A stretch of DNA of 52,420 bases from a virus. The stretch's first letter is position 1. Each line of letters starts with the position of its first letter. The notes under the pieces are model-generated. The model saw only the letters and a program-made list of their open reading frames with translations, was not told where the DNA came from and ran no database searches. The DNA lies in IMG/VR virus record IMGVR_UViG_3300030329_005130, positions 1-52,420 of that record; one strand, given 5' to 3'. Below, piece after piece: positions 1 to 52,420 of this stretch. A program made the position numbers and the translations under genes.

Positions 1-39
1 GAAGAGCGTTATCTAAAGAAGGCAAAGAAGCGTAAGTGA
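1..39 (+). CDS. C-terminal end of a truncated basic protein
   Basis: The window opens inside an open frame that reads EERYLKKAKKRK and stops at TGA 37-39. Only 12 residues are visible, so no function can be assigned. The Lys/Arg-rich tail resembles the ends of other small basic proteins in this window. It could also be chance read-through at the window edge. Confidence 0.4.
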   Translation, partial: EERYLKKAKKRK

Positions 40-118
40 CATAGAATTGGGGTGAAAATTATATAAATTTGGGCTTCAATGACAATCTTGAATCCCAGTG
101 TTCGCCGCCCATATGTGT

Positions 119-179
119 GGGGCAACACAAAATAAGTTAAAAGTTGTCTAGGCAGCAACACCCGAAAAGATGTTGCCCC
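119..179 (+). repeat. Competing inverted repeats in the leader of the first gene
   Basis: GGGGCAACA (119-127) is perfectly complementary to TGTTGCCCC (171-179). GCAACA (155-160) can pair with part of the same right arm (171-176) as a short hairpin. The right arm therefore has two possible partners. There is no T-run, so this is not a convincing intrinsic terminator. Positions 40-275 otherwise hold only the promoter at 200-228 and the leader of the zinc-knuckle gene. Confidence 0.35.
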
Positions 180-199
180 CCATCCTTACAATAAAAAGG

Positions 200-228
200 T
201 TGACAGCCACCTTTGAGGCTGGTATAAT
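200..228 (+). promoter_or_regulatory. Consensus sigma70-type promoter, zinc-knuckle gene
   Basis: TTGACA (200-205), 17 nt spacer, TATAAT (223-228): a perfect match to the bacterial housekeeping promoter. The expected start near 235 leaves about 40 nt of leader before the ATG at 276. It is the first of a promoter family repeated at 1173, 2340, 3692 and 5247. Confidence 0.85.
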
Positions 229-275
229 ACAGGTAGAAGTTAGAGATTAACCCCCCCGCAATCGGGAGAGAAAAT

Positions 276-1148
276 ATGAGTTATACTGGCACAGTACGTT
301 GTAGCCATTGTTACCAATCAGGACACAACAAAACCAGTTGTCCTGAATTGAAGAAGGAATGGGAAAAGGACCCTAACAGTTATTATGGTCGCCAGTGGCA
401 GGCAATTCTTGACCGCAAGGCAAAGCCAAGGATTTGTAGTTATTGTGGCGAAGAAGGTCACACCCGCGCCGGTTGTGCGATTATGAAGCGACACAAGTCG
501 CAGTTTCAGTTTGAACTGAGTTTGTGGCGTCGTGCTGTCCTCAAGTGGGCAAAGGATACCGGCTTTGGTATTGGTGCGATGGTTCGCGCTGGTAAGATTT
601 CTTATCGAAGAGACGGACAATACTTGTATCCCTCGGATGACAATTACGTCCCTCCTGTTGGAATGGTTATGCACGATACTCCGGGGCAATTTATGACCCA
701 TTATGTTGGTATCCCTGCGACTAACGCGTGGTCAAATAACAATGTTCCTTTCGCATCGTTTGATGTTATGGGAATCAAGGACCCTGGCTATTATGGCAAG
801 TCACTTACTCTTGCCATTCCCTCTATTCCTGGCATTGTGCCGCGCCACGGAAGGGTGAAGTCGTACTATGATCAATATAATAATTATGACAGGAATGAGT
901 ATGTCGGTGCCGAGGGAGAGTGGGAAACCGTTTCGCCTGCCGTCAAGGATTTTAGTTCCGAGTGGGTTGGTGCAAAGACCCTCGCGAAGGTTACAAAGGA
1001 ACACTTCAGAGGCGGCAAGACTGCCGAACAGGCTCATGGGTTCAAGCACTTTACCGATTTTCAGCTTGACCAACTTCAACGGTATGTCAACGGTGAAATT
1101 CAACTTTCGGAAATGGATGACCCGGAACTTCCTGGCGATGATAGTTAG
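276..1148 (+). CDS. Protein with two CCHC zinc knuckles
   Basis: This 290-residue protein starts with two zinc-knuckle motifs of the CX2CX4HX4C type: C9, C12, H17, C22 and C54, C57, H62, C67. Such knuckles bind single-stranded nucleic acid in other families. They are followed by a basic helix and about 200 residues I do not recognise, with Gly/Tyr-rich stretches and an acidic tail. GGGAGAG sits 5 nt before the ATG and fixes the start. It has its own consensus promoter and is separated from the next gene by another promoter, so it is probably a monocistronic early gene. A role in binding RNA or ssDNA is inferred only from the knuckles. Confidence 0.85.
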   Translation: MSYTGTVRCSHCYQSGHNKTSCPELKKEWEKDPNSYYGRQWQAILDRKAKPRICSYCGEEGHTRAGCAIMKRHKSQFQFELSLWRRAVLKWAKDTGFGIGAMVRAGKISYRRDGQYLYPSDDNYVPPVGMVMHDTPGQFMTHYVGIPATNAWSNNNVPFASFDVMGIKDPGYYGKSLTLAIPSIPGIVPRHGRVKSYYDQYNNYDRNEYVGAEGEWETVSPAVKDFSSEWVGAKTLAKVTKEHFRGGKTAEQAHGFKHFTDFQLDQLQRYVNGEIQLSEMDDPELPGDDS

Positions 1149-1172
1149 TTAAGAAAGAGATGAATTTGGGGC

Positions 1173-1201
1173 TTGACAGCGAGCCCCTGGTGTGGTACTA
1201 T
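1173..1201 (+). promoter_or_regulatory. Sigma70-type promoter, MoxR-like ATPase gene
   Basis: TTGACA (1173-1178), 17 nt spacer, TACTAT (1196-1201), followed by GACACTGGACGGAG around the expected start. The downstream box matches that of the promoters at 2340, 3692 and 5247. It rules out the upstream start at 1160 and supports the ATG at 1259. Confidence 0.8.
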
Positions 1202-1258
1202 ATAGACACTGGACGGAGCGACAACGCTCAGTCAACTGGAAAAGAAAGAAAGAAAAAC

Positions 1259-2320
1259 ATGGCAATCGACTTCAAGAATCTTCTGACCGTCCTTCCCCTC
1301 GTTACTGACGCGGGGCATCCTGTACTTCTTCGTGGACGTCACGGTATTGGTAAGTCCTCTGTGGTTTATCAGTATGCCGAATCTCTCGGTATGCCGATTG
1401 TGGAGCGTCGTGCTTCGCAGATGACCGAGGGCGACCTTTTGGGTCTTCCCACCGTGGATGAGGGTGTGACTTCCTTTTGTCCTCCCGACTGGTTTGCGAC
1501 TGCTTGCGATACCGGCGTGGTTCTCTTCCTCGATGAGGTAGACCGTGCAACCCTGGAAGTTCGACAGGGCATCTTTGAGCTTTGTGATTCTCGCAAGCTC
1601 GCCGGTCACGCTCTCCACCCGGATACGCTGATTTTCGCGGCTGTCAACGGTGGCACTCATGCGGGTGCGGCTTCTTATCAGGTTGGCGAGATGGACCCTG
1701 CCGAGCTTGACCGTTACACGGTTTTCGATGTTGAGCCTTCGGTGGATGATTGGCTTTCCTGGGCACAGTCCAACTGCGATGCTCTGGTGACGGACTTCAT
1801 TCGTAACAACGTCGAGCATCTTGAGCACAACGATGACCCGGAGCCTAACAAGGTTTATCCTTCGCGTCGTTCGTGGGCTCGATTCTCCGATACGGTGGGT
1901 CGCGGTGGAATGCTGGAAGCTGGACAATCGAATCCGGTTGTTTTCTCGCTTGCTTCTGCTTATCTCGGCTTTGAGGCTGCGGTTGCTTTCAACGATTTCG
2001 TTGCGAACTACAGCAAGGTCGTGACTGTCTCCGACATTCTCGATAAGGGACAGACCCCGGATATTGACCTTAACGCGCACTGCGCTTTGATTGATAAGCT
2101 GGGTGCCTCCGAGCGTCTTGCGAATGCGCTGAATGAAGGCGAGATTACCAACCTCGCGACTTACTTCACTTCGCTTCCTTCGGAACCTGCGATGAAGCTT
2201 TGGACCGTTGTCGGCAACGCTTGCCAGGACAATGCTATCTCTCTGCACTCGGCGGAAGATGCGAGCGGTCGTAAGGTTGGTTCCTACCTTGTTGAAATTC
2301 TGACCGGCGACTCGGTATAG
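1259..2320 (+). CDS. MoxR-type AAA+ ATPase
   Basis: This 353-residue AAA+ ATPase has Walker A GRHGIGKS (26-33), Walker B VLFLDEVDRA (about 89-98) and a sensor-like AAVNGG segment, as in MoxR/RavA-type ATPases. These usually act as chaperone-like machines on a partner with a VWA domain, and the next gene encodes exactly such a protein. An upstream in-frame ATG at 1160 precedes the promoter's -10 box, so translation must begin at 1259, which follows a purine-rich GGAAAAGAAAGAAAG stretch. It has its own promoter. Related ATPase/VWA pairs occur in large phages from memory; the substrate is unknown. Confidence 0.88.
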   Translation: MAIDFKNLLTVLPLVTDAGHPVLLRGRHGIGKSSVVYQYAESLGMPIVERRASQMTEGDLLGLPTVDEGVTSFCPPDWFATACDTGVVLFLDEVDRATLEVRQGIFELCDSRKLAGHALHPDTLIFAAVNGGTHAGAASYQVGEMDPAELDRYTVFDVEPSVDDWLSWAQSNCDALVTDFIRNNVEHLEHNDDPEPNKVYPSRRSWARFSDTVGRGGMLEAGQSNPVVFSLASAYLGFEAAVAFNDFVANYSKVVTVSDILDKGQTPDIDLNAHCALIDKLGASERLANALNEGEITNLATYFTSLPSEPAMKLWTVVGNACQDNAISLHSAEDASGRKVGSYLVEILTGDSV

Positions 2321-2339
2321 TAAGGGATGAAGATTCCCC

Positions 2340-2368
2340 TTGACAGGGGATTTCAAATCTGCTATTAT
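2340..2368 (+). promoter_or_regulatory. Sigma70-type promoter, VWA/metallopeptidase-like gene
   Basis: TTGACA (2340-2345), 17 nt spacer, TATTAT (2363-2368), then AGAGACAGTGGGGAG covering the expected start and the ribosome binding site. It lies between the ATPase gene and its partner, so the pair is separately initiated. Confidence 0.82.
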
Positions 2369-2393
2369 ATAGAGACAGTGGGGAGAGCAGCGA

Positions 2394-3680
2394 ATGACTG
2401 AGCCGATGAAAACTGAAACTGAACAAACTGAGGAATCAGGGGTTATTGCCTTTGACCTTGGTTTGCACATCCATCGTCTTCTAATGGATGAACCTTTCTT
2501 TGCGGCACTTTCGCGTCGGATGGATAAGAAGCCTTCGGCTGCTATTCCAACTGCCGGTGTGATGGTGACTGAGGAAGGTAAGTTGGAGATGATTTACAAT
2601 CCTAAGTTCTTCGCGGGACTGGAGGATGCAGCAAAGAAGGATGTGCTAAAGCACGAATTCTATCACATTGTTTATCAGCATGTTACTGGTGGGCGATTCG
2701 CAGCATTCCGCGATATGAGCCCGCAAGAAAGGAAGTTGCACAATGTAGCGATGGACCTTTCTATCAACGGTCATCTTCCGAATCTTCCTGATATGGCCTG
2801 TTTCCCTGGTAAGGGTCCGTTTGAACATTTGCCTGCTGGCAAGTCTGCCGAATGGTACTTGTCTGAGCTTCGCAAGATGCAGAAAGAGCAGCCGGAAGGT
2901 GAAGGTAATGGCGAAGGTCAAGGCGGTGACGGTGAAGGCCAGCCCGGTGGAGGTGGCGGAAGTCCCCTGGATGATATGGATTCTTTTGATGACCACGGTG
3001 GATGGGGCGAAGCCGATGAACAGGCAAAGCAGATTGCTGAGGAGCGTGTAAAGGAGTTTATCAAGGATGCGGTTGAAGAGGCAAACTCTTCTTCCCGTGG
3101 ATGGGGTTCAGTTCCTGCCAGTTGTCGCAAGGAAATCATGGATGGTATTTCCACTAAGGTTGACTGGCGCAAGGTCCTGCGATACTTCGTGAAGCAAAGC
3201 CAAAAGGCAAACAAGCGAAGCACTGTTCGTAAGATTAACAAGCGGTATCCTTACCAGCATCCCGGCAAGAAGTCTACGCGAACCGCAAAGATTGCTATTG
3301 CCATTGACCAGTCGGGCTCTGTTTCGGATTCGATGCTTGCTGCTTTCTTCGCGGAACTCAACTCGCTCGCAAAGATTGCTGAGTTCACTGTCATTCCTTT
3401 CGATACTCGTGTCGATGAGAGTCTGAACTATGTTTGGAAGAAGGGAATGCAGCGCAAGCGTGAACGTGTAATGCACGGTGGAACTTGCTTCAACGCTCCC
3501 ACGAACTTCGTGAATGAGAAGGGCGGATTCGACGGTCTTATCATTTGCACCGATATGGAGGCACCGAAGCCGGTTCGCTGCAATGTTCAGCGTCTCTGGA
3601 TTACCGATGAGTACAACGGGCAGCGTCCTTATTTCAACCCGAAGCCCGAACGAATGATTATCGTTCCTACCGAAAGGTAA
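2394..3680 (+). CDS. DUF2201-like VWA protein with HExxH motif
   Basis: This 428-residue protein has an N-terminal metallopeptidase-like helix, HEFYH at 87-91, and a Gly/Glu/Asp-rich flexible linker at about 168-205. A C-terminal von Willebrand A-like domain follows, with MIDAS motif DQSGS at 305-309. This order matches the putative-metallopeptidase/VWA-like (DUF2201) family that pairs with MoxR ATPases. The upstream neighbour is that ATPase. The start at 2394 lies 26 nt after the -10 box and follows GGGGAGAG. Proteolytic activity is not certain, because in the family the HExxH region may be structural. Confidence 0.85.
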   Translation: MTEPMKTETEQTEESGVIAFDLGLHIHRLLMDEPFFAALSRRMDKKPSAAIPTAGVMVTEEGKLEMIYNPKFFAGLEDAAKKDVLKHEFYHIVYQHVTGGRFAAFRDMSPQERKLHNVAMDLSINGHLPNLPDMACFPGKGPFEHLPAGKSAEWYLSELRKMQKEQPEGEGNGEGQGGDGEGQPGGGGGSPLDDMDSFDDHGGWGEADEQAKQIAEERVKEFIKDAVEEANSSSRGWGSVPASCRKEIMDGISTKVDWRKVLRYFVKQSQKANKRSTVRKINKRYPYQHPGKKSTRTAKIAIAIDQSGSVSDSMLAAFFAELNSLAKIAEFTVIPFDTRVDESLNYVWKKGMQRKRERVMHGGTCFNAPTNFVNEKGGFDGLIICTDMEAPKPVRCNVQRLWITDEYNGQRPYFNPKPERMIIVPTER

Positions 3681-3691
3681 TCATTTTCCTC

Positions 3692-3720
3692 TTGACAACG
3701 GGTGCCCCTTCTGGTATACT
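3692..3720 (+). promoter_or_regulatory. Sigma70-type promoter, small-gene operon
   Basis: TTGACA (3692-3697), 17 nt spacer, TATACT (3715-3720), then AAAGACAGTGGAGGAAGG. It drives at least six short overlapping genes from 3751 to 5238. Confidence 0.82.
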
Positions 3721-3750
3721 ATAAAGACAGTGGAGGAAGGGGTGCCCCGA

Positions 3751-3894
3751 ATGTCTGGGAAGATTAAAACTCGAAATTGGATTGCCGTTGCAGCCTTTCA
3801 AAGAGGTGGTGCCGGTAAACATCACAACAGAAGCCGGGACGTTTCAAAGGGACGCTCCCGCAAGACTAAACACAAAAACAGAAAGAGAGACTAA
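3751..3894 (+). CDS. Small basic protein, 47 aa
   Basis: ATG 3751 to TAA 3894 encodes 47 residues. The N-terminal third contains RNWIAVAAFQRGG, and the rest is almost entirely Lys, Arg, His, Ser and Asn. Short basic proteins of this layout are common in T4-like marine phages and probably bind nucleic acid; I cannot name a family. It is the first gene after the 3692 promoter, downstream of GGAGGAAGG, and its stop overlaps the next start as TAATG. Confidence 0.7.
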   Translation: MSGKIKTRNWIAVAAFQRGGAGKHHNRSRDVSKGRSRKTKHKNRKRD

Positions 3895-3968
3895 TGCTTG
3901 AACTTGCTATGCAACTGATTATGTGTATTGGATTTATTGCCGTTGGCGTTGAATGGAGCCTGCACTGA
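3894..3968 (+). CDS. 24-aa membrane microprotein
   Basis: ATG 3894 overlaps the preceding TAA as TAATG. The 24-residue product, MLELAMQLIMCIGFIAVGVE and four more residues, is almost wholly hydrophobic, consistent with one transmembrane helix. Support comes from the start/stop coupling on both sides rather than from homology. Confidence 0.5.
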   Translation: MLELAMQLIMCIGFIAVGVEWSLH

Positions 3969-3969
3969 A

Positions 3970-4074
3970 ATGGAAGAAGATAACATTTGGGACGTTTGCA
4001 ATTCTTTGCGATACGGTTTTGACGTTGAATACGACGACATTGAATTCGGAGATGAGGAAGAAGAAAATGAGTAG
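3970..4074 (+). CDS. 34-aa acidic microprotein
   Basis: ATG 3970 follows the previous stop by one base, and the frame ends with TAG 4072-4074. The product starts MEEDNIWDVCNSLRYGF and is strongly acidic, ending in DEEEENE. Its stop overlaps the start of the next gene at 4067. It lies in an operon of compact orphan genes; function unknown. Confidence 0.55.
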   Translation: MEEDNIWDVCNSLRYGFDVEYDDIEFGDEEEENE

Positions 4075-4348
4075 AATGCGAAACGAAGAAGTTATTGATG
4101 CCTGGACACGCGGCGTAAAGGCTGATTCCCACACTGGCGCACTTCGCACAGATGGTGTGAACCTGTATTCCTACAATCTTCGGATTGGTTATCGTGCTAA
4201 GTCGGGCTCAACGGTGTTGGGCGATTTCACTTCCCCTGGTGGTTCGTTTATGTCTATGACGACTTCCTGCCATATTGGAAAGGCGCGATGGAGGGCTGAC
4301 CACGTTATGCATCCCGTCGTTTTCCAAAATTCGGAGTTCCCAGAATGA
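4067..4348 (+). CDS. Conserved small phage-type protein, 93 aa
   Basis: The frame is open from 3953, but the ATG at 4067 overlaps the preceding stop and gives a protein beginning MSRMRNEEVIDAWTRG. The pattern 'EEVIDAWTRG ... LRTDGVNLYSYNLRIGY' is one I associate with small proteins in marine phages, without known function. The C-terminal half (SMTTSCHIGKARWRADHV) has conserved-looking His and Cys residues. It ends in an ATGA overlap with the next gene. Confidence 0.75.
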   Translation: MSRMRNEEVIDAWTRGVKADSHTGALRTDGVNLYSYNLRIGYRAKSGSTVLGDFTSPGGSFMSMTTSCHIGKARWRADHVMHPVVFQNSEFPE

Positions 4349-4608
4349 TTAAGTTTGAACTAACTCCCGAACAAGTTGAGACGATTGTGGATGCTCTCAA
4401 TAGGCTTGAAGACGAGTTGTATGCACAATACAAGTCTGCGTTTGTGGAAAACGAGGCATCAATCCTTGCGAGGATTGACACAGTAAATAACCTGAGCAGG
4501 AGTGTGTGGGATAAACTACACCAATTCAATACGTCCGTTGCCGATGCGGTGGGCGAAGGCGAACAAGCTAATGTTGACCCGTTTGATTTCAGCGGGATGG
4601 AGTTTTAG
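4345..4608 (+). CDS. Small helical protein, 87 aa
   Basis: ATG 4345 overlaps the previous TGA (4346-4348). The product opens with a predicted amphipathic helix (LTPEQVETIVDALNRLEDEL), stays mostly helical, and ends in an acidic segment VDPFDFSGMEF. I do not recognise the family. Translational coupling with both neighbours supports it as a real gene. Confidence 0.72.
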   Translation: MIKFELTPEQVETIVDALNRLEDELYAQYKSAFVENEASILARIDTVNNLSRSVWDKLHQFNTSVADAVGEGEQANVDPFDFSGMEF

Positions 4609-4611
4609 AGA

Positions 4612-5238
4612 ATGAGTGAATACAAGTCCCCTTATGCTGCCAACATTGGCAAGATGTACAATGCCGAGGTTGTTTCCCTCGCGAAGAATCGTTTTACTGA
4701 CGAAGAGACACAAATTGCGATTGCGAAGCATTATTATGCTCTCGGAAGGCAATACCTTGCGGAAAACCCCGATGTTTCACCCAAAGCTGCCAAAATCCTT
4801 TGGGAGAGAAAGGGTTACGTTCTCAAGTGTTGCCTTCTTATGAATGGCAATATGGAACTTTCAGACGAAGAGTATACCGCATTCTATCGGGATGTTTTCA
4901 AGCGTAGGCTTCATCGTCGCTCCTGGCGAATGGTTCAGGCTTTTCTAGGCGGCTATCATTGGTACAGGAATCCCAAAATATCAAATACTCCAGCCGCTCT
5001 ACTTGAAGAAATCTATAACGACGTTGTTACAGACGAAACCCGCGACCCGGAGTATTACGCGATTGAGAGGTTCGTGCAACATCCAAATTGCTCGCTTGAA
5101 CTCGCTCTACGAATTTCCACGATGAAGATTCCAGAGAATCAGGTACGATGGGGAAGCGACCGTTGGGAGAGGGTCAAGCATAAGGCATTGATGAAGGCCG
5201 CGGAGATCACAAAGCGCGAAGGCGCAACTTCGCGGTAA
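4612..5238 (+). CDS. Helical orphan protein, possible LRV-like repeat
   Basis: A 208-residue all-helical protein begins 3 nt after the previous stop. Its C-terminal third contains a segment similar to variant leucine-rich (LRV/HEAT-like) repeats: YYAIERFVQHPNCSLELALR. The central part is rich in Arg and aromatic residues (FKRRLHRRSWRMVQAF). Last gene of the 3692 operon, followed directly by the next promoter. Function unknown; the repeat assignment is tentative. Confidence 0.78.
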   Translation: MSEYKSPYAANIGKMYNAEVVSLAKNRFTDEETQIAIAKHYYALGRQYLAENPDVSPKAAKILWERKGYVLKCCLLMNGNMELSDEEYTAFYRDVFKRRLHRRSWRMVQAFLGGYHWYRNPKISNTPAALLEEIYNDVVTDETRDPEYYAIERFVQHPNCSLELALRISTMKIPENQVRWGSDRWERVKHKALMKAAEITKREGATSR

Positions 5239-5246
5239 TTTTTCTC

Positions 5247-5275
5247 TTGACAGACGCGCCTCGTTGTGGTATTAT
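5247..5275 (+). promoter_or_regulatory. Sigma70-type promoter, zinc-binding-like gene
   Basis: TTGACA (5247-5252), 17 nt spacer, TATTAT (5270-5275), then AAGCACAGTGAGGAAAG. It is the fifth member of the promoter family and sets the start of the next gene at 5330, not at the upstream in-frame codon 5264. Confidence 0.82.
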
Positions 5276-5329
5276 ATAAGCACAGTGAGGAAAGGCATTC
5301 AGTCTTTCACCAAAGGAGTATCATACGAA

Positions 5330-5773
5330 ATGGGTAAGCGCAACAATGTCCGAAATGCCTTCATCATCGCCAGCAATTCTCGCGAGGCTTCTAATCTTAC
5401 GCATGGTGTTTCTTGTAATCACTCAAGTTGCAATGAGTATGACCCGAATGTTCGAATGGGCAAAGTGTGGTATTGTGAAAGCCACGGTGGAGTCAACAAC
5501 ATTGCTCGCGCCAACGCAAAAGATGAAAAGTTTGCCAATGGCATACCGGGTGCGGAACGACGAGCAAGAATCGCTCGTTTCCGTGCTCGCAACAAGGCAC
5601 CTTCGCACCCCGGAAACGCAATTCTTTTCGCCCAATGGGAGAAAGAGAAGAAGGTTACTTCAACGGTTGTTCAGCCAAAGGCAAAGGTTTCAAAGCCAAA
5701 GAAGTCGGACCGTCAAAAGATGCTTGATTCTCTCGGGCTAACCGAAGCCGATTTGTCCGCGCTCCGAGGATAA
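5330..5773 (+). CDS. Cys/His-containing basic protein, 147 aa
   Basis: ATG 5330 follows AAAGGAG by about 11 nt. Residues from about 28 to 55 contain CNHSSC and a later C-x-SH pair (WYCESHGG), a possible small zinc site. The middle is Arg-rich (GAERRARIARFRARNKAP) and the C-terminus ends with a Lys-rich linker and a short helical segment (DRQKMLDSLGLTEADLSALR). This resembles small nucleic-acid-binding phage proteins; no family recognised. Confidence 0.78.
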   Translation: MGKRNNVRNAFIIASNSREASNLTHGVSCNHSSCNEYDPNVRMGKVWYCESHGGVNNIARANAKDEKFANGIPGAERRARIARFRARNKAPSHPGNAILFAQWEKEKKVTSTVVQPKAKVSKPKKSDRQKMLDSLGLTEADLSALRG

Positions 5774-5778
5774 GATAA

Positions 5779-6051
5779 ATGAAGATGGTGCTTGTATACG
5801 ATACCGACAATGTTGAGGATCACCAAAACTCAATCGCGATTATGCGAAAGTTGGTGAACGATTACGATGAAAGGTACCGTGGCAGCCATCGAGAGTTTGG
5901 AAAGATTCAGTTTATCAAACTTCTTCGCGAGTGGGAAAAGATAGCACCGGGAAGCCCGAAAAACCGTGAAGGTATCGCGTCATTGAAGTCCGTTAAGGAA
6001 TTTGCCGATAATGTTTGGCGACAGAACTCAGGAAAGAGAAAATGTCAGTAG
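5779..6051 (+). CDS. Orphan protein, 90 aa
   Basis: ATG 5779 lies 5 nt after the previous stop, with CGAGGA upstream. The product begins with a beta-strand-like segment (KMVLVYDTDN), then a helical, charged region. No known motif. It overlaps the next start by ten bases, so it is translationally coupled in the operon driven from 5247. Confidence 0.72.
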   Translation: MKMVLVYDTDNVEDHQNSIAIMRKLVNDYDERYRGSHREFGKIQFIKLLREWEKIAPGSPKNREGIASLKSVKEFADNVWRQNSGKRKCQ

Positions 6052-6842
6052 TACAACGAAAAGCAATGTTGAAAGCCGAAGGTTTCTTTCCCCACAAGAA
6101 GAACGGCAAAGGCACAAGCATTATTTATAGCCGCAAGCATCCCAGCGCAAAGTTCGTGCGCGTTGTTGTGGATTCCGGCATTGACAGCAAGACAGGAAAA
6201 GTCATCGGCAAGGTTGGTGTGAAGCTATGCTTTATCAATCGACAAAAGCAATGGCGCGAGATTACCACAGAAGTTTTCACGACAAACACAGGACTTGTCA
6301 AGACAATCCGAGCACAAGAAGCAGCAGAAAAGTTTGTAAAAACTTGCAAGCATTGTAAGGCAAAAAAGTTTACAGCAAAAAGTGGCAACGTGGTTTGTGC
6401 GAATGCGTGTTGGACGAATTGGTCGGGCAACAAAAAGAAAACTACTCAGAAAAAGCCACAGAAAAATCCTCCGAAGATTAAGGCACAAAAATCTTCACAG
6501 AAAAAGTCTCCGAGAAATCTTCAGAGAAAAACCGTTCAAAAAAAGCGACAAAAACTTCAAGAAAAATGGACGATAAATCTTCAGCCAGGAGACTTGGTTA
6601 CAGTTGAGGAGTGTACAAAGGATAATACCATTGCCAATGATTATAGTGGAAAGATTCTAGGTATTGTTGCTTCTGTGCATTCTGATGCTTATGGTACCAC
6701 TAGAGTTCAATGGACTGCTAATGCTTCTTCCCTGGAGGAATGGGAACTACCAAAGTATGCTGTAGAGCATCGTTACAAGCATTCTCTTTCGTGGAATCGG
6801 TTTAAGGTGGTTTCTAGGAAGGTCAATTGGGTAAAGGCGTAA
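6042..6842 (+). CDS. Two-part protein with zinc-ribbon-like site and Lys-rich linker
   Basis: The frame opens at 6015, but the ATG at 6042 follows AGGAAAGAGAA and is the better start, giving 266 residues. The N-terminal half is beta-rich (FVRVVVDSGIDSKTGKVIGKV) and ends with two Cys pairs, CKHC and CANAC, suggesting one zinc ribbon. A Lys/Gln/Ser-rich linker of about 60 residues follows, then a C-terminal domain that starts INLQPGDLVTVEE and looks like a small SH3/KOW-type barrel. Possibly nucleic-acid-binding; unnamed. It closes the early block: 6843-7176 has no gene. Confidence 0.75.
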   Translation: MSVVQRKAMLKAEGFFPHKKNGKGTSIIYSRKHPSAKFVRVVVDSGIDSKTGKVIGKVGVKLCFINRQKQWREITTEVFTTNTGLVKTIRAQEAAEKFVKTCKHCKAKKFTAKSGNVVCANACWTNWSGNKKKTTQKKPQKNPPKIKAQKSSQKKSPRNLQRKTVQKKRQKLQEKWTINLQPGDLVTVEECTKDNTIANDYSGKILGIVASVHSDAYGTTRVQWTANASSLEEWELPKYAVEHRYKHSLSWNRFKVVSRKVNWVKA

Positions 6843-6945
6843 GCATAAGGTTATGATGAATGGTTGCGAGGTGATAATGGTTATTTGTTAGGGTGTGCCT
6901 ATTGTCCGACTTAGTACAGGCGCAAAACCCCCGTATCTGTGAGTC

Positions 6946-7032
6946 CTTGCGGCATGCAAGCATATGTGCGTGAGTTGCATGCACCATGCAAGTATGTCCA
7001 GGCTCCTTGCGTGTTGCAAGCATGTCCAGGCT
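6946..7032 (+). repeat. Three GCAAG-armed hairpins with a direct repeat
   Basis: Three perfect small hairpins lie in tandem. The first is CTTGC-GGCAT-GCAAG (6946-6960), the second TTGCATG-CAC-CATGCAA (6975-6991), the third CTTGC-GTGTT-GCAAG (7006-7020). A 17-nt direct repeat GCAAGyATGTCCAGGCT occurs at 6988-7004 and 7016-7032 with one mismatch. The surrounding 6843-7176 stretch shows no credible gene. It could be a protein-binding or replication site or a structured RNA. Confidence 0.6.
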
Positions 7033-7176
7033 TTTTAGTTTTATGATGCAAGTTTTGTAAGTGCTTGACTCACTTGAGGAATTCGGGCTACCTCCTTTAA
7101 GCGCGAGGTTAATGAAACCCCAATGATTCCGGGCACTTAGGGGAATGTTTTTTTTTGACTACATAGCCCAAAGGGG

Positions 7177-7204
7177 TTGCTATTTCTGAGAATCCTGCTA
7201 TAAT
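7177..7204 (+). promoter_or_regulatory. Extended -10 promoter
   Basis: TTGCTA (7177-7182), 16 nt spacer, TATAAT (7199-7204) with a TGC extension just before it. Transcription would begin near 7211, where an ATG in frame with the next gene also lies, so a leaderless start there is possible but less likely than 7379. Confidence 0.6.
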
Positions 7205-7300
7205 ACTTGTATGAGGATGAGGAACGGACACAAGGACAACCCGCGAATGACCGCGGACCCGTGCGCGCTCCGGACTCTTCGACCGGGCACGAGAATGCCC

Positions 7301-7329
7301 GATACAGATACCGGATTCTCTGGTATTAT
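7301..7329 (+). promoter_or_regulatory. Probable sixth member of the early promoter family
   Basis: TATTAT (7324-7329) is preceded by CTCTGG and followed by TAAAACAGTTGAGGG, closely matching the -10 and start region of the 3692 promoter. The -35 at 7301 (GATACA) is poor. It lies about 50 nt before the gene at 7379. Confidence 0.45.
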
Positions 7330-7378
7330 TAAAACAGTTGAGGGCAATGACGCCCGCGTCTCGAAAGGACACACTAAC

Positions 7379-7807
7379 ATGGCTACCATCTTCACCGTCT
7401 CCGACAACCGTACTTCCTCCACCCTTGCATTCTCCAGCGCCGATGCAATGCTGGCATATGTGCGCGACCTGTCCGCCGACCTTGCGCCGGAAGGTGCTAC
7501 CCTTATGCTCGGCGGTGTCCCGGCTTCCAATAAGGTTGTAAAAGCGCACTTTGCTAACACGTCGCGCGGTACTTTCACCGTCGCGGGCGAAGGTGCCGAC
7601 GCCGTTGCTTCCATTCAGAGCAAGATTGACGGCGCGGTGAAGGCTTGTGCTGCGTTGGGTATTGACCCGAACAACGTTGCAAAGGTTGGGGAGCTTCGAG
7701 AGTCGCTAGCGGCTGCTATGGCGTCTGTTACGACCGACGATAGCCTCGAAATTGAGGTCCGTGAATTGGTCCTGCACAAGCGGCGCAAGACCGCGCGCAA
7801 GTCCTAA
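7379..7807 (+). CDS. GC-rich orphan protein, 142 aa
   Basis: The frame is open from 7211, but ATG 7379 follows GAAAGGA with good spacing, giving 142 residues beginning MATIFTVSDNRTSSTLAF. The protein is Ala-rich with mixed helix and strand, and it ends in a basic tail (HKRRKTARKS). I do not recognise it. Codon use is markedly GC-richer than in the downstream genes. It has a strong terminator after it and one or two promoters before it, so it is a single-gene unit that is probably highly expressed. Confidence 0.75.
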   Translation: MATIFTVSDNRTSSTLAFSSADAMLAYVRDLSADLAPEGATLMLGGVPASNKVVKAHFANTSRGTFTVAGEGADAVASIQSKIDGAVKACAALGIDPNNVAKVGELRESLAAAMASVTTDDSLEIEVRELVLHKRRKTARKS

Positions 7808-7840
7808 CAGACTTCCCCCATAATGGGGGCGCAACATTAG

Positions 7841-7867
7841 AGCCCGGGCATTGTCCCGGGTTTTTTT
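7841..7867 (+). terminator. Intrinsic terminator
   Basis: CCCGGG (7843-7848), loop CATTGT, CCCGGG (7855-7860), then seven T residues (7861-7867). A second GC hairpin, CCCCCA-TAA-TGGGGG, precedes it at 7815-7829. Ends the 7379 transcript. Confidence 0.85.
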
Positions 7868-7901
7868 GTATGCGCGTGAGTTGTTTGCGCTACACAAGTA
7901 A

Positions 7902-7941
7902 CTCACAAAGCTCACAAATCCTCACAAAATAAACTCACAAA
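7902..7941 (+). repeat. Four CTCACAAA direct repeats
   Basis: CTCACAAA occurs at 7902, 7911, 7921 and 7934 in an A/C-rich stretch. It is followed by a C-run and another GC hairpin (CCCCC-CATA-GGGGG near 7966-7979). The gap 7868-8143 otherwise shows no gene. The arrangement is iteron-like, but the unit is short and the spacing irregular. Confidence 0.5.
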
Positions 7942-8143
7942 AAAACAAACTAACACACCCCCCCACCCCCCATAGGGGGCGCCCGGGGTATGTGCTAGGG
8001 CAACATTGGACCCAATACAAGCGCCTTAGTACGTTTTCAACGCGCAGCCAATTTTCTGAGACTTTTCGATAGCCTGAGAGAGATAATAACGAGATAAGCA
8101 TATTTAGCTTAGAACGCTAGCGCACTAATCGGGGGATAAGCAC

Positions 8144-8293
8144 ATGGCACGTAGAAGCTTAAGCACGACAAAGCTTGAAAAAAGAAAGAAGAAGACATCA
8201 ATCGGATCCAGCCCATACACCAAAACAGGTCGGCCAGGACCTCAGGGACAGAATAAGCGATATAAGAAGAAGTACAGAGGTCAAGGACGATAG
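8144..8293 (+). CDS. Small basic protein, 49 aa
   Basis: ATG 8144 follows GGGGGATAAG. The 49 residues begin MARRSLSTTKLEKRKKKTSI and continue with Lys, Arg, Gly and Gln, ending KKKYRGQGR. I recall very similar short proteins (TKLEKRKxKTSIG ... YRGQGR) in marine T4-like phages. It is probably a nucleic-acid-associated protein. It heads a new run of small genes after the non-coding zone. Confidence 0.75.
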   Translation: MARRSLSTTKLEKRKKKTSIGSSPYTKTGRPGPQGQNKRYKKKYRGQGR

Positions 8294-8308
8294 TAAAGAG
8301 GCCAACAA

Positions 8309-8503
8309 GTGAGCAATCCAATGATACATCTTATAGCATTCATGGCTGCAGTGGTAATTCCAGGTGGATTGTTGGTATATTTTGCTTGGAGAACAACGCG
8401 CGCTATCTCCCCTAAGGCGAAACCCAAAGAAAACGACCTTAGAGCCAAATTAGAGCGTACGAAAAAGCGCGCGGATAAACGAAGGGCCCAAAAAAATTCC
8501 TAG
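8309..8503 (+). CDS. Single-pass membrane protein, 64 aa
   Basis: Starts with GTG 8309, 15 nt after the previous stop; an ATG four codons later is an alternative. Residues 5-27 form one hydrophobic helix, and the rest is a highly basic cytoplasmic-type tail (ERTKKRADKRRAQKN). By the positive-inside rule the tail should be cytoplasmic. No family recognised; a small inner-membrane phage protein. Confidence 0.65.
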   Translation: MSNPMIHLIAFMAAVVIPGGLLVYFAWRTTRAISPKAKPKENDLRAKLERTKKRADKRRAQKNS

Positions 8504-8547
8504 GAAAATTTTGAGGACTTTAGAAACTAGTTATATACGGAGCATAT

Positions 8548-9306
8548 ATGAAAGTTACTAACACAGTATGGCACTGGAGGTGGAAGAATCACCTTCAAGT
8601 CCTTAAGGAAGCCAAGGGAGAAGCAGGATATTTCCCTTGGCTCAAAGAAATTCAAGCCACCGACGACTTTAATGAAATACAAACCATCCTAGAGTCTGAC
8701 CGTTTCAAAAAACTTGGTACCGGTTCTTTTCGAGCCGTGTATCGGCCCGTTGATGACCCGGATCATGTTATCAAAATGATTCACGAACCTGACGACTATA
8801 AGGCGCAGATGAATGAAGACGACTTCAACACCGCCAAGCGGTATCCTCTTATCTTCCCCCGCGCGTACGCACACGCTGATGACTTCTCGTGGGTTGTAAT
8901 GGAGCATATCCCCCAGATCTACTATACGGAGGATCTGGACAAAGTGCTTGATAAGTCTTTCCCCGCAGAGAAAGAAGCCATATTAAAGTCGCGACAAGAC
9001 GCGGATCTCAATCCTGCCGACCCTTTTCACATCTTGAAGATGATCATGGGATCCTTTCGGTATGACCGAACCAAACATCCAGACGATGACAAATCTAAAA
9101 GCGCTGGGATTGCTCAGGAACTGGGGCTCCTGCTGTCCCGCGTAGCAGGCCCTGCGTACCAAGAGCTAAGTAAAGCCATGCACGAGTTTAATATTGACAA
9201 GTATGAGATTGGCAGAGGCAATATTGGACATGATAGCGAGGGTAACTTCAAAATTATTGATTCCTCAATCTTTAACCTAGATTACGGCGGGGACGAGGAC
9301 TATTAA
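8548..9306 (+). CDS. Kinase-fold protein with degenerate catalytic loop
   Basis: This 252-residue protein has the landmarks of a protein-kinase fold. There is a Gly-rich loop GTGSFRAVY (57-65), a VAIK-type lysine in HVIKMI (K76), a hinge WVVMEHI (115-121) and a late NIGHDSEGNFKIIDSS segment (225-240) at the place of the catalytic loop and DFG. The HRD motif is absent (YEIGRGN), and DFG reads DSS. N225 and D238 remain as possible metal ligands. It may be an atypical kinase or a pseudokinase. TACGGAG lies ahead of the ATG. Similar proteins occur in marine phages from memory. Confidence 0.75.
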   Translation: MKVTNTVWHWRWKNHLQVLKEAKGEAGYFPWLKEIQATDDFNEIQTILESDRFKKLGTGSFRAVYRPVDDPDHVIKMIHEPDDYKAQMNEDDFNTAKRYPLIFPRAYAHADDFSWVVMEHIPQIYYTEDLDKVLDKSFPAEKEAILKSRQDADLNPADPFHILKMIMGSFRYDRTKHPDDDKSKSAGIAQELGLLLSRVAGPAYQELSKAMHEFNIDKYEIGRGNIGHDSEGNFKIIDSSIFNLDYGGDEDY

Positions 9307-9310
9307 CTTT

Positions 9311-9333
9311 TAACGAACTACTTAAGTTCGTTA
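9311..9333 (+). promoter_or_regulatory. 8-bp hairpin at the microprotein start codon
   Basis: TAACGAAC (9311-9318) pairs perfectly with GTTCGTTA (9326-9333). The right arm ends on the A of the ATG at 9333. There is no T-run, so it is more likely an RNA structure at the start codon than a terminator for the kinase-like gene. Confidence 0.45.
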
Positions 9334-9431
9334 TGTTCTCCGATTCCAATGACGATATCACCAAGGCTGTGTTCTGGATATGCTTGGGCACAATCATTGG
9401 TTCGGTTATCTCGATTTTGATGAACACCTAA
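9333..9431 (+). CDS. 32-aa membrane microprotein
   Basis: ATG 9333 to TAA 9431 encodes MFSDSNDDITKAVFWICLGT and a further hydrophobic stretch, together one transmembrane helix. The next frame starts one base after its stop. No clear ribosome binding site is visible, because the start lies in a hairpin. Supported by tight spacing and hydrophobicity only. Confidence 0.45.
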   Translation: MFSDSNDDITKAVFWICLGTIIGSVISILMNT

Positions 9432-9596
9432 ATGCTACCTATACCTTTTATTGAACTCATCCGATCCTACGGGTACATTGTTGGGGTCTCGCTCCAATGG
9501 GGAGGTAGCACCTGTCAAGCCCGTAGCGTTTATCTAAGCGTTTGTTTGTTCGGCAGAGAGCTGATGGTCGGGGTGCGTCTTAAAAATTTATTATGA
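9432..9596 (+). CDS. Small orphan protein, 54 aa
   Basis: ATG 9432 directly follows the previous stop. The 54 residues include GVSLQWGGSTCQARSVYLSV, a beta-rich pattern I associate loosely with small phage proteins of unknown function. It is the only reasonable gene between 9432 and 9632. Confidence 0.5.
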   Translation: MLPIPFIELIRSYGYIVGVSLQWGGSTCQARSVYLSVCLFGRELMVGVRLKNLL

Positions 9597-9632
9597 AGCC
9601 TCTGAGCAACTACTTACTGATAGGAGTTGTTT

Positions 9633-10142
9633 ATGACTTTATTTGTAATTGCCCATAGCACAATGATTGTCTGCTATCTGGTTATCTCTTTTTTTATATG
9701 GCGGGCATGGAAAGACAATCAATTAGAAAAACAATTCAACGTTGCACTGCGTAATTCTGCGATTGCGCTGGCTGAAGATGTTCAAGTTCATATTACCAAA
9801 AATGAAAAATTAGTCGCGGAAGCCAAGAAACAAGTTTCTATGGCAATGGCGGCGATGCAAGCCGATATGTCTTACCCCACGCGGCCGGCTGGGGCCCCTG
9901 GTGACGTCGATATGCTGAGTGACCCCGCGATGTTGGCTACCATCCTGACCGCCGTGGTTATGAAGTACGGCGATATGCGTTTAGGAATGGATGATATGGG
10001 TCCGATAGACGAAGATGGATATGTCTCTGTCTATGTTGATACCGCAACACAAGAAATGGTTTTATCCACTAAGCACGATTTGGAGGGCGATGTCTCATTC
10101 TATAACTTTGGAGACCCGGGTGACGATGAGACTTATCATTAA
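9633..10142 (+). CDS. Membrane-anchored protein, 169 aa
   Basis: ATG 9633 follows TAGGAG by 6 nt and is preferred over an in-frame TTG at 9627 that overlaps the binding site. A hydrophobic N-terminal helix (residues 2-23) is followed by a helical, coiled-coil-like region to about residue 78. An acidic C-terminal domain (DEDGYVSVYVDTATQEMVLS) comes last. The topology is probably a single anchor. No family recognised. TAATG overlap couples it to the next gene. Confidence 0.75.
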   Translation: MTLFVIAHSTMIVCYLVISFFIWRAWKDNQLEKQFNVALRNSAIALAEDVQVHITKNEKLVAEAKKQVSMAMAAMQADMSYPTRPAGAPGDVDMLSDPAMLATILTAVVMKYGDMRLGMDDMGPIDEDGYVSVYVDTATQEMVLSTKHDLEGDVSFYNFGDPGDDETYH

Positions 10143-10342
10143 TGAAAGTAGGCGATTTAGTTCGGTGGTCCAAAACAAGTCAAATAGGTATTGTCATCGA
10201 TATCTTTGGAGATTTGGACCCTGTTGATCCTTGGATTCGTGTTGTCTTTCAAAAAGGCGAATTACAAACTTTTCAATGGTGTAAGCAATCAAGTTTAAGG
10301 GTAATAAAAAAAGAAGGGGCCGAAACCGACCCCTCCTCTTAG
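10142..10342 (+). CDS. Small beta-barrel-like protein, 66 aa
   Basis: ATG 10142 overlaps the preceding TAA. The product MKVGDLVRWSKTSQIGIVID and onward has the 'GDLVRW...GIVIDIFG...WIRVVFQKG' pattern seen in small SH3-like or KOW-like phage proteins. It ends 27 nt before the convergent prkA stop, and its 3' end contains the terminator of that operon. Confidence 0.7.
   Translation: MKVGDLVRWSKTSQIGIVIDIFGDLDPVDPWIRVVFQKGELQTFQWCKQSSLRVIKKEGAETDPSS
10303..10334 (-). terminator. Terminator of the yeaH-spoVR-prkA operon
   Basis: Read on the minus strand, GGGG (10333-10330) pairs with CCCC (10319-10316), with two further pairs inside, followed by TTCTTTTTTTATT (10315-10303). It lies about 35 nt past the prkA stop and inside the end of the opposing small gene. 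Confidence 0.65.
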
Positions 10343-10368
10343 GCGCTTCTAATAGTGGAAGTGGGAGT

Positions 10369-12303
10369 TTATGAATCGCGCCATAAATTATTCGAAGCAA
10401 ACTTAATTACTTCTTCGGCTGAGTCCTCGTTATAACCGTAGTTGTCAATTAAGGTCTGAACCATGGCGTTAAACTTCTTCTGTTGTTTAACATCACGAGA
10501 CTTAGACTTGGTGACAATACGAGAGATGTCTCTTACCGAGGCAACCAACTTAGCTTCAATAGCCTCGCGGAGAGGACCGTAAGAACGCCAGTCAATAACC
10601 TCACCTCTGCGAAGCTTGGCAAACATGTAAGAAGTAATATCAGCACGGAAGTTGTTCTTAGCTGAGCCCTTGATACCAATCTGCTCCTCAATTGAGGCCA
10701 AGAATTTCTCGTCAGCGTCCATTTCTTCATTGGTCACACGATCCTTGACCTTCGTGTTGTTAACGTAAGCTTCAGCGTGATCAAGATAGTTGTTGAAGAG
10801 AGACTCAGCCTGCTCTTCATAAGCAGTGACAAATGCCTTTGTAATTTCCTTCTCAAGAATGGAAAGATACTCTTCGTGAAGAACCTTCTGTAGGAACTCT
10901 AGGCAGCGCTTACGCTCGTCTGGATTAACAATCTGCTCCTTAACCTGCTTGATGAGAGACTCGCGAATAGAGATTGGTGTAATCATATTCTTTGTGGAGT
11001 CAGCAAGAGCAGCATCAATCGCCTTCATAATGAAACGAGTTGAGATGCCAGTCATACCCTCATCCTCAACTTCTTCGCGAAGGTCTCTGATATCAACCTT
11101 TTTGATAAGGCCCTTCTCGACAATCTCTTGACCGTTGTAAATCTTCATCTTGGTGAGAGCATCAACCTTGTTGGAAGGCTTGAGGCGAGAAAGAACGGAG
11201 AACATTGCAGCCACCTGAAGTGTGTGTGGTGCGATATGACTATCGAAGTCCGAACGACCGATAAGCTTCTCATAAATCTTTATCTCCTGATCTACTTCAA
11301 GGCAGTAAGGAACATTGACACGGACAATACGATCAAGGATAGCTTCGTTTGTGTGCTCAGCCTTGAATTTGTTCCATTCAGCTTCGTTGCAGTGAGCAAG
11401 AATGACGCCATCAAAGTAAATCATTGCCTGCTTACCAGGAGAGGGAACTGACTTTTCCTGGGTTGCGGTAATCATTGTGTGAAGGAACTCAATCTCGTTC
11501 TTGAAGACCTCAACGAATTCAACAATGCCTCGGTTACCAACGTTGAACGCTCCGTTGAGCGAAAGAACTCTCGGGTCGTCTTCTGGGTACAAGTCCAGCT
11601 TTGAAATATCCTCAGAGCCGATAAGAAGGCTGGTGTCCTGTGTGTTGGGATCCATTGGGGGAACAACGCCGACACCCTTGCGGCCGCGGACAGAAAAAGA
11701 GGACTCAGTGATTGGGAACTTAGTGAAATCGCCGCCAAACTCATTAATAAGCCTGTGACGACATACGGGACAAAGGTCACCTTCGATCTTGATGTTGTAC
11801 GTGTCGGCAAATTCGGCGCGTAATGAACGTGGGATAAGGTGAAGTGGCTCCTCGCGGATTGGGCAGCCATCCAAAGTAAAAATTGGGTCGCACTCTTCAA
11901 GCGCTCCCTTAATGTGTTCTACAAGAGCAGACTTACCGGCACCTACCGGACCCAAGAGAAGAAGAACCTGACGACTCTCCTCGCCCTTCATCGCGGCAGA
12001 GTGAAGGAAGCGCACGACCTTTTCTAGTGGGCGCTCCATTCCGAAGAACTGACCGGAGAAATAATCGTATGTCTTTACGGTCTCGCCATTGAAAAGCTTA
12101 TTACAACGAGCATCAGTCTCATCCAAGACAGTGACCCCTTCTCCAATAATCTTTTCGTAAAGTCTTTTGTGAGCAAGCACCGGAATATCTCGGTCTTCCT
12201 CAATTAGTTTTAGGTAGTCTTCCAATACCCCGGAGAACTTTTCTCTCTTCTTACTCTCACGGTGTTCCCTAACCGATTCGAGGAATTTCTTTGTTGTGGT
12301 CAT
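10369..12303 (-). CDS. prkA: PrkA/YeaG serine protein kinase
   Basis: This 644-residue protein matches PrkA (YeaG of E. coli). It has an N-terminal AAA-type domain with Walker A GPVGAGKS (118-125) and the family's conserved PLHLIP, CPVCRHRL and DEAR-like segments. The C-terminal kinase-like domain ends DNYGYNEDSAEEVIKFASNNLWR. Length is normal for the family (about 640). ATG 12303 lies one base after the spoVR stop and is preferred over a start seven codons upstream inside spoVR. In bacteria PrkA acts with YeaH and SpoVR/YcgB in stress, stationary phase and nitrogen limitation. Here all three form one operon in a phage-like setting. Confidence 0.95.
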   Translation of the reverse strand: MTTTKKFLESVREHRESKKREKFSGVLEDYLKLIEEDRDIPVLAHKRLYEKIIGEGVTVLDETDARCNKLFNGETVKTYDYFSGQFFGMERPLEKVVRFLHSAAMKGEESRQVLLLLGPVGAGKSALVEHIKGALEECDPIFTLDGCPIREEPLHLIPRSLRAEFADTYNIKIEGDLCPVCRHRLINEFGGDFTKFPITESSFSVRGRKGVGVVPPMDPNTQDTSLLIGSEDISKLDLYPEDDPRVLSLNGAFNVGNRGIVEFVEVFKNEIEFLHTMITATQEKSVPSPGKQAMIYFDGVILAHCNEAEWNKFKAEHTNEAILDRIVRVNVPYCLEVDQEIKIYEKLIGRSDFDSHIAPHTLQVAAMFSVLSRLKPSNKVDALTKMKIYNGQEIVEKGLIKKVDIRDLREEVEDEGMTGISTRFIMKAIDAALADSTKNMITPISIRESLIKQVKEQIVNPDERKRCLEFLQKVLHEEYLSILEKEITKAFVTAYEEQAESLFNNYLDHAEAYVNNTKVKDRVTNEEMDADEKFLASIEEQIGIKGSAKNNFRADITSYMFAKLRRGEVIDWRSYGPLREAIEAKLVASVRDISRIVTKSKSRDVKQQKKFNAMVQTLIDNYGYNEDSAEEVIKFASNNLWRDS

Positions 12304-12304
12304 G

Positions 12305-13612
12305 CTAAAACTCCCATATTTCATCTTCCACTATTGTGATTAATTTTACACTATCTCCCCAAAGAGTTTCAATAAATTCGAAAACCTTTCGGGCATAATT
12401 CAACTCTATATCCCTACCGTCATGTTCATGAACAAGACAAAGGGTGTTATCTTTCTCTACCTCGTCGACAAAGACGACGGGTAATCTGTTGAGACCAACA
12501 TTTCCAATCATGGCATCTCTAACATTTTCCCAGCCTTCTCCGTCAGATATGTCGTCTACAACAGACGACTGCTTCTTTTTATCAAAAGAGTATGAGAAAT
12601 AGTTGTTCTCTTTCATAAACTCTTCATCCATGTAGAAACGAAGAAACGTTATATCATTGTGGACTTCTCGGATTGTCATTGCTTCCTCAAAGCCTTTCTC
12701 TTCAATGATCTTCTGGAACAACTTATAACCCAGGTGGTAAGGGTTGAGTTGCCCCAAGTGCGGTCGAATAACCTGATTGTGTAGCTTAATAAAGGGAAGA
12801 TACAAACTATCAGGCAAATTCAACTCGTTAATAATCTTTTGGTGGATCGTACAAGCCCATCCTTCGTTCATAACCTTGGTCAGAGCCTGAGGAATGAAGT
12901 ATTTGGACGATTCCTCAACAATAAGGATAAGATTTCTTTCCCATTCTTCCAAATGTTTGCTGTTCTCGGCAATAAACCGTAATAGGTTGTACTCTGGGCG
13001 CAAAGGAACCTTGGATAAGTCCGGTTTGTAGTTAATATTCTCAGCCATTTTGTCTTTTTCAATCTCAAGAACCTCCTCACGGGTCTTATATTTGATTCCT
13101 GGATATCTTGGAACCTGATACTTGATTGAATGCGCTGCGTCCAAAATCTTCTCAACTCTATCAATCCCGATTGAAGGATCCTCAATTAGCTGACGTACGT
13201 ATTTGGCGGCTGATTTAAAGCTCACAATGATGTTAGCTGGGTCTGTATGCGCGAACATACGGTTCTGTTTGAAGAAATCCGAGTGACCAACACAGTGCGC
13301 CATCGTCAAAATGTGAATGTAGAGAGCGTTTTCTCTCATCAAGTATGCGATAGACGGATTTGAGTTAATAATCATCTCATAAGGTAGTCCGGTCTGGCCC
13401 ATATTGTAAAGTGTGTGGGTTCTTTCGTACTCTTTTCCGTACGACCAGTGGCGATAATGGGTTGGAAGTCCCGTATAAGCCATCGCTCCAAGCATTTCAG
13501 CGTAATCAATGATCTCATAATCAATCGGGAACCAGTCTAAACCAAAATCTTCGCCAACGCGACAGATTTTGTCATCCCATTTTTGCAAATCTGCAACTGT
13601 CCAGTCACTCAT
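12305..13612 (-). CDS. spoVR: SpoVR/YcgB family protein
   Basis: A 435-residue SpoVR family member. Family signatures include GLDWFPIDYEIIDYAEML near the N-terminus and the HYRHWSYGKEYE, NMGQTGLPYEMIINSNPS and AHCVGHSDFFKQN motifs. The His-rich centre and C-terminal VHEHDGRDIELNYARK also fit. ATG 13612 is one base after the yeaH stop, so the longer frame from 13672 is not used. Slightly shorter than bacterial YcgB (about 510) and near B. subtilis SpoVR. Biochemical function is not established even in bacteria; it is genetically tied to PrkA and YeaH. Confidence 0.94.
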   Translation of the reverse strand: MSDWTVADLQKWDDKICRVGEDFGLDWFPIDYEIIDYAEMLGAMAYTGLPTHYRHWSYGKEYERTHTLYNMGQTGLPYEMIINSNPSIAYLMRENALYIHILTMAHCVGHSDFFKQNRMFAHTDPANIIVSFKSAAKYVRQLIEDPSIGIDRVEKILDAAHSIKYQVPRYPGIKYKTREEVLEIEKDKMAENINYKPDLSKVPLRPEYNLLRFIAENSKHLEEWERNLILIVEESSKYFIPQALTKVMNEGWACTIHQKIINELNLPDSLYLPFIKLHNQVIRPHLGQLNPYHLGYKLFQKIIEEKGFEEAMTIREVHNDITFLRFYMDEEFMKENNYFSYSFDKKKQSSVVDDISDGEGWENVRDAMIGNVGLNRLPVVFVDEVEKDNTLCLVHEHDGRDIELNYARKVFEFIETLWGDSVKLITIVEDEIWEF

Positions 13613-13613
13613 T

Positions 13614-14852
13614 TTACTTACTCCCGCCGAAAAGTGTTTTAAATGCCAACCAAATATGTTCTGTTTGTCCAATCATTACTCTCTTAAACTTATTATCAGT
13701 AATTGGTTTCAATTTGGACCACAAATTATCCATTTCTTCGTTTTTCCACGCTGAAAAATTGGCCCAGGGGCTGGTTTTAAACCTATCATCTTGTAGGGAT
13801 TCATCATCCAAGCCCTTATAGTGCTCATTTATTTCACAATAAGCCGTTAATTGACTGACTTCTTTGATTTCTTTAAACAAATCAATGCACTTTTCGTTGT
13901 CAGATGCCCAATTTTCACCATCGCCACAGTAAAATGTATAAATATTCCAAGCATTTGGGTGAAATTCTTTCTCAACAATCTCCATTTGTCGATTAAGTGC
14001 CGAAGAGATGATAGTTCCGCCGTATGTGCCGACTTTAAAGAAGTCATCTTCGTTTACTCGCTCGGCATGAGTGGAGTGGGAGATAAAAACGACCTCAACT
14101 CGCTCGTATCGGTGGTTCAAAAACTGATAAAGAAGGAAAAAGAAGGATCTTGCAAGATATTTGCGGTCCTGAGACATCGATCCGGACACATCCATCAAGA
14201 AAAAGATGACTGCTGATGAGTTTTCCTTTGCCTTGGGCTTGATGTGATGATATTTCATGTCATCTTTGTGAAAAGGGAAGCGCTCATCGGACTCAGGGTC
14301 GTAAGCGCCGGTCTTTTCAGCCATTTTTTGGCGTCGAATCTTTCTTTTTAGAGTTTCCTTCTTTGAAAGTCTCGGTCGGATGCCCTGGAAGCGATATCCT
14401 TTGCGCTTTACGGTCTCCTGGGTGATGAAGCGGAACTGTTTCTTCTCTAAATCTGGGAGTTCGAGGTCAGCGAAGAGATATTCAGCCAATTCCTCAAGAG
14501 TAACCTCCACATCGTAGTATTGATCGCCTTTTTTATTGCTTGCCTTGCCAGTTCCCTGTCCAGACCCCTTCTTCGCACGTTGTTTACCAATCTTTTGACC
14601 TCTTTTAAGCTTATGATCGCCGCCAGATCCAACAGTCTTGTTTTTCTTGCCAGATCCATAGACAAAACGATACTCTTTGAGTCCTCTAACAGGAATTCGA
14701 ATCTTTTTCTTGCCATTTTGCCCGATAATTGACTCGTCTGCAACCACATCTTTGATAGATTCTTTGATTGCTTTTTCGATCTTCTTTTTGTGTCGGGTTC
14801 GGTCGCTAGCTGACCGGTCGACAATTGATTCATGCTTGCGAAATACGCTCAT
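13614..14852 (-). CDS. yeaH: YeaH/DUF444 VWA-domain protein
   Basis: A 412-residue DUF444 (YeaH) protein. The N-terminus has the RSASDRTRHKKKIEKAI pattern, then a Gly/Lys-rich linker (66-105). A C-terminal von Willebrand A-like domain follows, with MIDAS motif DVSGSMS at 221-227 and later TYGGT. It is the first gene of the minus-strand operon, with spoVR starting one base after its stop. In bacteria YeaH is thought to interact with the PrkA/YeaG kinase. Length is close to E. coli YeaH (about 427). Confidence 0.94.
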   Translation of the reverse strand: MSVFRKHESIVDRSASDRTRHKKKIEKAIKESIKDVVADESIIGQNGKKKIRIPVRGLKEYRFVYGSGKKNKTVGSGGDHKLKRGQKIGKQRAKKGSGQGTGKASNKKGDQYYDVEVTLEELAEYLFADLELPDLEKKQFRFITQETVKRKGYRFQGIRPRLSKKETLKRKIRRQKMAEKTGAYDPESDERFPFHKDDMKYHHIKPKAKENSSAVIFFLMDVSGSMSQDRKYLARSFFFLLYQFLNHRYERVEVVFISHSTHAERVNEDDFFKVGTYGGTIISSALNRQMEIVEKEFHPNAWNIYTFYCGDGENWASDNEKCIDLFKEIKEVSQLTAYCEINEHYKGLDDESLQDDRFKTSPWANFSAWKNEEMDNLWSKLKPITDNKFKRVMIGQTEHIWLAFKTLFGGSK

Positions 14853-14886
14853 ACATTAAATACTTTCTTACACTGCCTAAAAACAT

Positions 14887-14915
14887 TTTAGTTTGGCTCT
14901 TCTTCCTAGTATAAT
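14887..14915 (+). promoter_or_regulatory. Possible rightward promoter, HNH gene
   Basis: TATAAT (14910-14915) with a weak -35 (TTTAGT, 14887-14892) at 17 nt. Its -10 overlaps that of the opposing promoter, so the two divergent transcripts may compete. The start of the HNH gene is about 80 nt downstream. Confidence 0.4.
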
Positions 14916-14936
14916 CGAAAAATCATCAGACTTCAA
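14908..14936 (-). promoter_or_regulatory. Promoter of the yeaH-spoVR-prkA operon
   Basis: On the minus strand: TTGAAG (14936-14931), 17 nt spacer, TATACT (14913-14908). It lies about 55 nt ahead of the yeaH start and is the only good promoter for the three-gene operon. Confidence 0.7.
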
Positions 14937-14994
14937 GTTTTATTTTGGCTTACGATTCTCTATTTACTTTGTGAACAAGCCAATTCTGTAATTT

Positions 14995-15495
14995 ATGGAC
15001 AATGTGACCGTTCTAAAATTAGATTCTTCATTCAAACCAATAGGAGTTATCTCCTGGCAAGAAGCTGTTGTCCTTACGTGGCTCAAAAAGGCTTGGGCTG
15101 CTGAATGGACTGATAAATGGGTTCATTCAGCCAAAGAAGCCTTCCAGATACCCTCCGTGATCGTTTTATTTCGCTATATTGACGAAAAATTCTTTGATGT
15201 AGCTTGTGTGAGGAAAAATATTCTTCTTCGTGACAATTTTCATTGCCAATATTGCGGAAATCGCTTCAAAGAAAGCGAATTGACGATAGATCATGTAATT
15301 CCTTGTTCCAAAGGCGGACAAACGACGTGGGACAACGTTGTAGCTGCTTGTAGAGGATGTAATCAACTAAAAGGCAATCATATGCCCGAAGATGCTCCCG
15401 TCAAGCTTTTAAGACCTCCAAAGGCACCATCCTATCACTCTATAATTAAGAAAAAGATTGGAAATGCCAATTCCAAATGGAAAGAGTATTTATAA
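14995..15495 (+). CDS. HNH endonuclease
   Basis: A 166-residue HNH nuclease with the zinc-bound form of the motif. The metal-site cysteines are C84-x2-C87 (CQYCG) and C119-x2-C122 (CRGC). The catalytic core is IDHVIPCSKGGQTTWDNVVAAC, with D99, H100 and N114 and a final N123/N128. The N-terminal 80 residues match the bacterial and phage HNH family that starts 'VLKLDSSFKPIGVISWQEAV'. It may act in DNA processing during packaging or be a homing-type nuclease; nothing beside it suggests an intron. First gene on the rightward strand after the stress operon. Confidence 0.92.
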   Translation: MDNVTVLKLDSSFKPIGVISWQEAVVLTWLKKAWAAEWTDKWVHSAKEAFQIPSVIVLFRYIDEKFFDVACVRKNILLRDNFHCQYCGNRFKESELTIDHVIPCSKGGQTTWDNVVAACRGCNQLKGNHMPEDAPVKLLRPPKAPSYHSIIKKKIGNANSKWKEYL

Positions 15496-15513
15496 GTGGG
15501 AGTTTTTTAGAGA

Positions 15514-16203
15514 ATGTCACGCTATACATGGTTATTGGACCCGGGTCACGGAGGCTTTATTGACGGAGTTTATCAAACTGCCGGAAAAAGATCTCCAGAG
15601 TTTCCGGATGGGTCTCGCTTATACGAAGGCGAGTTCAACAGAGATGTTGTGGCTAGAATAATGGATTTATGTTCTGGCAAATGGGGAGAAAAAGGTCATT
15701 ACCTTATGAAAGGCAAGCCACCTCTTAAAAGACCAAAGCATTGGCTTCGGTTTGCTTTAGATGCCGTGAACGTTGTCGACACAGAGGAAGATATATCACT
15801 TCGGCAGCGTGTTACAATAGCAAACAAAATCCACCAAGAAAAACAAAACTGTATTTATGTTTCTGTTCACTCCAATGCTTTTGGCAATGGGAAGGACTTT
15901 AATAGTGCAAGGGGGACCTGTACTTTTTACCATTATCGCAGCGCGACTGGTGAGGTGTTGGCTAAATCCCTTCAAAAGTGGCTTGCTGAATTAACTCCTT
16001 TCCGTGATCGAGGTATCCGAGCAAATGAAACTTGGGCAAACTTCTATGTTCTAAGAAAGACGCATATGCCTGCAGTCTTATCTGAAAACGGATTTATGAC
16101 AAACTTTGATGATGCTGTTAATTTGATGGACCCTAATGTTAGGCAGGCAATTGCAAACGCACATTATAATATGATGCTGGAGATTGAAGAGAATGGACTC
16201 TAA
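15514..16203 (+). CDS. N-acetylmuramoyl-L-alanine amidase (endolysin)
   Basis: A 229-residue Amidase_3 domain protein that cleaves the amide bond between muramic acid and the stem peptide. Zinc ligands are visible as H12 (DPGHGG), E38 or E40 (YEGEFN) and H119 (SVHSNA), with the catalytic Glu in LSENGFMTN (E191). There is no signal peptide or wall-binding domain, as expected for a holin- or spanin-dependent phage endolysin. It lies 18 nt after the HNH gene; TTTAGAGA precedes the ATG. Most likely the host-lysis enzyme. Confidence 0.92.
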   Translation: MSRYTWLLDPGHGGFIDGVYQTAGKRSPEFPDGSRLYEGEFNRDVVARIMDLCSGKWGEKGHYLMKGKPPLKRPKHWLRFALDAVNVVDTEEDISLRQRVTIANKIHQEKQNCIYVSVHSNAFGNGKDFNSARGTCTFYHYRSATGEVLAKSLQKWLAELTPFRDRGIRANETWANFYVLRKTHMPAVLSENGFMTNFDDAVNLMDPNVRQAIANAHYNMMLEIEENGL

Positions 16204-16402
16204 ACAAGAAGAGATAAATGAGATAAGCTCTGCTGTTAACGAATTACTGGTTAAGGTTGAGAGGCTTAAGTCAAAACTTGATAGCCTTTGTAAAGAAACT
16301 GGTAGCTGCGATCAGATTAAGAAGATTAACCAACAAATTTTAAGAAAGAAAGATAGTATTTTAAATGCAACTCATATCAACGCACTTCGTGAAGAAGAAT
16401 GA
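16193..16402 (+). CDS. Small coiled-coil protein, 69 aa
   Basis: ATG 16193 overlaps the amidase end by 11 nt; an in-frame TTG at 16184 is less likely. The protein is one long amphipathic helix (EINEISSAVNELLVKVERLKSKL) with a CKETGSC turn, so a coiled-coil hairpin is probable. No membrane segment. No family recognised. Its 3' end overlaps the thioesterase start by 38 nt. Confidence 0.65.
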   Translation: MDSKQEEINEISSAVNELLVKVERLKSKLDSLCKETGSCDQIKKINQQILRKKDSILNATHINALREEE

Positions 16403-16766
16403 CGTAGGCTATCACGGCAACCTCTTTGGAGGCATTATGATGGCATGGCTTGACGAAGCTGCAGCAGCATTTGCTGCTCAAGTTGCCGACACGCCTAGAA
16501 TGGTCACGAAGCACATCGCTTCTATGACCTTTCAGAAGCCCGCTAGGCCCGGGCAAATCATCAAGATATATGGAGAGGTGGCCAAGGTGGGTAAAACCTC
16601 TCTAACGCTGAATATGGAGGCCAGAAGGCACTCCGTGTATAACGGCACACAGAAAGCAGTCGTCAGTACCCAGATGACCTTCGTTCGTATTGATGGTGAT
16701 GGCGAGGCGATCCCTATCTCTGAAAAAGTACGCCAGAAGTATAGAGATCCGAAGGACTTTACCTAA
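16365..16766 (+). CDS. Hotdog-fold acyl-CoA thioesterase
   Basis: A 133-residue hotdog-fold protein of the YciA/BACH type. The signature GYHGNLFGGIMMAWLDEAAA (14-33) carries the HGN-x-FGG and catalytic Asp (D30) motif, followed by SMTFQKPARPGQIIKIYGEV. Length is normal for a single-domain thioesterase. It would hydrolyse acyl-CoA esters. The start is within the previous gene, but other ATGs in the frame would cut into the fold. A host-type metabolic gene between a lysis gene and structural genes is unusual. Confidence 0.9.
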   Translation: MQLISTHFVKKNDVGYHGNLFGGIMMAWLDEAAAAFAAQVADTPRMVTKHIASMTFQKPARPGQIIKIYGEVAKVGKTSLTLNMEARRHSVYNGTQKAVVSTQMTFVRIDGDGEAIPISEKVRQKYRDPKDFT

Positions 16767-17084
16767 ATGGCTTACGTTGTAACTGAGGCTTGCATTAAAT
16801 GCAAATATACTGATTGTGTCGATGCATGTCCTGTGTACGCTTTTAGAGAAGCTCCGGATATGCTGGTTATTGATCCTGAGATTTGCATAAATTGTGATGC
16901 CTGTGAACCAATGTGTCCTGTGGATGCAATATATGGGGACTTTGAAATTCCGGCTGACCAAGTAGAATTTATACAGATTAACGAGAGGCTTTCCCGGACT
17001 GCCCCGGAAATTGAGTATTCTATAGACCCTCATCCAGAAGCAGAAAAGTATAAAAATATTAAAGACAAAAAACATCTCCTCTAA
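16767..17084 (+). CDS. fdxA: FdxA-type 7Fe ferredoxin
   Basis: A 105-residue ferredoxin with two cluster motifs. C9-x2-C12-x4-C17-x3-C21-P is the 7Fe pattern CIKCKYTDCVDACP, and C40-x2-C43-x2-C46-x3-C50-P is CINCDACEPMCP. This closely follows bacterial FdxA ([3Fe-4S] plus [4Fe-4S]), including the C-terminal FIQINERLSR segment. It starts immediately after the thioesterase stop, so the two are coupled. It carries electrons for an unknown partner; the window also encodes a radical SAM enzyme and a Rieske protein, but a link is only a guess. Confidence 0.93.
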   Translation: MAYVVTEACIKCKYTDCVDACPVYAFREAPDMLVIDPEICINCDACEPMCPVDAIYGDFEIPADQVEFIQINERLSRTAPEIEYSIDPHPEAEKYKNIKDKKHLL

Positions 17085-17103
17085 GAAGGTCACTAATTAT
17101 TGA

Positions 17104-17388
17104 GTGGAACTTGAGATAATAAAAGGGTTAGCGCAGTATGGAGTCCTCGGATTATGGACTGCTTCTTTGCTGTTTATGAACTGGCAACAGCGCAAGGACA
17201 AGAAGGAAGAAGACAAGGCTGCTAAAGAAGCACGGCAGTATCATCAAGAGATGATTGTCTCTAAATTAACCACCCAAGAAAAGATGTTAGCCCAAGCTCT
17301 TGAAAAAATTGACCGTGGCTTGGGCGATATGAGGGCAAAATACGCCGAAGATAGACTACTTAGGATGCAAGGGAAGGGTAAAGAATAG
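17104..17388 (+). CDS. Holin-like membrane/coiled-coil protein, 94 aa
   Basis: GTG 17104 starts a 94-residue protein with one N-terminal transmembrane helix (IIKGLAQYGVLGLWTASLLF, about residues 5-24). A long charged coiled coil follows. This layout (short N-terminus, one helix, cytoplasmic helix) is common in small phage holin-like or tail-associated membrane proteins. An AAGAAGG stretch lies about 15 nt upstream. Its position two genes from the endolysin supports a lysis role, but the sequence alone does not prove it. Confidence 0.65.
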   Translation: MELEIIKGLAQYGVLGLWTASLLFMNWQQRKDKKEEDKAAKEARQYHQEMIVSKLTTQEKMLAQALEKIDRGLGDMRAKYAEDRLLRMQGKGKE

Positions 17389-17389
17389 A

Positions 17390-18304
17390 ATGAAGTACTT
17401 ATTTGAAAGCTGGAGTTCTTATCTAGAAGAAGACATCATCGAAGAAAAAGATGATCGTTGCACAAGAATCGCTAAACGTAAATATGATGTATGGCCCTCA
17501 GCATATGCTTCCGGCGCCGTTGTGCGCTGTCGAGCCGGTAAAATCTGGAAGGGTGTCAAAGAGGAGATCGAAGATGCCGATCTTGCAGAGAACACAGAGT
17601 ATGAAGACCTTCTTGAAGAAGCCAAAAAGAAAAAAGCCGGAACTGAATCTAGTAAAGAAAGTAGCCTCCGAGATTGGTTTGGACGCAAAGGCGCCAAGGG
17701 AAAGAAGAGTGGCTGGGTTGATTGTAATGCCCCAGACGGCAAGGGTGGCTATAAGTCTTGTGGCCGCGAGAAGGGCGAGAAGCGCTCTAAGTACCCTGCT
17801 TGCCGCCCAACTCCGGGGGCTTGTAAGGAAAAAGGAAAAGGCAAGTCTTGGGGCAAGAAAGGCGCCAAGAAGGAGAATCTTGATATGAACAGAGACGAAT
17901 TGTATGGCATTATCGCAGAAGAGGTTAATCGTCATCTTTTGGAGAACGATATTCTTCCTTACTTAACAGAAGCTTTCCTTGATGACGGTACCCCAGCGTG
18001 TGTTGCTTGCTTGGTAGAACAACTAGATACAGCTACCTGTGGCTGCCCTGATCTTGTCTACGAGGCAGAATACCAGGGTCGCAAGGTTACTCTCAACAAA
18101 CCCACGCGTGGAGATGTTAAAAAATTCAAAGTTTATGTCAAAGATCCGAAAACCGGAAATGTAAAGAAGGTTAATTTCGGTGATAAGAAGATGAGAATCA
18201 AGAAGTCTAATCCAAAGAGACGCAAGTCTTTCCGGGCTCGACACAACTGTGATAACCCAGGACCCAAAACAAAGGCACGCTACTGGTCCTGTAAGAAGTG
18301 GTAA
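17390..18304 (+). CDS. Putative packaged protein, DUF6321-DUF5872-like, with targeting peptide
   Basis: A 304-residue protein that starts with the 14-residue peptide MKYLFESWSSYLEE shared with four following genes. Next come a DUF6321-like segment (RCTRIAKRKYDVWPSAYASG, about 22-45) and a Lys/Gly-rich DUF5872-like segment (LRDWFGRKGAKGKKSGWVDC onward, about 92-155). From about 162, NRDELYGIIAEEVNRHLLEN begins a second unit, including PYLTEA and a Cys cluster (CVACLVEQLDTATCGC). A basic C-terminal module ends KARYWSCKKW. The internal IIAEE and YLTEA sites resemble prohead-protease sites, so it may be processed into two or three chains. First gene of the packaged-protein operon. Confidence 0.8.
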   Translation: MKYLFESWSSYLEEDIIEEKDDRCTRIAKRKYDVWPSAYASGAVVRCRAGKIWKGVKEEIEDADLAENTEYEDLLEEAKKKKAGTESSKESSLRDWFGRKGAKGKKSGWVDCNAPDGKGGYKSCGREKGEKRSKYPACRPTPGACKEKGKGKSWGKKGAKKENLDMNRDELYGIIAEEVNRHLLENDILPYLTEAFLDDGTPACVACLVEQLDTATCGCPDLVYEAEYQGRKVTLNKPTRGDVKKFKVYVKDPKTGNVKKVNFGDKKMRIKKSNPKRRKSFRARHNCDNPGPKTKARYWSCKKW

Positions 18305-18309
18305 AACAA

Positions 18310-18696
18310 ATGAAACTTATCCTTGAAAACTGGCGGCAGTATCTTACAGAAAGTTGGCGCGATACATCGTGGGAAAATGATGAGGGAAAGGTTACACTTG
18401 GAGAGATAGATGATTTCTTGGGAGACAAAACTATTGACATTAATGTTTTAGAACTTTCCAAACAAATACCTCCTCTTCCAACCAGAGGTGAGGAGCGAGT
18501 AGCAGCAGCGAGCTTAGAGTTTCCTATTATAGTCATCAAGAAAGATGGGCAGCTCAAGTATGTTTTGGATGGCAACCATCGGCTACAAAAAGCAATCAAT
18601 CAAGAGGTTGAAACAATAAAGGCAAAGATCCTTGATGTCTCCGAGGAAGCTGAGACACCCGAGAAGTTTAAGAAAATGTTTGGAGGAGTAGAGTGA
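18310..18696 (+). CDS. Putative packaged ParB-like protein with targeting peptide
   Basis: ATG 18310 is chosen over a start four codons upstream because it begins exactly with the shared peptide MKLILENWRQYLTE. The remaining 114 residues form a ParB/sulfiredoxin-like domain: a beta strand (FPIIVIKKDGQLKYVLDG), then the signature DGNHRLQKAI and VETIKAKIL. In this superfamily the DGNHR segment binds nucleotide (CTP or ATP). If the peptide is a capsid-targeting signal, a 114-residue ParB-like domain would be delivered with the DNA. Confidence 0.8.
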   Translation: MKLILENWRQYLTESWRDTSWENDEGKVTLGEIDDFLGDKTIDINVLELSKQIPPLPTRGEERVAAASLEFPIIVIKKDGQLKYVLDGNHRLQKAINQEVETIKAKILDVSEEAETPEKFKKMFGGVE

Positions 18697-19130
18697 AACT
18701 CCTACTTGAAAACTGGAAAAGGTTTTTGACAGAGGCAAAGAAATACATTTGCCCCCCTGCCACACAGGATTTAGAATTAAACACAAAGAACCGTGATTCT
18801 GCCATCAAAGCAGAGCACATTCAATACGGACCCCTTAATCTTGCTGATGAAGCATACTATGATAGACTGGCAGAGCACTGGAACACAACCGTTGAGGTTG
18901 CAAAACAATCAATGTGCAATAATTGCGCGGCGTTTGATATCTCGCCAAGAATGGACGAATGCTTTCCAGGGCCCATTGAAGATGAAGAAGGTCGGCTAGG
19001 TTATTGCTGGATGCATCATTTTAAATGCCACAGCGCGCGCACGTGCTATACATGGGCTGCGGGTGGCCCTATTGATACAGATGAAACATCTCACGAATGG
19101 CAGGACAGAAGTAATATCGGGAAGGACTAG
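18693..19130 (+). CDS. Putative packaged Cys-rich protein with targeting peptide
   Basis: GTG 18693 overlaps the previous TGA and begins the shared peptide as MKLLLENWKRFLTE, with A15 after the presumed cleavage site. The body has a conserved-looking Cys/His pattern: CNNCAAFDIS, then DECFPG, then GYCWMHHFKCHSARTCYTW. A metal site of up to six cysteines and three histidines is possible. I recall the 'YCWMHHFKCHSARTC' segment from other marine phage proteins, with no known function. 145 residues in total. Confidence 0.8.
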   Translation: MKLLLENWKRFLTEAKKYICPPATQDLELNTKNRDSAIKAEHIQYGPLNLADEAYYDRLAEHWNTTVEVAKQSMCNNCAAFDISPRMDECFPGPIEDEEGRLGYCWMHHFKCHSARTCYTWAAGGPIDTDETSHEWQDRSNIGKD

Positions 19131-19132
19131 TC

Positions 19133-19543
19133 ATGAAACTAATCCTTGAAAACTGGCGGAAGTATTTGGTAGAAAACCAGGAAGTGGGTTCTTTTGGAAA
19201 ACATCAGGTGTTGCAGTCTAGCGAATCTAGTCCTTTCGGCGGCGACGTTATAGTTTATTCTGTAATGGATCCCGAGGGGAAAACAAAAGCTACGTTGGAC
19301 GTAGTTCCTCACGAAGATGGCGTGAGAGTCAAATATGCAAAAAAAGAATCAGACGCTGCTTTCTATATGACTGATTTCTATAAGTGGCTTCTCGATCATG
19401 TGGGGGTGCTATATAGTGATCCATCGCAATCGCCGGCTGGCACCAAAATCTGGACAAGACTGCAGCAGGATGATTCTGTAAATGTTGAAGAATATGATAT
19501 GCCTGGAGGTATGATGGGCGGCTGGAAGGTATCTAAGAAATGA
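19133..19543 (+). CDS. Putative packaged acetyltransferase-like protein with targeting peptide
   Basis: ATG 19133 starts 3 nt after the previous gene, with the shared peptide MKLILENWRKYLVE. The rest of the 136 residues has alternating strands (VIVYSVMDPEGKTKATLDVV) and the segment LYSDPSQSPAGTKIWTRLQQ. That segment resembles the 'LxSDxxxSxxGxxIWxxL' pattern of phage GNAT-like proteins. The acyl-CoA binding loop is not obvious, so acetyltransferase activity is uncertain. ATGA overlap couples it to the next gene. Confidence 0.75.
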   Translation: MKLILENWRKYLVENQEVGSFGKHQVLQSSESSPFGGDVIVYSVMDPEGKTKATLDVVPHEDGVRVKYAKKESDAAFYMTDFYKWLLDHVGVLYSDPSQSPAGTKIWTRLQQDDSVNVEEYDMPGGMMGGWKVSKK

Positions 19544-20523
19544 AACTCCTACTTGAAAACTGGAAGAACTTCCTAAACGAAGAAAAGAAAGGCGCTTACT
19601 CGTTTGATTATGACGAGACACTTATCAAGTATAAGACAGATCCTGAAGATCCTGAATTCAGCACCATATACGACAAGCCCCACGAAGAGAACATCGCCAA
19701 ACTAAGAGAACTCGCAGCTGCCGGTGAAACTGTTTATATTGTTACTTCCCGATCGAAACGCACAGGAGACAAGTATCCATGGGATACAGCACCAGAGCCA
19801 GAAGAGTTGGTTGCCGGTATGAATCTTCCCGTCAAGTCTATCCACTACACAAATGGAGATTTGAAAGCTGAAACTCTTTTATCTCTTGGTGTTATCGAAC
19901 ATTGGGATGATGACGAAGAAGAGATTGCGGCGGCCAAAGAAGCAGGCATAAAAGCAAACTTTGTCCGGGGAGATGAGGAAATACGTGAGACAATGCTGTC
20001 TATGTGGGCGAATAAACTTCAAGAAGCTGGGATTGAACCAGCACCTAAGATGAAAAAGTATCTTAAAGATCATCCATATATGGAGCCTGATGGACTGCAA
20101 GAACGTTGCCAGAAGGGTTATAAAACTCACCCCAAACGCAAAACTAAGAAGATGTACGGCAAGACGTACAGAAATTGTATCAAGGCCGAAGAAGGTAAGG
20201 ATCCTAAGACTGGAACTGGCAAGAAACCAAAAGGTTCAGGACGCAGACTTTACACCGACGAGGATCCAAGTGATACAGTGTCAGTAAAGTTCCGAACAGT
20301 TCAAGATGTAAAGGATACCTTATCAAAGAAATCCTTCAAATCAAAGTCTCACAAGCGTCAGTCACAGATTATTAATCTTATCCATCAGCGTGTACGGGCT
20401 GCCTATCAGAATGCTAAGGACCCTAAGACCAAAGCCAGATTGAAGAAAGTTCTTGATCACGCTGAGAAAAGAAAAGAAGCATCAAAAGAAAAAACTAAAC
20501 GATTACAAAAGAAAAAAGACTAA
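19540..20523 (+). CDS. Putative packaged HAD-like phosphatase fusion with targeting peptide
   Basis: A 327-residue protein with the shared leader MKLLLENWKNFLNE. Residues about 18-165 are HAD-like: motif I FDYDETL, motif II VTSRS and an acidic EHWDDDEEE near motif III. A basic C-terminal half follows. It contains ERCQKGYKTHPKRKTKKMYG and a later GSGRRLYTDEDPSDTVSVKF segment with RQSQIINLIHQRVRAAY, both of which recur in marine phage structural-type proteins. The C-terminal half could bind DNA inside the head. Phosphatase activity is plausible, since the DxD motif is intact. Confidence 0.82.
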   Translation: MKLLLENWKNFLNEEKKGAYSFDYDETLIKYKTDPEDPEFSTIYDKPHEENIAKLRELAAAGETVYIVTSRSKRTGDKYPWDTAPEPEELVAGMNLPVKSIHYTNGDLKAETLLSLGVIEHWDDDEEEIAAAKEAGIKANFVRGDEEIRETMLSMWANKLQEAGIEPAPKMKKYLKDHPYMEPDGLQERCQKGYKTHPKRKTKKMYGKTYRNCIKAEEGKDPKTGTGKKPKGSGRRLYTDEDPSDTVSVKFRTVQDVKDTLSKKSFKSKSHKRQSQIINLIHQRVRAAYQNAKDPKTKARLKKVLDHAEKRKEASKEKTKRLQKKKD

Positions 20524-20545
20524 TTAACATATGGGAGAATCCACC

Positions 20546-21688
20546 ATGGACAAAAGAATAATCGACCAAATAGCACAAATGGTCTCGGAAGAGTTGAAAA
20601 ACGAAAATAGTTTAACCGCTACTGCAAAGGGCGTACTAAAAAACATAGGGGACTTTAAAGAGCCACTGAGGTATGCTGCTAGTGAAACCTTTAAGAACAC
20701 TAGCGCTGGAGCAGTACTGGACGCTGCAGCTGGTTTGTTCTTACGAATTGCTGCGCGTCAGATAGAATCGCACCTTATTGAGAACGCAGACGATATTGCC
20801 TCCAAGATTGTGCCAGATATCCCATTTGACGGAGATGTAATTGAAGGACTCATGCAAAGAGCATTTGCTAAAATCATTAAAGACCAAGCGGATGAGGTTG
20901 CAGCCCTAATTGTTGATGCCGTTAGAGAGCAGTTTTTGTCTATATTGTCGTCTAACACAGAACTTCAGGAAGCTCTACAAGAGGCAATGGGTAGAGCTTC
21001 TAAGGTTGCAAAAACACCACCAGATGCCACCAAGGACGAAAAGAAAGCCGCCAACAAAAAAGCAAGAAAAGCCGCTAAAGAAGATTCTAAGAAGGAAGAC
21101 TTAGATGAGGCAAAAGACCCAGTTGAGACTGCCGAAGATGCGATTGAAGCAATGCCAGAAGATGAGCAGGACAAGGTTTTAAATGTACTACTCGACAAGC
21201 TAGGTACCGGCGATCTACAGGAAGCTAAAGGCAACCCAGTTTTGAAAGCGCTTCTAAATCTTCCCGGTGGGCGCGACTTGGCTGCCATGTTTATGGCCAG
21301 CGTCGACCGTGACACGCCAACAAAACTTCGACTCTTAGCTGCTTTTGCTATTCTTAATTTCGTTTCTCCTGTTGATGCCGGGACTTTTATGGGTCTTGAA
21401 TTCCTTGGTCCGCTGACAGCACTTGACGATCTTGTTCTCCTACGCAGAATGCTTAAAAAGTTCGAGAAGGCTGGTTTACCCTCAGAGAAGCACCACGACA
21501 AATTGCAGCTTGCAGCCGGTGAGGAGCTAAGTGCGGACCGGTCTGCGGCACAAGAGCTTGAAAAAACCAAAGATCTTGCTCAGGGTCGCGGTCGTGCGGC
21601 GGTCGCAAAAGATAAGATGAGAAATCTAGAGGAAAATAAGTTAGCCGATCTTAAGGGCACATTTGATCGCTTCTTGGTAAAGGGATAA
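20546..21688 (+). CDS. DUF1232-containing protein, putative packaged
   Basis: ATG 20546 is preferred over 20531 because GGGAGA lies 8 nt before it and nothing precedes 20531. The 380-residue protein begins MDKRIIDQIAQMVSEE, a helix ending in V-S-E, similar to prohead-protease sites. A helical region (about 30-145), a Lys/Ala-rich linker with DLDEAK and DLQEAK, and a DUF1232-like helical pair (AAFAILNFVSPVDAGTFMGL, then LDDLVLLRRML) follow. DUF1232 (YkvA-like) domains are membrane-associated in bacteria. Function unknown. Confidence 0.78.
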   Translation: MDKRIIDQIAQMVSEELKNENSLTATAKGVLKNIGDFKEPLRYAASETFKNTSAGAVLDAAAGLFLRIAARQIESHLIENADDIASKIVPDIPFDGDVIEGLMQRAFAKIIKDQADEVAALIVDAVREQFLSILSSNTELQEALQEAMGRASKVAKTPPDATKDEKKAANKKARKAAKEDSKKEDLDEAKDPVETAEDAIEAMPEDEQDKVLNVLLDKLGTGDLQEAKGNPVLKALLNLPGGRDLAAMFMASVDRDTPTKLRLLAAFAILNFVSPVDAGTFMGLEFLGPLTALDDLVLLRRMLKKFEKAGLPSEKHHDKLQLAAGEELSADRSAAQELEKTKDLAQGRGRAAVAKDKMRNLEENKLADLKGTFDRFLVKG

Positions 21689-21689
21689 A

Positions 21690-22397
21690 ATGACTATTGA
21701 TTATAAACAACTTCAAGCGCTTGTAAAAGAAGCTATGTTTACAGGCGGCGGAATTAACGAGCCATCTGCTCCTGAAGGCGTTCCACACAGAATGCCTGCT
21801 GCCGATACAGAGACTCCGGAGCAGGACAAAGGAGATCCAGAGGCAAACAACTTATATGATCTCGCTCTCGTGGCTAGAGAGGCTACTGAGAAGCTCGTAG
21901 AGGCTCTTGATGAGCCGATCTATGACGGCGCCTATGAGCACGCTTTCAAGGCGTCTGCGTGCCTTAGAAAGGCTCTGAACGACCTAGAAGATGCTGGCGC
22001 TCATCCAATGCCTGACCAAAGAGTCGTGGCTCCTGCCAAGAGTCAGCAGCCATATGGCACCGGTGGATCCGGAGCTATGAATTACTACAGCATGGGTTAT
22101 GCTGATTTTGGTGGCGGTGTTGGGCTTGAGGAGCAAGATGATGCCCTTAAAGGTTTTGGGAGCGGAATTGTTACTCAACAAACACAAGCGAAAGGCGAAC
22201 TGGAAAAATCCAAAGCAATTGCAAAAGGCGATGCTTTAGGAGGGGTTGATGATAAAGAAAGAGGTATGTTGGTGCAGATTGAAAAGATCTTAACTGATAT
22301 AGCTGAAAAAGATGACCTTATAAGATATCGTAACGCACTGCAGGCTGTTCTTAAAAACCTTTTGAAAGTCTCTGCTAAACAACAGGAACAGAAATAA
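21690..22397 (+). CDS. Helical protein, putative packaged, 235 aa
   Basis: ATG 21690 lies one base after the previous stop. The N-terminus MTIDYKQLQALVKEAM resembles the leader helices of neighbouring genes, with LVKE|A as a possible cleavage site. A Pro/Gly-rich low-complexity linker follows (to about 55), then a helical domain with paired helices (ALVAREATEKLVEALDEPIY). Next is a Gly-rich middle (GTGGSGAMNYYSMGYADFGG) and a final helical region. No family recognised. Confidence 0.75.
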   Translation: MTIDYKQLQALVKEAMFTGGGINEPSAPEGVPHRMPAADTETPEQDKGDPEANNLYDLALVAREATEKLVEALDEPIYDGAYEHAFKASACLRKALNDLEDAGAHPMPDQRVVAPAKSQQPYGTGGSGAMNYYSMGYADFGGGVGLEEQDDALKGFGSGIVTQQTQAKGELEKSKAIAKGDALGGVDDKERGMLVQIEKILTDIAEKDDLIRYRNALQAVLKNLLKVSAKQQEQK

Positions 22398-22720
22398 TGA
22401 AAATCTCAAAAAACGAACTTAAAAAGATGATTGCTGAAGAGTTGAACGGCTCTTCTGTTTTGCTTGAAATGCCACAGATGAATACGCTGGATCCAGCCTC
22501 CAACAACTACGAGAAGGATCCAGACGGATACGAAGGCAACATGGCCAAGCGGTCACTTTACCATATGGCTGCGCAAGCACAGCAACTTCACGATATGCTC
22601 CATGATGACGAAAACCTTGAGCCTTGGGTTCAATCAAAGATCACCAAAGCAGCAGATTATCTTGAAAAAGCATTCAAGAGTATTTCATACGAAAAAGGTC
22701 CAGGGAAAGGTAAATTATAA
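22397..22720 (+). CDS. Small helical marine-phage-type protein, 107 aa
   Basis: ATG 22397 overlaps the previous stop (TAATG). The leader MKISKNELKKMIAEEL recurs in marine phage structural proteins from memory and ends in I-A-E|E. The C-terminal part (SLYHMAAQAQQLHDMLHDDE, then WVQSKITKAADYLEKAF) is a familiar helical module of unknown function that often occurs fused to virion proteins. Coupled to the next gene by TAATG. Confidence 0.8.
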   Translation: MKISKNELKKMIAEELNGSSVLLEMPQMNTLDPASNNYEKDPDGYEGNMAKRSLYHMAAQAQQLHDMLHDDENLEPWVQSKITKAADYLEKAFKSISYEKGPGKGKL

Positions 22721-22914
22721 TGAGTTGGGATTGGGCACATTTTAAAGACGAAGGCTGGTTGGCGCACCTTAAGCGTTCATCAAGATTATCTGGTTTGTTG
22801 CTTTTAGCAGGATTAGGAATGCTTGGACACATGCTGGTGCCGTTTTGGCAACAGCCTAAATGGCTGGCTGCTGAGGGTGTTAGAGACGCTTTGGACAAAG
22901 CACTGAAGAGATAG
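22720..22914 (+). CDS. DUF6356-like small membrane protein
   Basis: A 64-residue protein with one central hydrophobic helix (SGLLLLAGLGMLGHMLVPFW) between an N-terminal charged segment starting MSWDWAHFKDEGWLAHLKRS and a basic C-terminus. The size, the HF...AHLKR...S start and the hydrophobic centre fit DUF6356, seen in phages and alphaproteobacteria. Coupled to both neighbours. Function unknown. Confidence 0.7.
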   Translation: MSWDWAHFKDEGWLAHLKRSSRLSGLLLLAGLGMLGHMLVPFWQQPKWLAAEGVRDALDKALKR

Positions 22915-22917
22915 AAA

Positions 22918-23238
22918 TTGCAAAAAATAGTTAGACTGATTCACTCACTGACTATTTTGATTCTTTTTGATCTCCTCGCAACTTTACTCTGGGTGCAGAC
23001 TGGATTGGCTACCGAAGCCAACCCAATTATGAATTACTTTTTACAGTGTTCCCCGGCACTATTTGTCTTTGCTAAATTAGGGCTCAGTATCGTTGGAATT
23101 TACATTCTTTATTTTTTCAGAATAAAATTTCAAAAAATGATCTTCAATATTCTTTTGGGGTTGAATATAATCTATCTTCTTGTATTTGCTTACCATTTAT
23201 CGGGCGCTCTTTTTCTTCTTTTTTCAACTATTTATTAG
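22918..23238 (+). CDS. DUF5658-like multi-pass membrane protein
   Basis: TTG 22918 starts a 106-residue protein with three or four hydrophobic helices. The DLLATLLWVQTGLATEANPI segment, with a polar T-E-A-N-P loop after the first helix, matches the DUF5658 pattern. The rest (FAKLGLSIVGIYILYFF) is strongly hydrophobic. The start codon is weak and there is no clear ribosome binding site, so expression may depend on translation from the gene upstream. Function unknown. Confidence 0.7.
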   Translation: MQKIVRLIHSLTILILFDLLATLLWVQTGLATEANPIMNYFLQCSPALFVFAKLGLSIVGIYILYFFRIKFQKMIFNILLGLNIIYLLVFAYHLSGALFLLFSTIY

Positions 23239-23241
23239 ACA

Positions 23242-24045
23242 ATGCATAAAAGCATCAACAACACACCAGCAAATGTCTATCATCTTGAGCAGATGGTGGA
23301 TAACTTTTTTCCTTATTCGCAAAAACAGCTAGGTTTTGATAAGGGCGCAACGATTGTTTTTCAAAGCGATCAAGATAACGCTGGTAGAATGCTGGGCAAA
23401 ACTGCTTATTACGACCCCGAGAACTATCAGATTGTTCTTTACACGGACGGCAGACACCCAAAAGATATCTTAAGGTCTTTATCTCACGAGTTAGTTCATC
23501 ACGCACAGAACTGCCGAGGTGATTTTACAAGGGACAATCCTACTTATGAAGGATATGCCCAGAAAGATCCGCACCTTAGAGAAATGGAGCGAGAGGCATA
23601 TGAAAAAGGAAATTTAATATTTAGGGACTTTGAAGACCTAATTAAAACAGGAAAAATTAATGTGGAGATTGATTTTTCAAAAACAGGAGAACCAAAAATG
23701 TCACTTAAAGAGTGGAAAAACAACGAAATCAACACTAAGTTGATGAAAAAGTGGGGACTTCTTAATGAAGCCGCCAAGCCAGACTTCCTAGATCTAGACA
23801 AGGATGGCGATAAAGAAGAGCCAATGAAGCAGGCCGCAAAAGATGCTAAGGAGCACGGCGATGAAGAAGGAAATCGCCCCTCAATGGCAAAAGATATGGA
23901 TCTTGATGAAGCCCATTGCGGTCGCGCTGAGGATGAGATCGAGGAGGCTGTTGAGGAAACAGCAGCACCAAAGATGATCTCTGTCCACGAGGCAAAGCAA
24001 ATCACCCGCAGAATCTTAGAAAGAGTTAGAAAGGAGTCTAAGTAA
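23242..24045 (+). CDS. Putative packaged metallopeptidase (HELVHH)
   Basis: This 267-residue protein has a zinc-peptidase motif HELVHH at 82-87 in a helix preceded by a beta strand (YQIVLYTDGRHPKDILRSL). That is the usual layout of gluzincin-like minimal domains. After residue 170 the sequence turns into a low-complexity acidic tail: LLNEAAKPDFLDLDKDGDKE, a DxDxDGD calcium-loop-like segment, then LDEAHCGRAEDE and a final helix ITRRILERVRKE. Similar tails occur in marine phage virion proteins. It may cleave host surface or internal proteins at infection. Confidence 0.8.
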   Translation: MHKSINNTPANVYHLEQMVDNFFPYSQKQLGFDKGATIVFQSDQDNAGRMLGKTAYYDPENYQIVLYTDGRHPKDILRSLSHELVHHAQNCRGDFTRDNPTYEGYAQKDPHLREMEREAYEKGNLIFRDFEDLIKTGKINVEIDFSKTGEPKMSLKEWKNNEINTKLMKKWGLLNEAAKPDFLDLDKDGDKEEPMKQAAKDAKEHGDEEGNRPSMAKDMDLDEAHCGRAEDEIEEAVEETAAPKMISVHEAKQITRRILERVRKESK

Positions 24046-24046
24046 A

Positions 24047-24286
24047 ATGGTAGCACCACACATAAAACGCAGAAGAAGAGCAGAGGCCGCGGCAAAGAAA
24101 GCAGCCGCAGAGGCAGCAGCAAAAGAGGCAGCAGCAAAGAAAGCACCAGCACCGGTTGTTGAGCCAGAACCAGCACCCGTCGTAGAAGAGGCTGTCAAGC
24201 CAGCCATAAAGAGGACTGTCAAGCCTGCTACAAAGAAGACTGCCGCTAAAAAGAGAGCATCGACACCTAAAGTCGCTAAGGAATAG
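24047..24286 (+). CDS. Histone-H1-like Ala/Lys/Pro-rich protein
   Basis: A 79-residue low-complexity protein. The first half is an Ala/Lys/Glu helix (RRRRAEAAAKKAAAEAAAKE), the middle a Pro/Val/Glu segment and the end a TAAKKRASTPK tail like histone H1 or bacterial AlgP/HctB-like proteins. It would be unfolded and DNA-binding. Located in the packaged-protein operon, it could be a head-internal DNA-condensing protein; this is inference. Confidence 0.65.
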   Translation: MVAPHIKRRRRAEAAAKKAAAEAAAKEAAAKKAPAPVVEPEPAPVVEEAVKPAIKRTVKPATKKTAAKKRASTPKVAKE

Positions 24287-24289
24287 GCC

Positions 24290-24538
24290 GTGGACTTTCG
24301 TCGTCTAACGCGCCAGTTTATTCAAAATGAAGGCAAAGGACCAAGTGTGTCTAGCTATCTTCAGTCTATCTCTGAGGTTCTCCAGAATATATCTCCACGT
24401 AGCCGCACTGACGAGCGACGGATTGAGATGGCTAGGCAAAGTCTTAAAGAAGTGAGACGACACATGCGCCGTCTTCAAGAGCGCGTTAGCATTCTTGAAG
24501 AGCAGGTTACTATATTAGAAGAAAACAAGGATAAGTAA
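24290..24538 (+). CDS. Coiled-coil protein, 82 aa
   Basis: GTG 24290 begins MDFRRLTRQFIQNEGKGPSV, another helix with FIQNE as possible processing site. The second half is a clear coiled coil (LKEVRRHMRRLQERVSILEE). I recall similar short proteins next to virion genes of marine phages, but no function. Tight spacing (3 nt each side) supports it. Confidence 0.7.
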   Translation: MDFRRLTRQFIQNEGKGPSVSSYLQSISEVLQNISPRSRTDERRIEMARQSLKEVRRHMRRLQERVSILEEQVTILEENKDK

Positions 24539-24541
24539 ACA

Positions 24542-26701
24542 ATGTCTCTTCTGGATGAAGGCAAAGCAAACACACACTTAACTCACCTGGAAGAGCTTGT
24601 TTTAACACAGGGTCCAAAGGGATATGATATGGCTCGGGCTTTTCTGCTTGAGTTGTTAGAAGAGTTAAAAGGTAATGTTGATTCAAGAGTAAAGACCTCT
24701 GTCAAGTGGGATGGCGCGCCGGCTATTTTTGCTGGTATTAATCCAGAAAATGGTAAGTTCTTTGTTGGAACCAAATCTATCTTCAATAAAGAACCAAAGA
24801 TAAACTATACCCCCGAAGATGTTCGGAGAAATCACGGACACGCTCCGGGTTTGGTCGATAAGCTTACAAAAGCACTTCAATACTTGCCTCCCCTAGGAAT
24901 CCAAAAGATTCTCCAGGGAGACTTTATGTTTGACGATGAGATGATTAGCACCATCGACGTTGATGGCGAGCCTCATTATGCTTTCAAGCCAAATACTATT
25001 ACTTATGCCGCACCAGTTGAATCCAAGCTTGGACAAGAGATCGCTGAATCAAAGTTCGGTATTGTTTTTCATACAACTTATGATAGTTTGGACGGTGGCG
25101 CTTCTTTCGGCGCTGATGTAAGTGGTCTAAATAAGGTTCCCGGTGTATGGGTTGATGATGCTTATTTTACAGACGATACTGGAACTGTTACTTTAACTGA
25201 AGATGAAGAAGCAAAGGTGAAGGAATTAGTTTCAGCCGCGGATCAGGTCAATGAAAAGATTGACTATGAAGGTCTGCCGATGGATCTTCTTAACATCTAC
25301 ATTAACTCTGAAATCAAGGGTGGTCAATTCCTTGAGGATCCAGCTAAATCTTTCTTAGGTTTCAAGCGTTGGTATTCAGGTCGTCTAGAAAAAAGAATTG
25401 ATAAGCTAAAGTCTGAAAAAGGAAAAATGCGAGCAACCCAAAAAGGTCAAGAAATGCTTGCAGCCTTCGATAGCAAGCAAGAAGATATCCTCAACCTTTT
25501 CAAAGTCTCGCGGCTTCTATTCGAGGCAAAAAATATATTCATCGCCAAGTATAACAACGCTGTGTATAACACAAAGCATTTTATTGACGATGGCTCAGGC
25601 GATCTTGTCGCAAGTAATCCAGAGGGTTATGTTGCTGTTGATCACATCGGTAACGGTGTCAAATTTGTTGATCGTCTAGAATTCAGCAAGGCAAACTTTG
25701 CTGTTGATAAGGGCGCCAAGTTCCAGCAAACCGAAAGTCTTACTGTATACTGGGGATCTGATGGTTTCTCTGTGACCAAGCCTCTTTTGGAGTGGTCTCG
25801 TAATCTCCCCTCTGTTATAAATAAGAATCAAGATCTTTATGAAAACCTTCTTGGCGGTGCTCCTATCACTTCTTTGGTTCGTGAGGCAAGTCAAGTAAAG
25901 ATTGCTTTGGCTGAGGCAGTCAATTGGGCTCTGAATGAACAAGATCAGAAGAAAGTTATCGCCATTTATCCCGGACGATTCCAGCCTATGGGTCGTCACC
26001 ATTATGCAACTTATAAAGCGCTTGCTGATCAATTTGGCGACGAGAATACTTTTATCGTAACTTCCAATAAGATGGGTCCTAAGTCTCCCCTAGACTTTGA
26101 AGAAAAGAAAAAGATTATGGTCGCCCACGGCGTGCCTGCTGATAAGATTGTGATGAGCAGGAACCCATATCAGGCGGTGGAACTTACTCAGAACTTCGAC
26201 CCAGAATCAACGGCTGTTGTTTTCGCTGTTGGCGGCAAAGATATGCGTGATAGTCCCAGGTTTGCCAATCTAGACGGCATGACCAAAAGAGGCACTCCTG
26301 CTTACTACAAGACATACAGGCCCGGAGAAGAACTTGTGGGGCTTGACAAGCATGGTTACATCGCAGTAGCTCCGCACGTTGAGATTGATGTCCCAGGATT
26401 TGGTGAGATGTCAGGAACTACTTTAAGAAAGGCTCTCAAGGGTGCCTCTCAAGAAGATTTTGAAGCTATTATGGGATTTTATAATCAGGAAATATATGAT
26501 ATACTCCAAGGAAAGCTTGAGGAAATGTCTTCAATGGCCGGTGGCAACGTCGCTGGTTATTCTCTACCCCTTGGGATGCGCGCGCCGAAAGTGGCCGGTT
26601 CTGAGAAGAAAAAGAAGAGGCATCCCAAGAACTTCATTAAAGAAGATGAAGAGCTAGTTACTGAAGTAATGGACTATTTACTAGGAATATCGGTGGGCTA
26701 A
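24542..26701 (+). CDS. Double nucleotidyltransferase: ligase-like domain plus NadM/PPAT-like domain
   Basis: A 719-residue protein with two parts. Residues 1-450 resemble the phage DUF6267 type and carry ligase-fold landmarks: KWDGAP at 55-60 (motif I KxDG, K55 as possible AMP-accepting lysine), EGYV near 361 and VKFVDRLEF near 373. Residues about 470-650 are a HIGH-type nucleotidyltransferase, with IYPGRFQPMGRHH (475-487) and a late SGTTLRKAL in place of ISSTxxR. A Lys-rich tail (KKKKRHPKNFIKED) follows. It could ligate or cap nucleic acid and make NAD- or CDP-type products; the substrate is unknown. Located in the packaged-protein operon. Confidence 0.85.
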   Translation: MSLLDEGKANTHLTHLEELVLTQGPKGYDMARAFLLELLEELKGNVDSRVKTSVKWDGAPAIFAGINPENGKFFVGTKSIFNKEPKINYTPEDVRRNHGHAPGLVDKLTKALQYLPPLGIQKILQGDFMFDDEMISTIDVDGEPHYAFKPNTITYAAPVESKLGQEIAESKFGIVFHTTYDSLDGGASFGADVSGLNKVPGVWVDDAYFTDDTGTVTLTEDEEAKVKELVSAADQVNEKIDYEGLPMDLLNIYINSEIKGGQFLEDPAKSFLGFKRWYSGRLEKRIDKLKSEKGKMRATQKGQEMLAAFDSKQEDILNLFKVSRLLFEAKNIFIAKYNNAVYNTKHFIDDGSGDLVASNPEGYVAVDHIGNGVKFVDRLEFSKANFAVDKGAKFQQTESLTVYWGSDGFSVTKPLLEWSRNLPSVINKNQDLYENLLGGAPITSLVREASQVKIALAEAVNWALNEQDQKKVIAIYPGRFQPMGRHHYATYKALADQFGDENTFIVTSNKMGPKSPLDFEEKKKIMVAHGVPADKIVMSRNPYQAVELTQNFDPESTAVVFAVGGKDMRDSPRFANLDGMTKRGTPAYYKTYRPGEELVGLDKHGYIAVAPHVEIDVPGFGEMSGTTLRKALKGASQEDFEAIMGFYNQEIYDILQGKLEEMSSMAGGNVAGYSLPLGMRAPKVAGSEKKKKRHPKNFIKEDEELVTEVMDYLLGISVG

Positions 26702-26703
26702 AA

Positions 26704-27540
26704 ATGATTGATCGTAAAGAATTTGCAGAAGAGCTAATGCTCCGTGAGAATGTGCGCAAAGCCATTCGCCACGTTTTAGGTAGAAGAGAAACAAAAAGAT
26801 TAAACGAAGAAAATGAGCTTCGTTCTGTCATTCGAACTTTACTATCCGAGAAGAGTAATGTTGCGTCCGTGGCGAAACATGAAAGTACAGGCATTAATAC
26901 CTTAGAAGATCTTCTTAAGAACTCTAACTTATTATCTGTTATTGAAACAGGATATAAGTCTCTTACCACCGACAAGCAACAGAGAGATTCATATAGAGCC
27001 CATATCCTCAATGCTGTTGAGATGTCTCTTGCACCTGAAGAGTCCCGTAAGGAAGCCGGCGAAGACGAAGAGATTGAGGCTGTGGAAGAGGATGTCGATA
27101 TAACTATTTCCGACAAGCCTGAGGATGATCCAGCGTTTATTGACGTTGAAGATAAAGTAGAAGAGCCAGCAGAAGAGCCCGATGAAAGAGAAGAGTTTGG
27201 TATTGAGGGTGAAGATAAGACCGGTCGTAACAGGGCATATGACGACTTCCAAGATATCGAGAAAAACATCCTAGTAGCATACGATAATCTTGATAACCCC
27301 AATGATATTAAAATGTTTGAAGAATACCTTCTGAAGAACCTTGCGCTATATTTTGATAAGTTTGAAGGAGAGTTGGCGACGAGCCCAGAGGAGCCACAAG
27401 CAGCACAAGATGCGCAGCCAGATGAGCCGGTGGCTGCACCAGAAGAAGGCGAACCTGAGACAGACATTCCTGATTTTGAGTTGGAAGAAGGAATGGAAAT
27501 TAATTTAGAAAGTTTAGTAGACAAACTTTTAGAACAGTAG
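26704..27540 (+). CDS. Acidic helical protein, putative packaged or core protein
   Basis: A 278-residue protein with helical ends and a very acidic Pro/Glu/Asp centre (about 115-185 and 225-265). The N-terminus MIDRKEFAEELMLRENVRKA is a helix with ELMLRE. The middle module (RAYDDFQDIEKNILVAYDNL, then FEEYLLKNLALYFDKFE) is one I associate with marine phage proteins. Highly acidic proteins of this kind can serve as internal scaffold or core; no enzymatic motif. Last large gene before the tmRNA region. Confidence 0.75.
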   Translation: MIDRKEFAEELMLRENVRKAIRHVLGRRETKRLNEENELRSVIRTLLSEKSNVASVAKHESTGINTLEDLLKNSNLLSVIETGYKSLTTDKQQRDSYRAHILNAVEMSLAPEESRKEAGEDEEIEAVEEDVDITISDKPEDDPAFIDVEDKVEEPAEEPDEREEFGIEGEDKTGRNRAYDDFQDIEKNILVAYDNLDNPNDIKMFEEYLLKNLALYFDKFEGELATSPEEPQAAQDAQPDEPVAAPEEGEPETDIPDFELEEGMEINLESLVDKLLEQ

Positions 27541-27543
27541 AAT

Positions 27544-27882
27544 ATGACAAACCCTAATATAGAAAAGGGTTTTAGTAGAAACAAATCACTATCAAATACA
27601 TTACGCAAGGAAGGTAAGTCCTCTGAGGCGTTTGAAATAATGTTATCTGCTTTAACTCTTGAAGAAGTTATAGGATTAAAGTTAGAGTGTTCCATAAAGC
27701 TTACTAATGGTAAGCTGTACGGCTTTAATCTTTGGTCGAAAATAGTTGATATTTCTAAGGAAGCTCTGTATAATGCAGTTATTAGTGTTGCTGACACTAA
27801 TGCAGAGATAAGAAGAATATTGGGCGTTAATCCAAGTTCGTGGATAGATATAAAGAGGAAATTTGGCATAGACAAAGAGTAA
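27544..27882 (+). CDS. Small orphan protein, 112 aa
   Basis: Begins 3 nt after the previous gene. The helical protein has NTLRKEGKSSEAFEIMLSALTLEEVIGLKLE, quoted here in parts: NTLRKEGKSSEAF and LSALTLEEVIGLKLE. It ends with a WIDIKRKFG segment. I recall short marine-phage proteins with 'GKSSEAFEIMLxxLTLEEVIGLKLE' patterns, function unknown. Final gene of the rightward operon before the tmRNA gene. Confidence 0.72.
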   Translation: MTNPNIEKGFSRNKSLSNTLRKEGKSSEAFEIMLSALTLEEVIGLKLECSIKLTNGKLYGFNLWSKIVDISKEALYNAVISVADTNAEIRRILGVNPSSWIDIKRKFGIDKE

Positions 27883-27914
27883 AGGATTTCTCTGAGCTTG
27901 TCAAGATAAAAATA

Positions 27915-28227
27915 GGGGGTGACAGGTTTCGACAGGGTAAGGAAGATGGATAGTGCAGGTTGTGACAGCTAACTCAATCACATAAAACTTTAGTTAGAAA
28001 CATATAACTGCAAACGACGCAGATTACGGTTTAGCACTAGCTGCTTAATCCCCGGTTGTTCTTCGCCGGGTGTCCAAGAAGAACACAACCAAAAAAACGC
28101 TTTTGCTTTTTTGAGCGGATTGAATCGAATTTGATACTTTGTTTGTTTAGAGAAACAAACTATACCTGTGAATGACTTGAAGTTGGATATGCTTTGGACG
28201 TGGGTTCGATTCCCACCACCTCCACCA
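27915..28227 (+). ncRNA. ssrA: tmRNA (one-piece)
   Basis: Starts GGGGGUG at 27915, which pairs with CACCUCC before the encoded 3' ACCA (28214-28227). The 5' GACAGGUUUCGACAGGG and 3' GGGUUCGAUUCCC arms are typical of tmRNA. The reading frame GCA 28010 to TAA 28048 encodes tag ANDADYGLALAA. At 313 nt it is shorter than E. coli tmRNA (363 nt). It rescues stalled ribosomes and tags products for proteolysis. One-piece form; no permuted precursor seen. Confidence 0.96.
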
Positions 28228-28242
28228 AAATATAAATTTTGC

Positions 28243-28271
28243 TTGCAATATACAATTAATATTAATATAAT
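28243..28271 (+). promoter_or_regulatory. Promoter of the lipoprotein gene
   Basis: TTGCAA (28243-28248), 17 nt spacer, TATAAT (28266-28271) in an AT-rich gap after the tmRNA. The start would be near 28278, giving a very short leader before GTG 28287. Confidence 0.65.
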
Positions 28272-28286
28272 AATAATTAATATAAG

Positions 28287-28805
28287 GTGAATAAGATTGT
28301 AATTTGTTTATTGTTTCTGCTTTGTTCTTGTTCTAATATAGGTGAAGAAGATACTAGAATAGAGGAATATGGAGAACAATATGCAACCATGGACTGCTGG
28401 TGGAGTAGAAATCAAGGACCAAACACTCTACTCTTCTGGTGCGATAAAAATCTAGACACAGATCTTATCTCTGGATTTGTCAGTCTGGCTATTGAAAGAG
28501 ATACAGAAGAAAAACAGTTCTTTTCAATCTGTGGCAGAGACATTATTCTTAATTCAGGTTATAATTTACATGATACTTTAATTTCTAGTCTTACTAATAA
28601 TAATTATAATTGTTACAATCACTATGAAAATAATATAGGCAACGAATTTGACTCTATATGGGAACCAGAGGTTAATGCGTTGCAGATAATATGGCGCCCA
28701 CCTAATGATGCTCATCAAGCGCTGACTCTGTATGTGCCAGATCCCGAAGGAAATTCAATAAGAGTTTTGGGAACCGTTTATCATAAAATTGGTTTTTTCA
28801 ACTAA
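28287..28805 (+). CDS. Lipoprotein, 172 aa
   Basis: GTG 28287 begins MNKIVICLLFLLCSCSN: a short basic n-region, hydrophobic core and lipobox LCSC, so Cys13 or Cys15 should be lipidated. The mature part is Asn/Tyr-rich with CWWSRN, FWCDKN and ICGRD and has no known domain. AT-richer than its neighbours. It has its own promoter. Phage lipoproteins of this size often block superinfection; that role is only a possibility here. Confidence 0.75.
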   Translation: MNKIVICLLFLLCSCSNIGEEDTRIEEYGEQYATMDCWWSRNQGPNTLLFWCDKNLDTDLISGFVSLAIERDTEEKQFFSICGRDIILNSGYNLHDTLISSLTNNNYNCYNHYENNIGNEFDSIWEPEVNALQIIWRPPNDAHQALTLYVPDPEGNSIRVLGTVYHKIGFFN

Positions 28806-28812
28806 ATATTGT

Positions 28813-29403
28813 ATGAAGAACCACTCTCATCTAGACTGGACCGGTTTGTTTATAGTGCTTGTCATAGCACTGTGGATCGGTTCTCTATTTCTGTTCACAA
28901 CTGCAGCAGCAAGTGATTTTGATAGTAATCATAAGCGGGTACCGCTTGTTCATAACAGCCCATCACAAGTAGCCACGTGGAGTCTTACGCCAACGATTAT
29001 AGTTTGTGAACATGCCCCAATAAGTCAAAGGCAGATTGTTAAGGCTGTAAACTTCTGGAAGCGCTTGGGATATAGGTTCTTTTCAACCCAGTACAAGCAC
29101 GACCCCTTAAACAAGTGCATGATGGACGAGCCGGTGGGATATGTTGTCATTCATTTAGTAACGTCAGGAGTTCCGATGGAAGACAAGGCTTTAGCCCAGA
29201 CACATTTTTACGTTGATAACCTAACAAATAAAATTCAGTATGCTAAAATCTATATGCGTCGAGATATAAGAGAAACAGTGCTCGAACACGAACTCGGGCA
29301 CGCTTTGGGATTTATGCACTTTAATAAGATTAATCACATAATGAATGAAAAATGGGAGCAAGGCGGCTGGGATTCAGAGGGATTACGCGCCAGCAACGAT
29401 TAG
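28813..29403 (+). CDS. Secreted or anchored metzincin-like metallopeptidase
   Basis: ATG 28813 is chosen over an upstream TTG that overlaps the lipoprotein gene, giving 196 residues. Residues about 10-32 form a signal anchor or signal peptide. The zinc motif HELGHALGFMH (159-169) fits HExxHxxGxxH, and HIM at 175-177 fits a Met-turn, as in matrixins. The peptidase would act in the periplasm or outside. It follows the lipoprotein gene, so the two may form a small surface-acting module. Confidence 0.82.
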   Translation: MKNHSHLDWTGLFIVLVIALWIGSLFLFTTAAASDFDSNHKRVPLVHNSPSQVATWSLTPTIIVCEHAPISQRQIVKAVNFWKRLGYRFFSTQYKHDPLNKCMMDEPVGYVVIHLVTSGVPMEDKALAQTHFYVDNLTNKIQYAKIYMRRDIRETVLEHELGHALGFMHFNKINHIMNEKWEQGGWDSEGLRASND

Positions 29404-29458
29404 TAGTTTTTGCCATTGCAGGAACTATTTACACTAGAAACAAACAGAGAAAACACAT

Positions 29459-29647
29459 ATGGCAGACCAGAACAATAAAAAGATTCCAGCGTTCTTAAAA
29501 ACAGTATATCTATCAAATCGTGAAATTCGTTTGATTCTTGCTGGCTTGTATTCTTTGAATATGTCTGAAGAAGAAATAGAGGGAACACTTTGGAAAAAGC
29601 TTTTATTTGAAAAGCTTCACAAAAAGACTAGAAGAAAGAAAAACTAG
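29459..29647 (+). CDS. Small basic orphan protein, 62 aa
   Basis: ATG 29459 starts a helical protein: FLKTVYLSNREIRLILAGLY, then LNMSEEEIEGTLWKKL and a Lys/Arg-rich tail. This could be a small DNA-binding or RNA-binding protein. No family recognised. Its stop (TAG) shares a base with the GTG of the next gene. Gap 29404-29458 shows no clear promoter. Confidence 0.6.
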   Translation: MADQNNKKIPAFLKTVYLSNREIRLILAGLYSLNMSEEEIEGTLWKKLLFEKLHKKTRRKKN

Positions 29648-29916
29648 TGTCTAGTAAAAAGAGTCGTTTCTCAAAAGCAGAAAAGCGAGAACTAATTCTC
29701 AAAGCCATTACTCAATTTGGCGACAGAGGTATTTATGATGTCAGTCAAAGCACTCTCGGTATGGCTTTGTATGTTCATGCCGACACCCGAGAAGATTCAA
29801 GAATCTTAAGAAGATTAATTCCAACTGATTGGAATGGACTCTACACAATTGTTCTTTACACGGAAGAGCCAGAGCACTTCGAATATGAAGACGAAGATCT
29901 TTATGATCCAGAGTAG
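29647..29916 (+). CDS. Small orphan protein, 89 aa
   Basis: GTG 29647 overlaps the previous TAG. The N-terminal half is basic and helical (SKKSRFSKAEKRELILKAI), the middle has YDVSQSTLGMALYVHADTRE and the C-terminus is acidic (YEDEDLYDPE). No known motif. Precedes the tRNA promoter. Confidence 0.62.
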   Translation: MSSKKSRFSKAEKRELILKAITQFGDRGIYDVSQSTLGMALYVHADTREDSRILRRLIPTDWNGLYTIVLYTEEPEHFEYEDEDLYDPE

Positions 29917-29946
29917 ATATCTTAGAACTTATTTATCAAAATAGTA

Positions 29947-29975
29947 TTGAATTATGAAGGTGAATCTTGTATAAT
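29947..29975 (+). promoter_or_regulatory. tRNA promoter
   Basis: TTGAAT (29947-29952), 17 nt spacer, TATAAT (29970-29975). The expected start is a few bases before tRNA-Thr at 29989, as usual for a tRNA operon. Confidence 0.75.
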
Positions 29976-29988
29976 ATACAAATAGTTT

Positions 29989-30064
<76 letters not shown>

Positions 30065-30069
30065 TATAT

Positions 30070-30145
30070 GGGGATGTAGCTCAGTTGGGAGAGCAGTTGC
30101 CTTGCACGCATCAGGTCGCAGGTTCGAATCCTGTCATCTCCACCA
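30070..30145 (+). tRNA. tRNA-Ala (anticodon UGC)
   Basis: 76 nt with acceptor GGGGATG/CATCTCC, encoded ACCA, loop CTTGCAC giving anticodon TGC, and T-arm GGTTCGAATCC. It lies 5 nt after tRNA-Thr, and the D-arm and T-arm sequences are nearly the same in the two genes. Confidence 0.93.
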
Positions 30146-30170
30146 TGAGATATATTGAGGCATTAGTAGT

Positions 30171-30578
30171 ATGAGACAGTGGAGTGATAAAACAATTCTA
30201 AAAACTCTACCAAATCCGTCAGGGGATGGATATGAGATTAATATTAAAAATCCAGAAATTACGTTTATTGGAGTTAAAGATCAGCCCGATTTTGCAACCG
30301 CCTGGATTGTCTTTTATCCAAAAGACACCATTATTGAATTAAAGTCTTTGAAAAAATATTTTCAAGATTTTCGAAACCGACTTCTTTCATACGAAAGATT
30401 AATAAATGTTGTATATGACGACTTGATTAGTGTTTATGACCCTAACAGGCTTCGAATAGAAATGGACTTCAATCCCAGAGGCGGACTATCATCAAAACTA
30501 ACAATAGATTCCGATTGGAGTGTAAGAGGAGGCAAAGAAGAGTTTAAGGACTGGTCTGGTAAAGACCATCGATGGTAA
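30171..30578 (+). CDS. QueF-like protein lacking the catalytic cysteine
   Basis: This 135-residue T-fold protein aligns with unimodular QueF (7-cyano-7-deazaguanine reductase). It shares QPDFATAWIVFYP (38-50), the IELKSLKKYFQDFRNR substrate segment (55-70) and the NPRGG motif (101-105). QueF has a nucleophilic Cys in 'SLCPKTGQPDF'; here the matching stretch FIGVKDQPDF has Gly34. The conserved His-Glu pair reads Y74-E75. The proton-relay Asp (D40) remains. It therefore probably is not a nitrile reductase. It may bind a deazaguanine or have another T-fold reaction. Possible link to DNA or tRNA modification; no other queuosine gene lies here. Confidence 0.78.
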   Translation: MRQWSDKTILKTLPNPSGDGYEINIKNPEITFIGVKDQPDFATAWIVFYPKDTIIELKSLKKYFQDFRNRLLSYERLINVVYDDLISVYDPNRLRIEMDFNPRGGLSSKLTIDSDWSVRGGKEEFKDWSGKDHRW

Positions 30579-30582
30579 GAGA

Positions 30583-31038
30583 ATGTCAAAAGAAAAATTT
30601 CCTGACAACGTTGTATACAACTATGAAACAGAAGAATTTGATGCTAATATTAAGCCATATGGAACGAATACCGCAGCGCCCGCGATTAGACCAAATGACA
30701 TGTCCTCAATCAAGGGACGTGCCATCTCAGCAGCCGAGAGGTATGCTGAAAAAGAAATAGATAAACTAAGAAAGCAAGCTGAATTAATTATGGAACAAGT
30801 AAAAGAAGTAAAAGAACGAGTGGATGTGTCTAAAATTATTTACGAAGCAGATTTCAATATCCAGCCGGTAATAGGAAATAAGTACTTTCTATATGAAAGA
30901 AAAGATGGTACTTACTTTTTATCCTTAATAGCTGACAATCAATGGATTAAAATAGATCCCGGCAAGTTCTTGGCTGAGGTTGAGTTATTGCCAGATCAAA
31001 CATGGGAGATTATTCGGGGCGTAGCGCAGTCTGGTTAG
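30583..31038 (+). CDS. DUF2452-like protein
   Basis: A 151-residue protein with APAIRPNDMSSIKGRAISAA, a charged helix and NIQPVIGNKYFLYERKDGTY followed by FLSLI, the pattern of DUF2452. The family is common in marine phages and some bacteria; its function is unknown. The last eight codons and the stop (TAG 31036-31038) lie inside the tRNA-Pro gene, so the C-terminal residues RGVAQSG are encoded by its acceptor and D-arm sequence. Confidence 0.82.
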   Translation: MSKEKFPDNVVYNYETEEFDANIKPYGTNTAAPAIRPNDMSSIKGRAISAAERYAEKEIDKLRKQAELIMEQVKEVKERVDVSKIIYEADFNIQPVIGNKYFLYERKDGTYFLSLIADNQWIKIDPGKFLAEVELLPDQTWEIIRGVAQSG

Positions 31039-31092
31039 CGCACCTGCTTTGGGAGCAGGGGGTCGTAGGTTCGAATCCTACCGCCCCGACCA
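31015..31092 (+). tRNA. tRNA-Pro (anticodon UGG)
   Basis: 78 nt with acceptor CGGGGCG/CGCCCCG, encoded ACCA, anticodon TGG in the TTTGGGA loop, and T-arm GGTTCGAATCC. Its first 24 nt overlap the 3' end of the DUF2452-like gene on the same strand. Confidence 0.93.
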
Positions 31093-31111
31093 TTTTATAA
31101 TAGGAGAAAAA

Positions 31112-31351
31112 ATGAGTAATATGATGGCTGAACAATTAGTGCGAGCAACCCTTGCTCGCTTTGAAGCAGATAGACAAGAGGCAATCGCGGTTATTGAGTT
31201 ATATTTGAACAACCCTATCGGAGTTGCTAAGCACCCAAGTGTTGTAAATGAAATAGCCACAGCAATTGGAAATCTGGCATATGCCGAAGAAGCAATCGGT
31301 GCTATTGAAAGAAACTTCCTTTCACGGACGGAGACAGATGAAGATGAGTAA
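31112..31351 (+). CDS. Small helical orphan protein, 79 aa
   Basis: ATG 31112 follows TAGGAG by 8 nt; it is preferred over a frame extending into the tRNA. The protein is all-helical (EQLVRATLARFEADRQEAIA, then IATAIGNLAYAEEAIGAIER) and ends acidic. No family recognised. It overlaps the next start. Confidence 0.7.
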   Translation: MSNMMAEQLVRATLARFEADRQEAIAVIELYLNNPIGVAKHPSVVNEIATAIGNLAYAEEAIGAIERNFLSRTETDEDE

Positions 31352-31841
31352 GAAAACTATTTGTGTGTCCGGAGGTTTTGATCCGGTTCATATTGGACAC
31401 CTAAGGATGATTCAGGAGGCATCTCGATATGGTCACGTAGTGGTTGTTGTTAACTCGGATGATTGGCTGATGCGAAAGAAAGGCTATATTTTTATGCCAT
31501 TTGATGAGCGATGTGAAATTCTGGAAGGCTTCACTGGAACCGGAGAAACAACCAACGTTGATGATAGGGATGGTACCGTGTGTGAGGCTCTCCGGAGGAT
31601 TAAACCAGATTATTTTGCTAACGGCGGCGATCGGAAGACGAACAACACACCAGAGATGAATGTATGCGAAGAGTTAGGTATTGAGATGCTTTGGGGTGTA
31701 GGCGGCGGTAAGATTCAAAGCTCCTCAACACTCGTATCAGATGCAGGGATGGAGCCACCACCTTTGTCCGAGGATGATCTAAAGCCATCAAAAGTCGAGG
31801 TTTTAGCATCCGGCGATATAGCAAAAGTTGGAAACTATTAA
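31344..31841 (+). CDS. HIGH-type nucleotidyltransferase (RfaE2/HldE-C or GCT-like)
   Basis: ATG 31344 (or 31338, two codons earlier) gives about 165 residues. It has the signature GGFDPVHIGHLRM near the N-terminus, VVVVNSDDWLMRKKG, an ERCEIL helix and a FANGGDR segment. This is the layout of the cytidylyltransferase family that includes HldE C-terminal and glycerol-3-phosphate cytidylyltransferase. SSSTLVSDAG follows. It would activate a sugar- or polyol-phosphate with ATP or CTP. The nearby 17-kb glycan cluster is a plausible customer. The last 40 residues are a Pro/Glu tail. Confidence 0.85.
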   Translation: MSKKTICVSGGFDPVHIGHLRMIQEASRYGHVVVVVNSDDWLMRKKGYIFMPFDERCEILEGFTGTGETTNVDDRDGTVCEALRRIKPDYFANGGDRKTNNTPEMNVCEELGIEMLWGVGGGKIQSSSTLVSDAGMEPPPLSEDDLKPSKVEVLASGDIAKVGNY

Positions 31842-31866
31842 AAGAGGTGTCTATTTAGTTTAGAAT
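31838..31866 (+). promoter_or_regulatory. Possible promoter, phoH
   Basis: TTAAAA (31838-31843), 17 nt spacer, TAGAAT (31861-31866), 10 nt before the phoH start. The spacing is right, but both boxes are imperfect and the leader would be extremely short. Confidence 0.3.
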
Positions 31867-31875
31867 AGGGTTGTA

Positions 31876-33195
31876 ATGAGCCGTAAGAAGATTTATGTGT
31901 TAGATACTAGTGTTTATTTAACGAACGCAGACGCAATATACGCTTTTAAAAACAATGATGTATATGTCCCTTTAAAAGTATTTGAGGAAATTGACAAACA
32001 CAAGAAGCGTCAGGACCTTGTAGGAGTCCAGGCGCGGAAGATTATACGCATTTGGGACGAACTTCGCTCTAAGGGTAACCTTAAAAAAGGTGTCCGCATT
32101 CGCCAAGGACTGGGGATTGTTAAATCAGTATCTGCCGCAGATATAGACAGAGATGATCTGCCACAAGATTTAGATATTAAGATCCCTGATCATCTTATTA
32201 TCGCGACTGCGAGAGCAGTCGCAAGAGAATCTGAAAGAAAAGTTATTCTTGTTTCTCGCGACATTAACATGCGAGTTACCGCAGATGCTATTGGGCTGCC
32301 GTGTGAGGATTTCCAAAATCAACAGATTGTCGATGATAGCGATAGTATATACACTGGGTTTTCAGAGGTTTTAGTAGATGATGGAATAATAGATCAGTTT
32401 TATGATAAAAAAGACGTTTATCTCGAAGACACTAATCTTAAAACAAATGAGTATGTAATGCTTATTTCTAATGCAAATGAAAAAAAGACTGCGTTGGGAA
32501 GATTTATCAATGAACATACGCCCGTACGGCAGCTGCGAAAAGAAAAGAGGGGCGTGTGGGGCATCAAGCCGAGAAACAAAGAGCAGTCGTTTTTGATAGA
32601 CGCCCTTATGGACCCAGACATTGAGGTTATCACAGCCATTGGTAAAGCAGGTAGCGGTAAGACGCTCTGTGCGATCGCTGCGGCCCTTGAACAGACCTTA
32701 GACGAGAGAACATCCACCTACACCCGTGTAATCGTTTCTAGACCCGTACAGCCGCTAGGAAAGGACATTGGCTTCTTACCGGGTACGATGGAAGAAAAAA
32801 TGTCTCCCTGGTTGATGCCGATTCAGGATAATCTTCAGACTCTAATGGGCAATGACAAGGTTACGCTTGACATGTACTTGGAGAAGGGCACGATTGAGAT
32901 TGAAGCGATCACTTATATCCGCGGTCGTTCTATTGGAAAGGCTTTTATTATCATTGATGAGGCACAAAACTTGACAACTCACGAATTAAAGACTATAATA
33001 ACAAGAGTTGGTGAAGGAACCAAGATTGTGCTGACGGGCGATGTAGAACAGATTGATAACGTTTACATAGATGCTACTACGAACGGCTTGACTCATGCTG
33101 TTGAGAAATTTAAAGACTTTGAGTTGGCTGCTCACGTAACTCTTCTAAAGGGCGAGCGTTCAAGAGTTGCTACATTCGCCGCACAAAATTTGTGA
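31876..33195 (+). CDS. phoH: PIN-PhoH fusion ATPase (YlaK type)
   Basis: A 439-residue protein. The N-terminal PIN RNase domain shows acidic residues at YVLDTSVYL (D10), IPDHLIIATA (D105) and VSRDINMR (D129). The C-terminal PhoH ATPase domain has Walker A GKAGSGKT (256-263) and Walker B FIIIDEAQN, then TKIVLTGDVEQID. This two-domain form is the bacterial PhoH2/YlaK type, an RNA helicase/RNase. Phages usually carry a PhoH domain alone, so the full fusion is of interest. AAGAGG lies about 30 nt upstream, so the binding site is unclear. Confidence 0.93.
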   Translation: MSRKKIYVLDTSVYLTNADAIYAFKNNDVYVPLKVFEEIDKHKKRQDLVGVQARKIIRIWDELRSKGNLKKGVRIRQGLGIVKSVSAADIDRDDLPQDLDIKIPDHLIIATARAVARESERKVILVSRDINMRVTADAIGLPCEDFQNQQIVDDSDSIYTGFSEVLVDDGIIDQFYDKKDVYLEDTNLKTNEYVMLISNANEKKTALGRFINEHTPVRQLRKEKRGVWGIKPRNKEQSFLIDALMDPDIEVITAIGKAGSGKTLCAIAAALEQTLDERTSTYTRVIVSRPVQPLGKDIGFLPGTMEEKMSPWLMPIQDNLQTLMGNDKVTLDMYLEKGTIEIEAITYIRGRSIGKAFIIIDEAQNLTTHELKTIITRVGEGTKIVLTGDVEQIDNVYIDATTNGLTHAVEKFKDFELAAHVTLLKGERSRVATFAAQNL

Positions 33196-33202
33196 GGTTA
33201 AA

Positions 33203-33439
33203 ATGGAAAATATAGATTTAAATGAAACTGTGAGTTCTGAGACGGGACTCAAAGAACTGGTCGTTAATTATATTGGCGAGAGGTTAGCTCGGTCTGAAGA
33301 TGTAACTGTTGATATGGCAGTTGAGGTCTTTGCAGCCGAATTCCCAGAATTTCTGCTAGCAGTTGCAGAAGAGAATTTTCTTCGTGGATACGAACAGGCA
33401 CTAGCCGACGTTGAAACGATGGAAAAGCAAAATGTATAG
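33203..33439 (+). CDS. Small acidic orphan protein, 78 aa
   Basis: ATG 33203 follows TGAGG by 7 nt and lies 7 nt after phoH. The protein is helical and acidic: LKELVVNYIGERLARSEDVT, then FAAEFPEFLLAVAEENFLRG. No family recognised. It overlaps the next start by 8 nt. Confidence 0.72.
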   Translation: MENIDLNETVSSETGLKELVVNYIGERLARSEDVTVDMAVEVFAAEFPEFLLAVAEENFLRGYEQALADVETMEKQNV

Positions 33440-34061
33440 CAGAGAGTATTACATCCACAGTATTCCGGTGTTTGTCTACGGTGAAACAGAACCGGCCGTA
33501 GACATTCCTTTATTTTGCTATCAGATAGAGCGGATGTTGCCAAAGTCTGTGTTACAAAATGTTGATGTTTGTTACATCTCAGAAAATCCGGCTCTTGATG
33601 GTCGTAACGCTGCTTACAACCACGGCGCCATTTACATGAAGCTAGACGAGCCTACAAACGAGGATATGATTGAAAACTTTGTGCACGAAGTGGCTCACGC
33701 TGTTGAAGTCGGAAATCCGCATGCTATCTACGATGATAGGATGCTGACTGAGTTTTTGGGCAAAAGAAGAAAGTTGTATTTCTTGTTAAATGCCGAGGGT
33801 TTCGATCAGATGCCCCGTATTCGTTATGAGATGCTGGAATATAATAAGGCGTTTGATGACTTTCTAGCCAACGTGGTTGGTTATCCTACGCTTCAGGCAA
33901 TAACGATGGGTCTGTTTTGCTCACCGTATGGCGCCACCTCTATCGAAGAATATTTTGCTAATGGCTTTGAAAAGTACTTTACAGAAAGCCCAGAGTATGT
34001 TAAAAGAATTAGTCCGGTACTGTACCAGAAAGTAGTAGATGCTCTGAATGATGACCACTAA
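33432..34061 (+). CDS. Metallopeptidase-like protein (HEVAH, EYFA)
   Basis: ATG 33432 gives a 209-residue protein. A zinc motif HEVAHAVE (85-92) follows a strand with the short loop NHGAIYMKLD. A downstream SIEEYFANGFEKYF segment provides the third ligand Glu. This HExxH...EYFA layout is that of lethal-factor-like (ATLF) or minimal gluzincin domains found in phages and bacteria. No signal peptide, so it acts in the cytoplasm or after packaging. Overlaps the neighbours on both sides. Confidence 0.8.
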   Translation: MYSREYYIHSIPVFVYGETEPAVDIPLFCYQIERMLPKSVLQNVDVCYISENPALDGRNAAYNHGAIYMKLDEPTNEDMIENFVHEVAHAVEVGNPHAIYDDRMLTEFLGKRRKLYFLLNAEGFDQMPRIRYEMLEYNKAFDDFLANVVGYPTLQAITMGLFCSPYGATSIEEYFANGFEKYFTESPEYVKRISPVLYQKVVDALNDDH

Positions 34062-34830
34062 GAAACATATATCATACTCCGAACTAAAAGATTGGGTCCA
34101 CTGCCCGCATTACCACAAAAAAAGTTGGATTGAAAAGGTTGCCTCATTTGAGGGTAATGAATACACCGCATTCGGAACTGCCGTTCACGATGTGTGCGAG
34201 AAGAAGCTTCTCCGCGAGGTTATTGACGAGGCAAAGATATTCCAGATCGGCTTTGATCAGGAACTAGAAAAACTTGCGGAAAAAAATATCGAAGTAAATC
34301 AAAAGAATGTTGAACAAATGCGAACGGCCGGCCCTGAGGTTTTGTCCGAAGTTGAGGGCGCGCTTGAAAGCTATTTTGGAGACTACGACGTTTATTCCTC
34401 CGAGGAGCTTCTGTACGAAGAGATAGAGAACTTTGGGTATCACTTTAAAGGTTTTGTCGACGCTGTCGTTAAAGTAGGAGAAAAGTACCATCTTTTTGAT
34501 TGGAAGACTTGTTCCTGGGGCTGGGATTCCCGCAAGAAGGCTGAAAAGATGGTTACCTATCAACTGACCCTGTATAAGCATTTCTTTTGCCAGAAGCATA
34601 ATCTAGACCCTAAGGATGTAGAGACACACTTTGCTTTGTTAAAAAGAACGGCTAAAAAGAATAGAGTCGAGATATTTAGAGTAACAAGTGGCGCCAAAAA
34701 AACCGAGAACGCCCTTAAAGTTTTATACCAAGCAATATACAATATTCAAAAAGGCTTTTCAATTAAAAATCGACTTCATTGTTTAAAGCCGTATCCTTGT
34801 TCGTTGCGCAACACTGAACACTGCAGATAG
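34048..34830 (+). CDS. PD-(D/E)XK nuclease with Cys cluster (RecB/Cas4-like)
   Basis: A 260-residue nuclease of the RecB/Cas4 type. It starts with ISYSELKDWVHCPHYHKKSW (C19), followed by FGTAVHDVCEKKL (H45), then GFVDAVVKVGEKYHLFDWKT with the D...D-x-K core (DWKT). Cys245, Cys251 and Cys259 at the C-terminus together with C19 may hold a [4Fe-4S] cluster as in AddB and Cas4. T4-like phages use such enzymes in DNA processing and recombination. Last gene before the glycan cluster. Confidence 0.85.
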   Translation: MMTTKKHISYSELKDWVHCPHYHKKSWIEKVASFEGNEYTAFGTAVHDVCEKKLLREVIDEAKIFQIGFDQELEKLAEKNIEVNQKNVEQMRTAGPEVLSEVEGALESYFGDYDVYSSEELLYEEIENFGYHFKGFVDAVVKVGEKYHLFDWKTCSWGWDSRKKAEKMVTYQLTLYKHFFCQKHNLDPKDVETHFALLKRTAKKNRVEIFRVTSGAKKTENALKVLYQAIYNIQKGFSIKNRLHCLKPYPCSLRNTEHCR

Positions 34831-34838
34831 GAACTTAA

Positions 34839-36089
34839 ATGTCAGATAAGATTAAGATATTCACAATCAGTGATCACCCACTGTCTCCAAGTGGTGTGGG
34901 AACTCAAACAAAATACATTATCGAAGGGATGCTTAAGACTGGCAAGTACCAGTTTGTTTCCTTCGGAGGCGCGATTAAACATCCAAATCATAACCCTCAG
35001 AGAACTGAGCAGTGGGGCGATGATTGGGTTATATGGCCAGTCGATGGCTATGGCAACCATGATATGGTTCGCGCGATGATTCACCAGCAAAAGCCAGATA
35101 TTTTGTGGTTTATGACCGACCCTAGGTTTTACGAGTGGCTATGGGCGATTGAGAACGAAGTTAGAACACATGTGCCAATGGTCTACTATCACGTTTGGGA
35201 TAATTACCCATACCCGAAATTTAATCGTAAGTATTATCTTTCAAACGACCACGTTGCTTGTATTTCAAAAGTAACGCATGATATAGTCGCGACCGTGGCG
35301 CCGGAAGTGGATTCCTCTTACATCCCACACGCTGTTGATGGGGATATATTCAAGCCGGCAGCTGCTCAAGAAGTAAAAAACTGGAGAACTTCTAAAAATT
35401 TAGATGATAAATTTGTTTGTTTTTGGAATAGCAGAAATGCGCGCCGGAAACAATCAGGGACCTTAATCTGGTGGTTTAAGGAATTCTTAGATAAGGTTGG
35501 ACACGATAAAGCGTGTCTTATTATGCATACCGATGTCAACGATCAGCACGGTCAAGACTTGGAAGCTATAATTCATGAATTAGGGCTGACAAATGGAGAG
35601 GTCTTATTTTCACGAGATAAGGTTGGACCAGGAGATTTAGCTGCTATGTACAATATGGCAGATCTCACTGTGTGTATTTCTGATGCCGAGGGATTTGGGC
35701 TTTCTACATTGGAATCTTTATCCTGTGGAACACCGATACTAGTTAACATGACTGGGGGCCTTCAGGATCAAGTTACTGATGGTGAGAAGTTCTTTGGGAT
35801 TGGACTACAACCGGTATCAAAAGCAATAATCGGATCTCAACAAGTACCATATATTTATGAAGATCGTTTATCTAAAGAAGACTTTGTGAATGCTTTAGTG
35901 GAACTCTATGAAATGACTCCTGAAGCCAGACGAGAACTTGGCCTCGCCGGCCGCGCATGGTCAGAAGATTTATTTGGATTTGATAAGTTTATTCAAACAT
36001 GGGATGATTTGTTCACCTCAATATACGAAGAAAAAGGCTCTTGGGAAACCCGCAAGGGCTATGATGCATACGAAGTAAAGGTGTTTTAA
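34839..36089 (+). CDS. Glycosyltransferase family 4
   Basis: A 416-residue GT-B enzyme. It begins with a Gly-rich strand-loop (SDHPLSPSGVGTQTKYIIEG). The C-terminal donor domain carries ADLTVCISDAEGFGLSTLES, with the E-x7-E motif of GT4 retaining transferases. A nucleotide-sugar donor is expected; the sugar is not predictable. GGAACTT precedes the ATG. First gene of the 17-kb glycan cluster, coupled to the next gene by TAATG. Confidence 0.9.
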   Translation: MSDKIKIFTISDHPLSPSGVGTQTKYIIEGMLKTGKYQFVSFGGAIKHPNHNPQRTEQWGDDWVIWPVDGYGNHDMVRAMIHQQKPDILWFMTDPRFYEWLWAIENEVRTHVPMVYYHVWDNYPYPKFNRKYYLSNDHVACISKVTHDIVATVAPEVDSSYIPHAVDGDIFKPAAAQEVKNWRTSKNLDDKFVCFWNSRNARRKQSGTLIWWFKEFLDKVGHDKACLIMHTDVNDQHGQDLEAIIHELGLTNGEVLFSRDKVGPGDLAAMYNMADLTVCISDAEGFGLSTLESLSCGTPILVNMTGGLQDQVTDGEKFFGIGLQPVSKAIIGSQQVPYIYEDRLSKEDFVNALVELYEMTPEARRELGLAGRAWSEDLFGFDKFIQTWDDLFTSIYEEKGSWETRKGYDAYEVKVF

Positions 36090-38068
36090 TGTTAAAAAAA
36101 GTTTTAATAAAAGGTCCAGTTCTTTCCCGATCGGGCTATGGAGAGCAATCTCGTTTTGCTCTTAGATCTTTGCGATCACGTCCGGATCTTTTTGATATAT
36201 ATATCATCAATATTCCGTGGGGTCGAACAGGCCAAATTACAAACGATGATGAAGAAACTAACTTTATTCATGAAGCGACACTCAAGACGCAAAAATACAT
36301 CCAACAAGGAGGTCAGTTTGATGTTTCACTACAGATCACAGTGCCAAACGAGTTTGAAAAAATTGCACCCGTGAATATCGGGTATACGGCCGGAATTGAA
36401 ACAACCAAGGTCTCTCCACAATGGATTGCTAAGTCTAACGAGACGGTTGATAAAATAATTGTTGTCTCAAATCACTCAAAAAAAGTCTTTGAACAAACAA
36501 AGTATGACATAAAAGATGATAGTGGCAATGAACATAAAAATTGGGGACTACAAGTTCCCGTCACGACGGTTAATTATCCTGTTAGATTCCATGAATCCGA
36601 AGAGGTGAAGGTTGATTTCAAAACCAGCAAAAATTTTCTTACAGTTGCCCAGTGGGGTCCGCGAAAGAATTTAGATAACACTATTAAGTGGTTTGTTGAG
36701 GCGTTTATTGATGAGGAAAATGTTGGCTTGGTTGTTAAAACCAACACGGCGTCTGATTCAGTTATGGACCGCGAGTATACACAGGCGCGCTTAGAGGCGC
36801 TTCTAGCCCCCTATAAGGATCGTAAGTGCTCTGTATATCTAATTCATGGTGAAGTGTCTCCTGGGAACTTGGCGTGGCTCTACAAACATCCGACAATGAA
36901 GGCAATGATTAATATTGGCCACGGCGAAGGTTATGGCCTCCCGCTTTTTGAAGCTGCCTACCATGGATTGCCATTAATTACGACAACTTGGTCCGGACAG
37001 ATGGATTTTATTTGTAAGCCAAACAAGAAGGGCAAAAACTACCCCCGCGTCGTGAAAGTTGATTACGATATTAAGACAGTACAGCCCAGCGCCGTGTGGG
37101 ATGGGGTCATACAAAAAGATTCTATGTGGGCTTTTGCAAAAGAAAAGTCGTATAAGAACGCCCTAAAAGACGTCCTGACTAAAGAAACTCACTACCGCAA
37201 GGAAGCAAGAGTCTTACAGGATCATATATTAAACAAATTTACAAACAAAGATATGTATCATCAGTTTTCTGAGTTAGTATATGGAGAAAAAATAGTTGCC
37301 GTTAATACAGAGGATCTGCCAAAAATATCTTTAATAACCTCTGTCTATAAGGCATCCGAATACATAGAACAATTGCTTGAGGATACTACAAGACAAACTG
37401 TGTTTGAAGATAAGTGCGAATGGATAATTTTGAACGCAAACGAACCCGGTGATGATGAAGAGGAAATTATTCTTAAGTATGTAGAGCGTTATCCAAACAA
37501 TATTGTATACAAGAGGCTTGAAGAAGACCCGGGCCTTTATGAAACTTGGAATATGGCGATCAAGATGTCGGCTGGGGAGTACGTAACTAATGTTAACTGT
37601 GATGACCGTCGAGCCCCAGACGCTCTAGAAAAACAGGCAAAACTTCTGTTCTCTAGCCCCGGGGTCGACTTAGTGTATAATGATTCGTACATTACTCATG
37701 AACCCAATATGCAATGGGAAGATATAGATAAAAGCACAAGTCAGAAATATAATTTTGAACAATTTTCTAAAGAAGCGATGTTAAGAGGTAATTTGCCACA
37801 CAATAACCCAATGTGGAAGAAAGATCTGCACAGTAAGTATGGCTACTTTAATCAAAAATATCGCAGCGCTGCAGACTGGGATATGTGGCTGAGATGTGCA
37901 TTTGAAGGTGTCGTATTCAAGAAGCACCCTGAAACTTTAGGAGTTTATTATTTCAATCCTAAAGGTGTCTCTACAAATGTAGAACACAACTCGTGGAAAA
38001 AGAAGCAAGAAAGGGAGATATTCCAAACCTATCTGGCCGTGTATCAAGAACAAGAATCGAGCAGCTGA
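36089..38068 (+). CDS. GT4-GT2 glycosyltransferase fusion
   Basis: A 659-residue protein. Residues 1 to about 400 form a GT4 GT-B domain (VLSRSGYGEQSRFALRSL at the start, INIGHGEGYGLPLFEAAYHG later). Residues about 412-640 form a GT2 GT-A domain: PKISLITSVYKASEYIEQLL, then GLYETWNMAIKMSAGEYVTN and VNCDDRRAPDALE, where CDDR stands for the metal-binding DxD. Two transfer steps in one chain suggest an alternating or disaccharide unit. ATG 36089 overlaps the previous TAA. Confidence 0.9.
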   Translation: MLKKVLIKGPVLSRSGYGEQSRFALRSLRSRPDLFDIYIINIPWGRTGQITNDDEETNFIHEATLKTQKYIQQGGQFDVSLQITVPNEFEKIAPVNIGYTAGIETTKVSPQWIAKSNETVDKIIVVSNHSKKVFEQTKYDIKDDSGNEHKNWGLQVPVTTVNYPVRFHESEEVKVDFKTSKNFLTVAQWGPRKNLDNTIKWFVEAFIDEENVGLVVKTNTASDSVMDREYTQARLEALLAPYKDRKCSVYLIHGEVSPGNLAWLYKHPTMKAMINIGHGEGYGLPLFEAAYHGLPLITTTWSGQMDFICKPNKKGKNYPRVVKVDYDIKTVQPSAVWDGVIQKDSMWAFAKEKSYKNALKDVLTKETHYRKEARVLQDHILNKFTNKDMYHQFSELVYGEKIVAVNTEDLPKISLITSVYKASEYIEQLLEDTTRQTVFEDKCEWIILNANEPGDDEEEIILKYVERYPNNIVYKRLEEDPGLYETWNMAIKMSAGEYVTNVNCDDRRAPDALEKQAKLLFSSPGVDLVYNDSYITHEPNMQWEDIDKSTSQKYNFEQFSKEAMLRGNLPHNNPMWKKDLHSKYGYFNQKYRSAADWDMWLRCAFEGVVFKKHPETLGVYYFNPKGVSTNVEHNSWKKKQEREIFQTYLAVYQEQESSS

Positions 38069-38074
38069 TAATTC

Positions 38075-38872
38075 ATGGATCTGTGTACGGTCATAAGTAA
38101 GCCTTTCATACCGCAGGCGCTCAATCTTATCCAAAGCTATAAACTTAACTCTTTTGATAAAAAGGTCTATCTTTATTATTTTAACACCGATTTATCCGAT
38201 CTGACTATTTTTGAAAAACTTTTCCCTGGACAGGTTCGGCTCATAGAAGTTGAGCCTGTTTGTGATCACGCACTAGAGCCAAGAGTATTTTTCTACAAGG
38301 TATACGCCATAAACGATTGTTTGATGAACCACTCATCAGAAATAATTTACTCTGATTCTGCTAACTGCTTCGTGAATCCCACTGATACTTTAGAGCAGGA
38401 TCTTACTGATGAATCGCTGTTCATGTGTTATAATCACCCCAACCTTCTTAACGAACGATGGACAACTAGAGAGTGTTTGAAAGTGATGAATGTCCCTGGG
38501 GCTGGAATTATGCCTCAATACTGGGCAGGATTTCAAGTGTATAAAAAAACAGTCGACAATATCGACTTCGTTACAGAGATGTATGAATATATGCTTAATC
38601 CTAGTATAGCGCTACCGGACACTACCATAAGATACCCAGATGGGCCCAATGGCCCCTGTGTGGAACACAGGCAAGATCAATCTGTATTATCAGTCTTAAT
38701 CCACAAATTTAACAGACATCAATTCTATGATCATGAAATGACATTAAAATATGGGGATTGGCAAACAATTTATGAGTTTGATAATTCTTTTAAGCCCGAC
38801 CCAAACAAAATTGTTTTATCTCCTCGCGAATCTAAATTCGGTAAGTTTAGGTTTTTAAGTGCCGATAAATAA
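38075..38872 (+). CDS. GT-A-like glycosyltransferase (DUF616/GT8-like)
   Basis: A 265-residue protein with a GT-A pattern. It opens with a Rossmann-type strand (CTVISKPFIPQALNLIQSYK), then IIYSDSANCF, where S-D-S takes the place of DxD. A late WAGFQVYKKTVDN and a HRQDQSVLSVL segment resemble GT8-type and DUF616-type transferases. The metal-site reading is tentative. Its end overlaps the next gene by 14 nt. Confidence 0.7.
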   Translation: MDLCTVISKPFIPQALNLIQSYKLNSFDKKVYLYYFNTDLSDLTIFEKLFPGQVRLIEVEPVCDHALEPRVFFYKVYAINDCLMNHSSEIIYSDSANCFVNPTDTLEQDLTDESLFMCYNHPNLLNERWTTRECLKVMNVPGAGIMPQYWAGFQVYKKTVDNIDFVTEMYEYMLNPSIALPDTTIRYPDGPNGPCVEHRQDQSVLSVLIHKFNRHQFYDHEMTLKYGDWQTIYEFDNSFKPDPNKIVLSPRESKFGKFRFLSADK

Positions 38873-40394
38873 TCTTAAATATCTTGGACATGCCGGCTGG
38901 TTAGTTGAGGGCCCGGACTTTCGTTGTATTTGTGATCCGTGGTTTGGACCATCCGGCGCTTTTTTTTCTCAATGGCTGCCCTTTCCATCAAATAGGGATC
39001 TGTGGCACAAAGATTTATTAGAAGACTTGGATTTTATTTATATCTCCCATGCGCATGAGGATCATCTAGATCCATGGGTTTTGCAACAAGCCGACCGGTC
39101 GACAACGATCTTAATACCCAAGTTTAAAGATCCTGTTTTACGCTCAACTCTAGGACAGATGGGTTTTTCTGACGTCAGAGAACTGACAAGGCACGATACT
39201 CAAATATTTAAGGATGTGAAAATTACAATTGTGGAAGACGATGGCTACATGGATCAGGACTCGTGCTTACTCTTGGACGATGGTAATCGCAAGATTCTCA
39301 ACCTCAACGATTGCCATTTAGACTATAGTATAATTAAAGAACACATCGGAGATGTGGATGTGTTGTTATTGCAGGCAACGAGCGCTATATGGTGGCCCTG
39401 CACGTATGATTACGATGAGCAAGAATTGAAAGATAAGTGCATACAAAAAAGGAATAACGCTGTCCAGCGAGCCATAAAATATGCCTTGACAGTTAATGCA
39501 AAACTGACAGTTCCTAATGCAGGCCCGCCCTTTTTCCGTAATCGTGCCTTGCATCACTGGAATAACACCCGAAGGGAAGCGTCAAACCCTTTCATTTTAT
39601 CAGATGACGCATCGCGCTTAATGAATGCACAAGGTGTTAACGCGCAAACCTTGTGCCCCGGTGATGAAGTGAAACTAGCTAAAACAATAGAGACCATTGT
39701 TGATAGCAAAAAATTTACCACTGTATATAATAAACTACCTCAATATATTGATAGATATGCGCGTCAAGTACAAGACGAATACCCTATTCCCTCATACACT
39801 AAAGTAGAGCATGCCAAAATGGTGCAAAAATTTGTTAAACATGTTAATAATATTTGTAAAATATCTCAAGTATATGCGCCGCAATTGACTTTTAATGTTT
39901 TGTTTAGTTTTAATGAAGTAGAAGACATAGTGGTTGACTTCTCTCAGGGTATAGTGGAGCCGCTTAAAAATCAAAAAATAAGTTATGAGTTTACTTTATG
40001 TCCCGATTCAATGTGTGAATTGTTTAAATCGCGTTACGTGGATTTTGAAAGGTTTTTTCTTGGTACCAATTTTAAATGTCACCGCGACCCCGATGTATAT
40101 AATGAAATTTTATTTACATTGTTAAAGAATTTTGATATAAAACGATTACTAATTTCGGAGAAAATTTATGCCGAACGCAAAGATTTTCTTAATGAGACGT
40201 ATGAATTAGAGTATAATAAACAAAAATACAAGGTTCAGCGATATTGCCCCCATATGTTGGCGGATCTAAAAAAGTCAGGGTATGTCAACGAAGCAGGAAA
40301 CCTTGTTTGCTCATTACATGGATGGGAATTTGATTTAAAATCTGGGGCGTGTTTGACTAATCAAAATTGCCCTCTAGAGGTTAAGAAAATATAA
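38859..40394 (+). CDS. Metallo-beta-lactamase-fold/Rieske fusion
   Basis: A 511-residue protein with GTG start at 38859. Residues 1-260 are an UlaG/NAPE-PLD-like metallo-beta-lactamase fold: LGHAGWLV and the metal motif SHAHEDHLD with H64, H66, D68 and H69. The C-terminus is a Rieske [2Fe-2S] site: C463-x-H465 (YCPHML) and C484-x2-H487 (CSLHGWEFD). The same two domains, in the other order, make up CMP-N-acetylneuraminate hydroxylase. It may thus be a Rieske oxygenase acting on a nucleotide sugar of this cluster; this is inference. Confidence 0.85.
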   Translation: MPINNLKYLGHAGWLVEGPDFRCICDPWFGPSGAFFSQWLPFPSNRDLWHKDLLEDLDFIYISHAHEDHLDPWVLQQADRSTTILIPKFKDPVLRSTLGQMGFSDVRELTRHDTQIFKDVKITIVEDDGYMDQDSCLLLDDGNRKILNLNDCHLDYSIIKEHIGDVDVLLLQATSAIWWPCTYDYDEQELKDKCIQKRNNAVQRAIKYALTVNAKLTVPNAGPPFFRNRALHHWNNTRREASNPFILSDDASRLMNAQGVNAQTLCPGDEVKLAKTIETIVDSKKFTTVYNKLPQYIDRYARQVQDEYPIPSYTKVEHAKMVQKFVKHVNNICKISQVYAPQLTFNVLFSFNEVEDIVVDFSQGIVEPLKNQKISYEFTLCPDSMCELFKSRYVDFERFFLGTNFKCHRDPDVYNEILFTLLKNFDIKRLLISEKIYAERKDFLNETYELEYNKQKYKVQRYCPHMLADLKKSGYVNEAGNLVCSLHGWEFDLKSGACLTNQNCPLEVKKI

Positions 40395-40395
40395 G

Positions 40396-41241
40396 ATGAT
40401 AAATAATAAACATTCCATTTTATCGGTTGATTCAAATCCGGACTATCTTTTTTTTGTGCCAATGACATGTGCATTCTGGAAAGAAATTGATTATCAACCA
40501 GTTGTTTATTTGGTGGAGGACAGCATATCACCAGAATTGAGAAAACTGGTTTTTGAGGCGACAGAGAAAGTTGGCGGTCGGATAAATGTCTTAAACCCCA
40601 TAGAGGGATATCGTACTTGCAATATAGCTCAGATCTGTAGGCTTTACGCAGCTGCAGATCCGGCCTTTAAAGACGATGATTACTTGCTTACGGACGATAT
40701 GGATAAGTTTGTAATTGATTATATGTGGTTCAACCAACAAAGCGCCTCTAAAGACATTCATATATATGACCCGGATGAGCTAAATTATACCCGTTTAAAG
40801 ATTGGAAATATTGGCATGAAGGCGTCAGTATGGAAAAAGGTGATAGGGATTCAAGAGACATCAGTTCAGGAAAACGTTCGTCTTTGTTTTGAGGAATATC
40901 TGTCGCCCTCTGCTGATTGGGACACGGGATGGAATCTAGATGAGTGGATTTTAACTCGCAGTGTATTCCAAAGTGATTACTACCCAGATAGGTGCCAGAT
41001 GTTTGAGCGTGGCGGAAATAAGTATGGGATTCGAAATGGGCGTATTGATAGGGGTGCTTGGGATCCAACATTTAATGAGTGCATGAACACTAAAACGATT
41101 GATGTTCATTTGCATCGGGATCCGTACATAGGAAAAGTTTGGGATGACACGGTCACAATTATGTCTCGCGTTTTCCCACCTGATCAAGTAGAAGAATTTA
41201 TTGAGTACAAAGAAAAATTTGTCGAACTTATAAAGGACTAA
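40396..41241 (+). CDS. GT-A-like glycosyltransferase
   Basis: A 281-residue protein starting 1 nt after the previous stop. It has a strand-rich N-terminus (DYLFFVPMTCAFWKEI), a DDYLLTDDMDKFVIDYMWF segment with a DDMD metal motif, and a late DVHLHRDPYIGKVWDD. This fits a GT-A transferase of unclear family. It ends two bases before the next start. No membrane segment. Confidence 0.65.
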   Translation: MINNKHSILSVDSNPDYLFFVPMTCAFWKEIDYQPVVYLVEDSISPELRKLVFEATEKVGGRINVLNPIEGYRTCNIAQICRLYAAADPAFKDDDYLLTDDMDKFVIDYMWFNQQSASKDIHIYDPDELNYTRLKIGNIGMKASVWKKVIGIQETSVQENVRLCFEEYLSPSADWDTGWNLDEWILTRSVFQSDYYPDRCQMFERGGNKYGIRNGRIDRGAWDPTFNECMNTKTIDVHLHRDPYIGKVWDDTVTIMSRVFPPDQVEEFIEYKEKFVELIKD

Positions 41242-41243
41242 GA

Positions 41244-42005
41244 ATGAAAAACCATTTTAAGATCATTGTTCCAATGTATAACGTAGAACAATGGATAGAA
41301 AAGAACATTAATAGCATTAAGAGCCAAGGGTATGAAGACTTTCAGTGCATACTAGTAGACGATATCTCAACTGATGACACAGTAAGCAGAGTCAAGGAGC
41401 TTATAAAGGATGATGATCGTTTTATTCTGCATATAAATACAGAAAAGAAATTTGCACTACAAAATATTTATGAAGGCATCCTGTTGTCTCAGCCGGATGA
41501 CCATGACATTATAGTGACTGTTGATGGGGATGATTGGCTATACCACGATAAAGTATTAGATACGCTTGACTTTGTTTACAATAAAGAAAATTGTTATATA
41601 ACTTATGGCGAATATGTCAAATTAAATGACTTGGTGGCCGGAAGAGTTGTTCCAAATGGCTCTCACAACTTTCCAGAAGAAGTAGTTGAAAATAGGTCAT
41701 TTAGAAGCTATCCAAAGTGGATTTCCTCTCATCTTAGAACATTTAAGTATGGCTTGTGGAAAAAGATACAAAAAGAAGACTTACTAGATTCTGAGGGCAA
41801 TTTTTATAGGATGGCTTGGGATGTTGCCTTTATGATGCCCATGCTTGAAATGGCCGGCCACCGGCATAAGTTTATATCTAATATCTTATATGTTTACAAT
41901 AATGACAATCCAATTAACGACTTTAAAGTAAACTCAAGACTGCAACTTGCTCTAGACAGACAGATTAGATCAAAACCTCAATATGATTTGATTGGCGAGA
42001 TTTAA
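41244..42005 (+). CDS. Glycosyltransferase family 2
   Basis: A 253-residue GT-A transferase with classic GT2 features. The strand FKIIVPMYNVEQWIEKNINS opens it, followed by CILVDDISTDDT (nucleotide-binding Asp pair) and IVTVDGDDWLYH, where DGDD is the DxD metal motif. A SHLRTFKYGLWKKI segment follows. No transmembrane helix, so it is a soluble transferase. Confidence 0.9.
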   Translation: MKNHFKIIVPMYNVEQWIEKNINSIKSQGYEDFQCILVDDISTDDTVSRVKELIKDDDRFILHINTEKKFALQNIYEGILLSQPDDHDIIVTVDGDDWLYHDKVLDTLDFVYNKENCYITYGEYVKLNDLVAGRVVPNGSHNFPEEVVENRSFRSYPKWISSHLRTFKYGLWKKIQKEDLLDSEGNFYRMAWDVAFMMPMLEMAGHRHKFISNILYVYNNDNPINDFKVNSRLQLALDRQIRSKPQYDLIGEI

Positions 42006-42008
42006 AAA

Positions 42009-43289
42009 ATGAATAAAAACGATACTTTCTACCGCAATGCTCTTAGTTTGTTAACACCATTTCGTTTTGACATAGCGGCCAAGCACTATTATGCTAAGTA
42101 TAAAGATGTAAAAAGTGAGTTCCCTTTAGACCTGTACCTATCGCACTTGCAAGTTTGGAATAACTTTTCTGAATTTGGCGATATTAATAAACAAAGCAAA
42201 GAAAAGTTTGTTAATGAGTTCAACAACATTATTGAATCGATTCAACGAGATGGATTTGATGAGAACAGATCCATTGTTCCAGTTGATAAGAGTACAAAAT
42301 CTCCTCTTAACGGTGCTCATCGTATTGCATCAAGCATACTTGATGATAAAATGGTAGCATGTTATGAGGCTCCTCCCGATTCTGGGCAATTAGACTGTAG
42401 CTACTACTTTTTTAAAAATCGTGATGTATATGTGGAAGGCGGCCTAAACCAAACTTATTTAGATGCCATGGCTTTAAATTATGCTAAATTAAAAAATAAC
42501 ACTTTTATAATTACGTTGTTTCCTACTGCCCTCTGTAAGTTTGAGAAAGCAAGAGAAATAATTGTAAATAGCACTGATGTGGTGTGCGAAAAGGCGGTGC
42601 CACTAGATAAATACGGCCCCTTTAATTTTATTAGAACACTTTACGACGGGGAGCCCTGGGCAGGTAATTGGCAAGTAGGCTTTCAAGGCGTTAATTCTAA
42701 GGCTGAGCAGTGTTACGATGCTGCGGGCCCGACTTATGTTTTTTTGGTGCAGACTGATGACCCAGACACTCTGAGGGCCCTAAAGCAAAACGTGAGGGAT
42801 CTCTACAACGTTGGAAATCATTCAGTTCACATTAATGACCATCACCATGAAACTATAAGAATCGCTAGCGCCGTCTTTAACCAAAATAGTATTAATTTTT
42901 TAAATCAACTTAAGCCAACATATTTTAAAAACTTTGAATTTTATTTTCAAGAATACAGGAACTGGCATAATAATAGTGTCCACGATCGCGATGACTTTTG
43001 CGTTGACGCGAGCGCAGTTCTGGCGGCATACGGCTTACGTGACTGTAGAGACTTAGATTTCCTATATGCTGGCGACAACATCGACACAGGACTAACTGAG
43101 ATTAACTGTCATAACGAAGAACTTAAATACTACAAGCACCACAAAGATGATATTATCTTTAACCCAAATAATCATTTTTATTATAATGGCCTTAAGTTTG
43201 CCAGCCCCGAAGTAATTCGACAGATGAAGAAAAACAGATCAGAGCCAAAAGATTTGGTTGATGTTCAGCTATTAAGTGGAGTAATATAA
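42009..43289 (+). CDS. ParB-like/nucleotidyltransferase-like fusion of glycan cluster
   Basis: A 426-residue protein. The N-terminal third has a ParB-like pattern: RSIVPVDKSTKSPLNGAHRI, where NGAHR stands for the DGxHR nucleotide site. The C-terminal part contains FCVDASAVLAAYGLRDCRDL followed by DFLYAG, which resembles a minimal nucleotidyltransferase core (two Asp in R-D-x-D). I recall similar two-part proteins in capsule clusters of marine bacteria, but no function. Adjacent genes overlap. Confidence 0.65.
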   Translation: MNKNDTFYRNALSLLTPFRFDIAAKHYYAKYKDVKSEFPLDLYLSHLQVWNNFSEFGDINKQSKEKFVNEFNNIIESIQRDGFDENRSIVPVDKSTKSPLNGAHRIASSILDDKMVACYEAPPDSGQLDCSYYFFKNRDVYVEGGLNQTYLDAMALNYAKLKNNTFIITLFPTALCKFEKAREIIVNSTDVVCEKAVPLDKYGPFNFIRTLYDGEPWAGNWQVGFQGVNSKAEQCYDAAGPTYVFLVQTDDPDTLRALKQNVRDLYNVGNHSVHINDHHHETIRIASAVFNQNSINFLNQLKPTYFKNFEFYFQEYRNWHNNSVHDRDDFCVDASAVLAAYGLRDCRDLDFLYAGDNIDTGLTEINCHNEELKYYKHHKDDIIFNPNNHFYYNGLKFASPEVIRQMKKNRSEPKDLVDVQLLSGVI

Positions 43290-44158
43290 TGAAGTGTACT
43301 GTAGAGCAGCAAGATAGAATTGTTGGCGAGAGATTTGAGACATTATGTGATATTGTGTACAAACCAGGACAGGCTTTACCAAACCAAACGGGAGTCTATA
43401 TTGTGTTTAGTAAGACAGATTTTGTTGCTGGATTGCTTAACGAGTGCAGAAAAAACACGCAAAACAAGTATATAATTGTAACACATCATAGCGATTATCC
43501 AATTGATGAAAGAATATTTGGAAATGCACCGAGTAATATTGTCAAGTGGTTCGGTATTAATATAACCTATGATCATCCAATCCTAGAATCAATACCACTA
43601 GGATCAGCAAGCTCAACTTGGATTGGTACGTCAGAATTTGCTGAGGCTAAAGACTCTCCAGAGTTTACTATTATAGATGAAGACAATGTAGAGAAGAACT
43701 TTAAAAACTTAGTTTACCTAGATTTTGGCATACACACAAACCCAAGCCACAGAAGAGAGGTATATAATTACTTTAAAGACAACGACTGGGTTACACAAAA
43801 GCCGTGTGATATACCCTTAAGTGAATATGAAAATTCATCCCATTTTAACAAAATGGGTGAGTACTATCAAAACTTGTATGATCACAAATACGTGGTTTCG
43901 CCACTAGGCAACGGTGTTGATTGCGGCCGCGTCTGGCAAGCAATTTATTTAGGATCAATTCCTATAATACCAAGACACCTAAATATTAATTTTTACCTAG
44001 ATTTACCAATATTAGTATATGATGATCTGAGTGATATAACAGAGGATTTTTTGATAGATCAGTATGATAAAATACTTAATACGTCTAGCTTGGATAAATC
44101 CACTATGAGTTATTGGGCCCGCCGTTTTAGGGAAGAAAAGGACAAGTGGAGTCTTTAA
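43289..44158 (+). CDS. Exostosin-like glycosyltransferase (GT47-like)
   Basis: A 289-residue protein with the signature KYVVSPLGNGVDCGRVWQAI, then YLGSIPIIPR. This is the exostosin-type donor site (S-P-x-G-x-G-x-D-x-x-R...G-x-I-P-v). GT47 enzymes transfer uronic acids or galactose in eukaryotes, and related enzymes occur in bacterial capsules. Overlaps both neighbours by one base (TAATG). Confidence 0.8.
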   Translation: MKCTVEQQDRIVGERFETLCDIVYKPGQALPNQTGVYIVFSKTDFVAGLLNECRKNTQNKYIIVTHHSDYPIDERIFGNAPSNIVKWFGINITYDHPILESIPLGSASSTWIGTSEFAEAKDSPEFTIIDEDNVEKNFKNLVYLDFGIHTNPSHRREVYNYFKDNDWVTQKPCDIPLSEYENSSHFNKMGEYYQNLYDHKYVVSPLGNGVDCGRVWQAIYLGSIPIIPRHLNINFYLDLPILVYDDLSDITEDFLIDQYDKILNTSSLDKSTMSYWARRFREEKDKWSL

Positions 44159-44823
44159 TGAACAAAGATTACGAAAATTTTAGATTAAGAATTGAAAACA
44201 AGCTTAAAGACTATTGTTGGGTTAGTCATACTAATAAAGTTATATTTTTTGTGATCCCGAAAAACGCTAGCACTGCAATCAGGAAGTCTCCTCTTATGAA
44301 AGGATCATACAGAACATCATATTCAGACCTCTGCAAGCTAGACAATTTTCACGAATATGAAACATTTGTTGTTTTAAGAGACCCTTTAGAGAGGATTGTA
44401 TCTGCTTACTATGAAGTACTCAGAGGCCATCGACCCGAGAACATTTATAATACTGTAGCTGATAAAAAATTTATATTATTGAATAACGAACCGGATCGAT
44501 TTGAGTGTTTACTGGATGAAATCGCAGAGTATGGCTTTTTTGATGGCCATTTAAAGCCCCAGGCTTATTTTGTTACAGATGACGCCGGTAACGAAGTAGA
44601 AATAGATAATTATTTATTTTTTGAGACCATTACACAGGATTTTTCTAAATTTTGTGCGCGCCGAGGACAACATTTTATATTGCCTAACATGAATAGTTTT
44701 GCGAAGATGTATAAGAAGGAACTGGTTCTCTGGGCAAGAAATAATAAGAGAGTATCAAAAAAGTTTAATGACCTATATGGCGCGGATGTGAGATTATATC
44801 TTGAAAAAAGTCCTTCTTCTTAA
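44158..44823 (+). CDS. Sulfotransferase
   Basis: A 221-residue protein with PAPS-binding motifs: the 5'-phosphosulfate loop FFVIPKNASTAIR and the 3'-phosphate motif FVVLRDPLERIVSAYY. This matches the Sulfotransfer_2 family, which sulfates carbohydrates. ATG 44158 overlaps the previous TAA. It suggests that the glycan made by this cluster is sulfated, or that a sugar in it is. Confidence 0.88.
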   Translation: MNKDYENFRLRIENKLKDYCWVSHTNKVIFFVIPKNASTAIRKSPLMKGSYRTSYSDLCKLDNFHEYETFVVLRDPLERIVSAYYEVLRGHRPENIYNTVADKKFILLNNEPDRFECLLDEIAEYGFFDGHLKPQAYFVTDDAGNEVEIDNYLFFETITQDFSKFCARRGQHFILPNMNSFAKMYKKELVLWARNNKRVSKKFNDLYGADVRLYLEKSPSS

Positions 44824-45709
44824 CAACTGGGGGGAAACCCCAGCGCAGTATTTGGAGCACTGCAGGTCCCAAAATCCTGATGGGGGATATGTCTGGGAAG
44901 ATATAGTAGCAGTATCTAATCTTAACGACGCGGAGTATTGCTTTGTCCTAGATGGGCTCCCGAGTGGCTTTAATCCTAATTGGCTTAATTTAGATAAAAC
45001 CTTTTTTTTACAAAGAGAGCCAACACATGTCCGTCGATATACGCCCCCCGCGTACGCGAAGCATATCTACACTTATGACAACCACTACACTTATGCACTC
45101 TGGTGGGTAAAAAAAACTTTCTCGGAGCTAAAGAACATGAAATATCCTGAAAAAATACGCACCACCCAAGGGCATAACAGTGTCAGTTGCATATTGACCA
45201 ACAAGAGGTTCACCCTTGGTCAGTCTCTGAGATTAAATTTTGCTAAAATGGCGGCCGCTCAACATTCTGATCGAATTGATTTTTATGGCAAAACTTTAAA
45301 AGCAGAGGATTTTGGGCCATCTTATAAGGGGGGTCTGCCCCTTACCGGTCCCCCTAAAAGATGTAAATATGAAGGATTACAGCCTTATCATTATTCCCTT
45401 TCGCTAGAGAATGGTAGGTTAAAAAATTTTTGTACTAGAGTATGGGAGCCGTTTTTATGTTGGACAATGCCTATTTATTGGGGGTGCCCTAACATAGAAG
45501 AGCTTTATCCTACGGAATCTTATCATACAATAAACATTGAAAATCCGACTGAAGCTCTTAGAGAGTTTTCTGATATAATTGATAGACCAATAACAAAAAT
45601 TAATATAGATGCAATCGACCATGCAAGGAATTTAGTTTTAGAGAAATATAACATTTGGCCTTTTATAAAGGATATTATTGATAAAAACCAAGAAGGAGAG
45701 TATTCATGA
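44801..45709 (+). CDS. Fucosyltransferase-like protein (GT10-like)
   Basis: TTG 44801 starts a 302-residue protein that overlaps the sulfotransferase gene by 23 nt. The segment YHYSLSLENGRLKNFCTRVW followed by EPFLCWTMPIYWGCPNIEEL matches the alpha-1,3-fucosyltransferase pattern 'FxLxxEN...TEK...P-x-Y-x-G'. N-terminal half has FFLQREPTHVRRY as in that family. It would transfer fucose from GDP-fucose; synthesis genes for GDP-fucose are not in the window. Confidence 0.78.
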   Translation: MKKVLLLNNWGETPAQYLEHCRSQNPDGGYVWEDIVAVSNLNDAEYCFVLDGLPSGFNPNWLNLDKTFFLQREPTHVRRYTPPAYAKHIYTYDNHYTYALWWVKKTFSELKNMKYPEKIRTTQGHNSVSCILTNKRFTLGQSLRLNFAKMAAAQHSDRIDFYGKTLKAEDFGPSYKGGLPLTGPPKRCKYEGLQPYHYSLSLENGRLKNFCTRVWEPFLCWTMPIYWGCPNIEELYPTESYHTINIENPTEALREFSDIIDRPITKINIDAIDHARNLVLEKYNIWPFIKDIIDKNQEGEYS

Positions 45710-46506
45710 AAGCAGATGAACTAAAAATTTACGTCACAACCTCAAATAAATACGTACACATATTAAAGATATTTTCGTATCTCTTTAACAAGCACTGGGG
45801 ACCGGAAAAGGAAGTAACTGTCTTAGGGTTTGACAGACACCCTGAATTCGACCTACCAAGTAATTTTAATTTTATTTCACTCGGAAAACAGAACCCACCG
45901 GGTTCGTGGGTTCTAAGCGATGATGTTACACAGATGCTAACGGATGTAATCCACGATGATTATTTTATTTGGCTGGAAGAAAATGAATTTTTGATCAGAC
46001 CAGTTAACAAAGCAATATTGAATGAATATGATGTACATATCAACCCTAATTTAGCTAGGGTTGATTTAACGAGAGGAACATCAGGCCGAGCCCATTCGGT
46101 AATAAAACAAACTCCGGAATATGATATTATTTGTGCTGATCAGGATGCAGAATTAAAAATTTGTGTTCGCGCCTCCATATGGAATAGGGAATACTTGCTA
46201 AATATTAATCAACAGCCGGGTACCGGCGTGCATTCGTATCATTGGGAAGCTCATTTGTCAAATTTAGCTAAAAACCATGATTCTAAGGTTATTTCTTCTA
46301 ATAAAAACTGGGCCATAACTAATATGGATGGAGTTCATTACCGAACTGGACAACATATAACAGACCTAGCTTGTGTAGGTTTATCAAGTAAAATGAATAG
46401 AGACTCATCATATGGAGTAAAGGTGGAGGACGAGACCATCTCTGAGTTAGTAGATCTTGGATATGTCCGCCTTCGGTCGGATGGTTTATATGATATTCTG
46501 GAGTAA
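45706..46506 (+). CDS. Glycan-cluster protein of unknown function, 266 aa
   Basis: Begins with an ATGA overlap. It has GT-A-like strands (KIYVTTSNKYVHILKIFSYL) and a DDYFIWLEENEFLIRPVNKA segment where a metal motif would be expected but is weak (E-E-N-E). The C-terminal half carries THIS-like His-rich stretch HSYHWEAHLSNLAKNH. Probably another transferase, judged by place and fold-like pattern. Confidence 0.55.
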   Translation: MKADELKIYVTTSNKYVHILKIFSYLFNKHWGPEKEVTVLGFDRHPEFDLPSNFNFISLGKQNPPGSWVLSDDVTQMLTDVIHDDYFIWLEENEFLIRPVNKAILNEYDVHINPNLARVDLTRGTSGRAHSVIKQTPEYDIICADQDAELKICVRASIWNREYLLNINQQPGTGVHSYHWEAHLSNLAKNHDSKVISSNKNWAITNMDGVHYRTGQHITDLACVGLSSKMNRDSSYGVKVEDETISELVDLGYVRLRSDGLYDILE

Positions 46507-46514
46507 TACTAATC

Positions 46515-47210
46515 ATGAGCCAAAGTAAGGTTGAATTTTTACCAGGGAACAGGATTAAGATAGAGAATTATTCTAATCCGTGGAATAACAGAGACTTGTG
46601 GCACTCAAACTTCAATATACAAATTGTTAATCAGCAGTGTAAAAAAGTTCAAACAATATTAGAATTCGGTTCGTATGATGGAGGGGATGGAATCAGATAT
46701 AAGCACCACTTCCCCACAGCCGATGTTTATTCAATTGAGGCATCCCCAGCTTGTTTTCATAACTTGAAAGGACTGAATCAATATGGCTTAAAAGTTTTTA
46801 ACTATGCTATCTCTGATACTATTGGAGAGGTTAGCTTTTATGAAACTTACGATAGTGAGAATGATAATTATGCTCCATGCGGAGCAATTGACAAAGAGCT
46901 ATGCTCCACAGATAGAGCAGACGGCCTGCCCCTGGAAATAAGAACTCCCGTTAAAGTTCCAAGTATAACTATAGAAAAGTTTTGCGAGGAACAGGGCATT
47001 GCGTCCATAGATTTAATGCATATAGATGTTGAAGGGCATGCTTTACAGTGTCTTATGGGCCTGGGTCCTCATCGCCCCAAGATAATATATGTAGAAGTCA
47101 GGGGCACGGGTTATGATCATTCTGGTCCAATTAGCAAATTATTAGAAAGCATGAAGTATGAAAAGTCAATGCACTGCGGCGCCGAGGAAGTTTGGATTCA
47201 CACACAATGA
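46515..47210 (+). CDS. FkbM-family methyltransferase
   Basis: A 231-residue SAM methyltransferase with the FkbM pattern. The SAM motif is ILEFGSYDGGDGIRYKHHFP, followed by VYSIEASPACFHNLK, then VPSITIEKFCEEQGIASIDL and MHIDVEGHALQCLMGLG. FkbM enzymes O-methylate hydroxyls, often of sugars. Its stop overlaps the next start (ATGA). Confidence 0.88.
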   Translation: MSQSKVEFLPGNRIKIENYSNPWNNRDLWHSNFNIQIVNQQCKKVQTILEFGSYDGGDGIRYKHHFPTADVYSIEASPACFHNLKGLNQYGLKVFNYAISDTIGEVSFYETYDSENDNYAPCGAIDKELCSTDRADGLPLEIRTPVKVPSITIEKFCEEQGIASIDLMHIDVEGHALQCLMGLGPHRPKIIYVEVRGTGYDHSGPISKLLESMKYEKSMHCGAEEVWIHTQ

Positions 47211-49222
47211 AAAATGTATATTTATTTGAAATTAATGATGTCTTAACAGGACAGATTAAACTTCCGTATAGCACGGGCGTTATATGGTCTTATTGTATAA
47301 CGGACAAGCAGATAGAAAGTAACTATAATTTAGGGGGCTGGTTCTATTACAGAGAAGACTTAGATGACATTCTCAATAAGATAGAAAACCCCTCCATTAT
47401 CGGCTTTAATTGTTTTGTTTGGAATTGGAAGTTTAACAATCAGTTAGCAAAAAAAATTAAAGAAAAATATCCGGAGTGCCTGATCGTATACGGTGGCTGG
47501 CAGGTTCCAATGTCGGATAGAAATCAAAACTTTTTTAAGGAGCATCCCTATGTAGATATCGCTGTGCATGGCGAGGGAGAGATTACATTTAAAGAAATTT
47601 TAATTGAAAATCTTAAAGTTAGTCCCAATTGGGAAAGTATTGACGGATGCTCTATTCCTATGAGATTGGTAAGTTCTGAAAACAAAGGGCGCCTACGGCG
47701 AATAAGTCATGGGCTAAAGCTACTTGACGAAATATCAGCGGACGATAGTGACTATGCAACGCACGTCAACCTCCCTAGACAAAGAATTCAAGACCTTAAT
47801 TCAATGCCGAGTCCATATTTGGATGGCTTATTCGATGAACTTGTTAAGGACTGTCCTTATGAGATTGAAGCCGCAATTGAAACAACAAGGGGTTGCCCAT
47901 TTCAGTGCACTTTTTGTGAAATAAGCACGAAATACTACCAGAAAATTAAATCACAAAGTCTTGAAAAGGTTTACAAAGAGATTGATTGGCTGTCAGATAA
48001 CAAGGTTGTTTTCGTATACAACGCAGACTCTAACTTTGGAATGCTAAAAGATCATCTTGAAATTACAAAATATTTTGTGAAAAAGAAAAAGGAGACAGGA
48101 TATCCAGAAAAGCACCGGTGCGATTGGGCTAAGAATAAAGCTGACTCTGTTATAACGTTGGCCAAATTGTTTTACGAAGCAGATATGGACAAAGGTATCA
48201 CAATTGCACTCCAGTCTATGAATCCTGAAACGCTCAAAGCTGTACGTAGAAGAAACGTTGATAATGGCAAACTGTCTGAATTTTTTAAAATGTATAGTCA
48301 AGAAGAATTGCCAAGTTATGTTGAATTAATTATGGGCCTCCCCGAAGAAACATTACAGAGTTTTATTGACGGAATTTCTAAGGTTATAGAATTGGGACAA
48401 CACAACTATATTGGCATCTACCCATTAACAGCGTTACCAAACACTCCATTTGGGGAAAAAGAATATATTGAAAAATATGATCTAAATATTATTGAAACAT
48501 ATCCTGCTTTTTCTCATGTTGACATTAATGATCAAAATGATTTCGAAAGAGAACACATGGTAGTAGGAAGCAAAACACTGACGCTGGACGAATACGTGGA
48601 ATGTACAGTGTATCGCTGGTTTTTTATGTTTGCTCATTACCTTGGTAATCTACAATTTGTGTCTAGGTTTTTAAATTCACACTTAGATATATCGTTTAAG
48701 GACTTCTATCTTTCGTTGATGGAATATATTAAAGCATCGGATGACAACTCGTTCCTAGCAAAGGAGCTACAGTTGACAAAAGAAAGTTTGCAACAGGTGA
48801 TGAAAGCTGAGCACCCATGGGGGAGAGTGTTAGACGACGTTAGAGAAAACTTTGCGTGGGACTTTGAGGAAGCCACTTCGATGCGGATAGTTCAAAACAA
48901 AGACACCTTTCAAAAAGAAATTAAACAGTTTATCATATCGTGTTATGATGTGGATAATGAATTACTAAACGAGTTGATAAAATATCAAGATGTGGCTGTG
49001 GTCGACCCAACTCGACAATATCCTTTAACAGAAACAATAGGATTTAATATTCATGACGTTATCCACTCTGGGCATAAATTAGTAGAGGAGCCGCAAGAAA
49101 TTAGGGTAAAAGCTAAAAATTATGATGGTGATCTTTTTCAATGGGGTAAAGAGTGCCTATGGTGGGGTCGCCGGGTGGCTGCGTGTAAAGCAAAAATTGA
49201 GGTTTTAAAAAAACATGTATAA
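47207..49222 (+). CDS. B12-binding radical SAM enzyme
   Basis: ATG 47207 overlaps the previous TGA and gives 671 residues. An N-terminal cobalamin-binding-like Rossmann domain (IIGFNCFVWNWKFNNQLAKK, then LIVYGGWQVPMSD) is followed by the radical SAM core with TTRGCPFQCTFCEIS, the CX3CX2C [4Fe-4S] motif. A C-terminal helical domain of about 250 residues follows. Such enzymes methylate or rearrange sugars and lipids. It could use electrons from the ferredoxin encoded at 16767. Confidence 0.9.
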   Translation: MKNVYLFEINDVLTGQIKLPYSTGVIWSYCITDKQIESNYNLGGWFYYREDLDDILNKIENPSIIGFNCFVWNWKFNNQLAKKIKEKYPECLIVYGGWQVPMSDRNQNFFKEHPYVDIAVHGEGEITFKEILIENLKVSPNWESIDGCSIPMRLVSSENKGRLRRISHGLKLLDEISADDSDYATHVNLPRQRIQDLNSMPSPYLDGLFDELVKDCPYEIEAAIETTRGCPFQCTFCEISTKYYQKIKSQSLEKVYKEIDWLSDNKVVFVYNADSNFGMLKDHLEITKYFVKKKKETGYPEKHRCDWAKNKADSVITLAKLFYEADMDKGITIALQSMNPETLKAVRRRNVDNGKLSEFFKMYSQEELPSYVELIMGLPEETLQSFIDGISKVIELGQHNYIGIYPLTALPNTPFGEKEYIEKYDLNIIETYPAFSHVDINDQNDFEREHMVVGSKTLTLDEYVECTVYRWFFMFAHYLGNLQFVSRFLNSHLDISFKDFYLSLMEYIKASDDNSFLAKELQLTKESLQQVMKAEHPWGRVLDDVRENFAWDFEEATSMRIVQNKDTFQKEIKQFIISCYDVDNELLNELIKYQDVAVVDPTRQYPLTETIGFNIHDVIHSGHKLVEEPQEIRVKAKNYDGDLFQWGKECLWWGRRVAACKAKIEVLKKHV

Positions 49223-49895
49223 GAAATTAAAATTCTCAACTGAAAAGTACAAGTTTAAAGAAGCAATTGAGAAACTCTATAACGTTGATGATTTATCCAC
49301 TCTTCATAAAGATCTGGCAGGATACTATGACATACCAGATGATGTAGCCGGCCTCGGCCGCGATACGATAAGTGCGCTACACAATAAATTTTATGATGAG
49401 TTAGGCTTAGGCTGGCTTGAGATGAAGGAAATGTATAGGTCTTTTGTAGAAGATTATATTCACCCTCTGTTTCCAAAGGAAAAGAGTCTGATATACCAAG
49501 CTTTTCCGTCTTATAGGATTCACTATCCTGGCAATAGGGCTATAACAACAGTTCACAAGGATAGTGATGAGAATCATCAACATCCGTATGGAGAAATAAG
49601 TTTCCTGATGCCACTAACCGATATGTATGGCAGCAATGCTCCATGGGTTGAGAGTTTCCCAGGGATGGAAGATTTTAACCCTATGGAGGGAAAATATGGA
49701 GACATATTTATGTGGGATGGAAATCGCTGTCTGCATTATAATAAATTTAATGAAACAGGCAAGACAAGAATAAGTTTTGATTTTAGAATTCTTCCTAAAA
49801 AATATTACGATAGCTCTTACACTGCAAAAGCGGCCACCACAAAAAAGAAATTCATTATAGGAGAATACTACGACTGCGTTGCAGAGGGAAGGTAA
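49215..49895 (+). CDS. Fe(II)/2-oxoglutarate-type oxygenase (StrG-like)
   Basis: A 226-residue jelly-roll enzyme. Iron ligands are visible as H114-x-D116 (VHKDSD) and H174 (CLHYN), with R185 (KTRISFDF) binding 2-oxoglutarate. The segment YGEISFLMPLTDMYGSNAPW is typical of the StrG-like family. It would hydroxylate or otherwise oxidise a sugar of the cluster. Overlaps the radical SAM gene by 8 nt. Confidence 0.85.
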   Translation: MYKKLKFSTEKYKFKEAIEKLYNVDDLSTLHKDLAGYYDIPDDVAGLGRDTISALHNKFYDELGLGWLEMKEMYRSFVEDYIHPLFPKEKSLIYQAFPSYRIHYPGNRAITTVHKDSDENHQHPYGEISFLMPLTDMYGSNAPWVESFPGMEDFNPMEGKYGDIFMWDGNRCLHYNKFNETGKTRISFDFRILPKKYYDSSYTAKAATTKKKFIIGEYYDCVAEGR

Positions 49896-49901
49896 ATTAA
49901 T

Positions 49902-50570
49902 ATGTTTGAAGATTCATTAGATGAAACAATAGGTGTTCTTGAGAATATGGGCTTTACCATAAATGACCCGTGGGATATTGTAGATAGCTTTGAAAAAATG
50001 GTTGCTGAGTACGCGGGGAGCAAGTATGCTGTGTCTGTTGATAATTGCACTGATGGCATTTTTTTATGCCTCAAATACCTCAAGGCTACTGGCAAAATAA
50101 CAATTCCTTCTAAGTGCTATGTTTCGGTGCCTCAGGCTATTCTGCATGCTGGATGTGACCTGGAATTTGAAGATTTAGAGTGGTCTGGTACATATCAACT
50201 TAAGCCGTACCCCATCATTGATGGCGCCACGCGGTTTACGAAAGGGATGTACATCCCGGGAACGTATCAGTGTCTATCCTTTCACATCAAAAAGATACTC
50301 AATATTGGAAAGGGTGGCATCATCCTGACGGATGACCCAGAGGCCGCAAGATGGTTTAAGGTCGCAAGATATGAGGGGCGCCATATAGAGGTTCCATATG
50401 ATCAGGATGAAATTGAAATGGTTGGCTGGAATATGTATATGCCCCCCGAGCAAGCTGCTCGCGGAATAAAAATATTCTTAAACTTACCGGATGAGAATAA
50501 AGACTGTGGAGGGTCTTGGCGATACCATGATCTCTCTAATTTAGAGATTTTTAAAAATAAGGATCAGTAG
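49902..50570 (+). CDS. Short DegT/DnrJ/EryC1-type protein (PLP fold)
   Basis: A 222-residue DegT-family protein. It keeps the PLP-domain landmarks VDNCTDGIFLCLKYL (cofactor loop), the Asp of PIIDGATRF (D107) and the Schiff-base lysine in LSFHIKKILNIGKGG (K131). Full-length family members have about 370 residues and a C-terminal domain that is missing here. The frame ends normally with TAG, so this is a short form, not an obvious frameshift. A second copy begins at 52169. It may form a reduced sugar aminotransferase or need a partner. Confidence 0.82.
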   Translation: MFEDSLDETIGVLENMGFTINDPWDIVDSFEKMVAEYAGSKYAVSVDNCTDGIFLCLKYLKATGKITIPSKCYVSVPQAILHAGCDLEFEDLEWSGTYQLKPYPIIDGATRFTKGMYIPGTYQCLSFHIKKILNIGKGGIILTDDPEAARWFKVARYEGRHIEVPYDQDEIEMVGWNMYMPPEQAARGIKIFLNLPDENKDCGGSWRYHDLSNLEIFKNKDQ

Positions 50571-50983
50571 TGGAAAAAATATTTTCTAAACTAGAAAACG
50601 ACGTTCTGTTGCATATTATATATCGAAAAGAGGATATTGTGTCCTTTAGGGACAATATTACTCCTGAAGAGGAATATTTGCAAGTCGCCTCTATAAAGAT
50701 GCAAAACGGCAGAACGTTTAAGGCCCACAAACACATACACCAAGAGAGGTATACCGACATAGCTCAAGAATCATGGGTAGTGATTGATGGAAAGATAAGG
50801 GCTATTTTATACGACTTAGACGATACTATTATCGCAACCCGTACTCTCAATGAGGGAGACTGCTCAATAACATTCCGCGGCGGCCACAACTATGAGTGCC
50901 TAAAGGACAACACAATTGTTTATGAATACAAAACAGGCCCATATCAAGGGGTTGAAAAAGACAAAGTTTTATTAGAGGTGTAA
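50570..50983 (+). CDS. Cupin-domain protein (WbuC/FdtA-like)
   Basis: GTG 50570 shares a base with the previous TAG. The 137-residue protein has cupin features: KAHKHIHQERYTD (metal-binding His cluster), SWVVIDGKIRAILYDLDD and GGHNYECL. This is the pattern of WbuC-type and related cupins in polysaccharide clusters, some of which are sugar isomerases. Specific reaction unknown. Confidence 0.8.
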   Translation: MEKIFSKLENDVLLHIIYRKEDIVSFRDNITPEEEYLQVASIKMQNGRTFKAHKHIHQERYTDIAQESWVVIDGKIRAILYDLDDTIIATRTLNEGDCSITFRGGHNYECLKDNTIVYEYKTGPYQGVEKDKVLLEV

Positions 50984-50984
50984 T

Positions 50985-51608
50985 ATGGCATGGGAAAAAT
51001 GGCTAAATGAAAAAAGATTCACTCTGTTTCGAACAGCGATCCTACAGGAGCAATTTATAGAGTGTATAACAGATCACACTCCAGATGGCGGGACTATTAT
51101 GGAAGCAGGGTTTGGCTTCGGAACAACGTTGGAGCTATTGAGAGACTTGGGGTATGAGGTATCAGGATTTGATTTAGAGCCCAGTGCAATTGAAAATTGT
51201 CAAGAGCACTATAAACATTTGAGAGGCGATCTGTTTGTTGGTAATATATTAAATTCAAAAACGTATAGGCGAAAAGTAGATACGATCATCCATCAGGGGG
51301 TCTTGGAGCATTTTGAAGATGAGGAAATACTAGAAATCTTAGACATTCAAAGTAAAGCGGCGAAAAGAATAGTATTTGATGTGCCTAACAATTTGAGACA
51401 AAACCTAGATGATGAAGGTGATAGAACAAGGTTTGAGAGCCCGCAGTTCTGGGAAGACATAATCTCAAGCGCTGGCTTACAGTTCACCAGATACGGTAGA
51501 ACGTATGACTATGGAAACGAATTTTTGCCCCAAATCCTAAAGAGATACGACTCAGATCTAATGAGGCGAGTTGGAAGATCGAGCATTTTTGTTGTGGAAG
51601 GAAAATAA
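50985..51608 (+). CDS. SAM-dependent methyltransferase
   Basis: A 207-residue class I methyltransferase. Motif I is MEAGFGFGTTLELLRDLGYE, motif II VSGFDLEPSAIENC, and a later TIIHQGVLEHFEDEEILEIL fits motifs III and IV. No substrate signature. Ends immediately before the next gene. Confidence 0.85.
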   Translation: MAWEKWLNEKRFTLFRTAILQEQFIECITDHTPDGGTIMEAGFGFGTTLELLRDLGYEVSGFDLEPSAIENCQEHYKHLRGDLFVGNILNSKTYRRKVDTIIHQGVLEHFEDEEILEILDIQSKAAKRIVFDVPNNLRQNLDDEGDRTRFESPQFWEDIISSAGLQFTRYGRTYDYGNEFLPQILKRYDSDLMRRVGRSSIFVVEGK

Positions 51609-52166
51609 ATGAAACTTCATTTAGGATGTGGCGCGGTAGATATACCTGGGTTTTATAATGTTGATTTAAGTGATTACCCGCATGTAAATCTTAAAGCCGA
51701 CATTCGCGATTTAAGTATGTTTGAAGACAATAGTGTCGCGCTAATCTATATAAGCGCCACGTTCCAGTACTTTGACAGGCGCGAAGGAGCACGGTGTTTG
51801 CAAGAATGGCACCGCATATTAAAGCCGGGTGGCATACTAAGGATATCCACGGTTGATTTCGACAAATTATTGGATGTATATTATAAAACTGGCAAAGATT
51901 TAACTAAAATAGTAGGGCCTCTTTATGGTAGAATGGATGTTGTTGACGAAGATAACAATCCAATTAACAAAATCTATCATAAAACAGTATACACAAAGAC
52001 AGAAATGCTAAGGACTTTAAAAGACAGTGGATTTACAAATGTGGAAGATTATGACTGGAGAGATCATGTTCATGTTAATTACGATGACCAAAGTCAGTCT
52101 TATTTCCCTCACATGAGCAAAGAAAGTGGAATTCATATTATGCAAAACTTACAGGCGATTAAGTAA
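51609..52166 (+). CDS. SAM-dependent methyltransferase (type 11)
   Basis: A 185-residue class I methyltransferase starting MKLHLGCGAVDIPGFYNVDL, with motif LHLGCG and the later WHRILKPGGILRIST typical of Methyltransf_11. It starts one base after the previous stop. Likely acts on the same glycan or precursor as the methyltransferase before it. Confidence 0.87.
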   Translation: MKLHLGCGAVDIPGFYNVDLSDYPHVNLKADIRDLSMFEDNSVALIYISATFQYFDRREGARCLQEWHRILKPGGILRISTVDFDKLLDVYYKTGKDLTKIVGPLYGRMDVVDEDNNPINKIYHKTVYTKTEMLRTLKDSGFTNVEDYDWRDHVHVNYDDQSQSYFPHMSKESGIHIMQNLQAIK

Positions 52167-52168
52167 AA

Positions 52169-52420
52169 ATGGATCAGACAGTTAAATATGACAGTTGGCC
52201 CATAGGACGACCGCCTAAAGAGTGGGATCGCCCTGAACTAGAAATGGTTAGAAGAGCCGGCTATGAATGGGATGACCCCAGAGATATTATAGAGACCTTT
52301 GAACAAAAAATGGCTGATTATGCCGGCTGCAAATACGGAATAGCAGTTGATTCTTGCTCAAGTGGTATTTTTCTATCTCTAAAGTACTGTGAAGCTAGTG
52401 GAACAGTAACAATACCTAGC
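52169..52420 (+). CDS. DegT/DnrJ/EryC1-type protein, cut by window end
   Basis: ATG 52169 opens a frame that is still open at the window end. The 84 visible residues, starting MDQTVKYDSWPIGRPPKEWD, align with the protein at 49902: DDPRDIIETFEQKMADYAGC and KYGIAVDSCSSGIFLSLKYC match its N-terminal region. It is a paralogue with about 35 extra N-terminal residues. Whether it is full-length or short cannot be seen. Confidence 0.8.
   Translation, partial: MDQTVKYDSWPIGRPPKEWDRPELEMVRRAGYEWDDPRDIIETFEQKMADYAGCKYGIAVDSCSSGIFLSLKYCEASGTVTIPS

Follow-up and report, generated by a model that had tools for sequence, protein, structure and literature searches.

A shared 14-residue N-terminus as a probable capsid targeting sequence in Far-T4-like phages

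The gp22, gp23 and gp24 proteins of phage T4 are synthesized with N-terminal propeptides (MAKINELLRE in gp24) that end in (L/I)xE and are removed by gp21. The T4 internal proteins (IPs) carry comparable peptides, which gp21 likewise cuts: in the capsid targeting sequence (CTS) of IPIII, positions 4 and 7 were mapped to targeting and positions 8 and 10 to processing, and IPIII bearing Asp at position 10 still reaches its target but escapes processing (PMC9026906). The three proteins IP1-3 block distinct GmrSD enzymes, and at least 10 IPs have been reported from T4 relatives (PMC12373910). Giant phages of the phiKZ/SPN3US type possess many head proteins with propeptides that are cut after glutamate and that are delivered to the host (PMC9026906, PMC10052503).

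Here, we analysed a stretch of viral DNA of 52,420 nucleotides (hereafter the window), in which five ORFs in a row on the plus strand share the 14-residue N-terminus M-K-x-(L/I)-(L/F)-E-(N/S)-W-x-x-(Y/F)-L-x-E. These ORFs lie where the initial annotation had placed them, and a degenerate DNA pattern of the peptide matched the window five times, exactly at their starts. The absence of any match in 100 dinucleotide-preserving shuffles of the window rules out chance or composition as the source of this tag, and a looser six-frame scan of the window gave no sixth convincing copy. The first gene (17390..18304, 304 aa) begins with MKYLFESWSSYLEE as residues 1-14 (17390..17431; PSSM score 22.5) and matches phrog_7595 and phrog_727, both of unknown function. 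Flavobacterium phage immuto encodes a homologue whose N-terminus differs. The second gene (18310..18696, 128 aa; tag MKLILENWRQYLTE, 18310..18351) matches phrog_17560 (7e-10) and, weakly, the ParB-like phrog_723 (2e-4). The third (18693..19130, 145 aa), with a GTG start and tag MKLLLENWKRFLTE (18693..18734), belongs to a Cys-rich family (CPPATQDLELNTKNRD) whose members carry the tag, have linkers longer by 0-12 residues and conserve the cysteines. Distant matches bear the name 'high potential iron-sulfur', which we did not adopt because a PDB profile search with this protein gave no match; an AlphaFold model from seven sequences (mean pLDDT 54, helix predicted at 2-14) was also too poor to use. 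The fourth gene (19133..19543, 136 aa; tag MKLILENWRKYLVE, 19133..19174) has no Pfam or PHROG family match, and the fifth (19540..20523, 327 aa; tag MKLLLENWKNFLNE, 19540..19581) has an HAD phosphatase-like (polynucleotide kinase-like) N-terminal domain (phrog_415, 1e-8). Among the labels first given to these proteins, HAD-like and Cys-rich thus stand and ParB-like holds weakly, whereas DUF5872-like for the first gene found no confirmation in Pfam and GNAT-like for the fourth is left without support. The five proteins fall into five different cargo clusters and are therefore, as originally claimed, unrelated past residue 14; a common ancestry of whole genes is ruled out by the unrelated cargo. 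The five tags also resemble one another in DNA sequence, which suggests a recent spread within a genome.

Marine viral contigs yielded 292 non-redundant tagged proteins in 155 cargo clusters, with up to about 14 tagged genes per genome. Residues 1-14 are conserved across these proteins, conservation beyond residue 15 is near background, and nearly all PSSM matches fall on residue 2 of an ORF or close to it. At least 120 stretches encoding the peptide were found in viral contigs; among 84,980 bacterial and archaeal genomes there were seven exact matches, which head real ORFs only in two MAG assemblies (L214, L217/L218). The tag is virus-specific and essentially absent from bacterial genomes. 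No match was detected in the records of T4, HTVC008M and Melnitz, nor, at up to three mismatches, in the isolates immuto, Mel-JY01, RM378 and LR756508.

The likeness to the T4 targeting peptide proposed in the initial annotation can be followed residue by residue. When MKTYQEFIAE of IPII/IPIII is right-aligned with the tag, its Y4, F7, I8 and E10 fall on W8, Y/F11, L12 and E14, so that the conserved tag positions coincide with the mapped T4 residues. Hydrophobic or aromatic residues occupy both positions aligned with IPIII 4 and 7, W being present in 97% of tags at the one and Y (51%) or F (48%) at the other. Like the tag, the N-termini of IPI, IPII and IPIII are short MK-start peptides heading otherwise unrelated proteins, with aromatics 6 and 3 residues before the terminal glutamate and an (L/I)xE end; in IPI, as in several tags, the cleavage site has moved away (MKTFKEFTSTTTPVSTITE). 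The tag differs from the T4 CTS by four extra residues (an LLEN-type insert), by its nearly invariant W and by its presence on genes of the head operon, in a slot between portal and protease. Whereas T4 has three IPs, the tagged lineage has more than 150 cargo clusters, which are not homologous to the IPs as far as tested. Beyond this pattern no homology between the two peptides is detectable, their length being insufficient for such a test. The gp24 propeptide has the same spacing pattern, but gp24, gp22 and gp23 are single structural proteins, whereas the tag is common to a bank of genes. The ejection (E) proteins of phiKZ/SPN3US-type phages resemble our proposal in that a propeptide is cut after glutamate and the protein is delivered to the host, but the phiKZ motif is S/A-x-E and the propeptides are different and longer; we know of no common 14-residue tag among them. 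Finally, the tag-like spacing hydrophobic-x-x-(F/Y)-(L/I)-x-E recurs, in a sequence unlike the tag, at N-termini of immuto (MENFDLKKFLVENKLT) and of Methylophilales phage Melnitz (MQGFKTFLSEA, MTQKFSQFITEE). The immuto peptide (MENFDLKKFLVEN-type) is common to four otherwise different proteins, and a targeting role is a candidate for both phages.

The tail of the tag agrees with the (L/I)xE rule of gp21, as had been noted: 131 of 156 tags have [LIVM]xE at residues 12-14, and in the others the motif is often one residue off (REFILTE, RKYMLKE, RQYLLTE). Among distinct tags of the head-operon slot, 28/29 have [LIVM]xE within W+5..W+12 (expected 14%, P=3e-23), with a peak at W+6/W+7 and a floating spacing. 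Such a conserved motif at a variable distance is the pattern that would be expected for a cleavage site. Some tagged proteins have no [LI]xE nearby and so would keep their tag. The residue that would become P1' varies widely (E, Q, G, A, S or D), as compared with A at the T4 IP sites. Within cargo bodies [LI]xE is depleted (ratio 0.85, 0.78-0.92), whereas the mirror control E-x-[LI] is not (1.03). The cargo families include nudix proteins, zeta-like kinases, nucleotidyltransferases, DnaJ, a DEDDh exonuclease, an M23 peptidase and many of unknown function; one protein is weakly SAM-lyase-like, and PADLOC returned only weak, scattered matches for 150 representatives.

The initial annotation implied a gp21-like prohead protease. 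The window, a 52 kb fragment, contains none, and the argument rests on its relatives, chiefly contig G025, which aligns with the window over 21 kb at 81% identity and encodes a member of the gp21 family (PF03420). The same family is present in 12/12 tag-bearing contigs of at least 139 kb, and a gp23-type capsid protein (PF07068), absent from the window, occurs in 13 large contigs. Like T4, the tagged lineage encodes gp21, gp23 and gp20. Upstream of tag clusters, the T4-type late promoter motif TATAAATA is not enriched. In about 25 contigs a tagged gene lies between portal and protease, in the order p179-[tag]-memb-gp21. These contigs had been found by the tag itself; an unbiased count covered 75 head-operon contigs chosen by gp21 alone. 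Of these, 44 had nothing in the slot between the portal-linked gene and the protease and 31 had a gene there; 31/31 fillers carried the tag, on proteins of 10 unrelated kinds (28 distinct proteins in 10 cargo clusters). The head gene order terL-portal-...-gp21 is T4-like, and the isolates nearest by capsid protein, with gp23 of contig G001 as query, are immuto, Mel-JY01 and RM378. With gp23 nearest to Far-T4 members (as defined in PMC4360716) and this gene order, the tag-bearing phages can be assigned, from their sequences, to a Far-T4-like lineage of the T4 superfamily.

Co-occurrence with the protease, the head-operon slot, the [LIVM]xE end, the avoidance of this motif by the cargo and the coincidence with T4 positions all support the capsid targeting and processing first proposed for these genes. 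We infer, with a probability of roughly 85%, that the tag is a lineage-specific counterpart of the T4 CTS in Far-T4-like phages, cut by the protease so that the cargo is freed in the head. Residues 2-11 make up the amphipathic part (hydrophobic L3-L5 together with W8 and Y/F11), by which the new protein would dock on the prohead core. The cut by the gp21-family protease would fall just behind the glutamate, normally E14, of the (L/I/V)-x-E that closes the tag. Packaged in this way and released inside the maturing head, the cargo would travel into the host together with the DNA and serve there in takeover or against host defences, in the manner of T4 IPI-III.

An unlikely alternative is that the tag targets the prohead core but usually stays on, in which case [LI]xE would simply belong to a helix and the tagged proteins would be lasting parts of the core or structure. 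The tags that lack [LI]xE would fit this idea, and the slot genes, located within the head operon, could be structural. However, [LIVM]xE is kept even where its spacing from W8 changes by one residue or more, which would rotate the motif on a helix; the cargo avoids [LI]xE, and no near-complete contig lacks the protease.

We consider it quite improbable that the tag addresses another machine, for instance by mimicking the N-terminus of gp23 (ELLNKWKPLLEG in T4, ALLSKWEKTGLLEG in this clade) for a GroEL-type chaperonin or for gp23-like docking on the scaffold. The LLxxW core common to tags and gp23 N-termini is suggestive, also of gp23 as the source of the tag, yet the register past W differs and gp23 N-termini score below the tag range. 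Moreover, delivery to a chaperonin would leave both the [LIVM]xE end and the scarcity of this motif within cargo without explanation, and small diverse enzymes have no obvious need for a phage chaperonin. Least credible of all is an amphipathic peptide aimed at the membrane or a host factor, or a translation element that multiplied as gene starts were duplicated. The peptide is indeed amphipathic and the five tags of the window are similar in DNA, but the slot result of 31/31 argues against such a role, and membrane segments are depleted in the cargo (TM-like 2.7% vs 8.4%), which disfavours membrane targeting. Across phages, synonymous codons of the tag vary freely and the upstream DNA is unconserved except for a weak ribosome-site signal, which rules out a DNA- or RNA-level element.

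Two neighbouring genes on the plus strand of the window (21690..22397 and 22397..22720) have N-termini of a second kind, MTIDYKQLQALVKEAM, possibly a type-2 tag, and MKISKNELKKMIAEEL, of type 2. The formula hydrophobic-x-x-hydrophobic-(L/I)-x-E fits types 1 and 2, the T4 IPs, gp24 and the immuto and Melnitz N-termini. It is tempting, if still somewhat speculative, to suggest that Far-T4-like phages possess a general prohead address-tag system with at least two interchangeable tags (type 1, MKLLLENWRKYLNE; type 2, MKLTKxxLRxIIKEEL), whereby any protein acquiring one would be packaged, clipped and injected. Function is known for a minority of the genes of marine T4-superfamily phages, and a readable head-address tag would mark the proteins carried into the cell with the phage DNA. 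By analogy with T4, anti-restriction and takeover functions should be frequent in the tagged set, a catalogue of more than 150 candidate cargo families, and reading the tag predicts mature N-termini just past (L/I)xE. The tag may also provide a compact label for directing foreign proteins into phage heads. If such a general system exists, the proteins injected by uncultivated T4-superfamily phages would become readable from sequence.

The initial annotation had placed a shared 14-residue starting peptide on five consecutive open reading frames of the window (at 17390, 18310, 18693, 19133 and 19540; genes 1–5), and both the positions and the peptides were borne out, gene 2 starting with ATG at 18310 and gene 3 with GTG. 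A degenerate DNA pattern for this peptide, hereafter the tag, matched the 52,420-base fragment five times, only at genes 1–5, and had no match in 100 shuffled windows. With the first 14 residues removed, the five proteins fall into five separate clusters of cargo (the body after the tag), in agreement with the claim that they are unrelated beyond that point. The tags of the window also resemble each other in DNA sequence, as they would if duplication or recombination had spread them. Across phages, codon usage at the leucine, arginine and tyrosine residues of the tag is free to vary, and conservation of the upstream DNA is limited to a weak ribosome-site signal, which indicates that the unit of selection is the peptide. 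As expected for a module swap, Flavobacterium phage immuto carries the cargo of gene 1 under another N-terminus, MGKVNKAYIENIIKEILSE. The window also encodes, at 8548-9306, a homologue of kinase-like tagged cargoes of other contigs (phmmer 8e-26), whose altered N-terminus, MKVTNTVWHWRWKNHLQVLKEA, may be a sixth tag that has decayed.

Scanning IMG/VR with the ATG-initiated tag pattern retrieved at least 120 stretches. A wider hunt for genes with this N-terminus yielded 292 non-redundant tagged proteins in 155 cargo clusters, using a position-specific score built on 171 non-redundant examples. Among these 171, M1 (100%), K2 (99%), E6 (99%), N7 (82%), W8 (97%), Y/F11 (99%), L12 (83%) and E14 (100%) dominate, with a steep drop beyond E14. 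As the pattern search itself partly determines the percentages at residues 11-14, a second scan omitted these residues. With both scans pooled, [LIVM]xE occupies residues 12-14 in 131 of 156 non-redundant proteins (background, 1.9% per position), and in 17 of the 29 unique to the scan that did not require it; many proteins lacking it there have the motif one residue off. Large viral genomes examined contain 2 to 14 tagged genes each (score > 15), mainly in one or two clusters. The tag is virus-specific: 84,980 bacterial and archaeal genomes gave only seven tag-pattern stretches, and matches heading real open reading frames were confined to two metagenome-assembled genomes. In one of these they sit on a 16 kb contig (L214) that bears several tags and looks viral. 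In the other, a candidate division WOR-3 'chromosome' (CP070664), tagged phage-type genes occur at two far-apart places (L217, L218) and may reflect phage DNA that was merged during assembly.

A divergent major capsid protein of the T4 type, about 570-690 amino acids long, is encoded by each of the 13 large tag-bearing contigs in which gp23 was matched. The closest isolates to that of contig G001 are immuto, Microcystis phage Mel-JY01 and Rhodothermus phage RM378, of the Far-T4 neighbourhood (PMC4360716). The best-conserved window protein among those tested, DUF6267, likewise indicates the T4 superfamily. The window being too incomplete a fragment for the question, the prohead protease, whose absence the initial annotation would have counted as a refutation, was sought in its relatives. 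The lineage does not lack it: the gp21 family (PF03420) is present in each of the 12 tag-bearing contigs that reach 139 kb, and in the shorter tag-bearing contigs G014 (121 kb), G018 (99 kb) and G025 (81 kb). G025, the nearest relative found (21 kb aligned, 81% identity), has three of the window's tagged genes as well as gp21. In about 25 contigs, themselves fetched by the tag and therefore a selected sample, one tagged gene has a constant slot in the head operon, the order being terminase, portal, p277, p179, tagged gene, small membrane protein, gp21, p139 (p277, p179 and p139 are neighbouring genes). To remove this selection, contigs were fetched by gp21 similarity alone; among the 75 with both flanks, which represent one clade and are phylogenetically non-independent, the slot was empty in 44 and occupied in 31. 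Every occupied slot was tagged (29 by score and two as MSEMRLIIENWRSFRLVEN, under the score threshold), a complete contrast despite the one-clade sample, and the 31 genes encode 28 distinct proteins, which form 10 unrelated clusters. T4 has two prohead core proteins, gp67 and gp68, between its portal (gp20) and gp21. Computation thus establishes the existence of the tag, its conservation at the protein level, its linkage to T4-type head genes and protease, and its slot in the head operon.

The tags of slot genes have two separable parts. The first (MKLIMExW..Y/F) is conserved, and the glutamate of [LIVM]xE follows W8 by 6, 7, 8 or 10-12 residues. The motif occurs at those distances in 28 of 29 distinct slot tags (14% expected, P=3e-23) and falls back to background over the next 40 residues; the (L/I)xE rule proposed for the five window genes thus extends to the lineage. 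A protease site would tolerate such shifts whereas a helix face would not. The N-termini of the T4 internal proteins, with cleavage points taken from the literature, are MKTYQEFIAE|A (IPII and IPIII) and MKTFKEFTSTTTPVSTITE|A (IPI). When right-aligned on the cleaved glutamate, Y4, F7, I8 and E10 of IPIII coincide with W8, Y/F11, L12 and E14 of the tag. Amber-suppressor mapping assigned residues 4 and 7 mainly to targeting and 8 and 10 to processing (PMC9026906); conservation in the tag thus falls where it should if the tag, too, serves both targeting and processing. The spacing hydrophobic-x-x-hydrophobic-(L/I)-x-E recurs in T4 gp24 (MAKINELLRES) and in the Melnitz N-termini MQGFKTFLSEA and MTQKFSQFITEE.

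Proteins housed with an active (L/I)xE protease would be expected to avoid its motif. Beyond residue 30, and relative to composition, [LI]xE in cargo is at 0.85 (0.78-0.92) of its level in the remaining proteins encoded by these genomes, a modest effect and one of ten patterns tested, but the one predicted; both this avoidance and the floating [LIVM]xE end are computational observations. The mirror motif E-x-[LI] stood at 1.03 and [LI]xD at 1.09; [VFMY]xE was also somewhat reduced (0.90). Membrane segments are scarce in cargo (2.7% versus 8.4%). Most of 150 cargo representatives had no match in Pfam or PHROG; the others matched nudix, zeta-toxin/AAA_33 kinases, nucleotidyltransferase, guanylate kinase, DnaJ, DEDDh exonuclease, M23 peptidase, LysM, DUF192, GNAT, ParB-like proteins and deoxyribonucleotidase, and one was weakly SAM-lyase-like.

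Another recurrent N-terminus, MK(L/I)TKxxL(R/K)xIIKEEL, opens further small genes of tag-bearing genomes that are otherwise unrelated to one another, including window genes 21690-22397 and 22397-22720. Such genes are numerous in contigs G002, G004, G006, G007 and G008, some directly after gp21, and viral stretches contain up to four copies among the matches listed. It also fits the hydrophobic-x-x-hydrophobic-(L/I)-x-E formula and may be a second capsid tag.

Elsewhere, this phage contig carries a group of minus-strand genes for PrkA kinase, SpoVR and DUF444 (YeaH-type) (10369-14852), a bacterial stress triad, and an AAA (MoxR/CobS-like) ATPase adjoining a DUF2201 metallopeptidase/VWA protein (1160-3680). 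Between the tag cluster and an endolysin-like amidase (15514-16203) is a ferredoxin-like Fer4 protein (16767-17081). Region 34839-52166 (about 17 kb) resembles a surface-sugar synthesis island, with glycosyltransferase-, methyltransferase- and radical-SAM-like genes judged by eye, except for the radical SAM gene at 47192, which a search confirmed.

The tag is very probably a lineage-specific variant of the capsid targeting sequence system of T4, larger in scale; we found no published description of it in the open-access literature. Tagged proteins would dock on the prohead core, have their tag cleaved, be packaged in the head and be injected. Since their T4 counterparts block GmrSD-type restriction enzymes (PMC12373910), anti-defence and takeover roles would be a natural expectation for the cargo. 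In immuto (NC_055915), four otherwise different proteins (at 1803, 103806, 117631 and 118632) have in common the N-terminus (M)(E/AD)N(T)F(D/N)LKKFLVEN(K/R)LT, a MENFDLKKFLVEN-like start that shares the spacing of the tag and provides an isolate-based counterpart.
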